Origin: Panulirus ornatus
Lineage: Eukaryota > Arthropoda > Malacostraca > Decapoda > Palinuridae
Assembly: GCF_036320965.1 (NCBI RefSeq)
Contig: NC_092234.1
Span: 29,196,434 to 29,260,433 of the forward strand
DNA length: 64,000 nt
Direction: 5' to 3'
Positions 1 to 64,000 of the stretch are shown in pieces. How positions within the stretch are numbered: position 1 is the first letter of the stretch; each line of letters opens with the position of its first letter. Made by a program: the position numbers and the translations under genes. The notes below the pieces were generated by a model. It ran no database searches and was not told where the DNA came from. It was given only the letters and a program-made list of their open reading frames with translations.

Positions 1-379
1 CTCCTTCCTTAGCTCTTGTCCTCTCACCAACCCCTGACTTTACTCCCAAGACTCTCCTATACCACTCTTCCCCTTTCCCTTTCCCCTTGACCTTCATTTC
101 ACTCAGAGCCAGAACATCCAGGTTTCTTTCCTCGAACATACTACCTATCTCTCCTTTCTTCTCATTTTGGTTACATCCACAGACATTGAGACGCCCCAAT
201 CTGAGCCTTCAAGGAGGATGAGCACTCCTCGCTCGACTCCTCCTCCTCGTGTTTCCCTCTTTAGAGATTTAAATACAGGGGAGGGAGTGGGGCTGCAGCT
301 CCCTGCTTCCACCCCATTTAGTTGCCTCCTATGACACATGGGGAATATGTGGGAAGTATTCTTTCTCTACTATCCCTGC
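1..379 (-). mobile_element. RTE-1 copy A, 5'-end fragment (continues off the left edge)
   Basis: Read on the minus strand, this is the RTE-1 5' UTR head followed by the first part of the endonuclease domain (the segment reading roughly ERNLDVLALSE in better copies). The head, near 350-379, matches the 5' ends of copies C, F and H (reverse complement of a gggaagtattctttct-type stretch followed by ctatccct). The frame is broken. It lies immediately beside the 3' tail of copy B, in the same orientation. Confidence 0.85.
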
Positions 380-397
380 TCATAAACACATATATAA

Positions 398-3300
398 ATT
401 TTATTTTTTTATTATACTTAGTCGCTGTCTCCTGCATCAGTGAGGTAGCGCAAGGAAATAGACAAAAGAAAGGCCTAACCCACCCAAAATACACATGTAT
501 ATACATAAACACTGACACACGCACATATACATACCTATACATTTTAATGTATTCATACATATACATACACATATATACACATGTACATACTCATACTTGC
601 TGCTTTTATCCATTCCTGATGCCACCCCGCCACACAGGAAACATCATCAACCCCCCCTCCCAAGCAAGGCAGCACCAGGGAAAGACAAAAAGGCCACATT
701 CGTTCACACTCAGTCTCTAGCTGTCATGTGTAATGCACTGAAACCACACCTCCCTTTCCACATCTAGGTCCCACAGACCTTTTCATGGTTTACCCCAGAC
801 GTTTCACATGCCCTGGTTCACTCTATTGACAAACATTTTGACCCCATTACACCACATCGTTTCAATTCACTCTATTCCTTGCACGCCTTTCACCCTCCTT
901 TATGTTCACGCCCCGATCGCTCAAAATCTTTTTCACTCCATCCTTCCACCTCCAATTTGGTCTCCTGCTTCTCCTTCTTCCCTCCACCTCTGACACATAT
1001 ATCCTCTTTGTCAGTCTTTCCTCACTCATTCTCTCCATGTGTCCAAACCATTTCAACAACATGTATACCACATTGTTTCAATTCACTCTATTCTTTGCAT
1101 GCCTTTCACCCTCCTTTATGTTCATGCCCCGATCGCTCAAAATCTTTTTTCATTCCATCCTTCCACCTCCAATTTGGTCTCCTGTTTCTTCTTCCCTCCT
1201 TCTCTGACACACACACACATCCTCTTTGTCAGTCTTTCCTCACTCATTCTCTCCATGTGTCCAAACCATTTCAACACACCCTCTTCTGCTGTCTCAACCA
1301 CATTCTTTTTATTACCACACATCTCTCTTACCCTTACATTACTTACTCAATCAAACCACCTCACACCACCTATTGTCCTCAAATATTTAATTTCCAACAC
1401 ATCCATACTCCTCTGCACAACCCTATCAATAGCCTATGCCTTGCAACCATACAACATTGTTAGAACCACTATTCCTTCAAACATACCCATTTTTGCTCTC
1501 CGAGATAACGTTCTTGCCTTCTATACATTCTTCAACACTCCCAGAACCTTCACCCCCTCCCCCACCCTGTGACTTACTCCGCTTCCATGGTTCCATCTGC
1601 TGCTAAGTCTACTCCCACATATCTAAAACACTTCACTTTCTCCAGTTTTTCTCCTTTCAAACTTACCTTCCAATTAACTTGTCCCTGAACCCTACAGAAC
1701 GTAATAACCTTGTTCTTATTCACATTTACTCTCAACTTTCTCCTTTCACACACTTTACCAAACTCAGTCACTAACCTGTAGTTTCTCACCTGAATCAGCC
1801 ACCAGCACTCTATCATCATCGAACAACAACTGACTCACTTCCCAAGCCCTCTCATCCACAACAGACTGCATACTTGCCCCTCTCTCCAAAACTCTTGAAT
1901 TCACTTCCTAACCACCCCATCCATAAACAGATTAAACAACCATGTAGACATCATGCACCTCTGCCACAAACCTACATTCACTGGAAACCAATCACTTTCC
2001 TCTCTTCCTACTCATACACATGCCTTACATCCTTGGTAAAAACTTTTCACTGCTTGAAGCAACTTACCTCCCACACCATATACTCTTAAAACCTTCCACA
2101 AAGCATCTCTGTCAACCGTACCATATGCCTTCTCCAGATCCATAAATGCTACATACAAATCCATCTGTTTTTCTTAGTAGTTCTCACATACATTCTTCAA
2201 AGCAAACACCTGATCCACACATCCTCTATCACCTCTGAAACCATACTGCTCTTCCCCAGTCTGATGCTCTGTACATGCCTCTACCCTCTCAATCATTACC
2301 CTTCCATTTAATTTCCGAGGAATACTCAACAAACTTATGCCTCTGTAATATGAACACTCACCTTTATCCCCTTTGCCTTTGTACAATGACACTATGCATG
2401 CATCCCACCAACCCTCAGGCACTTCATCATGATCCATACATACACTTGATATCCTTACCAACCAATCAACAACAGAGTCACCCCTTTTTTTTTTTTTAAT
2501 AAATTCCACTGCAATACCATCCAAACCCTCTGCCTTGCTGGCTTTCATCTTCCGCAAAGCTTTCCCTACCTATTCTCTGTTTACCAAACCATTCTCCCTG
2601 ACCCTCTCACTTCGTGCACCATCCTGACCAAAACACCCTATATCTGCCACTCTATCATCAAACACATTCAACAAACCTTCAAAATACTCACTCCATCTTC
2701 TCATATCGTCACTACTTGTTATTACCTTCCCAATTGTCCCCTTCACCGATGTTCCCATTTGTTCTCGTTTAACACACTTTATTTACCTTCTCCCAGAAAC
2801 CTTTTTTTATTCTCCCAAAAATTTAATGACACTCTTTCATTCCAACTCTCATTTGCCCTCTTTTTCACCTCTTGCACCTTTCTCTTGACCTCCTGCCACT
2901 TTCTTTTATACATCTCCCAGTCATTTGTACTACTTCCCTGCAAGAATTGTCCAAACACCTCTCTCTTCTCTTTCACTAACAACCTTACTTCATCCCACCA
3001 TTCACTACCCATTCTAATCTGTCCACCTTCCACCTTTCTCATGCCACATGCATCTTTTGCACTAGTTATCACTGCTTCCATAAATACATCCCATTCCTCT
3101 CCCACTCCCCTTACATCATTTGCTCTCGCCTTTTGCCATTCTACACTCAATCTCTCCTGATACTTCCTCACACAAGTCTCCTTTTCAAGCTTGCTTACTC
3201 TCACCACTCTCTTCTCCCCAACATTCTCTCATCTTTTCTGAAGACCTCTACAAATCTTCACCTCCACAAGATAGTGATCAGACATCTCTCCAGCTGCCCA

Positions 3301-3600
3301 TTTCAGAACATTTACATCCAGAAGTCTCTCTTTTACATGCATATCAATTAACACATAATCCAATAATGCCCTCTGAACGTCTCTCTTACTTATGTATATC
3401 TCTCTTTTTAAACTAGGTATTTCCAATCGCTAGTCCTTTTTCAGCACACAAATCCACAAGCTCTTCCCCATTTCCATTTATAACACTGAACACCCCATGC
3501 ACACCAATTATACCCTCAACTGCCACATTACTCACCTTCACATTCAAATCACACTTCACTAAGCCGGTCTCGTGCATCAAAGCTGCTAACACATGCTCAG
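398..3600 (-). mobile_element. RTE-1 copy B, 5'-truncated, heavily decayed
   Basis: Minus-strand RTE-1 running from its 3' tail (about 398, T-rich on the plus strand) through the long-form 3' UTR (to about 790), the C-terminal region (KWFGHMERM-type motif), RT and linker. It stops inside the endonuclease near 3600. The polymerase box that reads FADD in sister copies reads FDDD here (1812-1823). Frames are interrupted throughout: open pieces lie at 1574-1819, 2174-2557, 2570-2758, 2779-3207 and 3229-3426. No coding capacity remains. Confidence 0.88.
851..1282. repeat. 216-bp tandem duplication inside copy B
   Basis: The segment starting at 851 recurs at 1067, an offset of 216 bp. It covers the C-terminal coding part of RTE-1. 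Other copies hold it once, so it is a duplication private to copy B. The two halves differ at several positions, so it is not recent. Confidence 0.8.
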
Positions 3601-3877
3601 GAACAATGTGAGGATCTACATAATACAGTGGATGAATTATGCAGTGAGTTTAGTAATGAAGCATTACCTCAGTGATAACTAATGAGTTTAAATAATGAGA
3701 AAACAGTACATAGTGTCAGATTAGAATGGAAACTGATACATTTATGTAAACATAATGAATGGAACATGGTGGAAAAAGCAGAGTTAGTAATGAATATATC
3801 AGACAGCCTATGCGGAAATGCAGGTGCTTTTACTATGTCTCACACTTGATATAGGAGTAAACAGAAGTGGATATAAT

Positions 3878-6800
3878 GAGTATTTATTCATTCATTTATT
3901 TATTTTACTTAATTACCATCTCCCGCATTAGTGAGGTAGCACAAGGAAACAGACAAGGAATGGCCCAATCCACCCACATACACATGAACACACATACATA
4001 TACGTTTCAACGTATAGATACATATACATACAGAGATATATACATATATACACATGTACATATTCATTCTTGCTGCCTTCATCCATTCCTATTGCCACCC
4101 TGCCACATATGAAATAGCATCCCCCCTCCAGTGAGATAGTGCCAGGAACAGACAAAAATGGCCACATTCGTTCACACCCAGGCTCTAGCTTTCATGTGCA
4201 ATGCACCAAAATCACAGCTCCCTTTCCACATCCAGGCCCCACAGACCTATCCATGGTGTATCCCAGACGCTTCACATGCCCTGGTTCAATCCATTGACAG
4301 GACATTGACCCCAGTATACCACATCGTTCCAGTTCACTTTATTCCTTGCATGCCTTTCACCCTCATGTATGTTCAGGCCCTGATCGCTCAAAATCTTTTT
4401 TACTCCATCCTTCCACCTCCAATTTGGTCTTCCACTTCATCTTCCCTCCACCTCTGCTACATATATTCTCTTCGTCATTATCTCCATGTGCCCAGACCAT
4501 TTCACACACCCTCTTCTACTCTCTCAACCACACTCTTTTTATTACCACACATCTCTCTTACCCTTTCATTACTTGCTTGATCAAACCACCTCACACCACA
4601 TATTGTCCTCAAACATTTCATTTCCAACACATCCACCTTCCTCCACATGACCCTATCTATAGCCCATGCCTTGCAACCTTTTAATTTTGTTGGAACCACT
4701 GTTCCCTCAAACATACCCATTTTTGCTTTCCAAGATAATGTTCTCACCTTCCACACATTCTTCAATGCTCCCAGAACCTTTGCCTCCTCAACCACCCTGT
4801 GAGTCACTTCCACTTCCATGGTTCCATCCGCTGCTAAATCCACTCCCAGATATCTAAAACACTTCACTTCCTCCAGTTTCTCTCCATTCAAACTTACCTC
4901 CCAATTAACTTGTCCCTCAACCTTACTGAACCTCATAACCTTGCTCTTATTCACATTTTCTCTCAGCTTTCTCCTTTCACAAGCTTCACTAACTTTTGCT
5001 GTTTCTCACCTGAATCAGCTACCAATGCTGCATCATCAGCGAACAACAACTGACTCACTTCCCAAGCCCTCTCATCCACAACAGACTGCATACTTGCCCT
5101 CTCTCTAAAACTCTTGCATTCACCTCCCTAACCACGTCACCCATAAACAAATTAAACAACTATGGAGATATCACGCACCCCTGCCACAAACTGACATTCA
5201 CTGGGAACCAATCACTTTCCTCTCTTCCTACTCATACACATGCCTTACATTCTTGGTATAAATTTTCACTGCTTCCAGCAACTTACCTCCCACGCCATAT
5301 ACTCTTAAAACCTTCCACAAAGCATCTCTATCAGCCGTACTATATTCTTTCTCCAGATCCATAAATGCTGCATACAAATCCATCTGCTTTTCTAAGTATG
5401 TCTCACACATATTCTTCAAAGCAAACACGTGATCCACACATCCTCTACCACTTCTGAAACCACACTGCTCTTCCCCAATCTGATGCTCTGTACATGCCTT
5501 TACCCTCTCAATCAATACCCTCCCATATAATTTCTCAGGAATACTTAACAAACTTGTGCATCTGTGATTTGAACACTCACCTTTATCCCCTTTGCCGTCG
5601 TACAATGGCATTATGCATGCATTCCACCAATCTTCAGGCACTTCACCATAATCCATACATATGTTGAATATCCTTATCAACCAATCAACAACATAATCAC
5701 CCCCATTTTTAATAAATTCCACTGCAATACCACCCAAACCCATCCTCTTTCCAGCTTTCATCTTCGCAAAACTTCACTCCCTCCTCTCAGTTTACCAAAC
5801 CATTCTCCATGACCCTCTCACTTCACACTGTCTGCCACTCTGTCATCAAACACATTCAGCAAACCTTCAAAATATTCACTCCTCACTTCATTAATACTTG
5901 TTGTTACTTTCCCATTTACCCTCTTCGCTGATGTTCCTATTTGTTCTCTTGTCTCATGTACTTTATTTACCTCCTTCCAAAATATCCCTTTATTCTCCCT
6001 AAGATTTAATGATACTCTCTCACCCCAACTCTCATTTGCCCTCTTTTTCACCTCTTGCACCTTTCTCTTGACTTCCTGCTGTTTTCTTTTATACATCTCC
6101 CAGTCATTTGCACTAGTTCCCTGCAAAAATTGTCCAGATGCCTCTCTCTTCTCTTTCACTAACGATTTTGCATCTTCATTCCACCATTCATTACCCTTTC
6201 TTATCTGCCCACCTCTCACTTTTCTCATGCCACATGCATCTTTTGCACAAGCCATCACTGCTTCTCTAAATACATCCCAATACATCACCTTTTACCATTC
6301 TGCACTCAATCTTTCCTGGTATTTCCTCACACAAGCCTCCTTTCCAAGCTCACTTACTCTCACCACTCTCTTCTTCCCAACATTCTCTATTCTGAAAACC
6401 TCTACAAATCTTCACCTTCACCTGCACAAGATAGTGATCAGACATCCCTCCAGCTGCCCCTCTTAGCACATTAACATCCAAAAGTCTCTCACATGCCTAT
6501 CAATTAACACGTAATCCATTAACGCCCTCTGGCCATCTCTCCTACTAACATACGTATACTTAAGTATGTCTCTTTTTAAACCAGGTATTCCCAATCACAA
6601 GTTCTTTTTCAGCACAAATCCACAAGCTCCTCACCATTTCCATTTACAACACTAAACATCCCATGTACACCAATTATACCCTCAACTGCCACATTACTCA
6701 CCTTTGCATTGAAATTACCCATCACTATGATTCTGGTGTTGTGCATCAACGCTGCCAACACACTCACTCAGCTGCTTCCAAAACACTTGCCTCTCATGAT

Positions 6801-7318
6801 CTTTCTTCTCATGACCAGGTGCACAGGCACCGATAATCAACCATCTCTCTCCATCCACCTTCAGTTTTACCCATATCAATCTAGAGTTTACTTTCTTACA
6901 CTTTATCACATATTCCCACAACTCCTGCTTCAGGAGGAGTGCTACTACTCCTTTGCTCTTGTCATCTCACTAACCCCTGACTTTACTCCCAAAGACATTC
7001 CCAAACCACTCCTCCCCTTTACCCTCGAGCTTTGTTTCACTCAGAGCCAAAACGTCCAGGTTCCTTTCCTCATACATACTTCCTATCTCTCCTTTTTTCT
7101 CATCTTGGTTACATCACACACATTTAGACACCCTAATCTGGACCTTCGAGGAGGATAAGCACTCCCTGCATGACTCCTTTTTCTGTTTCCCCTTTTAGAA
7201 ATTTAAATATAAGGAGGGGAAGGTTTCTAGCCCTCCCGCTCCTGTCCCCTTTAGTCGCCTTCTACGACACGCTAGGAATAAGTGGGAAGTATTCTTTCCT
7301 CCCTATCCCCAGGGAGAA
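3878..7318 (-). mobile_element. RTE-1 copy C, full-length but inactivated
   Basis: Minus-strand RTE-1 with both termini: the 3' tail and terminal hairpin at the left (about 3881-3960) and the 5' head at the right (about 7190-7318). Order on its own strand: 5' UTR, endonuclease, basic coiled linker, RT with an intact FADD box (near 5030), C-terminal region, long 3' UTR. Frameshifts and stops break the reading frame, with open pieces at 4502-4954, 5228-5761 and 5818-6288. A 9-bp direct repeat GGATATAAT flanks it (3869-3877 and 7319-7327) and is a candidate target site duplication. Confidence 0.88.
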
Positions 7319-7489
7319 GGATATAATAAATATTTAAACAAAAATAAGTGAAATGGAAAGGACATAGATTAAGGATTCATATAGGGATATTGCATGTTAT
7401 CAGGCTCTGGCAAATAATGAGAAATATGTCTTCCCAAGGTGATATAAAGTAGCTTTATGAGACAGGTTAGATGAAGGCATCTAATTAAC

Positions 7490-8505
7490 CCTTGCCGATA
7501 AAGGTAGTGCGGTAACAGTGATGAACAGAAGTAATTATTTGAGTGTCAGATTTTTTTATTTGTTGAGTGATGATGCCACCTCTAATGGAAAATCATACGG
7601 ATGTGTCAAATATGAGACTGAAAAATTCATAGTGAAAATTAGAAAAAATTTAAGGAAATCAGAGAGGGTTAAAAAAGTTAATGGGCTTCCTAAAAGTGTC
7701 GCTTAGATTACCGAGGATTTGTGGCCTACCAAAGGTCCATAAATAACATATACACCAACAAGGCCCATCACTTCAGGGGTTGGGAGTGTTACTCAGAGAC
7801 AAGTAAAATGTATGGCCAAACCCTTGTCCAGTTATGATATAACTGAAAAACTGAATTTTACTGGTAAGAAACTAGCCAGATGCAATGTGTAGGCATTAAT
7901 CACTAATGTTCCTGTAAACAGGGCAATGGAGGCTATTAGGAAAACCTACCACGTAAGACATTATGTAAAAGTGATTTCTCTTTGTGCAAATTTTAGGGCA
8001 TTTATTTTCTAATGGTAATGAATATAGACAACATGGGGTTAGCCATAGGTAGTCCCATTAGTACTGTGATGGTCTGTTTTTATATGGAAATGCTAGAAAC
8101 AGACAAATATGTAAGTATAATGGGGAGAGGAAGTAAATGGCTACATTGATGATTTATAGTTGTGATATCAGATAAAACACACATTAACATCAAGTTAAGA
8201 AGGATGAATTTGATAAAGATATACTGTTTACAGTAGAGGTGGAAAAGGATAGTAAATAGCCAATTCTAGATACAGTGATACTTAAGAGAGGACATGGAAG
8301 TAAAAATTTCAGTGTATAGAAAACCTACCATGAGGGATGACTTTGTACACTATTTCTCGGCTCACAGTGAGAGAATAAAGACAGTATTAATAAGTTTCTC
8401 TCTGAAAGATCTTTGTATAAGTAGTAAGGAATATTTAGATAAATTGAATTGTAGTGGCACTGGAGTCTGCCAGTTATGCCAGGGAGCAAATGGCACAAGT
8501 GATTG
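7490..8505 (+). pseudogene. Penelope-like element reverse transcriptase relic
   Basis: Scattered plus-frame matches to a Penelope-like RT occur in the right order: GLPKVHK at about 7722-7740, a YIDD catalytic box at about 8142-8153, then a continuous stretch at 8294-8506 with VYRKPT, VHYFSAHSERIKTV and a leucine-rich end. The LPKVHK and YRKPT...SAHS motifs are typical of Penelope-like elements. Many stops and frameshifts interrupt it. The GIY-YIG endonuclease expected at the C-terminus is not visible, because an RTE-2 copy starts at about 8506. Confidence 0.72.
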
Positions 8506-10238
8506 AGGGTGATGACACTGAACGTCTTTAGGATGACTGATGAGAGTAAAAGGAGGGAGCTTGTGGAGAAATTTATAAGTTAAAGCTTGGATGTGCTGGG
8601 GACTGGGGAAACCCACATTCTTGGACAGGCTGTATGGAGTGAAAATGGAAATGATGAAAGCAAGTTATGGGAGGGCTTGGAAGAAGAAGTATGGATAGGA
8701 ATGAATGAAAATTGTCTGAAAAGAAGGGAAGAAGGATGTGCAATTGTGCTAACACTAAGAGTATAGGAGGGTGTTACAGAACATGGACAAAATGGTGTGG
8801 GTGAAAGGAAAGATTTGAATGGTGAAGTAAGTATGGGTATATGCCCTGTGAATATGAAGACTGTGTGAGGTAAGGTTGAAATTAAGTATATGTAGGCAAA
8901 TTTGAATGATTGTTTAAATGGTTTTGAGATGAAGAGATGGTTGTACTGAGTGATATGAATGTAAAGGTGGGATGTGATGAAATTGGCGAGTTGGTAAATG
9001 AGGAGTGCCCAGAGTAAATGAATATGGAAATTATCTTGTGGATGTTTGGGCTGAGAGGGGTCTATTCCTTGCAAACACCTTTTTTCAGCACAAGGTGATC
9101 CATAGGCATACATGGATGAAAAATGATGGAAGAAAAGAGCAGAAGGGTTTGATTGCCTATGTGGGAATGAATGAAAGGTTTAGGAAGGCAGTGCTAGATC
9201 CTAGAGTCGAAAGAGGATTCTATGAAGACAGTGACCATTTCACATCAGGGAGAAGTGGAGGTATGGTGTCAGGAAGAATGAAGAGGTAAAAGCATTGGCA
9301 AGTGAGATGTTGAATCAGAAAGAATGCAAAGAGGAGTATGAAAGGAAGTTGACCAAAATTTTTGATGGAAGTACAGTAAATGTGTAAATGAGCTGTTTAA
9401 AATGTTTAGAGAAACTTTGTTAAAGGTAGGAGAATTAGTAGGTAGATACAGTCATGAGATTTAGGAATGAAGAGGGAAATACATGGTGGACAGATGAGAT
9501 TAGAAATGCTGCGGACGAGAATATTGATCAAAAGGAATGTACCAGTGGAAGTTCAGCAAGGAGGAAGGAAGAATACAGTATGTAAGTGGAATGTTAAGAA
9601 GCTGGTAGAGGAGAGCAAATAAAGAGCAGATGAAAATTTTGGAAGAATGTTAAATGCAAAATTTGGTGAAAATCAGAAATTGTACTGGAAGGAGATGATA
9701 AAGGAAAGAGGTAGATATAAGACTAGAAATGTCAAAGTGAGAAGTAAGGAAGGGGAGTTGCTGAATCTAAAGGAGGAAGTGAAAGGAAGATGGAAAGAAT
9801 ATTTTGAAGAACTGATGAATGTGGGAGAGGCAGCAGTTGTTACATGCATGGATATGGAGGATGGAAGGGGGAGAATATAAGTGCGGGGTCTTACAGCAAG
9901 AAGGGAAGTAAAAAGCAAAATACTGAGGCTAAAGATAGGAAAGTCACCTGGAGTGGATGGGATTATGGCTGAAATGCAGAAGTATGGAGGAGAAAGTATG
10001 GTAGACTGGATGCATTTGATAAGTAATTTATCATGGAAATAGAAGGTTGTGCTTGAGGATTATGTGAAAGCTATTATTTTTTCCTTCATTCAAAGCAAAA
10101 GGTGCTAAGGATGTATATAGCAATTATAAGGGAATAAATTCATTAATTGGACCAGTAGAAGTGATTGTAAGTATTGATTGACAGCGATGGAAGTGTCTGA
10201 ATGCAGAATAAGTGAGGTGCAAGGGGGTTTTAGGAAAG

Positions 10239-10358
10239 GTAAGGGATGTGTGGATCAGATTTTTATGAGAATGACTTTGGAAAAGTACCTAGCAAAAGGT
10301 AAGGGATGTGTGGATCAGATTTTTATGAGAATGACTTTGGAAAAGTACCTAGCAAAAG
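10239..10358. repeat. Exact 60-bp tandem duplication in the RTE-2 RT domain
   Basis: Positions 10239-10298 and 10299-10358 are identical. Each encodes the same 20 residues around GCVDQIFMRMTLEKYL. Sixty bases is a multiple of three, so the duplication keeps the frame. The surrounding element is old, but the two units show no differences, so this duplication is much younger than its host. Confidence 0.93.
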
Positions 10359-10857
10359 GTAAGTAGTTGTATGCAGCTTTTATTGATCTGGAGATAGAGT
10401 TGAGTGGAATGCTGTATGGAATATTTTAAGGATATATGGGGTAGAGGGACAACATTTGGATTGTGTGGGAGCCTTCTATAAAGTACCAAATACATGTGTA
10501 AAAGTGGATGGAGAGTCGAGCCAGAGTTTTGATATACATGCAGGTCTGAGGCAAGACTGTGTGATGTATCTGTGTCTTTTTAACACATGGATGGAGTGAT
10601 AAGTGAGGTGAAAACAAAATTTTGAGAAGGGGGTGCAGATATGGAGTGTGGCAGTAAGGTAAGGTGGCTAATGACAAGCCTGTATGCTGATGATACTGCC
10701 CTGTTTGCTGAGAGTGAAGAGAGGTTGCAGATGGCTTTTATGATGTACATAAGCATAGGCGATTGAAGGTAAATGCAAGTCAGAGTAAAGTAATTGTGTT
10801 AGAAGAGAAACAAGAGTGAAAGTACAGATTTTGCAAAGCTTTATAGATTGATAGAAG

Positions 10858-12388
10858 GGCAAAGGGGATAAGAGTGAGTGCTCAAATTACAGAGGTATAA
10901 GTTTGTTGAGTATTCCTGGTAAATTATATGGGAGGGTATTGATTGAGAGGGTGAAGGCATGTACAGAGCATCAGATTGGGGAAGAGCAGTGTGGTTTCAG
11001 AAGTGGTAGAGGATGTGTGGATCAGGTGTTTGCTTTGAAGAATGTATGTGAGAAATACTTAGAAAAGCAAATGGATTTGTATGTAGCATTTATGGATCTG
11101 GAGAAGGCTTATGATAGAGTTGATAGAGATGCTCTGTGGAAGGTATTAAGAATATATGGTGTGGGAGGAAAGTTGTTAGGAGCAGTGAAAAGTTTTTATC
11201 GAGGATGTAGGGCATGTGTGCGTGTAGGAAGAGAGGAAAGTGATTGGTTCTCAGTGAATGTAGGTTTGCGGCAGGGGTGTGTGATGTCCCCATGGTTGTT
11301 TAATTTGTTTATGGATGGGGTTGTTAGGGAGGTAAATGCAAGAGTTTTGGATAGAGGGGCAAGTATGAAGTCTGTTCGGGATGAGAGAGCTTGGGAAGTG
11401 AGTCAGTTGTTGTTCGCTGATGATACAGCGCTGGTGGCTGATTCATGTGAGAAACTGCAGAAGCTGGTGACTGAGTTTGGTAAAGTGTGTGGAAGAAGAA
11501 AGTTAAGAGTAAATGTGAATAAGAGCAAGGTTATTAGGTACAGTAGGGTTGAGGGTCAAGTCAATTGGGAGGTGAGTTTGAATGGAGAAAAACTGGAGGA
11601 AGTGAAGTGTTTTAGATATCTGGGAGTGGATCTGGCAGCGGATGGAACCATGGAAGCGGAAGTGGATCATAGGGTGGGGGAGGGGGCGAAAATTCTGGGA
11701 GCCTTGAAGAATGTGTGGAAGTCGAGAACATTATCTCGGAAAGCAAAAATGGGTATGTTTGAAGGAATAGTGGTTCCAACAATGTTGTATGGTTGCGAGG
11801 CCTGGGCTATGGATAGAGTTGTGCACAGGAGGATGGATGTGCTGGAAATGAGATGTTTGAGGACAATGTGTGGTGTGAGGTGGTTTGATCGAGTGAGTAA
11901 CGTAAGGGTAAGAGAGATGTGTGGAAATAAAAAGAGCGTGGTTGAGAGAGCAGAAGAGGGTGTTTTGAAGTGGTTTGGGCACATGGAGAGAATGAGTGAG
12001 GAAAGATTGACCAAGAGGATATATGTGTTGGAGGTGGAGGGAACGAGGAGAAGAGGGAGACCAAATTGGAGGTGGAAAGATGGAGTGAAAAAGATTTTGT
12101 GTGATCGGGGCCTGAACATGCAGGAGGGTGAAAGGAGGGCAAGGAATAGAGTGAATTGGAGCGATGTGGTATACCGGGGTTGACGTGCTGTCAGTGGATT
12201 GAATCAAGGCATGTGAAGCGTCTGGGGTAAACCATGGAAAGCTGTGTAGGTATGTATATTTGCGTGTGTGGACGTATGTATATACATGTGTATGGGGGGG
12301 GGTTGGGCCATTTCTTTCGTCTGTTTCCTTGCGCTACCTCGCAAACGCGGGAGACAGCGACAAAGTATAATAAAAAAAAAATATAAAA
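10858..12388 (+). mobile_element. RTE-1 copy D, 5'-truncated, nested in RTE-2
   Basis: Plus-strand RTE-1 truncated in the early RT domain and running to the short-form 3' UTR, terminal hairpin (about 12335-12362) and A-rich tail. The RTE-2 sequence reads from AKPYR-like codons on the left straight into the continuation on the right, as seen by comparison with the RTE-2 copies at 38580 and 48050. A short AGAAG repeat lies at both edges (10853-10857, 12389-12393). The copy belongs to the young subfamily with KSV(G/R)DERAW and ILCDRG. Confidence 0.9.
10903..12183 (+). pseudogene. RTE-1 RT, C-terminal two thirds, open frame
   Basis: An uninterrupted 426-codon frame covers RT motif A (AFMDLEKAYDRVD), the QGCVMSPWLFNLFMDG block, an intact FADD catalytic box at 11413-11424, the thumb and connection region, and the RTE C-terminal tail (GCEAWAMDRVV, KWFGHMERMSEE, GRPNWRWKDGVKK). 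The endonuclease and the RT N-terminus are missing through 5' truncation, so the methionine start is incidental and the product would not be an active polyprotein. Mutations have not closed this frame, which suggests recent insertion. Confidence 0.85.
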
Positions 12389-12887
12389 AGAAGAAAATGT
12401 ACTAAACCGTGTTATAGATACAGAGGGAGGAAGACCGGAAGAGGCGAGAGAATTTAAGAATTTTAGAAGCTATTTTGGGAAAGTTTGGGAAACATTAGTA
12501 CTGGGTAGAAGAGCCACTGGGTCCCTTAACCCATTAAAGGCAGGTGACTTTTTTTTATACATCCATGTAAGGCAGCACATTATAGGAATAATAAAGTATT
12601 AAGGAATAAGCCAGTACATACATGAATAGATAAAATTGTATGAAAAATGAAGGTAAGAGATGCTTACGTGATACTGCATCATAGCTGGCTGTGGAGGAAA
12701 GGAGTAGCGTGGGAGGACCCAGGGTGGGCAGCTTATCAGGTTTGCCTGAGACAAGGCTAGGGGACTCTGCAATCACTTTTTTTTACACAAAATTTATCAT
12801 TTATGCATTTATTTACAGCTGCTATGTACATCTATTTACAACTACTTACCAATTATTTATTTAGTAGTTCTTGAGTGTGTAATAATC

Positions 12888-14560
12888 TCAGAAGCAGGGC
12901 ACACACTTACCAGCATTATAGCTTGGGCACCATGTAGTGACTTCTCTATGTCTCTTAGGGCATCTGATTGTATTGTGACACACATTACACTTCTGTTGTT
13001 TGTAACCTTTGGCATCCATTGGAAGATAATTAAGGTAGTGTCTTGAGATGTAATCTTGACTTAACAAGTGGTCTGGTTGACCTTCTGTCTTTAGATGGCC
13101 AGATACAGTAGGTGATACTGAAAAATAAGTCACCAGCAATTGTTCTATCACACTTTTTCTGAAGATCCTGAGAGATATGTTTGCCAGTCTTTACTAGTAC
13201 AAGTTGTAGGCTTGTAACATTGTACTATCCAGCAGGTGAAAGAAAATTTTCTCGTACCATTTTGTTTTTCCTCAAACAATCTACAGCTACAACCTGCAAA
13301 TCACTCTTGTCAACTAAATGCATGTTCACATTGTAGTCTGTAGTGGCATCTGGCTTCTTTACTTTCTCCTCTGTGATGTGGCCAGCTTTGTCACTCAACA
13401 CCATGTTACCTGGACGTGCTATTGAGATGATATGCACAGGCTTTCTGTCCATTCTTCGACCAACCAAGGTTCAGACATCTTGAATTGCATGACACAGCAT
13501 TCTCTAGTGTTGAGGAATGTTGGTATGTTCTTTCTTTTTGACCTGAGTGTGCCCCATCAGCCAGTGTTATGATCCAGGAGGAATTTGGCAAGGTTTGGCG
13601 GTATAGTAATTGTCTCTTTATATCACTTTTTTATCTGAGAATGGTAATTTTTTTTCACTATGTGCCCACTAAATTCTAGTGGGTTGTTTTTAAACACTTT
13701 CAGAATATCCACATCATTGGTTGTGTTAGTATATACTAGCATATTGAGGACATACCTAGTTTCACTGCCACAGAGGACAAAGAACTGGATTCCATAGCAA
13801 TGCCTCTTGGAAGGAATGTTCTGGCAAAAAGTAACTCATCCTATGAAAAGCACCAAGCTTTCATTAATCACCATGTTCTGGAAAAATCAGTCCCTGGGCA
13901 TGTATTTTGTAAAAGCTGTTAGAGAAGTTATGTTATTCCGAGTCCAGTATACCTTCAGTACGTGTTTCTTCACATGGCTCTTAAGCATAGTCAGAGCTAG
14001 GTACACATACATCTCTGGAACAGATGTTCAGCACAGTCTCTCTCGGAATTGTACACATAAAAATTGTTTGTTTCTTCAACAATAAAGTCCATTACTTCAC
14101 TGTCAAAAAATGCTAGAAAATAATGAGATTCATCCTCCACTCTGCACCACCCTAGAAAATCATCTGTTATTCCCAAGTCACTCCTGTCAAAATCCACTGC
14201 CTGTGGCTGGTAATTGTGTGGTTTTATCCTCCACACAAAGGACTGAAAATGCAGCAACAGTTGCCTGGGCTTGTGTGGTATCTCTGCCTTGTCCCTGGGA
14301 CCGTACCCTATGCTGTGAACTATGACCGTGTGATCTCCGTGACCTCATGCCTTCTACATGCAAACTCACTCCACCTCCCTCTCCACCACTTTCACTATTA
14401 GATTCATCAGACTCATGATCACTTTCTGGTACATATTCATTCACTGCATTGTCAACTTCAAACTGACTCTCACTTTTATCACTGTCTTCATCCTCCTCAT
14501 CACCAGATGATTTGAAATTATCACCTGCTAGAGGAGTGTGACCTATCTTCACCTTCCATT
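12888..14560 (-). pseudogene. piggyBac transposase, frameshifted
   Basis: Minus-strand pieces in order are: an acidic Ser/Glu/Asp-rich N-terminus (14187-14552); the start of the transposase core with FIVEETN (13997-14257); a core stretch near 13880-13730 with IPSKRHCYGIQFFVLCGSE; KKPDATTDYNVNMHLVD (13225-13467), which matches the KP..I.DYN..MGGVD block; and a C-terminal Cys/His-rich segment (12888-13151, CNVC...CPSYNAGKCVPCF). Stops and frameshifts separate the pieces. The first catalytic acidic position, usually an Asp before Glu in the DE(S/M/Q) motif, reads Asn (13863-13865), so it is doubly dead. Confidence 0.85.
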
Positions 14561-14689
14561 GTCTTGGCTAATACTGATGTTGACCCTCGGCTGGGCAAGC
14601 TTGGGTGGCTGTTTGCAGGCATGTCCTAACAGAGAGCATGACAGAACATGTCATAGATGCCATATCACTCAATTTCACCATACAATTGT

Positions 14690-14912
14690 GACGCAAAAGA
14701 GCCCAATGTTACGCAACAATGCCTGCATACTACTATACGAACATTAGATAACAGCTGATACTGGCGCTGATCACGGAAGGGCGACCGAGGGTAGTTGTTA
14801 ACAGGAATGGGTAAACAAAAGTCATGATAGTAGATGACAGTGATGCCACATTGTGAAAATCCAAAAAACAATTACAACGCAAAATAGCCCAATGTTATGT
14901 AATGTTGCCCGG
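14690..14912. repeat. Subterminal direct repeats of the piggyBac element
   Basis: About 30 bp beginning acgcaaaa(g/t)agcccaatgtta occur at about 14692 and again at about 14877, followed in both by a related TA-rich stretch and an 'acca/acta-tatgaacat' motif. Both lie just inside the transposase 5' side of the element. They could be transposase-binding subterminal repeats or the remains of a local duplication. Confidence 0.6.
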
Positions 14913-15196
14913 CTTCTACCATATGAACATAAGGTAATGTCGCCCGCTGCAGCAGGGTTAACAGAATAATGAAGGGTAGAGGTACACATATGAGTATGGA
15001 AGCAAAGAAAGGATTAAGTGACAACATAGTCCTCCCAACCCTGATTTATGCAGCTGAAACATGGTCATGGAACAAGTCACAGAGGTCAAGAATCCAGGCT
15101 GTGGAAACGAGCTACTTGAATGGAGCATGGGATGTAGGTAGATGGAGTGAAGAAAGAAATGATAGGTTGTATGAGAAATATAGTATGGCAGGGAAT

Positions 15197-15745
15197 GCAA
15201 AGGGGTGAATTGTGTTAGTGAAAGAAATGCAATATTTTGAGGTGGTTAGGGCATGTGGAAAGAATGCTTGTTAGGGAGTTTACAAGGAGAGCGTATAGTT
15301 GTACAATTGTAGAGGGTGGTGTGAGAAGACCACCTGTAATATAGGGAAATAGAGTGGAAGAATGCTTTTGGAATAGTGTATGCAAGGGAGGCATATTAAG
15401 GACAGGGATTAGGGGAGACTCTTATGCTAGAGTGGAAGAATGCTTTTGGAATAGTGTATGCAAGGGAGGCATATTAAGGACAGGGATTAGGGGAGACTCT
15501 TGTGCTGTGCAAAGGGGTGAATTGTGTTAGTGAAAGAAATGCAGTATTTTGAGGTGGTTAGGGCATGTGGAAACAATGCATGTTAGGGAGTTCACAAGGA
15601 GAGCGTATAGTTGTACAATTGTAGAGGGTGGTGTGAGAAGACCACCTGTAATATAGGGAAATAGAGTGGAAGAATGCTTTTGGAATAGTGTATGCAAGGG
15701 AGGCATATTAAGGACAGGGCTTAGGGGAGACTCCTGTGCTGTGGC
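15197..15745. repeat. Nested tandem duplications in the RTE-2 3' region
   Basis: A segment starting at 15197 recurs at 15509, an offset of 312 bp. Inside the first unit a 78-bp block (about 15351-15428) is itself repeated (15429-15506). Sequence identity between units is high compared with the decay of the element. Together they expand the RTE-2 C-terminal and 3' UTR region about two-fold. Confidence 0.85.
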
Positions 15746-15852
15746 CACCCCCTTGATGGGAGTTCCCACAGAAAATGGGCATCAGAGATATAGATGGATA
15801 ATAGACAAATATTTAGATGAATTGAATTATATAAATGTTGCTTTTAAGAATG

Positions 15853-16958
15853 TCAACTCTATCATATGCCTTCTCCAGATCCATAAATGCCACATACAAA
15901 TCCATTAGTTTTTCTAAGTATTTCTCACATACAGCTTTCAAAGCAAACACCTTATCCACACATCCTCTACCACTTCTGAAACCACGCTGCTCTTCCCCAG
16001 TCTGATGCTCTGTACATGCCTTGACCCTCTCAATCAATACTCTCCCATATGATTTCCCAAGAATGCTCAACAAACTTATACCTCTGTAATTTGAACACTC
16101 ACCTTTATCCCCTTTGCCTTTGTACGATGGCACTATGCATGCATTCTGCCAATCCTCAGGCACTTCACCATGAACCATACATACATAGAATATCCTCACC
16201 AACCAGTCAGCAACTCAGTCACCTCCATTTTTAATTAATTTCTCTGTAATACCATCCAAACCCACCGCTTTGCCAGCTTACATCTTCTGCAAAGCTTTCA
16301 CTACCTCTTCTCTGTTTACCAAACCAATCTCCCTGACCCTCTCACTTCGCACACCACCTCAACCAAAACACCCTATATCTGCCACTCTATCATCAAACAC
16401 ATTCAACACCTTCAAAATACTCGCTCCGTCTCCTCACTTCACCATTACTCGTTATTACCTCCCATTAGCCCCCTTCACTGATGTTCCCATTTGTTCTCTT
16501 GTCTTACGCTCTTTTTTTTTACCTCCTTCCAAAACATCTTTATCATTTATTTATTTATTATACTTAGTCTCTGTCTCCCGCGTTAGCAAGGTAGCGCAAG
16601 GAAACAGACGAAAGAATGGCCCAACCCACCCACATACACATGTGTATACATAAACGCCCACACATGCACATATACATATCTACGTATACATACATATACA
16701 TACACAGACATATACATATATACACATGTACATATTCATACTTGCTGCCTTCATCCATTCCTGTCGCCACCCCACCACACATGAAATGGCACCCCCTCCC
16801 CCCATGTGCGCATACGAGGTAGTGCAAGGAAAAGACAACAAAGGCCACGCTCGTTAACAATCAGTCTCCCTAATTACTTATTCTCCCTAAAATTTAATGA
16901 TACTCTCTCACCCCAACTCTCATTTGCCCTCTTTTTCACCTCTTGCACCTTTCTCTTG
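15853..16958 (-). mobile_element. RTE-1 copy E, inverted 5' segment
   Basis: Minus-strand RTE-1 covering, from right to left, the linker (KRKVQEVKKR) to RT motif A (AYDRVD, at the left edge). It is interrupted at 16541-16868 by an RTE-1 3'-end fragment. At 16958/16959 orientation flips, and the plus-strand part begins at IYGVGGK, only about 35 bp further along the element than the left edge of this piece. That is the geometry of a 5'-inverted (twin-primed) insertion. Confidence 0.8.
16541..16868 (-). mobile_element. RTE-1 3'-UTR-only insertion nested in copy E
   Basis: About 330 bp of long-form RTE-1 3' UTR with the terminal hairpin at the left (near 16575-16605), interrupting the linker region of copy E. 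The flanks join in RTE-1 as aaaacatctt followed by ttattctccc. This is an extremely 5'-truncated RTE-1 insertion, with no coding sequence. Confidence 0.8.
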
Positions 16959-18230
16959 AGTATATGGTGTGGGAGGAAAGTTGCTAGAAGCAGTGAAAAT
17001 TTTTTATCGAGGATGTAAGGCATGTGTATGGGTAGGAAGAGAGGAAAGTGATTGGTTCCCAGTGAATGTTGGTTTGCAGCAGGGGTGCATGATGTCTCCA
17101 TGGTTGTATAATTTGTTTATGGATGGGGTTGTTAGGGAGGTGAATGCAAGAGTTTTGGAGAGAGGGGCAAGTATGCAGTCTGCTGTAGATGGGAGGGCTT
17201 GGGAAGTGAGTCAGTTTTTCGCTGATGATACAGTGCTGGTGGATGATTCGGGTGAGAAACTGCAGGAGCTGGTGACTGAGTTTGGTAAAGTGTGTGAAAG
17301 AAGAAAGCTGAGAGTAAATGTGAATAAGAGCAAGGTTATTAGGTTCAGTAGGGTTGAGGGACAAGTCAATTAGGAGTTAAGTTTGAATGGAGAAAAACTA
17401 GAGGAAGTGAAGTGTTTTAGATATCTGGGAGTGGATTTGGCAGCGGATGGAACCATGGAAGCGAAAGTGAGTCACAGGATGGGGGAGAGGGTGAAGGTTC
17501 TGGGAGCGATGAAGAATGTGTGGAATGCAGGAACGTTCTCTCAGAGAGCAAAAATGGATATGTTTGAAGGAATAGTGGTTCCAACAATATTGTATTGTTG
17601 CGAGGTGTGGGCTATAGATAGGGTTGTGCGGAGGAGGGTGGATGTGTTGGAAATGAAATGTTTGAGGACAATATGTGTTGTGAGGTGGTTTGATTAAGTA
17701 ATGAAAGGGTAAGAGAGATTTGTGGTAATAAAAAGAGTGTGGTTAAGAGAGCAGAAGAGGGTGTATTGAAATGGTTTGGTCACATGGAGAGAATGAGTGA
17801 GGAAAGATTGACAAAGAGGATATATGTGTAAGAGGTGAAGGGAACGATGAGAAGTGGGAGACCAAATTGGAGGTGGAAGAATGGAGTGAAAAAGATTTTG
17901 AGTGATCGTGGCCTGAACATACAGTAGGGTGAAAGGCGCGCAAGGAATAGAGTGAATTGGAATGATGTGGTATCCCAGGGTCGACGTGCTGTCAATGGAT
18001 TGTACCAGGGCATGTGAAGTGTCTGGGTTAAACCATGGAAAGTTTTGTGGGGCTGGATGTGGAAAGGGAGCTGTGGTTTCAATGCATTACACGTGACAGC
18101 TAGAGACTGTGTGAATGAATGTGGTCTTTTGTCTTTTCCTAATGCTACCATGCGGGGGGGATGCTATTTCATGTGTGGCAGGGTGGCAACAGAATTGGAT
18201 AAAGGCAGCAAGAGTGAATATGTGCATGTG
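16959..18230 (+). mobile_element. RTE-1 copy E, sense 3' segment, first part
   Basis: Plus-strand RTE-1 from IYGVGGK in the RT to the middle of the long-form 3' UTR. The FADD box is intact near 17219-17230. Open pieces lie at 16969-17373 and 17383-17697, separated by a stop (17371-17373, where sisters have tgg). The 3' UTR is cut at 18230 by nested copy F and resumes at about 21448. Confidence 0.85.
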
Positions 18231-21200
18231 GGGATGGGGAGAAAGAATACTTCCCACGCATTCCTCACGTGTCGTAAAAGGCAACTAAAGGGGACGGGAG
18301 CGGGGGCTAGAAACTCTCCCCTCCTTGTATTTTAACTTTCTAAAAGGGGAAACAGAAGAAGGAGTCGTGCGGGGAGTGCTCATCCTCCTCGAAAGCTCAG
18401 ATTGGGGTGTCTAAATGTGTGTGGATGTAACCAAGATGAGAAAAAAGGAGAGATAGGTAGTATGTTTGAGGAAAGGAACCTGGATGTTTTGGCTCTGAGT
18501 GAAACAAAGCTCAAGGGGAAAAGGGAAAGAGTGGATTGGGAATGTCTCGGGAGTAAAGTCAGGGGTTAGTGAGAGGACAAGAGCAAGGGGAGTGGCACTA
18601 CTCCTGAAACAGGAGTGGTGGGAGTATGTGATAGTGTAAGACAGTAAACTCTAGATTGATATGGGTAAAACTGAAAGTGGATGGAGAGAGATGGGTGATT
18701 GTTGGTGCATATGCATCTGGGCATGAGAAGAAAGATCATGAGAGGCAAGTGTTTTGGGAGCAGCTGAGTGAGTATGTTAGTAGTTTTGATGCACGAGACC
18801 GGGTTATAGTGATGGGTGATTTGAATGCAAAGGTGAGTAATGTGGCAGTTGAGGGAATAATTGATGTACATGGGGTGTTTAGTGTTGTAAATGGAAATGG
18901 TGAAGATCTTGTAGATTTGTGTGCTGAAAAAGGCCTGGTGATTGGGAATACCTGGTTTAAAAAGAGATATATACATAAGTATACATATGCAAGTAGGAGA
19001 GATGGCCAGAGAGCTTCATTGGATTGTGTTAATTGATAGGCACACGAAAGAGAGATTTTTGGATGTTAATGTGCTTGTGGAGGAGAAGGTGAAGATGTGT
19101 AGAGGTTTTCAGAAAAGAAGAGAGAATGTTGGGGTGAAGAGAGTGGTGCGAGTAAGTGTGCTTGGGAAGGAGACTTGTGTGAGGAACTACCAGGAGAGAC
19201 TGAGTACAGAATGGAAAAAGGTGAGAACGAAGGATGTTAGGGGAGTGGGGGGAGAAATGGGATGTATTTAGGGAAGCAGTGATGGCTTGTGCAAAAGATG
19301 CTTGTGGCATGAGAAGCATAGGAGGTGGGCAGATTTGAAAGGGTAGTGAGTGGTTGGATGAAGAAGATTATTAGTGAAAGAGAGGAGAGAGGCATTTGGA
19401 CGATTTTTGCAGGGAAATAATGCAAATGACTGAAAGATGTATAAAAGAAAGAGGCAGGAGGTCAAGAGAAAGGTGCAAGAGGTGAAAAAGAGGGCAAATG
19501 AGAGGGGGTGAGAGAGTATCATAGAATTTTAGGGAGAATAAAAAGATGTTTTGGAAGGAGGTAAATAAAGGGTGTTGACAAGGGAACAAATGGGAACATC
19601 ATTGAAGGGAGCAAATGGGGAGGTGATAACAAGTAGTGGTGATGTGAGAAGGAGATGGAGTGAGTATTTTGAAGGTCTGTTGAATGTGTTTGATGACAGA
19701 GTGGCAGATATAGGGTGTTTTGGTCGAGGTGGTTTGCAAAGCGAGAGGGTTAGGGAGAATGATTTGGTAAACAGAGAAGTGGTGGTAAAAGCTTTGCAGA
19801 GGATGAAAGCCGGCAAGGCAGTGGGTTTGGATGGTAATGCAGTGGAATTTATTAAAAAATGGGGTGACTGCATTGTTGACTGGTTGGTAAGGTTATTTGA
19901 TGTATGTATGACTCATGGTGAGGTGCATGGGGATTGGCAGAATGCTTGCATAGTGCCATTGTACAAAGGCAAAGGGGATAAGAGTGAGTGCTCAAATTAC
20001 AGTGGTACAAGTTTGTTGAGTATTCCTGGGAAATTATATGGGAGGGTATTGATTGAGAGGGTAAAGGCATGTACAGAGCATCAGATTGGGGAAGAGCAAT
20101 GTGGTTTCCAAAGTGGTAGAGGATGTGTGGATCAGGTGTTTGCTTTGGAGAATGTATGTGTGAAATACTTAGAAAAGCAAATGGATTTGTATGTAGCATT
20201 TATGGATCTGGAGAAGGCATATGATAGAGTTGATAGAGATGCTTTGTGGAAGGTATTAAGAATATATGATGTGGTAGGCAAGTTGTTAGAAGCAGTGAAA
20301 AGTTTTTATCGAGGATGCAAGGCATTTGTACGAGTAGGAAGAGAGGAAAGTGATTGGTTCTCAGTTAGTGTTGGTTTGTGGCAGGGGTGCGTGATGTCTC
20401 CATGGTTGTTTAATTTGTTTATGGATGGGGTTGTTAGGAAGGTGAATGCAAGAGTTTTGGAAAGAGGGGCAAGTATGCAGTCTGTTGTGGATGAGAGAGC
20501 TTGAGAAGTGAGTCAGTTGTTGTTCGCTGATGATACAGCGCTGGTGTTTGATTCGTGTGAAAAATTGTAGAAGCTGGTGACTGAGTTTGGTAAAGTGTGT
20601 GAAAGAAGAAAGCTGAGAGTAAATGTGAATAAGAGCAAGGTCATAAGGTACAGTAGGGTTGAGGGACAAGTCAATTGGGAGGTAAGTTTGAATGGAGAAA
20701 AACTGGAGGAAGTGAAGTGTTTTAGATATCTGGAAGTGGATTTGGCAGCATATGGAACCATGGAAGTGGAAGTGAATCATTGAGTGGGAGAGGGGTGAAA
20801 GTTCTGGGAGCATTAAAAAATGTGTGGAAGTCGAGAACGTTATCTTGGAAAGCAAAAATGGGTATGTTTGAAGGAATAATGGTTCCGACAATGTTATATG
20901 GTTGCGAGGCGTGGGCTATAGATAAAATTGTGCGGGGAGGGTGGATGTGCTGGAAATGAGATGTTTGAGTACAATGTATGGTGGTGTGAGGTGGTTTGAT
21001 TGAGTAAGTAATGAAAGGGTAAGAGAGATGTGTGGTAATAAAAAGAGTGTGGTTGAGAGAGCAGAAGAGGGTGTTATGAAATGGTTTGGTCACATGGAGA
21101 GAATGAGTGAGGAAAGATTGACCAAGAGGATATATGTGTCGGAGGTGGAGGGAACGAGGAGAAGTGGGAGACCACATGCAGGGGGGAGGGCGTTATCATT

Positions 21201-21447
21201 TCATGTGTGGCAGGGTGGCGACGGGAATAAATAAGGGCAGACAGTATGAATTATGTACATGTATATATATGTGTATGTCTGGGTGTGTATATATATGTAT
21301 ACGTTGAGATGTATAAGTATGTATATGTGTGTGTGTGGACATGTATGTATATAGATGTGTATGTGGGTGGGATGGGCCATTCTTTCGTCTGTTTCCGTGC
21401 GCTTCCTTGCTAACATGGGAGACAGCGACAAAGTATAATAAGAAATA
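18231..21447 (+). mobile_element. RTE-1 copy F, near full-length, nested in copy E's 3' UTR
   Basis: Starts with the 5' head (gggatggggagaaag) and ends with the terminal hairpin and an A-rich tail at about 21405-21447. Endonuclease pieces are recognisable (VMGDLNAKVSNVAVEG near 18820). The open linker-to-RT frame is 19572-20504; the FADD box (20526-20537) lies just past its stop. A deletion near 21175 removes the last coding region and the start of the 3' UTR (GRP is followed directly by 3' UTR sequence). Stops and frameshifts make it inactive. Confidence 0.88.
19572..20504 (+). pseudogene. RTE-1 copy F linker and RT N-terminal half
   Basis: Open 310-codon stretch from the end of the basic linker (REQMGTSLKGANGEV) through the RT fingers (KAGKAVGLDG, VPLYKGKGDKSECSNY) and motif A (AFMDLEKAYDRVD) to QGCVMSPWLFNLFMDG. 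It ends at a TGA where sister copies have TGG (the W of ERAWEVSQ), just before the FADD box. The real reading frame would start upstream in the endonuclease, so the start is not meaningful. Confidence 0.8.
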
Positions 21448-21635
21448 GATATAAAAATGTATATTTATGTATACGTTGAAATGTATAGGTATGTATATGT
21501 GCGTGTGTGGGCGTTTATTTATATACATGTGTATGTGATTGGGTTGGGCCATTCTTTCGTGTGTTTCCTTGGGTTACCTCGCAAACGTGGGAGACAGCAA
21601 CAAAGTATAATAATAAAAAAATAAATATGAATGTA
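21448..21635 (+). mobile_element. RTE-1 copy E, remainder of 3' UTR and tail
   Basis: A TA-rich 3' UTR segment, the terminal hairpin region (about 21570-21600) and an A-rich tail. It continues copy E after the nested copy F. It has no coding sequence of its own and no upstream RTE-1 partner other than copy E. Confidence 0.75.
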
Positions 21636-21639
21636 AAGT

Positions 21640-22999
21640 ACGTTGGAGCACTGATGTATGAATTAACGAATAGAGTGAGGTAAATATACATAAGATCAGG
21701 TAATATCAGTAATAAGAGAATAGAAGTTGATTGCATCACAGTTCCTAATTTGAAAAGAAGGCAAGGCATAGATTGATTCCTTATGAAATTAGGGATGAGT
21801 ATAGTCAGGGTGTTTAACAAAAATACAAGGTAAGGAGGTTAATAATGAGTTCAGCGTGATGTATCATTTACCTAGTAATGGTTGTTCATCTTCTTATTCT
21901 GATGAGTTGAGCCATGGGGTGGAAAAGGGTTTAACAGAATATAGAAATTATTTAAGAACTCATATCGAACTCCTTGGTGTTACATGTGGATGAATATGAA
22001 TTTTTACCAAACTGGCAAGGAGTGGAGTTGTTACATAAAGGATGGGAGAAGATAAGAATCACTGAGGCTGCATACATAGACATAAGTAAGGTTACTGATC
22101 ATTGAGAAGGATTTGTATGCTTGGCACAAGTAGCTAGCAAATTAGTGGTTATGGCAGCAAAGGAGGCAGAGCCAAGATTGGAAAGCATCCAACTAGGAGG
22201 AAGAGTTAGGAGACAGCCAGCTTTCTGGAGAAGACTCCTTGGGTTGCAGCATTAGAGCATCAAACATTTCCTGTCCATCCCTGCTTTTTCATCCACTACC
22301 TATACTCTCATCTGTTATAGAGCTACTCAGTGTAAACATATCTTGCGCATTGTGCTTGTCCCCATATCATGTTAACATACGACTCAGCTGTATTGTTTAG
22401 CTCTGTTTTGTGTATCTGAACGATACACACTATGCAAGAAACAATCATACCTTCAGTTTGAAGTGTGAATTCAACTGAGAGTACTTAGTTACTTAGGTTG
22501 GGGAAAAAAGATAGCATGTTTTTCCATATACAGAGGATGTCATCAATACTATACTGTATGTGTTACCTAATTTGCATCATCAGGATATTGCTTAATAATC
22601 TGGTCTTAATTCATATGCAATTTCAAACTTTTAGGCCTACTATTACCATTCAGAATGTTAATTCATGGTGAGTTTAGAGTTCAGAAAAAAGATGTCAAGA
22701 CTGATATGGAGGAAAATAGAGTGCGTATGGCATTACTGAAAAGGAGAAAAACGCAGAGAACTTTCTGATCGTCTTAGGAAGGATACCTTTCTTATACTAG
22801 AGATCACATCTACATAGTTTTTTCAGTGTATCACGATTTGTTACCATGATGAATTGATATGTGTAACAAAGGGATTTTTGTTGTCACCTTGTCAGTGTTG
22901 TAATTTTCATTATTCCAAATTTTTCAATTCACTTTTATGTCAGTTTCTTTTACCTTGTACAATTAATTCATGGGATATTTATTATTCCTGTCTTCTTCC
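21640..22999. other. Unique non-coding stretch, no gene recognised
   Basis: AT-rich sequence with no long frame on either strand. Short open pieces near 22140-22250 are not recognisable. The last 20 bases before 23002 look like a polypyrimidine tract and splice acceptor, so the segment is probably intron. Confidence 0.4.
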
Positions 23000-23001
23000 A
23001 G

Positions 23002-23109
23002 GTTGACCTTGAGAAGAGCAAAAAGGTGGAAGAGAATTTAGAACATCTTAAAAATGATTTGAGTCAGGTGAAGAAAGAGAATGCCAGCCTAAAGCAGCAG
23101 CTGTTGTAG
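23002..23109 (+). CDS. Probable coiled-coil exon of a host gene (partial)
   Basis: A pyrimidine tract and AG (tcttcttccag, ending 23001) precede an open stretch of 35 codons rich in Lys, Glu and Leu with heptad spacing (VDLEKSKKVEENLEHL, then LKNDLSQVKKENASLKQQLL), ending at TAG 23107-23109. It looks like the last codons of a coiled-coil protein. A GTAAGT donor-like site lies 10 bp past the stop, so the exon could also be a non-terminal one in a transcript with another frame. No function can be assigned, and no partner exon on this strand was found in the window. Confidence 0.5.
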   Translation, partial: VDLEKSKKVEENLEHLKNDLSQVKKENASLKQQLL

Positions 23110-23975
23110 ATTTATGATGTAAGTTCTGGGTGCTGCAAAGTGATGATTCAGTTATGGTGCATGCTCCTACCCCTTTTAGAAAAAAATGATTTTTTCTATA
23201 TTTTCTACTTTTAAGAGTAATGTTTTCAAACACTTAAGAAGCTCTGATTAATTTGAGTTAGATAGCTATGTTTGGTGTGCAGTCAGGTGGCTAATCAAAT
23301 GTGAATAAACACTACATGCTGCACTGCTTACAATGTCCATAATTCTGATATATATATTTATATGAGAGAATACATGACATCTATTTGAATATCACAGGAT
23401 AATTTAACATCTGTAACTTGCCTGCATATAAAAATCCAAACTCAGACATCTACACATGGACTCTGAATAAAGAATGATTGCAAAAACTGTAAACATGTAT
23501 GCAGGCATTTTAGCAACTTATTACAAAAATTGGGCATGATACATGAATACTGAATATATCGGTAAAATATAAAAAAAAATCAACCTTAAAACACAGAAAT
23601 GAGTTGTAGACCTGTGATTTAAGTTCTGGGTGCTGCCAAGCGATGATTCAGTTATGTTGTCTCCTTCGCTTTTAAGAAAAAAAGTTTTTATTTTCGTGTT
23701 ATGTACCTTTAAATGTCTCCATACACTAATGAAGCTCTGATTAATTTTGGTTAGTTAGCCAAGCTTGGTGCACAGATATTTGGCTAATTGAATATAAATA
23801 ACACTATACACTGCACTGCTTACATTCTCCATAACTTCTGACATATTAATGAGACACTGTGTGATATCCATTTGAATATCACAGGATAATTCCACATCTG
23901 TAACTTGTTTGCATATAAAAATCCAAGCTCAGACATCCACACATGATCTCTGAATGAAGAATGATTGCAAAAACT
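23105..23975. repeat. Diverged tandem duplication (offset about 510 bp)
   Basis: The sequence from gttgtaga at about 23104 to about 23490 recurs from about 23612 to 23975, with many substitutions and small indels. The duplicated block starts at the very end of the coiled-coil exon and includes the donor-like GTAAGT, which reads TTAAGT in the second unit. About 120 bp separate the two units. Confidence 0.8.
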
Positions 23976-23982
23976 GAAAAAA

Positions 23983-26402
23983 TGTTATTTATATTTATTT
24001 ATTTTGCTTTGTTGCTGTCTCCCGCATTAGCGAGGTAGCGCAAGGAAACAGACGAAAGAATGGCCCAACTCACCCACATACACATGTATATACATACACA
24101 TCCATACACACAAATATACATACCTATACATCTCAATGTACACATATATATATACACAGACATATACATATATACACATGTACATAATTCATGCTGTCTG
24201 CCTTTATTTATTCCCATTGCCACCTCACCACACATGGAATAACAACCCCCTCCCCCCTTATGTGTGCGAGGTAGCGCTAGGAAGAGACAACAAAGGCCCC
24301 ATTCGTTAACACTTAGTCTCTAGCTGTCATGTAATAATGCACCAAAACCATAGCTCCCTTTCCACATCCAGGCCCCACAGAACTTTCCATGGTTTACCCC
24401 AGACGCTTCACATGCCGTGGTTCAATCCATTGACAGCACGTCGACCTTGGTATACCACATCGTTCCAATTAACTCTATTCCTTGCACGCCTTTCATCCTC
24501 CTGCATGTTCAGGCCCCTATCACTCAAAATCTTTTTCACTCTATCTTTCCACCTCCAATTTGGTCTCCCACTTCTCCTCGTTCCCTCCACCTCTGACACA
24601 TATATCCTCTTGGTCAAACTTTCCTCACTCATTCTCTCCATGTGACCAAAGCATTTCAAAACACCCTCTTCTGCTCTCTCAACCACACTCTTTTTATTTC
24701 CACACATCTCTCTTACCCTTATATTACTTACTCAATCAAACCACCTCACACCTCATATTGTCCTCAAACATCTCATTTGCAGCACATCCACCCTCCTGCG
24801 CACAACTCTATCCATAGCCCACGCCTTGCAGCCATACAACATTATTGGAACCACTATTCCTTCCCGAGATAATGTTCTCGACTTCCAAACGTTCTTCAAG
24901 GCTCCCAGAATTTTAGCCCCCTCCCCCACCCTATGATTCACTTCCACTTCCATGGTTCCATCCGCTGCCAGATCCACTCCCAGATATCTAAAACACTACT
25001 TCCTCCAGTTTTTCTCCATTCAAACTTACCTCCCAATTGACTTGACCCTCAACCCTACTGTACCTAATAACCTTGCTCTTATTCACATTTACTCTTAACT
25101 TTCTTCTTTCACACACTTTACCAAACTCAGTCACAAGCTTCTGCAGTTTCTCACATGAATCAGCCACCAGCGCTGTATCATCAGCGAACAACAACTGACT
25201 CACCTCCCAAGCTCTCTCATCCACAACAGACTGCATACTTGCCCCTCTTTCCAAAACTCTTGCATTCACCTCCCAAACAACCCCATCCATAAACAAGTTA
25301 AACAACCATGGAGACATCACACACCCCTGCCGCAAACCTACATTCACTGAGAACCAATCACTTTCCTCTCATCCTACACGTACACATGCCTTACATCCTC
25401 GATAAAAACTTTTCACTGCTTCTAACAACTTGCCTCCCACACCATATATTCTTAATACCTTCCACAGAGCATCTCTATCAACTCTATCATATGCCTTCTC
25501 CAGATCCATAAATGCTACATACAAATCCATTTGCTTTTCTAAGTATTTCTCATACATTCTTCAAAGCAAACACCTGATCCACACATCCTCTACCACTTCT
25601 CAAACCACACTGCTCTTCCCCAATCTGATGCTCTGTCCATGCCTTCACCCTCTCAGTCAATACCCTCCCATATAATTTACCAGAAATACTGAACAAACTT
25701 ATACCTCTGTAATTTGAGCACTCACTCTTATCCCCTTTGCCTTTGTATAGTGGCACTATGCAAGCATTCTGCCAATCCTCAGGCACCTCACCATGAATCA
25801 TACATACATTGAATAACCTTACCAACCAGTCAACAATACAGTCACCCCCTTTTTTAATAAATTCCAGTGCAATACCATCCAAACCTGCTGCCTTGCCGGC
25901 TTTCATCTTCCGCAAAGCTTTTACTACCTCTCCTCTGTTTACCAAATCATTTTTCCTAACCCTCTCACTTTACACACCACCTCGACCAAAACACCCTATA
26001 TCTGCCACTCTATCATCAAATACATTCAACAAACCTTCAAAATACTCACTCCATCTCCTCACATCACCACTACTTATCACCTCCCCATTAGCCCCCTTCA
26101 CTGAAGTTCCCATTTGTTCCCTTGTCTTACGCACTTTATTTACCTCCTTCCAAAACATCTTTTTATTTTCCATAAAATTTAATGATACTCTCTCACCCCA
26201 ACTCTCATTTGCCCTCTTTTTCACCTCTTGCACCTTTCTCTTGACCTCCTTCTTCTTTCTTTTATACATCTCCCACTCATTTGCATTTTTTCCCTGCAAA
26301 AATTGTCCAAATGCCTCTCTCTTCTCTTTCACTAATAATCTTACTTCTTTGTCCCACCTCCCACGCTTCTCATGCCACAAGCATCTTCTGCGCATTTTAG
26401 AA
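23983..26402 (-). mobile_element. RTE-1 copy G, 5'-truncated
   Basis: Minus strand, from the T-rich (A tail) left edge and terminal hairpin (about 24018-24050) through the long 3' UTR, C-terminal region, RT with intact FADD box (near 25170-25185) and linker. It stops in the linker near 26402. Open pieces: 24408-24707, 24753-24977, 24988-25347, 25369-25557, 25550-25945 and 25970-26395. A 2-bp deletion near 24995-25002 (LEEV then a frameshift) recurs in copy K. Confidence 0.9.
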
Positions 26403-26482
26403 ACTAATTAAAAAATTTTAGGCACATAAAAAGTATACATCAGAGGATAGATACATTAATACTATTTCTTTGTCATTCATAT

Positions 26483-26590
26483 TTGCCATTTTCCACCGAG
26501 CCTCAGAGGGAATATTCTCACTTGGCTCCCTTCTCTGTTCACTCTTTTGGAAAATTAAAAATGAGAGGGGAGGCTTTCCAGTCCACATGA
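26483..26590 (-). mobile_element. Short RTE-1-derived element, old remnant
   Basis: The stretch around cctcagagggaatattctcacttgg and the following ctcttttggaaaatta...gagaggggagg match the middle and head of the short elements at 52.3, 56.1 and 58.1 kb, on the minus strand. The tail hairpin and extreme head are missing. Divergence is higher than in the 52-58 kb copies. Confidence 0.65.
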
Positions 26591-27049
26591 TGCACCAAAA
26601 GTGGCAGTCATTCTTTTCTGGTAGACTGAATGCAGTATTTAGAATACTACCTGGCTCTCCAAAATCTGTGCATGGAAGGATAACCAAATGTAAATTTTTT
26701 ATGCTAAAATCTATAAGTGTTTGATTGCTTGTATACTACACTCTTAACTAACAAAGAGTTCTAATATTTTTAGCACTTGAAATACCAGATGAGAACATTA
26801 AGCCCTGAAAAAGTAAATTACCCATATAAATCTTTTATTCGGTGTTTGGACTAAAAAAGTGATGTTTGAATAAAACACACTATATTAGGTGATAAGTAAA
26901 CTAGCCAATCAGAAATGTTTGAAAAATATCTAATTCAGTTGTGGTTGAGGTTGTTATAGATTTCATAAAGAAATGAGTTGAAGCAAGTTCTGGCAAATAA
27001 AATTTTCCCCCATTTCATAAGATAATCAGAGGTATATATCCTTGTTAGA
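26591..27049. other. Unique non-coding stretch
   Basis: AT-rich sequence with no frame longer than about 60 codons that resembles a protein and no recognisable repeat. It separates the short-element remnant from the 5' head of copy H. Confidence 0.4.
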
Positions 27050-30000
27050 AATCCCTGGGGATGGGGAGAAAGAATACTTCCCATGCATTCCTCACGTGTC
27101 GTAGAAGGTGACTAAAGGGGACAGGAGCGGGGGGGCTAGAAACCCTCCCCTCGTTGTATTTTAACTTTCTAAAAGGGGAAACAGAAGAAGGAGTCAAGCG
27201 GGGAGTGCTCATCCTCCTCGAAGGCTCAGATTGGGGTGTCTAAATGTGTGTGGATGTAACCAAGATGAGAAAAAAGGAGAGATAGGTAGTATGTTTGAGG
27301 AAAGGAACCTGGATGTTTTGGCTCCGAGTGAAACGAAGCTCAAGGGTAAAGGGGAAGAGTGGTTTGGGAATGTCTTGGGAGTAAAGTCAGGGGTTAGTGA
27401 GAGGACAAGAGCAAGGGAAGGAGTAGCACTACTCCTGAAACAGGAGTGGTGGAAGTATATGATAGAGTGTAAGAAAGTAAATTCTAGATTGATATGGGTA
27501 AAACTGAAAGTTGATGGAGAGAGATGGGTGATTATTGGTGCATATGCACCTGGGCATGAGAAGAAAGATCATGAGAGGCATTTTGGGAGCAGCTGAATGA
27601 GTGTGTTAGTGGTTTTGATGCACAAGACAGGGTTATAGTGATGGGTGATATGAATGGAAAGGTGAGTAATGTGGCAGTTGAGGGAATAATTGGTATACAT
27701 GGGGTGTTCAGTGTTGTAAATGGAAATAGTGAAGAGCTTGTAGATTTATGTGCTGAAAAAGGACTAGTGATTGGGAATACCTGGTTTAAAAAGCGAGATA
27801 TACATAAGTATACGTATGCAAGTAGGAGAGATGGCCAGAGAGCATTATTGGATTACGTGTTAATTGATAGGCGCGCGAATGAGAGACTTTTGGATGTTAA
27901 TGTGCTGAGAGGCACAACTGGAGGGATGTCTGATCATTATCTTGTGGAGGCGAAGGTGAAGATTTGTAGGGGTTTTCAGAAAAAAAGAGAGAATGTTGGC
28001 GTGAAGAGAGTGGTGAGAGTAAGTGAGCTTAGGAAGGAGACTTGTGTGAGGAAGTACCAGGAGAGACTGAGTACAGAATGGAAAAAGGTGAGAACAAAGG
28101 AGGTAAGGGGAGTGGGGGAGGAATGGGATATATTTAGGGAAGCAGTGATGGCTTGCGCAAAAGATGCTTGTGGCATGAGAAGCGTGGGAGGTGGGTTGAT
28201 TAGAAAGGGTAGTGAGTGGTGGGATGAAGAAGTAAGGTTATTAGTGAAAGAGAAGAGAGAGGCATTTGGACGATTTTTGCAGGGTAAAATGCAAATGAGT
28301 GGGAGATGTATAAAAGAAAGAGGCAGGGGGTCAAGAGTAAAGTGCAAGAGGTAAAAAAGAGGGCAAATGAGAGTTGGGGTGAGAGAGTATCATTAAATTT
28401 TAGGGAGAATAAAAAGATGTTTTGGAAGGAGGTAAATAAAGTGCATAAGACAAGGGAGCAAATGGGAACTTCAGTGAAGGGGGCAAATGGGGAGGTGATA
28501 ACAAGTAGTGGTGATGTGAGAAGGAGATGGAGCAAGTATTTTGAAGGTTTGTTGAATGTGTTTGATGATAGAGTGGCAGATATAGGGTGTTTTGGTAGAA
28601 GTGGTGTGCAAAGTGAGAGGGTTAGGGAAAATGATTTGGTAAACAGAGAAGAGGTAGTAAAAGCTTTGTGGAAGATGAAAGCCGGCAAGGCAGCAGGTTT
28701 GGATGGTATTGCAGTGGAATTTATTAAGAAAGGGGGTGACTGTATTGTTGACTGGTTGGTAAGGTTATTTAATGTATGTATGATTCATAGTGAGGTGCCT
28801 GAGGATTGGCAGAATGCTTGCATAGTGCCATTGTACAAAGGCAAAGGGGATAAGAGTGAGTGCTCAAATTACAGAGGTATAAGTTTGTTCAGTATTCCTG
28901 GTAAATTATATGGGAGGGTATTGATTGAGAGGGTGAAGGCATGTACAGAGCATCAGATTGGGGAAGAGCAGTGTGGTTTCAGAAGTGGTAGAGGATGTGT
29001 GGATCAGGTGTTTGCTTTGAAGAATGTATGCGAGAAATACTTAGAAAAGTAAATGGATTACTATGTAGCATTTATGGATCTGGAGAAGGCATATGATAGA
29101 GTTGATAGAGATGCTCTGTGGAAGGTATTAAGAATATATGGTGTGGGAGGCAAGTTGTTAGAAGCAGTGAAAGTTTTTTTTGAGGATGTAAGGCATGTGT
29201 ACGTGTAGGAAGAGAGGAAAGTGATTGGTTCTCAGTGAATGTAGGTTTGTGGCAGGGGTGTGTGATGTCTCCATGGTTGTTTAATTTGTTTATGGATGGG
29301 GTTTTTAGGGAGGTGACTGCAAGAGTTTTGCTAAGAGGGGCAAGTATGCAGTCTGTTGTGGATGAGAGAGCTTGGGAGGTGAGTCAGTTGTTGTTCGCTG
29401 ATGATACAGCGCTGGTGGCTGATTCATGTGAGAAGCTGGTGACTGAGTTTGGTAAAGTGTGTGAAAGAAGAAAGTTGAGAGTAAATGTGAATAAGAGCAA
29501 GGTTATTAGGTACAGTAGGGTTGAGGGTCAAGTCAATTGGGAGGCAAGTTTGAATGGAGAAAAACTGGAGGAAGTAAAGTGTTTTAGATATCTGGGAGTG
29601 GATCTGGCAGCGGATGGAACCATGGAAGCGGAAGTGAATCATAGGGTGGGGGAGGGGGCGAAAATTCTGGTAGCCTTGAAGAATGTTTGGAAGTCGAGAA
29701 CATTATCTCGGAAAGCAAAAATGGGTATGTTTGAAGGAATAGTGGTTCCAATAATGTGTATGGTTGCAAGGCGTGGGCTATGGATAGAGTTGTGCGCAGG
29801 AGGGTGGATGTGCTGGAAATGAGATGTTTGAGGACAATATGTCGTATGAGGTGGTTTGATCGAGTATGTAATGTAAGGGTAAGAGAGATGTGTGGAAATA
29901 AAAAGAGTATGGTTGAGAGAGCAGAAGAGGGTGTTTTGAAATGGTTTGGTCACATGGAGAGAATGAGTGTGGAAAGATTGACCAAGAGGATATATATGTC

Positions 30001-30620
30001 AGAGGTGGAGGGAACGAGAAGTGGAAGACCAAATTGGAGGTGGAAAGATGGAGTGAAAAAGATTTTGAGTGATCGGGGCCTGAACGTGCAGGAGGGTGAA
30101 AGGAGTGCAAGGAATAGAGTGAATTGGAACGATGTGGTATACCGGGGTTGACGTGCTGTCAATGGATTGAACCAGGGCATGTGAAGCGTCTGGGGTAAAC
30201 CATGGAAAGTTCTGTGGGGCCTGGATGTGGAAAGGGAGCTGTGGTTTCGGTGCATTATTACATGACAGCTAGAGACTGAATGTGAATGAATGGGGCCTCT
30301 GTTGTCTTTTCCTAGCGCTACCTCGCACACATGAGGGGGAAGGGGGTTGTTATTCCAAGTGTGGCGAGGTGGCGATGGGAATAAATAAAGGCAGACAGTA
30401 TGAATTATGTACATGTGTATATATGTATATGTCTGTGTGTGTGTATATATGTATACATTGAGATGTATAGGTATGTATATTTGTGTGGGTGGATGTGTAT
30501 GTATATACATGTGTATGTGGTTGGGTTGGGCCATTCTTTCATCTGTTTCCTTGCACTACCTCACTAACGCGGGAGACAACGACACAGCAAAACAAAATAA
30601 GAAATGCGAATGAATAAATA
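27050..30620 (+). mobile_element. RTE-1 copy H, full-length reference copy
   Basis: Best complete example of the family, about 3.57 kb: 5' head starting tccctgggga (27052), about 175 bp of 5' UTR, endonuclease, linker, RT, C-terminal region, long 3' UTR (about 30150-30570), terminal hairpin and AT-rich tail. RTE elements carry a single polyprotein that nicks chromosomal DNA and copies its own RNA onto the nick (target-primed reverse transcription). No separate ORF1 is visible, as usual for RTE. Several frameshifts and one stop inactivate it. No clear target duplication was found. Confidence 0.92.
27225..30151 (+). pseudogene. RTE-1 endonuclease-reverse transcriptase polyprotein, disrupted
   Basis: Order of domains: AP endonuclease (LNVCGCN near 27235; SETKL, catalytic Glu, near 27328; YAPGH; MGDMNGKVSN near 27640, DLNAK in sisters; LDYVLIDRR; SDHYLV near 27935), basic coiled linker (28200-28470), RT ([10 protein letters not shown] 28676; motif A AFMDLEKAYDRVD near 29070-29110; QGCVMSPWLFNLFMDG near 29250; FADD near 29395) and C-terminal tail (KWFGHMERM near 29940, GRPNWRWKDGVKK). 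Disruptions: frameshifts near 27580 and 28290, stop at 29050-29052, frameshifts near 29175 and 29755. No in-frame ATG lies upstream of the endonuclease start. The endonuclease is the type often mislabelled craniofacial development protein 2. Confidence 0.88.
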
Positions 30621-30863
30621 ACGCTGGTCAACAAAGATGTTGTACCATGGAAAAAAAAAAGTTTCATATGTTTCTGTATCACCCATTGTTTTTTGTTTTA
30701 GCATATTCTCATATTATGAACTGTATGCACATACCAGTGCTCTATGGTGCATTTGAAAACAAAAGTTTAATGAACACAGCTATTTTCATCGTTTGTGAAG
30801 TGCAATAGCTTCTTTTTGAAAATACAAGCCTAAATATATGAGTCGTGAGGGGCCTGCAAAAAC

Positions 30864-32994
30864 ATGACTGGAAATGTTGGGACACTCAAGCAGTGCCCAC
30901 TCTTGCTACATCTGCTGAGAATTGACATTCACATCACTAAAAATTCTTTCACACCCCTCATTAAAAAGTACTTTGAGCAAGTAGGGGACAATATGGATCC
31001 AACACTTGAAGCAAGCAGTTCCTCAAGTGAACCACATTTGCAGAGTCAAGATCTTAATGATCTCATCCGCAATTTAAATTTGTCTAAGAAGGAAGCTGAA
31101 CCTTTGGGTTCCACATTAAAGGGCTGGAACCTTCTCCAGAATGAAACTAAAGTTTGTTCTTATCGTGGCTGCCATGTCATTTCCAAAAATTGTTTTCCCA
31201 TGAAGATGGTCTGGTGTTTTGCAATGGTGTTCACACTTATGAAAGCACTTGGCCACAAATGTAATGGAGGAACGGTTCTACTCCACAATGGAAATAGATT
31301 CGCTTCCATTCCTCTGGCTCATGCAGCTGACATGAAGGAAGCATATGATAACATGAAGCTTCTTTTGGAAAAAATAAAGTATGGGGACTTTAAGTGGAAT
31401 GCATGTGGTGACCTAAAGACTGTGGCACTTTTATACTCACTGTAACTTGGTTACACAAAGTTCTGTCGTTTCCTCTCTGAGTGGAACAGCTGAGGCAAGA
31501 AAAATCATTATGTAAAGAAAGTGTGGCCAAAATGAACATCCCTGACTCTACTGAAGAAGAAAGTCATCAATCCTCCTCTTGTTAATCCTGAGAAAATTTA
31601 CCTACCTCCTTTGCACCATAAGCTCGGTTGATGAAGAACTTCATCAAAGGTATGGATAAAACTGGCCATGGATTTACATATTTGAGGAATAAATTCCCCA
31701 GAATCAGTGATGCAAAAATCAAAGAAGGTATTTTCGTAGGACTAGAGATCAGGGAACTGCTTCAAGATGAAAAGATGAATAAAGAGCTAAATGAAGTTGA
31801 AAAAAACTGCTTGGCTGTCATTTGAGAGTTTGCAAAGATATTTTAGGAAATTTAGGGAAGATAGAGTTGTGCGCAGGAGGGTGGATGTGCTGGAAATGAG
31901 ATGTTTGAGGACAATATGTGGTGTGAGGTGGTTTGATCGAGTAAGTAATGTAAGGGTAAGAGAGATGTGTGAAAATAAAAAGAGTGTGGTTGAGAGAGCA
32001 GAAGAGGGTGTTTTGAAATGGTTTGGTCACATGGAGAGAATGTGTGTGGAAAGATTGACCAAGAGGATATATATGTCAGAGGTGGAGGGAATGAGGAGAA
32101 GTGGGAGACCAAATTGGAGGTGGAAAGATGGAGTGAAAAAGATTTTGAGTGATCGGGGCCTGAACATGCAGGAGGGTGAAAGGCGTGCAAGGAATAGAAG
32201 AGTGAACCAAGGTCGACGTGCCGTCAATGGATTGAACCAGGGCATGTGAAGTGTCTGGGATAAACCATGGAAAGTTCTGTGGGGCCTGGATGTGGAAAGG
32301 GAGCTGTGGTTTTGGTGCATTATTACATGACAGCTAGAGACTGAGTGTGAACGAATGGGGCCTTTGTTGTCTTTTTCCTAGCGCTACCTCACACACATGA
32401 GGGGGGAGGGGGTTGTTATTCCATGTGTGGTGAGGTGGCGATGGGAATAAATAAAGGCAAACAGTATGAATTATGTAAATGTGTATATATGTATATGTCT
32501 GTGTGTGTATATATATGTGTACATTGAGATATATAGGCATTTATATTTGCGTGTGTGGACATGTATGTATATACATGTGTATGTGGGTGGGTTGGGCCAT
32601 TCTTTTGTCTTTTTCCTTGCGCTACCTCGCTAACGCAGGAGACAGCAACAAAGCAAAATAAATAAAAATAAATAAATAAATTTTAGGGAATTACAGATTA
32701 CAATACTACTGTGATGTTGTAAAAGATCTATTGACTTCATATAAAGCTCCAGGGTGCAATACGAGTCTAAAAATTCACTTTTTGAACTCTCACTTAGACT
32801 TTTTCCTGGAAAATCTTATGGAATTTGATGATGAGTACAGCAAAAGATTTCACCAGGGCATTTTGGATATGGAAAATCAATACCAAGGAAAGTGGAGCCC
32901 CTCAATGTTGGCAGATTACTGCTGGACACTAAGGAGGGATATTCATGAGGCCAAATACAGGTTGTACCTCTTTAATCTGGCAACACTATGAACT
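30864..32994 (+). pseudogene. Uncharacterised arthropod multi-copy protein family, broken and split by an RTE-1 insertion
   Basis: An open 193-codon stretch (30864-31445) includes LNDLIRNLNLSKKEAEPLGS, LLHNGNRFASIPLAHA and YGDFKWNACGDLK. It is followed after stops by LPPLHHKLG...MKNFIKGMDKTGHGF...LRNKFPRISDAKIKEGIFVG (about 31600-31825) and, beyond RTE-1 copy I, by LKIHFLNSHLDFF...RFHQGI...YQGKWSPSMLADYCWTLRRDI (32731-32991). I recognise this block order from many arthropod proteins annotated only as uncharacterised; its high copy number suggests a transposon. The family's N-terminal Cys-rich region is absent. Stops near 31443 and 31490 and the insertion make it a pseudogene. Function is unknown to me. 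Confidence 0.7.
31860..32681 (+). mobile_element. RTE-1 copy I, 3'-end insertion with target duplication
   Basis: Plus-strand RTE-1 starting in the C-terminal coding region (DRVVRRRVDVLEMRC) and running through the long 3' UTR and terminal hairpin (about 32618-32650) to an AAAT-type tail. TTTAGGGAA flanks it (31851-31859 and 32682-32690). The host frame of the uncharacterised gene resumes right after the second copy. The 31791-32249 reading frame fuses host codons to RTE-1 codons by chance. Confidence 0.88.
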
Positions 32995-32999
32995 GACCA

Positions 33000-33300
33000 T
33001 TACCAGACTATATATAATGCTGGAAAACAGAAATTGATCTCTTTAAAGGCCCTTGGATGAACACACTTACCAGTTACATCAGCTTGGTTTTGTGTGTTCC
33101 TGCAGCATTGCTTCAGCCAAGAACTGTTACCCTGCCTTTGGAGTCCTTGCCCCAGATGGAGAATCCTCAGTATCTTGGGCAAGGGTTTTTGTGGCATATG
33201 ATGCCAATACAGGGCGGATTCTTCATCATTATACACTTGTTTTGGTGCTCTAAGAAATCAACAGGATTGTTAATTACCTTGGCTGTAGTGTAAACAGATT
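33000..33300 (-). pseudogene. pogo/Tigger-like DNA transposase fragment
   Basis: On the minus strand, (V)YNDEESALYWHHMPQK near 33236-33190 matches the YNADE(T/S)GL(F/Y)W..MP.K block of pogo/Tigger/jerky-type DDE transposases. After frameshifts come RVTVLG*SNAAGTHK (the RVT...CN..G.HK block) and GKCVHPRAFK. Only this middle part of the DDE domain is present. It lies directly beside the 3' end of the uncharacterised family gene, in opposite orientation. Confidence 0.65.
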
Positions 33301-34864
33301 TTGGCATCTTAGCACTGCTAACAATGCCATCCTAGTAGCATACCCACAAACTAATGGCAGCAGATTCAAATTGTGCTGGACCATGGGAGTTTCTGGACCA
33401 CAGAGTGCAGAATTAGAGATGCACAACCTGTATAGGCAAAAATGTAACACCTACATTTTAGAGGTATGTTATTCAAGTGTAAACCAAGCCTTATTCATGA
33501 ATGAGTAATATACATTTATTGTAAAATTTAATTGCTCTGTCACTTAAAAACCATGCCTGATAGAAAAATTCTAAAAACAGATTCGAATTTATCATAAAAA
33601 CTATAAGGCCCATTTATTTTAGTTCATGGGACAAAAAGAGTTAAAATTTAGTTGATCAGTGTAATATTTTCATCAAGTTGGAGGAATATTATAGCTTTTA
33701 TAGTATACTGGTTGCCCTTGGGAAACCACAGAGACTAGATATAACACAGTTGTTGCTCACTATGTTTGTGTGTGTGTGTTTAAGGGTGGGAGGTGCTAGA
33801 ATTGCCTTCATAAAGTTTTAGACACCTTTACACCATATGTATCTCTTTTATCACACCCAGAAGTCAGTAACTGTGTGATGGCTAGGAATGCCTCCATTTG
33901 TCATTATAAGTAAAAAAATTAATTGTTCAATTACCATGGTCTTCCTTAACTTTTAAGGATGTTCCAGTGTTAAATATGATATATTAGATGTTGGAAAATT
34001 AGCAAAAGTTGAAATACGATTCACATTTCCCCCAGCTGTGTTTGTTGTTGCACTTGTGCATATGTTTTCTTTAAACACTTATGAAGATGCAGCTAGGTTT
34101 CACTTGTGCATTTTAAGGATAGGTAGAGTATGCTGCCCTATCCTGGTCCATGACCAGGGAATGGGAGTCATCTCAGGCCTTGGTACTACATTTAATTTTC
34201 TAGCCCATTAGTTATCTTTAACATTATCACTGCACAATGCCCTCTCCCTATAACCTTCCCCATTCATTACCTAACATTTTCCTCTTGTCAGAATATTCCC
34301 AATCATTTCTCCTTGTTTTCAGTTTGATTGCCATTTTAATATTGCTCAATTTTCTTTTTACTAATGAGGCCTTTAATGAGTCATTACACTTGTACTTCAA
34401 GACATTTTCCTTGAATTAACATGGTCAGAACTATGGAAATAATTGTGATGGAGAAGGTGTTCTTAAGAAAAAATAAAGAGTAATTGAAGTAAATGAAATA
34501 CAGAAGTGTGTAGAAAATTTGGACATTTTCTGGAAGAGTAGCGATTAAATAATTTCATATGTTTCAGAAAATTTAATTCCTAGGGTAAAATTCATGCCTA
34601 ACCCTGAGACGTAATTATATGTTTGGTATCAATAGGTGATGAAAAAGGGTAAAGGTTTGATATATTGTAATGCTACAAAATGATTTGTATAAGGGTAAAG
34701 GTTTGATATATTGTAATGCTACAAAATGATATGTATAATCAGTGTTACATGAAACTAGTATTTCTTTGCTTTTGATTATTACTTCCAAGTGAGCTTTATA
34801 TATTAGATGAGAGTAACTTAAATTGTTTTGCTATCCTATGGTTTTAATATCCTGTTTCTTCTAT
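33301..34864. other. Unique non-coding stretch, one small tandem repeat
   Basis: AT-rich sequence with no convincing frame. It contains a 46-bp tandem duplication (34645-34690 and 34691-34736, differing at one or two bases) and a short GT run near 33767. No recognised mobile element. Confidence 0.4.
34645..34736. repeat. 46-bp tandem duplication
   Basis: Two consecutive copies of a unit starting aagggtaaaggtttgata, offset 46 bp, nearly identical. Confidence 0.9.
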
Positions 34865-35700
34865 CCTGTAGTCCACATATCTCATCTGTCTCTCTGACAT
34901 GCATTCCCCCTGGGAACTCCCATAAATTGGTGGCCACAGCAAAAGTCTCCACTTATCCTTGCCCTTACATGCCTCCCTCACATACACCTTTCTATGCATT
35001 CTTCCTCCATTCCTCTCCCTTGAGAATTCTTCCACTCTATTTGCCCATGTCACAGGTGGTCTTTCTCACCAACCCCTTTAATTGTACTATCATACACTGT
35101 AAACTCCCAGTCATGCATTCTTTCCATGTGCCAAAACCACCTCAAAGTATTACGTTTCACTCACTCTACCACTCCACAGTTCATTCCCTTTGCATTCTGT
35201 CACACTACATCTCTCATACACCCCTTCATTCCATCTAGTCTTGCCACATAATCTTCTCAAATAGCTTTTTAGCAGCCTGCTTTCTTGACTTCTGTGATTC
35301 ATTCCATGTCCATGTTTCAGCTGCATACATCAGGGTTAGGAGGACTATGCTGTCCCTTTATCGTCTCCTCACTTCCATACATACACCTCAACCCTTCATT
35401 ATTCTGTTAAGGGACCCAGTGACTCGTCTACCCTGTACTGCTCATGCCCTCATCTCTCCTTCCATATGACCAAATTTATCCATGACATCTCTTAAATACT
35501 TAAATTCTTTCACCTCTTCCAGTCTTTTTACCCCATATTCAAAGCACAGTATAGTGTACTTTCTTCTTTCTCTGTATATGGTTTTACAAAGTTTATACTT
35601 TCACTATTTCTTTTCAAACACCAGTGCTTTTACTTGCAATTACCTTCAATCACCTTCGCTTAAATGTCATAAAACACACTTGCAACTCCTCTTCACTGGG
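34865..35700 (-). mobile_element. RTE-2 copy c, 3' portion
   Basis: Minus strand. The left edge carries the RTE-2 3' end (the reverse complement of GGGAGTTCCC and GGCCAC-type motifs, 34910-34940, next to a gata-like tail). To the right lie the C-terminal coding region (reverse of the AAETW motif near 35320) and the late RT region. No open frame of note survives. Confidence 0.72.
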
Positions 35701-35762
35701 ACTTTTTAGCCTTTTTAGACAATTGTGGAGCCTAGTGGCCTTTGGGAACACTGTGCTCGAGT

Positions 35763-38345
35763 TGTTGGAACCACTATTCCTTCAAACATACCCATTTTGC
35801 TCTCCGAGATAATGTTCTCGCCTTCCATACATTCTTCAACACTCCCAGAACCTTCGCCCCCTCCCCCACCCTGTGACTCACGTCCACTGCCAAGTCCACT
35901 CCCAGATATCTAAAACGCTTCACATCCTCCAGTTTTTCTCCATTCAAACTTTTTATTATTATACTTTGTCGCTGTCTCCCGCGTTTGCGAGGTAGCGCAA
36001 GGAAACAGACGAAAGAAATGGCCCAACCCCCCCCATACACATGTATATACATACGTCCACACACGCAAATATACATACCTACACAGCTTTCCATGGTTTA
36101 CCCCAGACGCTTCACATGCCTTGATTCAATCCACTGACAGCACGTCAACCCCGGTATACCACATCGCTCCAATTCACTCTATTCCTTGCCCTCCTTTCAC
36201 CCTCCTGCATGTTCAGGCCCCGATCACACAAAATCTTTTTCACTCCATCTTTCCACCTCCAATTTGGTCTCCCTCTTCTCCTCGTTCCCTCCACCTCCGA
36301 CACATATATCCTCTTGGTCAATCTTTCCTCACTCATTCTCCCCATGTGCCCAAACCATTTCAAAACACCCTCTTCTGCTCTCTCAACCACGCTCTTTTTA
36401 TTTCCACACATCTCTCTTACCCTTACGTTACTCACTCGATCAAACCACCTCACACCACACATTGTCCTCAAACATCTCATTTCCAGCACATCCATCCTCC
36501 TGCGCACAACTCTATCCATAGCCCACGCCTCGCAACCATACAACATTGTTGGAACCACTATTCCTTCAAACATACCCATTTTTGCTTTCCGAGATAATGT
36601 TCTCGACTTCCACACATTCTTCAAGGCTCCCAGAATTTTCGCCCCCTCCCCCACCCTATGATCCACTTCCGCTTCCATGGTTCCATCCGCTGCCAGATCC
36701 ACTCCCAGATATCTAAAACACTTCACTTCCTCCAGTTTTTCTCCATTCAAACTCACCTCCCAATTGACTTGACCCTCTCCTCCAGTTTTTCTCCATTCAA
36801 ACTCACCTCCCAATTGACTTGACCCTCAACCCTACTGTACCTAATAATCTTGCTCTTATTCACATTTACTCTTAACTTTCTTATTCCACACACTTTACCA
36901 AACTCAGTCACCAGCTTCTGCAGTTTCTCACATGAATCAGCCACCAGCGCTGTATCATCAGCGAACAACAACTGACTCACTTCCCAAGCTCTCTCATCCC
37001 CAACAGACTTCATACTTGCCCCTCTTTCCAAAACTCTTGCATTTACCTCCCTAACAACCCCATCCATAAACAAATTAAACAACCATGGAGACATCACACA
37101 CCCCTGCCGCAAACCTACATTCACTGAGAACCAATCACTTTCCTCTCTTCCTACACGTACACATGCCTTACATCCTCGATAAAAACTTTTCACTGCTTCG
37201 AACAACTTTCCTCCCACACCATATATTCTTAATACCTTCCACAGAGCATCTCTATCAACTCTATCATATGCCTTCTCCAGATCCATAAATGCTACATACA
37301 AATCCATTTGCTTTTCTAAGTATTTCTCACATACATTCTTCAAAGCAAACACCTGGTCCATACATCCTCTACTACTTCTGAAACCATACTGCTCTTCCCC
37401 AATCTGTACTCTGCCTTAAGCCTCTCAATCAAAACCCTCCCATATAATTTCCCAGGAATACTCAACAAGCTTATGCCTCTGTAATTTGAACACTCACCTT
37501 TATCCCCTTTGCCTTTGTACAGTGGCACAATGCATGCATTCTACCAATCCTCAGGCACTTCACCATGATCCATACATACATTGAATATCCTTACCAACCA
37601 ATCAACAACACAGTCACCCCTTTTTTTAATAAATTCCACTGCAATACCATCCAAATCTGCCGCCTTGCTGGTTTCATCTTCTGCAAAGCTTTCACTACCT
37701 CTTCTCTGTTCACCAAATCATTCTCCCTGACCCTCTCACTTTGCACTCCACCCTGACCAAAACACCCTATATCTGCAACTCTATCATCAAACTTTCAAAA
37801 TACTCACTCCTTCTTCTCACTACCTATCATTACCTCCCCATTTGCCCCCTTCACCAATGTGCCCATGTTCTCTTGTCTCACACACTTTATTTACCTCCTT
37901 CCAAAACATCTTTTTATTCTCCCTAAAATTTAATGATACTCTCTCACTCCAACTCTCATTTGTCCTCTTTTTCACTTCTTGCACCGTTCTCTTGACCTGC
38001 CACTTTCTTTTATACCTTTCCCAGTCATTTCCATTTCTTCCTTGCAAAAAGTGTCCGAATGCCTGTCTCGTCTTTCTCTAACAATCTTACTTCATCCCAC
38101 CATTCACTACCCTTTCTAATCTGCCCACCTCCCACCTTTCTCATGCCCCATGCATCTTTTGTACAAGCCATCACTGCTTCCCTAAATACATCCCATTCCC
38201 ATTCCTCCCCCACTCCCCTTACTTCATTTGCTCTCACCTTTAGCCATTCTGCATGCAATCTCTCCTGGTATTTCCTCACACAAGTCTCCTTTCCAAGCTC
38301 ACCACTCTCTTCTCTCCAACATTTTCTCTTCTTTTCTGAAAATAT
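35763..38345 (-). mobile_element. RTE-1 copy J, mosaic of an old and a young copy
   Basis: Left piece 35763-35950 is an old RTE-1 segment. From about 35951 a young, short-3'-UTR RTE-1 begins with its tail and terminal hairpin and stays near-identical to copies D, K and Q until about 37370. From there to 38345 the sequence is again of the diverged type (linker and endonuclease edge). Open pieces: 36145-36813, 36753-37361, 37340-37528, 37820-38047 and 38025-38279. The FADD box is intact near 36950-36965. It is either a young insertion into an old copy or a gene conversion tract. Confidence 0.82.
36728..36827. repeat. Exact 50-bp tandem repeat in copy J
   Basis: Positions 36728-36777 and 36778-36827 match exactly. 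They cover the SLNGEKLEE region. The first 26 bases of this unit also occur at 35925-35950, directly left of the young copy's 3' tail. Confidence 0.9.
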
Positions 38346-38349
38346 AAGT

Positions 38350-39420
38350 AAACAAATATGGATGGAGTGATAAGAGAGATGAAAGCAAAACTAGGGAATG
38401 GTGGTACAGACAGAGATGGAGTATTTTACGGTGGCTAAGGCAAACCTGTTTGCAGTTGATACTGTATTGTTTGCTTGAAGTGATGAACTGCAGAATGCTG
38501 TAAGTATTTTATATGTGTAAGCATAAGTGATTGAAGGTAAATGCAAGTAAAAGTAATGATGTCTGATAGGAAAGAGTGTGAAAGTTTAGATTTTGCAAAA
38601 CCATATAGAGTGAAAGAAGAAAGTGTACTAAGCTGTGATTTAGATATTGGGGGAGAAAGACTGGAAGAGATGAGAGCGTTTAAGTATCTAGGAGCTGTAT
38701 TGGGTGAGTTTAGTGATATGCAAGTAGAGATACAGGAAACAGCAGTACAGGGTAGAAGAGTCACTGGGTCTCTTAATGAATGATGAAGGATACAAGTAAG
38801 TATGGAAATGAAGGGGGGATTAAGGGACAACACAGCCCTCTCACCTCTGTGACATATGCAACTGAAACATTAAATGGAATGAGTCACACAGCTCAAGAAT
38901 CCAGTCTGCGTAAATGAGCTATTTGAGAGAAGCATGTGGTATGACTAGATGGAATGAAGAAAGGACTGAAGGGGTGTATAAGAGATGTTCTATGGCAAGG
39001 AATGAGTTTTGGATTGGTAGAGTGGGTGAAACATAATACTTTGAGGTGCTTTAAGCAGGTGGACTGAATGCAAGACAGGGAGTTTACATAGAGAGAGTAT
39101 GGTAGTACATTTTATGGGATTGGAGTGAGATGAAAACCACTCATAACATGGAGAAACAAAGTGGAAGAAAGATAAGTGGTGAAAGAATGCAAGGAATAGT
39201 GTATGTGACGGAGCAATGTAAGTGGATACTTTTGCCATAGCCACACCCTTGCTGGGAGTTCCCGTGTTAGAGATACAGATAGACAGATATGCATCATGTA
39301 TATAGTGGCAAAAATTGTTGTAAGAGGAGGGAAGGATATAAGATGTGTAAGCAGAATGTTCAGAAGCTGATAGAGGAAAGCAAGGAAAGGGCAGACGAAG
39401 GATGGAAGAGGCAGGTAAGG
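38350..39420 (+). mobile_element. RTE-2 copy b, fragments
   Basis: Plus strand, from the RT middle (MDGVIREMKAKL, about 38356) past the degraded YADD region (38455-38475) and the segment at 38541-38783 (ISVYRV-like LDIGGERLEEMRAFKYLGAVL) to the 3' end near 39230-39290 (gccacacccttgctgggagttccc then a gata tail). A further linker-like RTE-2 scrap follows at about 39320-39420. Nothing is intact. Confidence 0.72.
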
Positions 39421-40074
39421 CATAGTTTAAGGTGGAATGGATGAATTTTTTGTATGGTATGTTGAGAGATTCAATTCTTTTTTAGTATCCAAATCTTCTG
39501 CCAGATAGTGTTCTGTGGGCATTTAATTTTTGTGTTGCTTTTGTGCTGATGTTTAGGGAGTGGGGAGTAAATAACATGTTTCGTTTGTAATTCATTATTA
39601 TGAATTCTAATATAAGCAATTCACTGTAATATTTGTAAAGGGAAAATTATGGACATCATTAATATCAACAGAAAATTGCCAAAAATACTATGCTTACTCA
39701 CTCGTACGTTTGTTAGATCATATTCCACTGAAATTTCCTAAGGTAATGAGATTATCCATTAATGTTCAGTGATTTTCCATAAGCATATCTTGATAAAAAT
39801 TTATTTTCCTACTGCGATTCATTGTTATTTATCCAATTACATATAGCAAAAAAAAAAGGATACCAGTCTGATACACATAAAGAAAAACCTAAGCTGACAC
39901 AGCCCAAAACCTTAAGGTGGGTCATGTCAGTGTGCACTAATTTGATTATCACAACATAAAGGAGAGACAAACAGATGTTTTTGATTAGTTTTAAGAAAAG
40001 TTTTACTGGTGAAGTCCTTATAACCAATACTGGTTGAATGACTCATGAACACTGAGATAAATTTGGCAATGTTC
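39421..40074. other. Non-coding, probable 3' UTR and downstream flank of the minus-strand gene
   Basis: No coding frame. On the minus strand an AATAAA motif lies at 39800-39805, about 270 nt past the stop codon at 40075-40077, and could be the polyadenylation signal. Confidence 0.35.
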
Positions 40075-40346
40075 TTAATAATTCCGATTTAATCCACCAG
40101 CAATTTCTGCCGCAGCATCATTGTAACATTCCTCACTCTCTGTTGCCTTGGTAAAGACTAAAACAACATCAGAAAGCCAATAAAATGCTTGATCAAGGTC
40201 ACCTTCACATAAGTAAGGCAAGCGAGACCAGCGTTGGAGAGAGTAACCCAATCCAGGGAACACATCCGTTGCCAGGCTGTTCACCTGCTCCTCAATGGTT
40301 GAGCCACTCACACCCAACTCCTCGGATGGCTGATTGTCAATAGTGC
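40075..40346 (-). CDS. Terminal exon of a probable host gene (function unknown)
   Basis: On the minus strand a good acceptor (TTATACCTTTTGCAG) precedes a 90-codon open exon ending in TAA (40075-40077). It begins TIDNQPSEELGVSGSTIEEQ and ends AAAEIAGGLNRNY. The composition is ordinary protein with no repeat character. The stretch GLGYSLQRW...LCEGDLDQAFYWL loosely recalls a UBA-type three-helix fold, but I would not name it. It takes 2 nt from the phase left by the upstream exon at 40845-40925. An apparent extension of the frame upstream is only a stop-poor pyrimidine-rich intron. Confidence 0.55.
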
Positions 40347-40384
40347 CTGCAAAAGGTATAACAATCAGGATGTGAATAGTCATA

Positions 40385-40820
40385 CTGGTAAATAAGAAAG
40401 GGAGGGAAGGTACATGGAGGGGGATGGAGACAAGAGTATAAAAAGGAAGTAAAATTGATGGAAAGGGAGAGCATTGGAGAAAGGCTGAAGGAAGGGCAAA
40501 TGAGAGAGAAAAGTGTTGTGAGGGATGTGAAGGGAGAGAAAGGATGTTGAGAGAGATTAAGGCAATGGGGACAAAGGGAAGGTAAGCCAAACAGGAAAAT
40601 AAGAAAATAAAGTGAAGGGAGAAAAAAGGGAAATAGTGGAAAACTGAGAAAATGGAAGGAATGAGAGAGGGAGAAGTCAAAGGGTAGGAAAGGAGAAAGG
40701 TGAAATGTAACTGGGGAAGGAAGGTTAACATGGGGGTAAAGAAAAAGGATGAGGTATGTGGATGGGGAGTAAGAGGAAGAGGAGGGGATACTGGAGAAAG
40801 GAGATAGGGAAAATTGAAGG
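40385..40820. repeat. Low-complexity purine-rich tract in the intron
   Basis: About 430 bp of G/A-rich sequence on the plus strand (pyrimidine-rich on the gene strand), without a fixed repeat unit. It lacks stops in one minus frame, which creates a false long frame at 40075-40917 when read through. Confidence 0.75.
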
Positions 40821-40844
40821 GTTTCAGGCCAGTTTTGGATTTAC

Positions 40845-40925
40845 ACTGGCTCTTCATAATTTTTGGAACATTTTCACTCTCAACAAGAAGTAATATTTTC
40901 TGATAAATGCTCCACATATTTTCTA
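40845..40925 (-). CDS. Internal exon of the same probable host gene
   Basis: The acceptor TTTTGTATTGATGCAG and the donor GTAAAT bound 81 nt with an open frame (ENMWSIYQKILLLVESEN, then VPKIMKSQ). It starts with 2 nt of a split codon and leaves 1 nt. The downstream exon supplies 2 nt (giving Cys), and the candidate upstream exon at 46645-46764 leaves 1 nt (giving Val), so all three phases agree. Confidence 0.45.
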
Positions 40926-41220
40926 CTGCATCAATACAAAAGGAATTTTATCTAATTAGTATTGTATGATTGTTTGTAATGTAAGACCAAAAGTTTATCA
41001 TTTTCAAATCTTGAATTTACCTCTAGTCTCATAATATTATGATTGCTATTTCTCTACCTCACAGGAAGTTGATAAAGTCCTTGTTGATAGTAGGGGTAAA
41101 GTCGAGAATATTTTCTAGTTATTTTATGAACCCCTTAACTACTGACTAAGGATTCCTTTTAACCCTGTGAATCTCAGTGTTCTTTAAAAAAGATATTCAT
41201 ATAACTATGAAAAAAATCAT

Positions 41221-43853
41221 GGAAATGGTGAAGAGCTTGTAGATTTATGTGCTGAAAAAGGACTGATGATTGGGTATACCTGGTTTAAAAAGCGAGATAT
41301 ACATAAGTATACTTATGTAAGTAGGAGAGATGGCCAGAGAGCGTTATTGGATTACGTGTTAATTGACAGGCGCGCGAAAGAGAGACTTTTGGATGTTAAT
41401 GTGCTGAGAGGTGCAACTGGAGGGATGTCTGATCATTATCTTGTGGAGGCTAAGGTGAAGATTTGTATGGGTTTTCAGAAAAGAAGAGTGAATGTTGGGG
41501 TGAAGAGGGTGGTGAGAGTAAGTGAGCTTGGGAAGGAGACTTGTGTGAGGAAGTACCAGGAGAGACTGAGTACAGAATGGAAAAAGGTGAGAACAATGGA
41601 AGTAAGGGGAGTGGGGGAGGAATGAGATGTATTTAGGGAATCAGTGATGGATTGCGCAAAAGATGCTTGTGGCATGAGAAGAGTGGGAGGTGGGTTGATT
41701 AGAAAGGGTAGTGAGTGGTGGGATGAAGAAGTAAGAGTATTAGTGAAAGAGAAGAGAGAGGCATTTGGACGATTTTTGCAGGGAAAAAATGAAATTGAGT
41801 GGGAGATGTATAAAAGAAAGAGACAGGAGGTCAAGAGAAAGGTGCAAGAGGTGAAAAAAAGGGCAAATGAGAGTTGGGGTGAGAGAGTATCATTAAATTT
41901 TAGGGAGAATAAAAAGATGTTCTGGAAGGAGGCAAATAAAGTGCGTAAGACAAGGGAGCAAATGGGAACTTCAGTGAAGGGCGCAAATGAGGAGGTGATA
42001 ACAAGTAGTGGTGATGTGAGAAGGAGATGGAGTGAGTATTTTGAAGGTTTGTTGAATGTGTTTGATGATAGAGTGGCAGATATAGGGTGTGTTGGTCGAG
42101 GTGGTGTGCAAAGTGAGAGGGTTAGGGAAAATGATTTGGTAAACAGAGAAGAGGTAGTAAAAGCTTTGCGGAAGATGAAAGCCGGCAAGGCAGCAGGTTT
42201 GGATGGTATTGCAGTGGAATTTATTAAAAAAGGGGGTGACTGTATTGTTGACTGGTTGGTAAGGTTATTTAATGTATGTATGACTCATGGTGAGGTGCCT
42301 GAGGATTGGCGGAATGCATGCATAGTGCCATTGTACAAAGGCAAAGGGGATAAGAGTGAGTGCTCAAATTACAGAGGTATAAGTTTGTTGAGTATTCCTG
42401 GTAAATTATATGGGAGGATATTGATTGAGAGGGTGAAGGCATGTACAGAGCATCAGATTGGGGAAGAGCAGTGTGGTTTCAGAAGTGGTAGAGGATGTGT
42501 GGATCAGGTGTTTGCTTTGAAGAATGTATGTGAGAAATACTTAGAAAAGCAAATGGATTTGTATGTAGCATTTATGGATCTGGAGAAGGCATATGATAGA
42601 GTTGATAGAGATGCTCTGTGGAAGGTATTAAGAATATATGGTGTGGGAGGCAAGTTGTTAGAAGCAGTGAAAAGTTTTTATCGAGGATGTAAGGCATGTG
42701 TACGTGTAGGAAGAGAGGAAAGTGATTGGTTCTCAGTGAATGTAGGTTTGCAGCAGGGGTGTGTGATGTCTCCATGGTTGTTTAATTTGTTTATGGATGG
42801 GGTTGTTAGGGAGGTGAATGCAAGAGTTTTGGAAAGAGGGGCAAGTATGAAGTCTGTTGGGGATGAGAGAGCTTGGGAAGTGAGTCAGTTGTTGTTCGCT
42901 GATGATACAGCGCTGGTGGCTGATTCATGTGAGAAACTGCAGAAGCTGGTGACTGAGTTTGGTAAAGTGTGTGAAAGAAGAAAGTTAAGAGTAAATGTGA
43001 ATAAGAGCAAGGTTATTAGGTACAGTAGGGTTGAGGGTCAAGTCAATTGGGAGGTGAGTTTGAATGGAGAAAAACTGGAGGAAGTGGTGTTTTAGATATC
43101 TGGGAGTGGATCTGGCAGCGGATGGAACCATGGAAGCGGAAGTGGATCATAGGGTGGGGGAGGGGGCGAAAATTCTGGGAGCCTTGAAGAATGTGTGGAA
43201 GTCGAGAACATTATCTCGGAAAGCAAAAATGGGTATGTTTGAAGGAATAGTGGTTCCAACAATGTTGTATGGTTGCGAGGCGTGGGCTATGGATAGAGTT
43301 GTGCGCAGGAGGATGGATGTGCTGGAAATGAGATGTTTGAGGACAATATGTGGTGTGAGGTGGTTTGATCGAGTAAGTAACGTAAGGGTAAGAGAGATGT
43401 GTGGAAATAAAAAGAGCGTGGTTGAGAGAGCAGAAGAGGGTGTTTTGAAATGGTTCGGGCACATGGAGAGAATGAGTGAGGAAAGATTGACCAAGAGAAT
43501 ATATGTGTTGGAGGTGGAGGGAACGAGGAGAAGAGGGAGACCAAATTGGAGGTGGAAAGATGGAGTGAAAAAGATTTTGTGTGATCGGGGCCTGAACATG
43601 CAGGAGGGTGAAAGGAGGGCAAGGAATAGAGTGATTTGGAGCGATGTGGTATACCGGGGTTGACGTGCTGGCAGTGGATTGAATCAAGGCATGTGAAGCG
43701 TCTGGGGTAAACCATGGAAAGCTGTGTAGGTATGTATATTTGCGTGTGTGGACGTATGTATATACATGTGTATGGGGGTGGGTTGGGCCATTTCTTTCGT
43801 CTGTTTCCTTGCGCTACCTCGCAAACGCGGGAGACAGCGGAAAAAAAAAAAAA
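41221..43853 (+). mobile_element. RTE-1 copy K, young, with a perfect 14-bp target duplication
   Basis: Truncated in the endonuclease at NGEELVDLC and running to the short 3' UTR, terminal hairpin (43810-43840) and A tail. ATGAAAAAAATCAT occurs at 41207-41220 and 43854-43867, directly at both edges. It sits in the large intron between the host-gene exons at 40845-40925 and 46645-46764, in antisense orientation to that gene. Confidence 0.95.
41266..43663 (+). pseudogene. RTE-1 copy K polyprotein, three frames
   Basis: Late endonuclease and linker (41266-41625), then linker and RT through FADD (41644-43095, 483 codons, FADD near 42896-42907), then C-terminal region (43064-43663, KWFGHMERM, GRPNWRWKDGVKK). 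Only two lesions separate them: a TGG-to-TGA stop at 41623-41625 and a 2-bp deletion at about 43086. Otherwise it is one of the best preserved copies. The N-terminal half of the endonuclease is missing by 5' truncation, so it was never autonomous. Confidence 0.88.
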
Positions 43854-43974
43854 ATGAAAAAAATCATTTCAAAAGTATATTTCATCCAATGCTTTCTTTC
43901 CAATTATTGGTATAAGTTTTGTAGCTGTTTCAGTACAATGCACCAAGTGAAGGAATATGAGGGATGTCAAGTGA

Positions 43975-44055
43975 GCCATTTATCTATAACTCTGACACCT
44001 ATTCCCAACTGGAACTCCCTTAAGGGGGTGGCCATGGCAATAGTCTCCATACCTA
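43975..44055 (-). mobile_element. RTE-2 3'-end remnant
   Basis: About 80 bp matching the RTE-2 3' terminus on the minus strand (the ggccaccccctt...gggagttcc motif followed by gtcagagttatagata). No coding sequence. Confidence 0.6.
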
Positions 44056-44070
44056 GTGAACTCCAGTGCC

Positions 44071-44966
44071 ACTATTAGCCTCTTAGCGCCTCAACTTCAA
44101 CAGGCCACTGGCAGAAGGCAAGTCTAGCTCAGTGTTTGCAAAGGCTCCTACTATGTGTTCCTACTGACTAATTCTCCTGTCTAATTTTCCTACCAAATAC
44201 TTCTATTCTTTCCTCTCAATTGCCAATTTCAATATTTGTGAAGGAGTCTGCTTCGGTTAAAAAGTAAGAATAAATTTTGGGTAAATAGAGGTTAGTCTTG
44301 TTTACTTGTGGAGATAGTGAAAGAAGAGATTGGTTAACCAGAAATGTGTAGTTGGACAAGAGGATGATAAAAGATCAAACTGCTAATAGTATAGGTATAA
44401 GAAAGGATGAGTTAGGCAGAAAGAAAAGTGGTGGGCCTACTTTACTTATCCTTCAATACACCAAAGCAGTCTCCAACACAAATACAGTCCCATGCAGCCC
44501 GTTAGACATGGCCAGCAGGCAATCCCGCCAACACGCTTACTTCCCCGGCAAACAGAACCGCCTTTAGGAACTGGTACCCACCAATGAACCTTGAGGGGAC
44601 AGACAGCCAACCATCACCTGCGAGCACACAAATGGGGAGACCACTCAACCAGCCCAAGACTGACACCAGATGTATGCAGCAGGCTACTTATTATTCAACC
44701 TGTGCTCTTGGACCACATCCTGTAAAGGGTATGGGTCCTGGTATGAAAGCCCTAACCCTCAGAGAGCACTAGCACTTTCTTGACACCATGCGCACGGTGT
44801 CTTTCTAGGTTAATTCCCGTATGCCCCTAAGAATTTCTGGTGTACTGTAGTAGCGGCACTTATGCTCGTGAGCAGCTGAAAGTGTGAAGCAGACTCCATA
44901 AACCTGCGTGTCGATAATGCAGGCCTCTGACCCTCGAAGCCACGATGTCCGGTTTCCGGAAGGACC
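44071..44966. other. No gene recognised; possibly 3' UTR of the R2-like relic
   Basis: From about 44420 the base composition rises in G+C compared with neighbours, continuing into the R2-like relic, so part of this may be its 3' untranslated region (minus strand). No credible coding frame was identified. Confidence 0.35.
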
Positions 44967-46140
44967 CTACAGTAGGAATACGAGGTTCATACCACCTCGT
45001 AATCCTTTTGCCTCAATCGCCCAGCTAAAAAGGCATTGATGTTGTCGTGCCTTTTCTCTCTCCCCCCATGGGTACGTGACCATACCCAAGTGATACGCCC
45101 AAGTGTCCTCGACATATGTCACAGAGGCTGGAGATATCAGGTCAGCCTCTTTTAGCCCTGGTGGGAGTTGAGTGTCCTGATTGCACTTGGACAGCTCTAA
45201 CATAGTTGCAGCCTGGGAAGAGTCGGGTTCCAATAGTAACCCATCTGCTGACCTGTGGCATAGCAGCAGAGGGTGTGAGACCCGACCCATCACAGGTGCT
45301 AACCAGGCTAGAGCAACATGCATGCAATCGTTTGGTCTTATTCCCCACATGCTGACCAGCAATGCATGTGGGGCCCAACCAACTCTGTAGTTTTCCAAGA
45401 ACTGCAAGTTCCCGAACCGCCGCCTTAATCACTAGGTCAGACAAGTGAGCAATTTCTCGAATCTTTTCTGTTTATGTAACCTGATGGTCGAAACAAAATC
45501 AGGTATTCCCAGGCCGCCATCCCCTGCCGAGTGGAAGAATGCGCAGGGCGTGTCGTGGGGCAGGTGGAGCCAGTGGCAAACCACAACTCTTACCTGTCTA
45601 TCCATACGCACTAACTGCGTCTTATATACTTCCCCCAGCACCAGGTGATGCATCAGCTTAGGTACGAAGTGATCTACAAGGATTGTAATCCTCTGTTGAG
45701 GTTTTAGAGGGGCTCTGGTGATATCAGAGAGCCCCTCTTCTAGCAGGGCGCAGTGTGATTTATGCCTACCCCCGTACCCCAACAAGAGCGCCGAGGTACT
45801 TGTAATCGTCCTCAGTGTCCATGGAGCCCATAGTGCTGCCCTAGACTTGGAATGTCTTGTTTTTATTTACATACCAAGTCTTATGCTTATCATTGATCTC
45901 CATGCAGAGGGACTGACACTTTCCTGGATTCGAAGGCTTGGTCATATGTCGACACGATATATGCCCTGACGAGGGCATGAATGCCCTTCTGCAACATGAC
46001 CCGCTCAATAGTGCTACAATAACAGTACTGAATGCTTTAGCCATGTCGAGGAATGCCAGGTGCACAGCGTGGGACTGTGCCCATACACAACCAACGATCA
46101 CATCCAAGATCGTGAAATTTCTACCTAATGCTCCCACCTA
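44967..46140 (-). pseudogene. R2-clade non-LTR retrotransposon relic
   Basis: Minus-strand pieces are: RT motif A region (about 46137-45990, VWAQSHAVHLAFLDMAKAF); after a deletion, the RT-thumb/linker region (45785-45432: TRAPLKPQQRITIL, KLMHHLVLGEVYKTQLVRMD, WLHLPHDTPCAFFHSAGDGGLGIP); and a C-terminal region (45407-44967, with LKEADLISPASVTYVEDT resembling the PD...D of the restriction-like endonuclease). The LKP-QR and LP-DTP-FFH-GGLGI blocks are characteristic of R2-type elements. R2 elements normally sit in 28S rDNA, and no rRNA sequence flanks this one. Frameshifts and an internal deletion inactivate it. Its G+C is higher than the surrounding DNA. Confidence 0.78.
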
Positions 46141-46266
46141 CTACTTCTATCTATTGCCCCTAACCCTTTGCCAAAAGGCAGGGCAAGCACATAGTGTTCA
46201 CTGCAAGGAAAACCATTGTTATGAAAAATGAGCTGAGAGAGTTTAGTCCTGCCAAGTATTATGTAT

Positions 46267-46374
46267 GAAAAGGAGAGATTGTATGTTTGTGAACAGAATT
46301 TCAGTAGTCCATACATGGTTGAAAAGGAGAGATTGTATGTTTGGGAACAGAATTTCAGTAGTCCATACATGGTT
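46267..46374. repeat. 54-bp tandem duplication
   Basis: Units 46267-46320 and 46321-46374 differ at one base (t/g at the 21st position or so). No coding meaning seen. Confidence 0.92.
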
Positions 46375-46644
46375 GAGGCAGAAAGGAAAGACAGCTACCT
46401 AGGTCAGAGGAGTGCAGATTGACAACCAATGAAGTGCTGGTTCACCATGCACGAGTCACTAACCCTCCTGATACCTAGGTGGGTAGTACTAGTAATATAC
46501 CTCCTTGGTCATTGTCAGGCTACTAACTATTACCCACTGATTACTGTTCTGTCTTACATAATAACTAAATTTCTTTTATAATCAATGTGGTTCATTGGTA
46601 ATTTTTTTTCATTACAGCAAAATATTAAAAGTTTATAAAATTAC

Positions 46645-46764
46645 CACCCACAGCAGTTAGATGCAATGTTATCAAGGTCAGGTAGGTGCTGGGAACACTG
46701 CCCATAGAATCACTCTCTACACAATCTGAAGACAAAGCATCTTCCTCGATTAATTCAGGATTGT
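46645..46764 (-). CDS. Candidate upstream exon of the minus-strand host gene
   Basis: A 39-codon open stretch on the minus strand (NPELIEEDALSSDCVESD, then SMGSVPSTYLTLITLHL) lies between an acceptor-like CCAG (or GAG six bases earlier, same phase) and a GTAATT donor. It leaves 1 nt, matching the 2-nt start of the exon at 40845-40925. Joined, the protein reads smoothly through an amphipathic helical region. The weak acceptor tract and the 5.7-kb distance keep confidence low. Confidence 0.38.
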
Positions 46765-46809
46765 CTGGTCCTCAAAATTAAACTAAAAGCTGTTCACTTT
46801 CTTTCCTAG

Positions 46810-46916
46810 AACACCAACAAAAGTGTGCTATCCTTGGCATGGCTGGAGAATGACAGACTATGGGAAGAACTTATTGAGCACAATCATCTGCAACCACTGA
46901 AATGGAAGTGTAAATG
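46810..46916 (+). CDS. Candidate terminal exon on the plus strand (alternative to the minus exon)
   Basis: A strong acceptor (tgttcactttctttcctag, ending 46809) is followed by 35 open codons, NTNKSVLSLAWLENDRLW then EELIEHNHLQPLKWKCK, and a TGA. It looks protein-like but I do not recognise it. It lies only 46 bp from the opposite-strand candidate at 46645-46764, so at most one of the two is likely to be a real exon unless two genes meet here. Confidence 0.35.
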
Positions 46917-46999
46917 AATAGGTATACATATATATCTGCCTACAATAGTTAAGCCCTGTAATTATGATCACAAATAATTATATATTTAATATATTCCTG

Positions 47000-48605
47000 A
47001 GAACTTTCAGGAGAGAGGTATGTACAAGGGTGGTATCACCAAGAGTATGAGAAAGTGTTACGAAGTATAGATGGAATGGATTAAGAATAGTGTGGGTGAA
47101 AAGACTGGCATTGTGAAGAATGCTTAGATATGTGTATATTCACCTGCGAATACAAGACTGTGAAAAGTTAGGATAAAATGAGGCGATTCTAGAGAAATTT
47201 CAAAGACTATATAAATGGTTCTGAGAAGGAAAGAAAGATGGATGTAATTGGTGATATAAATGTAGGCGGCATGTGATGAAATTGGTGAGATAGTTGGGGA
47301 GTGCTGGGAGTAAATGAGGAGAGAAGTTATCTTGTGGACACCTGTATTGAACATCTTATACCAGGAAAAGTGCATGCAAGAGAGTTGATTGAGTGTTGGA
47401 AGAGACTGAAAGCAGAATAGATGAGAAACAAAAGGGTTTTAGGAAAGATAGGAGATGTGAATGTGGAAAAGTATCCAATGAGAGGTAAGAAGCTGTATGC
47501 AGCTTTTATGGAATGCTTTATGGAATGTGATAAGGATATATGGGGTAGGGGGACAACTGGTAGATGATGTTAGAGCCTGATTTTGCATATCTCCCATCTG
47601 TTACGAGAAAATTAAATGCCAGATGACTTTGGGAGTTGATGATAATGTACAGATCAATTTAAATGGGGAAATTTTGAACTGCCCCTATCTGTAGAATGGC
47701 AAATATATATGTAAGAGTAGAAGGAAAGCTGAGCGAAAGTTCTGGTATACATGTGAATGTGAGGCAGGGCTGTGATATCACTGTGCCTTTTTATCATACA
47801 CATGAATGGAGTGATAAGAGAGATGACTGCAAAACTAGGGAAAGGTTGTTCAGAAATGGAGTATGATGGTGAGGTATAGTGATTAGTGACAAGCCCGTTT
47901 GCAGATGATACTTTATTTTTTGCTGAAAGTGAAAAGGAGCTGCAAAAGGTTGAAACTGAGCTTTATGTGTGTAAGCAGAGGCGAATGAAGGTGAAAGTGA
48001 GTACTAGTAAAGTTATGGTGTTTGAAAGGAAACAAAATGAAAGTATAAAATTTGCAAAGCCCTACAGGGTGAAAGAAGGTGTACTAAACAAAGTAAAGAA
48101 AGAATTGAAGGACAATAATCCTCCTGTCCCTGACCGATGAGCTGAAACATAAACATGGAGTGATAGAGGTCAGGTATCCAGGCTGTGGAAATGAGTTATT
48201 TGAGAAGAGCATTTGGTATGAATCGATGGAATGAATAAGGAAATGAGGGGATGTATGAAAGATTTGGTATGGTAGGAAATGTTTTGGGAATAAACAGTGG
48301 AATGGTAGGTAGGTGATACACACCACTTTCAGGTGGTTTGGGCATGTGGAAAGAATGCAAGATGGGAAGTTTACAAGAAGAGTATATGACAGTACGATTA
48401 AAGGGGTTGCTGTGGAAGAAAGACCAACTGTGACATAGGGAAATAGAGTGGAAGAGTAAGGGAGAGAGAGAGAGGATGGAAGAATGTGTGGTATGTTGTA
48501 TGCGAGGGAGACATATAAGGACAGGGATAGCGGAGACTCTTGTTGTGACGACTCCCCTGATGGGAGCTTCTGGAGAGAACAGGCATCAGAGAGATAGATA
48601 GACAG
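47000..48605 (+). mobile_element. RTE-2 copy d, internally deleted
   Basis: Plus strand: endonuclease scraps (47040-47340), a jump to the RT (47450-47530), FADD-type box in an open stretch (47886-48140, SPFADDTLFFAESEKELQKV), C-terminal remnants (48150-48380), and the 3' end at about 48540-48605 with ctgatgggagcttc and a gata tail. Frames are broken. Confidence 0.75.
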
Positions 48606-48692
48606 AATATATTCCACAATTTCTCATTATCTTTGGCCCTATGAAGCATTATATAAGTTATTATTTAATGTAAAGAAGCCTTGCATTATGTT

Positions 48693-51523
48693 ATATTTAT
48701 TTATTTATATTTATTTTGCTTTGTCGCTGTCTCCCACGTTTGCAAGGTAGCGAAAGGAAACAGACGAAAGAAATGGCCCAACCCACCCCCATACACTTGT
48801 ATATACATACACGTCCACACACGCAAATATACATACCCATACATCTCAATGTACACATGCACACAATTCACACTGTCTGCCTTTATTCATTACCATCGCC
48901 ACCTCGCCACACATGGAATAACATCCCCTTCCCCCCCTCATGTGTGCGAGGTAGCGCTAGGAAAAGACAACAAAGGCCCCATTCGTTCACACTCAGTCTC
49001 CAGCTGTCATGCAATAATGCCCGAAACCACAGCTCCCTTTCCACACCCAGGCCGCACAGAACTTTCCATGGTTTACCCCAGACGCTTCACATGCCCTGAT
49101 TCAATCCATTGACAGCACGTCGACCCCGGTATACCACATCGATCCAATTCACTCTATTCCTTGCCCGCCTTTGACCCTCCTGCATGTTCAGGCCCTGATC
49201 ACTCAAAATCTTTTTCACTCCATCTTTCCACCTCCAATTTTGTCTCCCACTTCTCGTTCCCTCCACCTCCGACACACATATCCTCTTGATCAATCTTTCC
49301 TCACTCATTCTCTCCATGTGCCCAAACCATTTCAACACACCCTCTTCTGCTCTCTCAACCACGCTCTTTTTATTCCCACGCATCTCTCTTACCCTTACAT
49401 TACTTACTCGATCAAACCACCTCACACCACACATTGTCCTCAAACATCTCATTTCCAGCATATCCACCCTCCTGCGCACAACTCTATCCATAGCCTATGC
49501 CTTGCAATCATACAACATTGTTGGAACCACTATTCCTTCAAACATACCCATTTTTGCTTTCGGAGATAATGTTCTCGACTTCCATACATTCTTCAAGGCT
49601 CCCAGGATTTTCGCCCCCTCCCCCACCCTATGATTCACTTCCGCTTCCATAGTTCCATCTGCTGCCAGACCCACTCCCAGATATCTAAAACACTTTACTT
49701 CCTCCAGTTTTTCTCCATTCAAACTTATCTCCCAATTGACTTGACCCTCAACCCTACTGTACCTAATAACCTTGCTCTTATTCACATTTACTCTTAACTT
49801 TCTTCTTCCACACACTTTACCAAACTCAGTCACCAGCTTCTGCAGTTTCTCACATGAATTAGCCACCAGTGCTGTATCATCAGCGAACAACAACTGACTC
49901 ACTTCCCAAGCTCTCTCATCCCCAACAGACTTCATACTTGCCCCTCTTTCCAAAACTCTTGCATTCACCACCCTAACAACCCCATCCATAAACAAATTAA
50001 ACAACCATGGAGACATCACACACCCCTGCCACAAACCTACATTCACTGAGAACCAATCACTTTCCTCTCTTCCTACACGTACACATGCCTTATATCCTTG
50101 ATAAAAACTTTTCACTGCTTCTAACAACTTGCCTCCCACACCATATGTTCTTAGTACCTTCCACAGAGCATCTCTATCAACTCTATCATATGCCTTCTCC
50201 AGATCCATAAATGCTACATACAAATCCATTTGCTTTTCTAAGTATTTCTCACATACATTCTTGAAAGCAAACACCTGATCCACACATCCTCTACCACTTC
50301 TGAAACCACACTGCTCTTCCCCAATCTGATGCTCTGTACATGCCTTCACCCTCTCAATCATTACCCTCCCATATGATTTACCAGGAATACTCAACAAACT
50401 TATACCTCTGTAATTTGAGCACTCATTCTTATCCCATTTGCCTTTGTACAATGGCACTATGCACGCATTCTGCCAATCCTCAGGCACCTCACCATGAATC
50501 ATACATACATTAAATAACCTTACCAACCAGTCAACAATACAGTCACCCCCCTTTTTTAATAAATTGCACTGCAGTACCATCCAAACCTGCTGCCATGCAG
50601 GCTTTCATCTTCCGCAAAGCTTCTGCTACCTCTTCTCAGTTCACCAAAGCATTTTCCCTAACCCTCTCACTTTGCACACCACCTCGACCAAAACACCCTA
50701 TATCTGCCACTCTATCATCAAACACATTCAACAAACCTTCAAAATACTCACTCCATCTCCTCACATCACCACTACTTGTTATCACCTCCCCATTAGCCCC
50801 CTTCACTGAAGTTCCCATTTGCTCCCTTTTCTTACGCATTTTATTTACCTCCTTCCAGAACATCTTTTTATTCTCCCTAAAATTTAATGATACTCTCTCA
50901 CCCCAACTCTCATTTGCCCTCTTTTTTACCTCTTGCACCTTTCTCTTGACCTCCTGTCTCTTTCTTTTATACATCTCCCACTCATTTGCATTTTTTTCCC
51001 TGCAAAAATCGTCCAAATGCCTCTCTCTTCTCTTTCACTAATAATCTTACTTCTTCATCCCACCACTCACTACCCTTTCTAATCAACCCACCTCCCACGC
51101 TTCTCATGCCACAAGCATCTTTTGTGCAAACCATCACTGCTTCCCTAAATACATCCCATTCCTCCCCCACTCCCCTTACCTCCTTTGTTCTCACCTTTTC
51201 CCATTCTGTACTCAGTCTCTCCTGGTACTTCCTCACACAAGTCTCCTTCCCAAGCTCACTTACTCTCACCACCCCTCTTCACCCCAACATTCTCTCTTCT
51301 TTTCTGAAAACCCATACAAATCTTCACCTTCGCCTCCACAAGATAATGATCAGACATCCCTCCAGTTGCACCTCTCAGCACATTAACATCCAAAAGTCTC
51401 TCTTTCGTGCGCCTGTCAATTAACACGTAATCCAATAATGCTCTCTGGCCATCTCTCCTACTTACATACGTATACTTATGTATATCTCGCTTTTTAAACT
51501 TTTTCCAATCATCAGTCCTTTAT
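48693..51523 (-). mobile_element. RTE-1 copy L, 5'-truncated
   Basis: Minus strand, from the A-rich tail and terminal hairpin (about 48725-48755), long 3' UTR, C-terminal region, RT and linker to the end of the endonuclease (SDHYLVE... and LDYVLIDRR near 51430-51360), stopping near 51523. Open pieces: 49087-49491, 49495-50580, 50636-51016 and 50982-51272. Confidence 0.92.
49087..50580 (-). pseudogene. RTE-1 copy L RT and C-terminal region
   Basis: 361 codons (49495-50580) cover the RT from [15 protein letters not shown] through motif A, QGCVMSPWLF and FADDTALVANS to the tail. A single TAG at 49492-49500 (TGG in sisters, CEAWAMD) separates it from the last 134 codons (49087-49491). Upstream, one extra C in the homopolymer run near 50545 shifts the frame from the linker and fingers. 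It is inactive through these two lesions plus truncation. Confidence 0.87.
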
Positions 51524-52086
51524 ATTATGGTAAAGAAAAAGCCTGATGATAACTTTAGGAGTATTTTTGTCCTTTTCCTTCACAATACAGATCCATCTAT
51601 GTATATCTCTAACACTATGGATTTCCTTTAAAATCAAAGAACGTCATATTCTTAATGCTGAAAAAGATTCAAAGGTTCAAATGCTATTTTGGGACCATTC
51701 AGTACTAAAATTATGCTTTGAAATAGTCATGTTTAATATATTCAATAGCTTTTCACATATTATTTGCCATCTGTTGTCCCTAAGAAGCACTATACAACAT
51801 TTCAGGTTAATATTTGAGGGTCAGAAGCCTGACATTATGGTATGTTCCAGTTCTAGAAACAAAAGAATTCTCACATGAAGAGTACTCTAAATGCAGCTTT
51901 TGTATTAAAATAAATCACTGGTCACAATTTTCAAGCTCCATTAGATTATTTTCCTTCAATTCCAATAACTAAGCTTAAAAATAATAGCATTCCAACCATG
52001 ACACATCCATGGGCCACCCAAGGCAGAGCACTAAAGTTCCAATCCTGGTTGCAAAAGTTGGTCCACAGTCAACCCATCTGATAACA
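51524..52086. other. Unique non-coding stretch
   Basis: AT-rich sequence with no recognised repeat. One 110-codon frame (51546-51878, plus) has no protein-like features. Confidence 0.4.
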
Positions 52087-52088
52087 TA

Positions 52089-52217
52089 CGAAATGGCGAA
52101 TATGTATGATATATACTATTCGCCATTTCCCACGATAGCGAAGTAGCGTTAAGAACAGAGGACAGGGTCTTTGAGGGAATATCCTCACCTGGCCCTCTTC
52201 TCTGTTCCTTCTTTTGG

Positions 52218-52222
<5 letters not shown>
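52089..52222 (-). mobile_element. Short RTE-1-derived element S1, headless, tail-to-tail with a tail scrap
   Basis: Minus-strand copy from the tail (actattcgccatttccc at 52115) to ttcttttggaaa (52222), where a 27-bp A run replaces the head. Just left (52089-52110) is a plus-strand tail scrap; together they form a 13-bp inverted repeat (52090-52102 and 52117-52129). Confidence 0.8.

Positions 52223-52246
<24 letters not shown>

Positions 52247-52297
<51 letters not shown>
52247..52297. repeat. (TA)n microsatellite
   Basis: About 25 TA units after an A run (52219-52246), ending at the head of S2. Confidence 0.97.
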
Positions 52298-52300
<3 letters not shown>

Positions 52301-52528
52301 CCCTGGGGATAGGGGAGAAAGAATACTTCCCACGTATTCCCTGCGTGTTGTAGAAGGCGACTAAAAGGGAAGGGAGCAGGGGGCTGGAAATCCTCCCCTC
52401 TCATTTTTATCTTAATTTTCCAAAAGAAGGAACAGAGAAGGGGGCCAGGTGAGGATATTCCCTCAAAGACCCAGTCCTCTGTTCTTAACACTACCTTGCT
52501 AACGCGGGAAATAGCGAATAGTGTGAAA

Positions 52529-52531
<3 letters not shown>
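52298..52531 (+). mobile_element. Short RTE-1-derived element S2
   Basis: Complete copy of about 234 bp. The head (tatccctggggataggggagaa) matches the 5' end of RTE-1 copies C and H for about 130 bp. The tail (cttgctaacgcgggaaatagcg) matches the RTE-1 3' terminal hairpin. It has no coding capacity. It ends in an A-rich stretch that grades into (TA)n. Confidence 0.88.

Positions 52532-52590
<59 letters not shown>
52532..52590. repeat. (TA)n microsatellite
   Basis: About 29 TA units between S2 and S3. Confidence 0.97.
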
Positions 52591-52594
<4 letters not shown>

Positions 52595-52840
52595 CCATGG
52601 GGATAGGGGATTAAGAATACTTCCCACGTATTCCCTGCGTGTCGTAGAAGGCGACTAAAAGGGGAGGGAGCGGGGGGCTGGAAATCCTCCCCTCTCTTTT
52701 TTTTTATATTTTCCAAAAGAAGGAACAGAGAAGGGGGCCAGGTGAGGATATTCCAAAAAAGGCCTAGTCCTCTGTTCTTAACGCTACCTCACTAACGCGG
52801 GAAATGGCGAATAGCTTAAAAGAAAGAAAGAAAGAAAGAA

Positions 52841-52842
<2 letters not shown>
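52591..52842 (+). mobile_element. Short RTE-1-derived element S3
   Basis: Second complete copy, head-to-tail with S2. The tail carries (GAAA)n before the (TA)n. Same head and terminal hairpin as S2. Confidence 0.88.

Positions 52843-52911
<69 letters not shown>
52843..52911. repeat. (TA)n microsatellite
   Basis: About 34 TA units between S3 and RTE-1 fragment M. Confidence 0.97.
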
Positions 52912-52915
<4 letters not shown>

Positions 52916-53408
52916 AATCTACAAGCTCTTCACCATTTCCATTTACAACACTGAACACTCCATGTATACCAATTATTCCCTCAACTGCCACATTACTCAC
53001 CTTTGCATTCAAATCACCCATCACTATAACCCGGTCTTGTGTATCAAAACCACTAACACACTCATTCAGCTGCTCCCAAAACACTTGCCTCTCATGATCT
53101 TTCTTCTCATGCCCAGGTGCATATGCAACAATAATCACCCATCTCTCTCCATCCACTTTCAGTTTTACCCATATCAATCTAGAATTTACTTTCTTACACT
53201 CTATCACATACTCCCACAACTCCTGATTCAGGAGTAGTGCTACTCCTTCCCTTGCTCTTGTCCTCTCACTAACCCCTGACTTTACTCCCAAGACATTCCC
53301 AAACCACTCTTCCCCTTTACCCTTGAGCTTCGTTTCACTCAGAGCCAAAACATCCAGGTTCCTTTCCTCAAACATACTACCTATCTCTCCTTTTTTCTCA
53401 CCTTGGTT

Positions 53409-53410
<2 letters not shown>
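52912..53410 (-). mobile_element. RTE-1 fragment M, endonuclease N-terminal half
   Basis: Minus-strand piece encoding, without a frame break, from CNQGEKKGEIGSMFEERN to SVVNGNGEELVDLC. It includes SETKL (catalytic Glu), YAPGHEKKDHE and VMGDLNAKVSN. It is cut at both ends by microsatellite. The coding is intact but is a fragment of an endonuclease. Confidence 0.9.

Positions 53411-53496
<86 letters not shown>
53409..53496. repeat. (CA)n(TA)n microsatellite
   Basis: A short CA run grading into about 35 TA units at the boundary between fragment M and the hyperedited copy N. Confidence 0.97.
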
Positions 53497-53498
<2 letters not shown>

Positions 53499-54424
53499 GG
53501 GCAGACGGTGTGAATTGTGTACATGTGTATATATGTATATATATGGGAAGCTTGGGAGGTGGGTCGGTTGTTGTTCGCTGGTGATGCAGCGCTGGTGGCT
53601 GGTTCGTGTGAGGGGCTGCAGGGGCTGGTGACTGAGTTTGGTGGGGTGTGTGAGGGAAGAGAGTTGGGAGTGGGTGTGAATGGGAGCAGGGTTGTTGGGT
53701 GCAGTGGGGTTGGGGGTCAATTCAGTTGGGAGGTGAGTTTGAGTGGAGAAGGGCTGGAGGGGGTGAAGTGTTTTGGATGTCTGGGGGTGGGTCTGGCGGC
53801 GGGTGGAGCCGTGGAGGCGGGGGGTGGATCGTGGGGTGGGGGGGGGGGGGGGTTCTGGGGGCCTTGGGGGGTGTGTGGAGGTCAAGAGCATTATCTCGGA
53901 GGGCGGGGGTGGGTGTGTTTGGGGGAATGGTGGTTCCAATAATGTTGTGTGGTTGCGAGGCGTAGACTGTGGATGGAGTTGTGCGCGGGAGGGTGGATGT
54001 GCTGGAGGTGGGGTGTTTGGGGACGGTGTGTGGTGTGGGGTGGTTTGATCGAGTGGGTGGCGTGGGGGTAGGAGAGGTGTGTGGAGGTAGGGAGAGCGTG
54101 GTTGGGGGAGCGGGGGAGGGTGTTTTGAGGTGGTTTGGTCGCGTGGAGAGGGTGAGTGGGGAGGGATTGACCGGGAGGATGTGTGTCGGGGGTGGAGGGA
54201 GCGAGGAGGGGGGGGACCAGGTTGGGGGTGGAAGGATGGAGTGGGGGGGGTTTGTGTGGTCGGGGCCTGGACATGCGGGAGGGTGGGGGGGGGGAGGGTA
54301 ATGGAGTGAGTTAGAGCGATGTGGTGTGCCGGGGTTGGCGTGCTGTCGGTGGATTGAATCAGGGCATGTCTGTGGGGGTGGGTTGGGCCGTTTCTTTCGT
54401 CTGTTTCCTTGCGCTGCCTCGCGG
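53497..54424 (+). mobile_element. RTE-1 copy N, A-to-G hypermutated retrocopy
   Basis: After about 50 bp of RTE-1 3' UTR (53497-53545), a plus-strand RTE-1 segment runs from ERAWEVSQLLF (about 53546) to the 3' UTR and the start of the terminal hairpin. Aligned by eye to copies D, K, O and Q it differs almost only by A-to-G. In 53551-53750 I count about thirty A-to-G and one or two other changes. The FADD box has become FAGD. Unchanged A residues are mostly preceded by G. The pattern fits ADAR editing of the sense RNA before reverse transcription. The coding frame is destroyed. Confidence 0.85.
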
Positions 54425-54440
54425 GCGCAAGGAAACAGAC
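54399..54440. repeat. Perfect foldback: 16-bp inverted repeat, 10-bp loop
   Basis: gtctgtttccttgcgc (54399-54414) and its exact reverse complement (54425-54440). The left arm is RTE-1 3' UTR in sense, the right arm the same sequence in antisense. At 54441 the sequence jumps to the linker/RT border of a minus-strand RTE-1. Confidence 0.95.
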
Positions 54441-55988
54441 TTCCTCTTCTCTGTTTACCAAATCATTTTCCCTAACCCTCTCACTTTGCACACCACCTCG
54501 ACCAAAACACCCTATATCTGCCACTCTATCATCAAACACATTCAACAAACCTTCAAAATACTCGGTCCATCTCCTTCTCACATCACCACTACTTGTTATC
54601 ACCTCCCCATTAGCCCCCTTCACTGAAGTTCCCATTTGTTCCCTTGTCTTACGCACTCTATTTACCTCCTTCCAAAACATCTTTTTATTCTCCCTAAAAT
54701 TTAATGATACTCTCTCACCCCAACTCTCATTTGCCCTCTTTTTCACCTCTTGCACCTTTCTTTTGACCTCCTGCCTCTCTTTTATACATCTCCCTTTCAT
54801 TTGCATTTTTTCCCTGCAAAAATCGTCCAAATGCCTCTCTCTTCTCTTTCACTAATAATCTTACTTCTTCATCCCACCACTCGCTACCCTTTCTAATCAA
54901 CCCACCTCCCACGCTTCTCATGCCACAAGCATCTTTTTCGCAAGCCATCTCTGCTTCCCTAAATACATCCCATTCCTCCCCCACTCCCCTTACCTCCTTT
55001 GTTCTCACCTTTTTCCATTCTGAACTCAGTCTCTCCTGGTACTTCCTCTGACCACTCTCTTCACCCCAATATTCTCTCCTCTGAAAACCCCTACAAATCT
55101 TCACCTTCACCTCCACAAGATAATGATCAGACATCCCTCCAGTTGCACCTCTCAGCTCATTAACATCCAAAAGTCTCTCTTTCACGCGCCTATCAATTAA
55201 CACGTAATCCAATAATGCTCTCTGGCCATCTCTCCTACTTGCATACGTATACTTATGTAGATCTCGCTTTTTGAACCAGGTATTCCCAGTCACCAGTCCT
55301 TTTTCAGCACATAAATCTACAAGCTCTTCACCATTTCCATTTACAACACTGAACACCCCATGTATACCAATTATTCCCTCAACTGCCACATTACTCACCT
55401 TTGCATTCAAATCACCCGTCACTATAACCCAGTCTTGTGCATCAAAACCACTAACACACTCATTCACGTGCTCTCAAAACACTTGCCTCTCATGATCTTT
55501 CTTCTCATGCCCAGGTGCATATGCACCAATAATCACCCATCTCCCTCCATCAACTTTCAGTTTTACCCATATCAATCTAGAATTTACTTTCTTACATTCT
55601 ATCACATACTCCCACAACTCCTGTTTCAGGAGTAGTGCTACTCCTTCCCTTGCTCTTGTCCTCTCACTAACCCCTGACTTTACTCCCAAGACATTCCCAA
55701 ACCACTCTTACCCTTTACCCTTGAGCTTTGTTTCACTCGGAGCCAAAACATCCAGGTTCCTTTCGTCAAACATACTACCTATCTCTCCTTTTTTCTCATC
55801 TTGGTTACATCCACACATATTTAGACACACCAATCTGGGCCTTCAAGAAGGATGAGCACTCCTCGCGTGACTCCTTCTTCTGTTTCCCCTTTTAGAAAGT
55901 TAAAATACAAAGAGGGGAGGGTTTCTGGCCCCCCTGCTTCCGTCCGCTTTAGTCGCCTTCTAGAACACATGAGGAATGCGTGGGAAGT

Positions 55989-55992
<4 letters not shown>
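54441..55992 (-). mobile_element. RTE-1 copy O, inverted 5' half
   Basis: Minus strand, from NREE at the linker/RT border (left edge) through the linker, endonuclease and 5' UTR to the 5' head at 55992. Its left edge meets, in element coordinates, the start of the plus-strand segment at 56431 within about 15 bp. The two together make one RTE-1 with its 5' half inverted, except that a (TA)n/S4/(TA)n block lies between. Frames are broken: 54727-55467 and 55474-55689 are open. Confidence 0.85.
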
Positions 55993-56068
<76 letters not shown>

Positions 56069-56111
56069 TATATATATATATACACATATATATATATATA
56101 TATATATATAT
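55993..56111. repeat. (TA)n with short CA interruptions
   Basis: About 120 bp of TA repeats with two ACACAC/ACACATA interruptions near 56058-56092. Confidence 0.97.
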
Positions 56112-56349
56112 TCTTTCTTTTTCTTTCATACTATTCGCCATTTCCCACATTAGCGAGGTAGCATTAAGAACAGAGGACTGAGCCATAGAGGGAATATCCT
56201 CACTTGGCCCCCTTCTCTGTTCCTTCTTTTGGAAAACTGAAAATGGAAGGGGAGGATTTCCAGCAGCCCCCCCGCTCCCTCCCCTTTTAGTCGCCTTCTA
56301 CGATGTGCAGGAATACGTGGGAAGTTTTCTATTGCCCCTATCCCCAAGG

Positions 56350-56352
<3 letters not shown>
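56112..56352 (-). mobile_element. Short RTE-1-derived element S4
   Basis: Complete minus-strand copy. The tail side is at the left (tttcatactattcgccatttccc), the hairpin region at 56137-56165, and the head at the right (cccctatccccaaggata). It is flanked by (TA)n on both sides. Confidence 0.88.

Positions 56353-56430
<78 letters not shown>
56353..56430. repeat. (TA)n microsatellite
   Basis: About 39 uninterrupted TA units between S4 and the sense half of copy O. Confidence 0.97.
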
Positions 56431-56432
<2 letters not shown>

Positions 56433-57928
56433 CGGAAGATGAAAGCCGGCAAGGCAGCAGGTTTGGATGGTACTGCAGTGGAATTTATTAAAAAAGGGGG
56501 TGACTGTATTGTTGACTGGTTGGTAAGGTTATTTAATGTATGTATGATTCATGGTGAGGTGCCTGAGGATTGGCGGAATGTGTGCATCGTGCCATTGTAC
56601 AAAGGCAAAGGGGATAAGAGTGAGTGCTCAAATTACAGAGGTATAAGTTTGTTGAGTATTCCTGGTAAATTATATGGGAGGGTATTGATTGAGAGGGTGA
56701 AGGCATGTACAGAGCATCAGACTGGGGAAGAGCAGTGTGGTTTCAGAAGTGGTAGAGGATGTGTGGATCAGGTGTTTGCTTTGAAGAATGTATGTGAGAA
56801 ATACTTAGAAAAGCAAATGGATTTGTATGTAGCATTTATGGATCTGGAGAAGGCATATGATAGAGTTGATAGAGATGCTCTGTGGAAGGTATTAAGAATA
56901 TATGGTGTAGGAGGCAAGTTGTTAGAAGCAGTGAAAAGTTTTTATCGAGGATGTAATGCCTGTGTACGTGTAGGAAGAGAGGAAAGTGATTGGTTCTCAG
57001 TGAATGTAGGTTTGCGGCAGGGGTGTGTGATGTCTCCATGGTTGTTTAATTTGTTTATGGATGGGGTTGTTAGGGAGGTAAATGCAAGAGTTTTGGAAAG
57101 AGGGGCAAGTATGAAGTCTGTTGGGATGAGAGAGCTTGGGAGGTGAGTCAGTTGTTGTTCGCTGATGATACAGTGCTGGTGGCTGATTCATGTGAGAAAC
57201 TGCAGAAGCTGGTGACTGAGTTTGGTAAAGTGTGTGAAAGAAGAAAGTTAAGAGTAAATGTGAATAAGAGCAAGGTTATTAGGTACAGTAGGGTTGAGGG
57301 TCAAGTCAATTGGGAGGTAAGTTTGAATGGAGCAAAACTGGAGGAAGTAAAGTGTTTTAGATATCTGGGAGTGGATCTGGCAGTGGATGGAACCATGGAA
57401 GCGGAAGTGGATCATAGGGTGGGGGAGGGGGCGAAAATCCTGGGAGCCTTGAAGAATGTGTGGAAGTCGAGAACATTATCTCTGAAAGCAAAAATGGGTA
57501 TGTTTGAAGGAATAGTGGTTCCAACAATGTTGTATGGTTGCGAGGCGTGGGCTATGGATAGAGTTGTGCACAGGAGGATGGATGTGCTGGAAATGAGATG
57601 TTTGAGGACAATGTGTGGTGTGAGGTGGTTTGATCGAGTAAGTAACGTAAGGGTAAGAGAGATGTGTGGAAATAAAAAGAGCGTGGTTGAGAGAGCAGAA
57701 GAGGGTGTTTTGAAATGGTTTGGGCACATGGAGAGAATGAGTGAGGAAAGATTGACCAAGAGGATATATGTGTCAGAGGTGGAGGGTACGAGGAGAAGTG
57801 GGAGACCAAATTGGAGGTGGAAAGATGGAGTGAAAAAGATTTTGTGTGATCGGGGCCTGAACATGCAGGAGGGTGAAAGGAGGGCAAGGAATAGAGTGAA
57901 TTGGATCGATGTGGTATACCGGGGTTGA
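56430..57928 (+). pseudogene. RTE-1 copy O RT and C-terminal region, one frameshift
   Basis: 238 codons of RT (56430-57146), then after a 1-bp deletion at about 57123 (gttgggatgag, four G in sisters) the second frame 57143-57928 with FADDTVLVADS and the full C-terminal tail. No other lesion was seen, so nearly the whole RT is preserved. The endonuclease half is inverted and separated (54441-55992). Confidence 0.88.
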
Positions 57929-58128
57929 CGTGCTGTCAGTGGATTGAACCAGGGCATGTGAAGCGTCTGGGGTAAACCATGGAAAGCTGTGTAGGTATGT
58001 ATATTTGCGTGTGTGGATGTATGTATATACATGTGTATGGGGGTGGGTTGGGCCATTTCTTTCGTCTGTTTCCTTGCACTACTTCGCAAATGCGGGAGAC
58101 AGCGACAAAGCAAAAAAAAAAAGAAAAA
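56431..58128 (+). mobile_element. RTE-1 copy O, sense 3' half
   Basis: Starts exactly at the RT N-terminus ([13 protein letters not shown]) and runs to the short 3' UTR, terminal hairpin and A tail. Young subfamily (KSVG, ILCDRG). Confidence 0.9.
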
Positions 58129-58130
58129 AT

Positions 58131-58371
58131 TATCCCTGGGGATAGGGGGGAAAGAATACTTCCCACGTAATCCCTGCGTGTCATAGAAGGAGACTAAAAG
58201 GGGAGGGAGCGGGAGGCTGGAAATCCTCCCCTCTCTTTTTTTTTTTTTAATTTTCCAAAAGAAGGAACAGAGAATGAGGCCAGGTGAGGATATTCCCTCA
58301 GAGGCCCAGTCCTCTGTTCTTAACGCTACCTTGCTAACGCTGGAAATGGCGAATAGTATGAAAGAAAGAAA

Positions 58372-58373
<2 letters not shown>
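58131..58373 (+). mobile_element. Short RTE-1-derived element S5
   Basis: Complete plus-strand copy, directly after the A tail of copy O. Head tatccctggggatag, tail with gctaacgctggaaatggcg and a GAAA-rich end, then (TA)n. It forms an inverted pair with S6. Confidence 0.88.

Positions 58374-58402
<29 letters not shown>
58373..58402. repeat. (TA)n loop between S5 and S6
   Basis: About 15 TA units, followed by a 15-bp T run. Confidence 0.95.
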
Positions 58403-58417
<15 letters not shown>

Positions 58418-58622
58418 CCAAACTATTCACCATTTCCCGCGTTAGCGAGGTAGCGTTAAGAGGGGAATCCTCACCTGGCCCCCTTCTCTGTTCCTTCTTT
58501 TGGAAAATTAAGAAAAAACTGAGAGGGGAGGATTTCCAGCCCCCCGCTCCCTCCCCTTTTAGTCGCCTTCTACGACACGCAGGGATTACGTGGGAAGTAT
58601 TCTTTCTCCCCTATCCCCAGGG

Positions 58623-58626
<4 letters not shown>
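58403..58626 (-). mobile_element. Short RTE-1-derived element S6
   Basis: Minus-strand copy with tail at the left (actattcaccatttcccgcgttagcg) and head at the right (ctcccctatccccagggata). A short deletion after gcgttaag removes the sequence between the hairpin and the ggtgagga region. With S5 it makes a roughly 220-bp inverted repeat. Confidence 0.88.

Positions 58627-58674
<48 letters not shown>
58626..58674. repeat. (TA)n microsatellite
   Basis: About 24 TA units between S6 and RTE-1 copy P. Confidence 0.97.
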
Positions 58675-58676
<2 letters not shown>

Positions 58677-60372
58677 TTATTTAATGTATGTATGCATGTA
58701 CAGAGCATCAGATTGGGGAAGAGCAGTGTGGTTTCAGAAGTGGTAGAGGATGTGTGGATTAGGTGTTTGCTTTGAAGAATGTATGTGAGAAATACTTAGA
58801 AAACAAATGGATTTGTATGTAGCATTTATGGATCTGGAGAAGGCATATGATAGAGTTGATAGAGATGCTCTGTGGAAGGTTTTAAGAATATATGGTGTGG
58901 GAGGCAAATTGTTAGAAGCAGTGAAAAGTTTTTATCGAGGATGTATGGCATGTGTACGTGTAGGAAGAGAGGAAAGTGATTGGTTCTCAGTGAATGTAGG
59001 TTTGCGGCAGGGGTGTGTGATGTCTCCATGGTTGTTTAATTTGTTTATGGATGGGGTTGTTAGGGAGGTGAATGCAAGAGTTTTGGAAAGAGGGGCAAGT
59101 ATGAAGTCTGTTGTGGATGAGAAAGCTTGGGGAGTGAGTCAGTTGTTGTTTGCTGATGATACAGCGCTGGTGGCTGATTCATGTGAGAAACTGCAGAAGC
59201 TGGTGACTGAGTTTGGTAAAGTGTGTGAAAGAAGAAAGTTAAGAGTAAATGTGAATAAGAGCAAGGTTATTAGGTACAGTAGGGTTGAGGGTCAAGTCAA
59301 TTGGGAGGTAAGTTTGAATGGAGAAAAACTGGAGGAAGTAAAGTGTTTTAGATATCTGGGAGTGGAACTGGCAGCAGATGGAACCATGGAAGCGGAAGTG
59401 AATCATAGGGTGGGGGAGGGGGCGAAAATCCTGGGAGCCTTGAAGAATGTGTGGAAGTCGAGAACATTATCTCTGAAAGCAAAAATGGGTATGTTTGAAG
59501 GAATAGTGGTTCCAACAATGTTGTATGGTTGCGAGGCGTGGGCTATGGATAGAGTTGTGCGCAGGAGGGTGGATGTGCTGGAAATGAGATGTTTGAGGAC
59601 AATGTGTGGTGTCAGGTGATCGAGTAAGTAATGTAAGGGTAAGAGAGATGTGTGGAAATAAAAAGAGCGTGGTTGAGAGAGCAGAAGAGGGTGTTTTGAA
59701 ATGGTTTGGGCACATGGAGAGAATGAGTGAGGAAAGATTGACCAAGAGGATATATGTGTCAGAGGTGGAGGGAACAAGGAGAAGTGGGAGACCAAATTGG
59801 AGGTGGAAAGATGGAGTGAAAACGATTTTGTGTGATTGGGGTCTGTACATGCGGGAGGGTGAAAGGCGGGCAAGGAATAGAGTGAATTGGATCGATGTGG
59901 TATACTGGGGTTGACGTGCTGTCAGTGGATTGAATCAGGGATTGTGAAGCGTCTGGGGTAAACCATGCAAAGTTGTGTGGGGCCTGGATGTGGAAAGGGA
60001 GCTGTGGTTTCGGGCATTATTGCGTGACAGCTGGAGACCGAGTGTGAACGAATGGGGCCTTTGTTGTCTTTTCCTAGTGCTACCTCGCACACATGAGGGG
60101 GGAGGGGGATGGTATTCCATGTGTGGCGAGATGGCGATGGGAATGAATAGGGGCAGACAGTGTGAATTGTGTGCATGGGTATATATGTATGTGTCTGTGT
60201 GTATATATATATATGTGTACATTGAGATGTATAGGTATGTATATTTGCGTGTGTGGGCATGTGTGTGTGTACATTGTGTATGGGGGTGGGTTGTGCCATT
60301 TCTTTCGTCTGTTTCCTTGCGCTACCTCGCAAACGCGGGAGACAGCGACAAAGCAAAATAAAAAAAAAATAA
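58675..60372 (+). mobile_element. RTE-1 copy P
   Basis: Begins inside the RT (LFNVCM), with an early deletion joining it to CTEHQIGEEQ, and runs to a long-form 3' UTR, terminal hairpin (60320-60350) and A tail. Its young coding sequence combined with the long 3' UTR shows that the long and short 3' UTR types coexist among recent copies. Confidence 0.9.
58807..59914 (+). pseudogene. RTE-1 copy P RT and C-terminal region
   Basis: 270 codons (58807-59619) from MDLYVAFMDLEKAYDRVD through FADDTALVADS to MRCLRTMCGVR, then a small deletion near 59617 (the WF of GVRWFDRVS) shifts to 59606-59914 with KWFGHMERM and GRPNWRWKDG. It lacks the endonuclease and early RT. Confidence 0.85.
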
Positions 60373-60393
60373 TTTTTTTTTTTTCTTTTTTTT

Positions 60394-62472
60394 TCAGGGA
60401 AAAAATGCAAATTAGTGGGAGATGTATAAAAGAAAGAGGCAGGAAGTCAAGAGAAAGGTGCAAGAGGTGAAAAAGAGGGCAAATGAGAGTTGGGGTGAGA
60501 GAGTAACATTAAATTTTAGGAAGAATAAAAAGATGTTCTGGAAGGAGGTAAATAAAGTGCGTAAGACAAGGGTCCAAATGGGAACTTCAGTGAAGGGGGC
60601 TAATGGGGAGGTGATAACAAGTAGTGGTGATGTAAGGAGATGGAGTGAGTATTTTGAAGGTTTGTTGAATGTGTTTGATGATAGAGTGGCAGATATAGGG
60701 TGTTTTGGTCAAGGTGGTGTGCAAAGTGAGAGGGTTAGGGAAAATGATTTGGTAAACAGAGAAGAGGTAGTAAAAGCTTTGCAGAAGATGAAAGCTGGCA
60801 AGGCAGTAGGTTTGGATGGTATTGCAGAGGAATTTATTAAAAAAAGGGGGTGACTGTATTGTTGACTGGTTGGTAAAGTTACTTAATGTATGTATGATTC
60901 ATGGTGAGGTGCCTGAGGATTGGCGGAATGATTGCATAGTACCATTGTACAAAGGCAAAGGGGATAAGAGTGAGTGCTCAAATTACAGAGGTATAAGTTT
61001 GTTGAGTATTCCTGGTAAATTATATGGGAGGGTATTGATTGAGAGGGTGAAGGCATGTACAGAGCATCAGATCGGGGAAGAGCAGTGTGGTTTCAGAAGT
61101 GGTAGAGGATGTGTGGATCAGGTGTTTGCTTTGAAGAATGTATGTGAGAAATACTTAGAAAAGCAAATGGATTTGTATGTAGCATTTATGGATCTGGAGA
61201 AGGCATATGATAGAGTTGATAGAGATGCTCTGTGGAAGGTATTAAGAATATATGGAGTGGGAGGAAAGTTGTTAGAAGCAGTGAAAAGTTTTTATCGAGG
61301 ATGTAAGGCATGTGTACGTGTAGGAAGAGAGGAAAGTGATTGGTTCTCAGTGAATGTAGGTTTGCGGCAGGGGTGTGTGATGTCTCCATGGTTGTTTAAT
61401 TTGTTTATGGATGGGGTTGTTAGGGAGGTAAATGCAAGAGTTTTGGAAAGAGGGGCAAGTATGAAGTCTGTTGGGGATGAGAGAGCTTGGGAAGTGAGTC
61501 AGTTGTTGTTCGCTGATGATACAGCGCTGGTGGCTGATTCATGTGAGAAACTGCAGAAGCTGGTGACTGAGTTTGGTAAAGTGTGTGGAAGAAGAAAGTT
61601 AAGAGTAAATGTGAATAAGAGCAAGGTTATTAGGTACAGTAGGGTTGAGGGTCAAGTCAATTGGGAGGTGAGTTTGAATGGAGCAAAACTGGAGGAAGTG
61701 AAGTGTTTTAGATATCTGGGAGTGGATCTGGCAGCGGATGGAACCATGGAAGCGGAAGTGGATCATAGGGTGGGGGAGGGGGCGAAAATTCTGGGGGCCT
61801 TGAAGAATGTGTGGAAGTCGAGAACATTATCTCGGAAAGCAAAAATGGGTATGTTTGAGGGAATAGTGGTTCCAACAATGTTGTATGGTTGCGAGGCGTG
61901 GGCTATGGATAGAGTTGTGCGCAGGAGGATGGATGTGCTGGAAATGAGATGTTTGAGGACAATGTGTGGTGTGAGGTGGTTTGATCGAGTGAGTAACGTA
62001 AGGGTAAGAGAGATGTGTGGAAATAAAAAGAGCGTGGTTGAGAGAGCAGAAGAGGGTGTTTTGAAGTGGTTTGGGCACATGGAGAGAATGAGTGAGGAAA
62101 GATTGACCAAGAGGATATATGTGTCGGAGGTGGAGGGAACGAGGAGAAGAGGGATACCAAATTGGAGGTGGAAAGATGGAGTGAAAAAGATTTTGTGTGA
62201 TCGGGGCCTGAACATGCAGGAGGGTGAAAGGAGGGCAAGGAATAGAGTGAATTGGAGCGATGTGGTATACCGGGGTTGACGTGCTGTCAGTGGATTGAAT
62301 CAAGGCATGTGAAACGTCTGGGGTAAACCATGGAAAGCTGTGTAGGTATGTATATTTGCGTGTGTGGACGTATGTATATACATGTGTATGGGGGGGGGGG
62401 TTGGGCCATTTCTTTCGTCTGTTTCCTTGCGTTACCTCGCAAACGCGGGAGACAGCGACAAAGTGTAATTAA

Positions 62473-62476
<4 letters not shown>
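60394..62476 (+). mobile_element. RTE-1 copy Q, young, head-to-tail with copy P
   Basis: Truncated in the linker (GKNANEWEMYKR region) and complete to the short 3' UTR, hairpin (62428-62460) and tail. About 20 bp of T-rich sequence separates it from copy P's tail. Confidence 0.92.
60422..62279 (+). pseudogene. RTE-1 copy Q linker, complete RT and C-terminal region, one frameshift
   Basis: Linker and first RT codons are open at 60422-60853. One extra A in the A-run at 60839-60845 shifts the frame, and the second frame (60816-62279) is open for 487 codons: VPLYKGKGDKSECSNYRG, motif A, QGCVMSPWLFNLFMDG, FADDTALVADS (near 61511), CEAWAMDRVV, KWFGHMERM and the C-terminus. It is the longest preserved RT frame in the window after copy K's. 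Confidence 0.9.

Positions 62477-62544
<68 letters not shown>
62477..62544. repeat. (TA)n microsatellite
   Basis: About 34 TA units after copy Q. Confidence 0.97.
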
Positions 62545-62547
<3 letters not shown>

Positions 62548-62608
62548 CCAGGTGAATCCTCTGTTTTTAACGCTACCTTGCTAATGCGGGAAATAGCAAA
62601 TGGTATGA

Positions 62609-62611
<3 letters not shown>
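62545..62611 (+). mobile_element. Short RTE-1-derived element S7, tail fragment
   Basis: gggccaggtgaatcctctg followed by the terminal hairpin (gctaccttgctaatgcgggaaatagc) and a tatgaaaa tail. The head is missing. (TA)n lies on both sides. Confidence 0.8.

Positions 62612-62639
<28 letters not shown>
62612..62639. repeat. (TA)n microsatellite
   Basis: About 13 TA units between S7 and RTE-1 copy R. Confidence 0.95.
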
Positions 62640-63133
62640 GGAGACATCACACACCCCTGCCGCAAACCTACATTCACTGAGAACCAATTACTTTCCTCTC
62701 TTCCTACACGTACACATGCCTTACATCCTCGATAAAAACTTTTCACTGCTTCTAACAACTTTCCTCCCACACCATATATTCTTAATACCTTCCACAGAGC
62801 ATCTCTATCAACTCTATCATATGCCTTCTCCAGATCCATAAATGCTACATACAAATCCATTTGCTTTTCTAAGTATTTCTCACATACATTCTTCAAAGCA
62901 AACACCTGATCCACACATCCTCTACCACTTCTGAAACCACACTGCTCTTCCCCAATCTGATGCTCTGTATATGCCTTCACCCTCTCAATCAATACCCTCC
63001 CATATAATTTACCAGGAATACTCAACAAACTTATACCTCTGTAATTTGAGCACTCACTCTTATCCCCTTTGCCTTTGTACAATGGCACTATGCACGCATT
63101 CCGCCAATCCTCAGGCACCTCACCATGAGTCAT
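62638..63133 (-). mobile_element. RTE-1 copy R, internal RT segment
   Basis: Minus strand, open from MTHGEVPEDW (right) to QGCVMSP (left), bounded by (TA)n at the left and a 21-bp T run (63133-63153) at the right. Neither the 3' nor the 5' part of the element is attached. The 238-codon frame at 62573-63289 that includes it is a chance fusion with flanking repeat sequence. Confidence 0.87.
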
Positions 63134-63153
63134 TTTTTTTTTTTTTTTTTTTT

Positions 63154-64000
63154 CTTGCTTTGTCGCTGTCTCCCGCGTTTGCGAGGTAGCGCAAGGAAAC
63201 AGACGAAAGAAATGGCCCAACCCACCCCCATACACATGTATATACATACGTCCACACACGCAAATATACATACCTACACAGCTTTCCATGGTTTACCCCA
63301 GACGCTTCACATGCCCCGATTCAATCCACTGACAGCACGTCAACCCCGGTATACCACATCGCTCCAATTCACTCTATTCCTTGCCCTCCTTTCACCCTCC
63401 TGCATGTTCAGGCCCCGATCACACAAAATCTTTTTCACTCCATCTTTCCACCTCCAATTTGGTCTCCCTCTTCTCCTCGTTCCCTCCACCTCCGACACAT
63501 ATATCCTCTTGGTCAATCTTTCCTCACTCATTCTCTCCATGTGCCCAAACCATTTCAAAACACCCTCTTCTGCTCTCTCAACCAAGCTCTTTTTATTTCC
63601 ACACATCTCTCTTACCCTTACGTTACTTACTCGATCAAACCACCTCACACCACACATTGTCCTCAAACATCTCATTTCCAGCACATCCATCCTCCTGCGC
63701 ACAACTCTATCCATAGCCCACGCCTCGCAACCATACAACATTGTTGGAACCACTATTCCTTCAAACATACCCATTTTTGCTTTCCGAGATAATGTTCTCG
63801 ACTTCCACACATTCTTCAAGGCTCCCAGAATTTTCGCCCCCTCCCCCACCCTATGATCCACTTCCGCTTCCATGGTTCCATCCGCTGCCAGATCCACTCC
63901 CAGATATCTAAAACACTTCACTTCCTCCAGTTTTTCTCCATTCAAACTCACCTCCCAATTGACTTGACCCTCAACCCTACTGTACCTAATAACCTTGCTC
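63154..64000 (-). mobile_element. RTE-1 copy S, continues off the right edge
   Basis: Minus strand: hairpin (63160-63195), short 3' UTR, then a complete C-terminal region (63340-63951 open, 203 codons: LEEVKCFRYLGVDLAADG to NWSDVVYRG) and the late RT to the window edge. Young subfamily; no lesion is visible in the part seen. Confidence 0.92.

What the first reader, a model, noticed from the sequence alone, without database searches (positions are those of the whole stretch)
53546..54424. A-to-G hypermutated RTE-1 retrocopy: fossil of ADAR-edited retrotransposon RNA
Aligned by eye with sister copies (D, K, O, Q), this segment differs almost exclusively by A-to-G on the element's sense strand, across roughly 870 bp: about thirty in the first 200 bp against one or two other changes. 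TA and AA contexts are nearly always changed, while A after G is most often spared, which matches the known 5'-neighbour preference of ADAR (U, A above C above G). T-to-C is not raised. Cytidine deaminases acting on cDNA would give G-to-A instead. The simplest reading is that a double-stranded RTE-1 transcript was hyperedited by ADAR and then reverse transcribed into the genome. A few exceptions exist (two G-to-A near 53965).
Basis: partly seen in the sequence, partly recalled or inferred. Interest (0 to 1): 0.93.

Follow-up and report, generated by a model that had tools for sequence, protein, structure and literature searches.

The report
Genomic fossils of ADAR-hyperedited retrotransposon RNA
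This stretch is a dead copy of a jumping gene in which about sixty percent of the A letters on one strand became G, best explained by an RNA-editing enzyme hitting the gene's RNA before it was copied back into DNA, and the same lobster genome holds many more such copies, some edited on the opposite strand.

Summary
Confirmed and extended. Window 53549-54369 differs from the consensus of its 7 closest sister copies by A>G at 147 of 244 A, 10 other substitutions and no T>C. The 5'-neighbour order is ADAR's: U 24/28, A 68/82, C 15/28, G 40/105. The genome (2.65 Gb; Panulirus ornatus by a 100% protein match on a contig of equal length) holds more. All 20 further copies fetched, of 39 other best hits, are hyperedited at different A sets. 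An edited 34-mer has 122 sites, its unedited form 196,878. Editing has sharp edges inside single insertions. One lineage marked by a shared 3' flank has unedited, partly edited and edited members; the flank is unedited. The mirror control was not empty: T>C-hyperedited copies exist, with ADAR's context on the antisense strand; 4 of the 7 analysed adjoin a poly(A)-tailed SINE. Best reading: both strands of LINE double-stranded RNA were hyperedited by ADAR and separately reverse transcribed in the germline. RNA data, duplex partners and target-site duplications are missing.

The parts
53549..54369 (+). hyperedited sense LINE fragment (end of the reverse transcriptase, from the LLFADD motif, to the 3' UTR); element coordinates 29369-30182 of the window copy at 27056-30604
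   Evidence: A>G at 147 of 244 A, 10 other substitutions
54365..54428 (+). edited 3' tail of the same copy, after an internal 3'-UTR deletion of about 75 bp; the same junction region is missing in L009, L011 and L012
   Evidence: (A>G 10/12 in the tail)
54399..54440 (.). foldback junction: 16-bp perfect inverted repeat (arms 54399-54414 and 54425-54440, 10-base loop); the copy's own 3' end is lost here, with no poly(A)
   Evidence: arms checked
54439..55993 (-). unedited antisense 5' half of another copy of the element, abutting the foldback
   Evidence: balanced substitution spectrum
53497..53545 (+). (TA)n end and a short unedited 3'-UTR-like piece immediately 5' of the edited fragment
52911..53421 (-). 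unedited antisense endonuclease-domain fragment of the same element
   Evidence: Pfam PF03372 3e-6
61484..62310 (+). closest-class unedited sister used as reference; others at 11388-12214, 42870-43694, 57133-57959, 59123-59940 (+) and 36114-36990, 63309-64000 (-)

Best explanation
A sense transcript of this LINE paired with antisense LINE RNA. ADAR converted about 60% of its adenosines to inosine, preferring A after U or A. The LINE reverse transcriptase read inosine as guanosine and the product was inserted into the germline. The same has happened many times in this genome, each insertion being a snapshot of one RNA molecule. Antisense strands were edited as well and entered the genome as 5' parts of read-through transcripts, in four analysed cases ending in a SINE with poly(A). 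Shown: the spectrum, the context, different edit sets per copy, edges inside insertions, edited and unedited members of one lineage, the antisense class, ADAR-family deaminase exons in the genome. Inferred: that ADAR was the enzyme, that the duplex was between LINE strands, and that the window copy was joined at its 3' end by a snap-back repair step rather than by ordinary target-primed insertion.
For: A>G 147 of 244 A in the window copy, 0 T>C. Pooled over 20 copies: A>G 2514 of 4914 A, T>C 23 of 3871 T, G>A 54 of 6272 G. 5' neighbour U .85, A .70, C .53, G .27; 3' flat. No linkage between edit sites beyond about 10 nt. Unedited 5' part joined to an edited 3' part in L012, L013, L016, L018, L023; unedited 3' ends in L017, L021, L022, L028. 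L030 against L032: 18 A>G and 2 others in 428 aligned bases; in the shared SINE flank (35 A) no A>G in the members compared. Antisense class: T>C 545 of 1375 T, 89 other substitutions, order U>A>C>G on the antisense strand. A_deamin exons on C47, best solved match human ADAR2. L024 and L025, a 7.9-kb duplication with 10 mismatches, have identical edits at 240 of 240 A sites, so the edits are in genomic DNA.
Against: No RNA data were available. The downstream preference for A reported for invertebrates (PMC5625713, passages) is absent here. The window copy has no poly(A), and target-site duplications could not be read because the insertions lie in (TA)n or poly(A) tracts. No duplex partner was identified. 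Pairs of copies share somewhat more edits than a simple additive model predicts (190 pairs, mean z -1.8, 26 below -3); L013, L016 and L018, which share a flank and an edge, share most. I read this as shrinkage in the model plus shared substrate, not shared descent, but did not prove it. The genome-wide G>A control never ran.
Confidence: 0.92

Rival explanations
1. A G-rich subfamily: the A>G changes were fixed once and inherited by many copies.
For: Many G-rich copies exist, and a few are true duplicates (L024/L025; L013a/L013b in part).
Against: Other copies differ from the window copy by both G>A and A>G in tens each and little else. All pairs other than L024/L025 differ at 18-43% of A sites. 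Edit sites are unlinked beyond 10 nt. Edges lie inside insertions.
Confidence: 0.02
2. A reverse transcriptase that misreads A (as in diversity-generating retroelements) rather than a deaminase.
For: It would act on one strand of the template and spare other bases.
Against: A goes to G only: A>C 5 and A>T 18 against A>G 2514. The 5'-neighbour order is ADAR's on both the sense and the antisense class. Editing stops sharply inside an insertion and spares the co-transduced SINE.
Confidence: 0.03
3. Deamination of DNA rather than RNA, for example ADAR acting on the cDNA strand of the RNA-DNA hybrid or on second-strand DNA.
For: ADARs can edit deoxyadenosine in DNA-RNA hybrids in model substrates (PMC12925331, passages). 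T>C copies exist, which first-strand cDNA editing would give.
Against: cDNA editing cannot give the sense A>G class. In the 7 analysed T>C blocks none reaches the element's 3' end, and 4 of 7 adjoin a poly(A)-tailed SINE on the antisense side, as expected for antisense RNA and not for edited cDNA of sense RNA.
Confidence: 0.03
4. Sequencing or assembly artefact.
For: Only one assembly was examined, with no reads.
Against: Edits are shared exactly by two duplicated loci that differ elsewhere, the context is biological, and edited stretches are embedded in ordinary sequence at 122 pattern sites.
Confidence: 0.01

Closest known systems
ADAR hyperediting of repeat-derived double-stranded RNA in metazoan transcriptomes (PMC5625713, passages read)
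   Same: Clustered A>G, G depleted 5' of edited A, repeats as substrate, LINEs such as chicken CR1 included.
   Different: There it is seen in RNA reads; here it is fixed in genomic DNA after reverse transcription, one molecule per locus and both strands represented.
[quoted passage not shown]
   Same: Edited RNA passes through reverse transcription into integrated DNA.
   Different: Viruses, somatic or in culture; in bovine leukaemia virus three proviruses with a window of about 70 bp. Here a germline LINE with blocks of roughly 0.2-1.7 kb in many copies.
APOBEC 'DNA editing' of retroelements in genomes, and the genomic-trace survey PMC2873906 (passages)
   Same: Clustered one-type mismatches in retroelement copies as a mark of a deaminase.
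   Different: Those are G>A. That survey saw no A-to-G/T-to-C excess in high-quality DNA traces of human and Xenopus.
Deaminase-driven reverse-transcription model (PMC11817618, start of abstract in a search listing only)
   Same: Proposes that deaminated RNA is copied back into DNA.
   Different: A model for cancer mutation signatures; not about germline LINE copies.

Membership tests
ADAR hyperediting | A>G far above other changes on one strand | tested here: met
ADAR hyperediting | 5' neighbour U, A > C > G | tested here: met
   mirrored class
ADAR hyperediting | downstream preference for A in invertebrates (as reported in PMC5625713) | tested here: not met
   3' neighbour flat.50-.53 pooled. 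A secondary feature, weaker than the 5' one.
ADAR hyperediting | confined to duplex-forming stretches | tested here: inconclusive
   sharp edges and a spared SINE flank, but the partner strand was not identified
ADAR hyperediting | both strands of the duplex edited | tested here: met
   T>C class; as a genome-wide class, not as a matched pair of strands
ADAR hyperediting | a dsRNA adenosine deaminase in the genome | tested here: met
   exons of three loci on C47; full genes and dsRNA-binding domains were not assembled
LINE retrotransposition | endonuclease and reverse transcriptase in the element | tested here: met
LINE retrotransposition | 5' truncation with intact 3' end and A-rich or (TA)n tail | tested here: met
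   19 of 21 edited copies by my reading; not the window copy (foldback) nor L020
LINE retrotransposition | target-site duplications | tested here: inconclusive
   flanks lie in (TA)n or poly(A)
APOBEC-type DNA editing | G>A on the coding strand | tested here: not met
   G>A 5 in the window copy; 0 hyper tiles in 223.5 kb
Diversity-generating retroelement | A to any base | tested here: not met
   A>G 2514, A>C 5, A>T 18

The most novel reading that the evidence does not exclude
A lobster germline keeps a readable archive of ADAR hyperediting: hundreds of LINE insertions, each a frozen single RNA molecule with its duplex edges, from both strands. Sense strands entered by the element's own 3' end, antisense strands as read-through RNAs carried by a downstream SINE tail. 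ADAR thereby acts in the germline as a mutator that kills LINE RNAs before insertion, and duplex length, editing rate and partner can be read from DNA alone.
Probability: 0.7. Interest if true: 0.86.

Novelty: new variant of a known kind. Interest (0 to 1): 0.83.

Why it matters
Editing of retrotransposon RNA is usually visible only in RNA reads and leaves no inheritable trace. Here it is fixed in DNA at scale, so germline ADAR activity against LINEs, its strand symmetry, its duplex length and its yield (edited against unedited insertions) can be measured in any assembled genome. It also shows that inosine-rich RNA can be reverse transcribed and inserted, and it warns that G-rich or C-rich 'subfamilies' and long open frames in repeat annotation may be editing scars.

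Tried and rejected
G-rich subfamily, founder mosaic, A-misreading reverse transcriptase, deamination of cDNA, APOBEC and assembly artefact were considered and rejected for the reasons given under the rivals. Twin priming does not explain the window arrangement: the element's 3' end, not the 5' sides of the two halves, lies in the middle. The antisense half next to the edited copy cannot be its duplex partner, since it covers another part of the element and is unedited.

Led nowhere: the source locus of the L013/L016/L018 lineage was not found among the 8 junction places. No edited antisense arm was found inside the fetched sense-class loci. An edited pattern for the 5' half of the element did not complete, nor was the genome-wide G>A control. 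The segmentation of L018 is spoiled by a joined neighbouring copy; its edge is taken. L053 (T>C 111, but G>A 37 and A>G 24) was left out of the pooled T>C count, and L025 and L013b out of the pooled A>G counts. In the SINE scan 2 of 58 sense hits looked hyperedited, but one G>A outlier (L023, 15/34) also appeared and was not followed.

Full report
What is there. Window 53549-54369, with a tail to about 54428, is a 5'-truncated sense copy of a LINE whose other copies fill the window. The element encodes an endonuclease domain (PF03372) and a reverse transcriptase (PF00078; nearest solved structures are LINE-1 ORF2 proteins). Against the consensus of the 7 closest sisters the copy has A>G at 147 of 244 A, 10 other substitutions and no T>C; against the consensus of all 14 sisters 147 of 245 and 11 others including one T>C. 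Edited fractions by 5' neighbour are T 24/28, A 68/82, C 15/28, G 40/105; the 3' neighbour has no effect. Neighbouring antisense pieces of the element are not edited.

The genome. The window lies on contig C11 of a 2.65-Gb assembly. An ADAT1-like protein from it is 100% identical over 516 residues to that of Panulirus ornatus, on a contig of the same length. PF02137 matches lie at one place on C50 (the ADAT1-like gene) and in three groups of exons on C47. One C47 exon best matches human ADAR2 among solved structures, E 2e-26.

Many edited copies, edited differently. Searching the genome with the edited copy scored 40 places, all at 84-90% identity, against about 70-80% for the unedited window copies. 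Because the query was edited, this list is biased towards edited copies. They differ from the window copy by both G>A and A>G in tens each. L024 and L025, a 7.9-kb duplication with 10 mismatches, agree at 240 of 240 A sites; L013 holds two copies that partly share edits; other pairs disagree at 21-43%. Pooled over 20 copies the edited fraction is U 459/538, A 1147/1629, C 294/557, G 546/2036, and 3' neighbours are flat. Across copies, edit sites are unlinked beyond about 10 nt. An additive model does show somewhat more sharing than expected (190 pairs, mean z -1.8, 26 below -3), strongest in the lineage described below. A site's propensity is reproducible: sites edited in at least 0.8 of the other 19 copies are edited in the window copy 51 of 55 times, those in under 0.2 of them 5 of 49 times.

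How many. A 34-mer with 8 edited positions, up to 2 mismatches, occurs at 122 sites (control 1); the unedited form occurs at 196,878 (control 0). The first number contains local duplicates and misses copies such as the window's own, which has 3 mismatches by my reading, so it is only an order of magnitude: about one edited per 1,600 unedited. Apart from the loci that I fetched, these sites were not read.

Edges and lineage. In L012, L013, L016, L018 and L023 an unedited 5' part runs straight into the edited part of the same insertion; in L017, L021, L022 and L028 the 3' end is unedited. By my reading, 19 of 21 edited copies keep the element's 3' end with an A-rich or (TA)n tail, some with G inside the tail; the window copy and L020 do not. 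L013, L016 and L018 share a flank of about 380 bp beyond the element's end, but have different 5' truncations and different edits. A junction search found 8 places with this flank. L029 and L030 are unedited (1/70, 2/82), L032 is edited in part (20/84), and L013, L016, L018 and L031 are edited. L030 and L032 also share their 5' junction and private variants, and differ by 18 A>G and 2 others in 428 bases. The 116-bp SINE flank with 35 A shows no A>G in any member compared. Editing therefore acted on individual RNAs of one lineage and spared the SINE part. L013, L016 and L018 also share their editing edge near element position 2080-2135, which suggests one duplex-forming source; I did not find it.

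The mirror control. I expected none, but a pattern with T>C at four fixed positions gave 28 sites (control 0); seven of them share one motif and may be duplicates. I fetched 8 of the 28. Seven blocks show T>C at 545 of 1375 T with 89 other substitutions; the eighth, L053, is noisier and was left out. Read on the antisense strand, the 5' order is U 147/231, A 180/348, C 199/661, G 19/126. None of the 7 reaches the element's 3' end. In 4 of 7 (L047, L048, L051, and L049 after a TA tract) the antisense fragment is followed by a sense SINE with a long poly(A). These look like read-through antisense RNAs, hyperedited and retroposed by way of the SINE end. In 223.5 kb an unbiased scan found 33 A>G tiles, 32 in the LINE and one in a SINE (L011), and no G>A or C>T tiles; its T>C tiles are the same loci on the other strand.

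Mechanism. ADAR editing of LINE duplex RNA followed by reverse transcription explains the spectrum, the context, the per-copy differences, the edges, the spared flank and the two strand classes. The enzyme and the pairing partner are inferred. The window copy differs from most in ending in a 16-bp foldback (54399-54440) joined to an unrelated antisense half, which I read as snap-back repair at insertion (inference).

Literature. Ten searches of an open-access library turned up no report of germline LINE copies hyperedited A>G in a genome. Subscription papers and preprints were not covered, so absence from print is not established. What was seen: passages of PMC12925331, PMC5974252, PMC2873906, PMC5625713 and PMC8025556, abstract and outline of PMC10877575, and listings for the rest.

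Noticed in passing
window 52767-54848, minus strand: A 694-aa open frame runs through the edited copy. Within 53549-54369 one minus frame has no stop and the unedited consensus has 3-6 stops per minus frame, so the frame looks like a by-product of A>G editing, not a gene.
   Followed up: partly
L026 4763-4851 and L011 4558-4768: SINE copies with A>G 12/23 and 21/51. An edited SINE 34-mer (5 fixed sites, up to 1 mismatch) has 94 sites genome-wide, not read individually apart from the L026 one.
   Followed up: partly
L023 4522-4612: A SINE piece with G>A 15/34, the opposite type of change.
   Followed up: no
window 15853-18230: Antisense 29105->28331 meeting sense 29132->30417, the layout of a 5' inversion by twin priming, with a 3'-UTR piece inserted.
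   Followed up: no
L013 3027-4582 and 6413-7890: Two neighbouring copies share edits over their last part but not upstream, suggesting local duplication or gene conversion between edited and unedited sequence.
   Followed up: partly
L046: A T>C-edited antisense fragment is followed directly by an unedited sense copy, an inverted pair.
   Followed up: no
genome G000: About 197,000 sites of one 34-mer of this LINE in 2.65 Gb: a very abundant family.
   Followed up: no
G000 contig C47, 1.20-1.28 Mb and 21.45-21.46 Mb: Three groups of adenosine-deaminase exons, suggesting ADAR paralogues in this lobster.
   Followed up: partly
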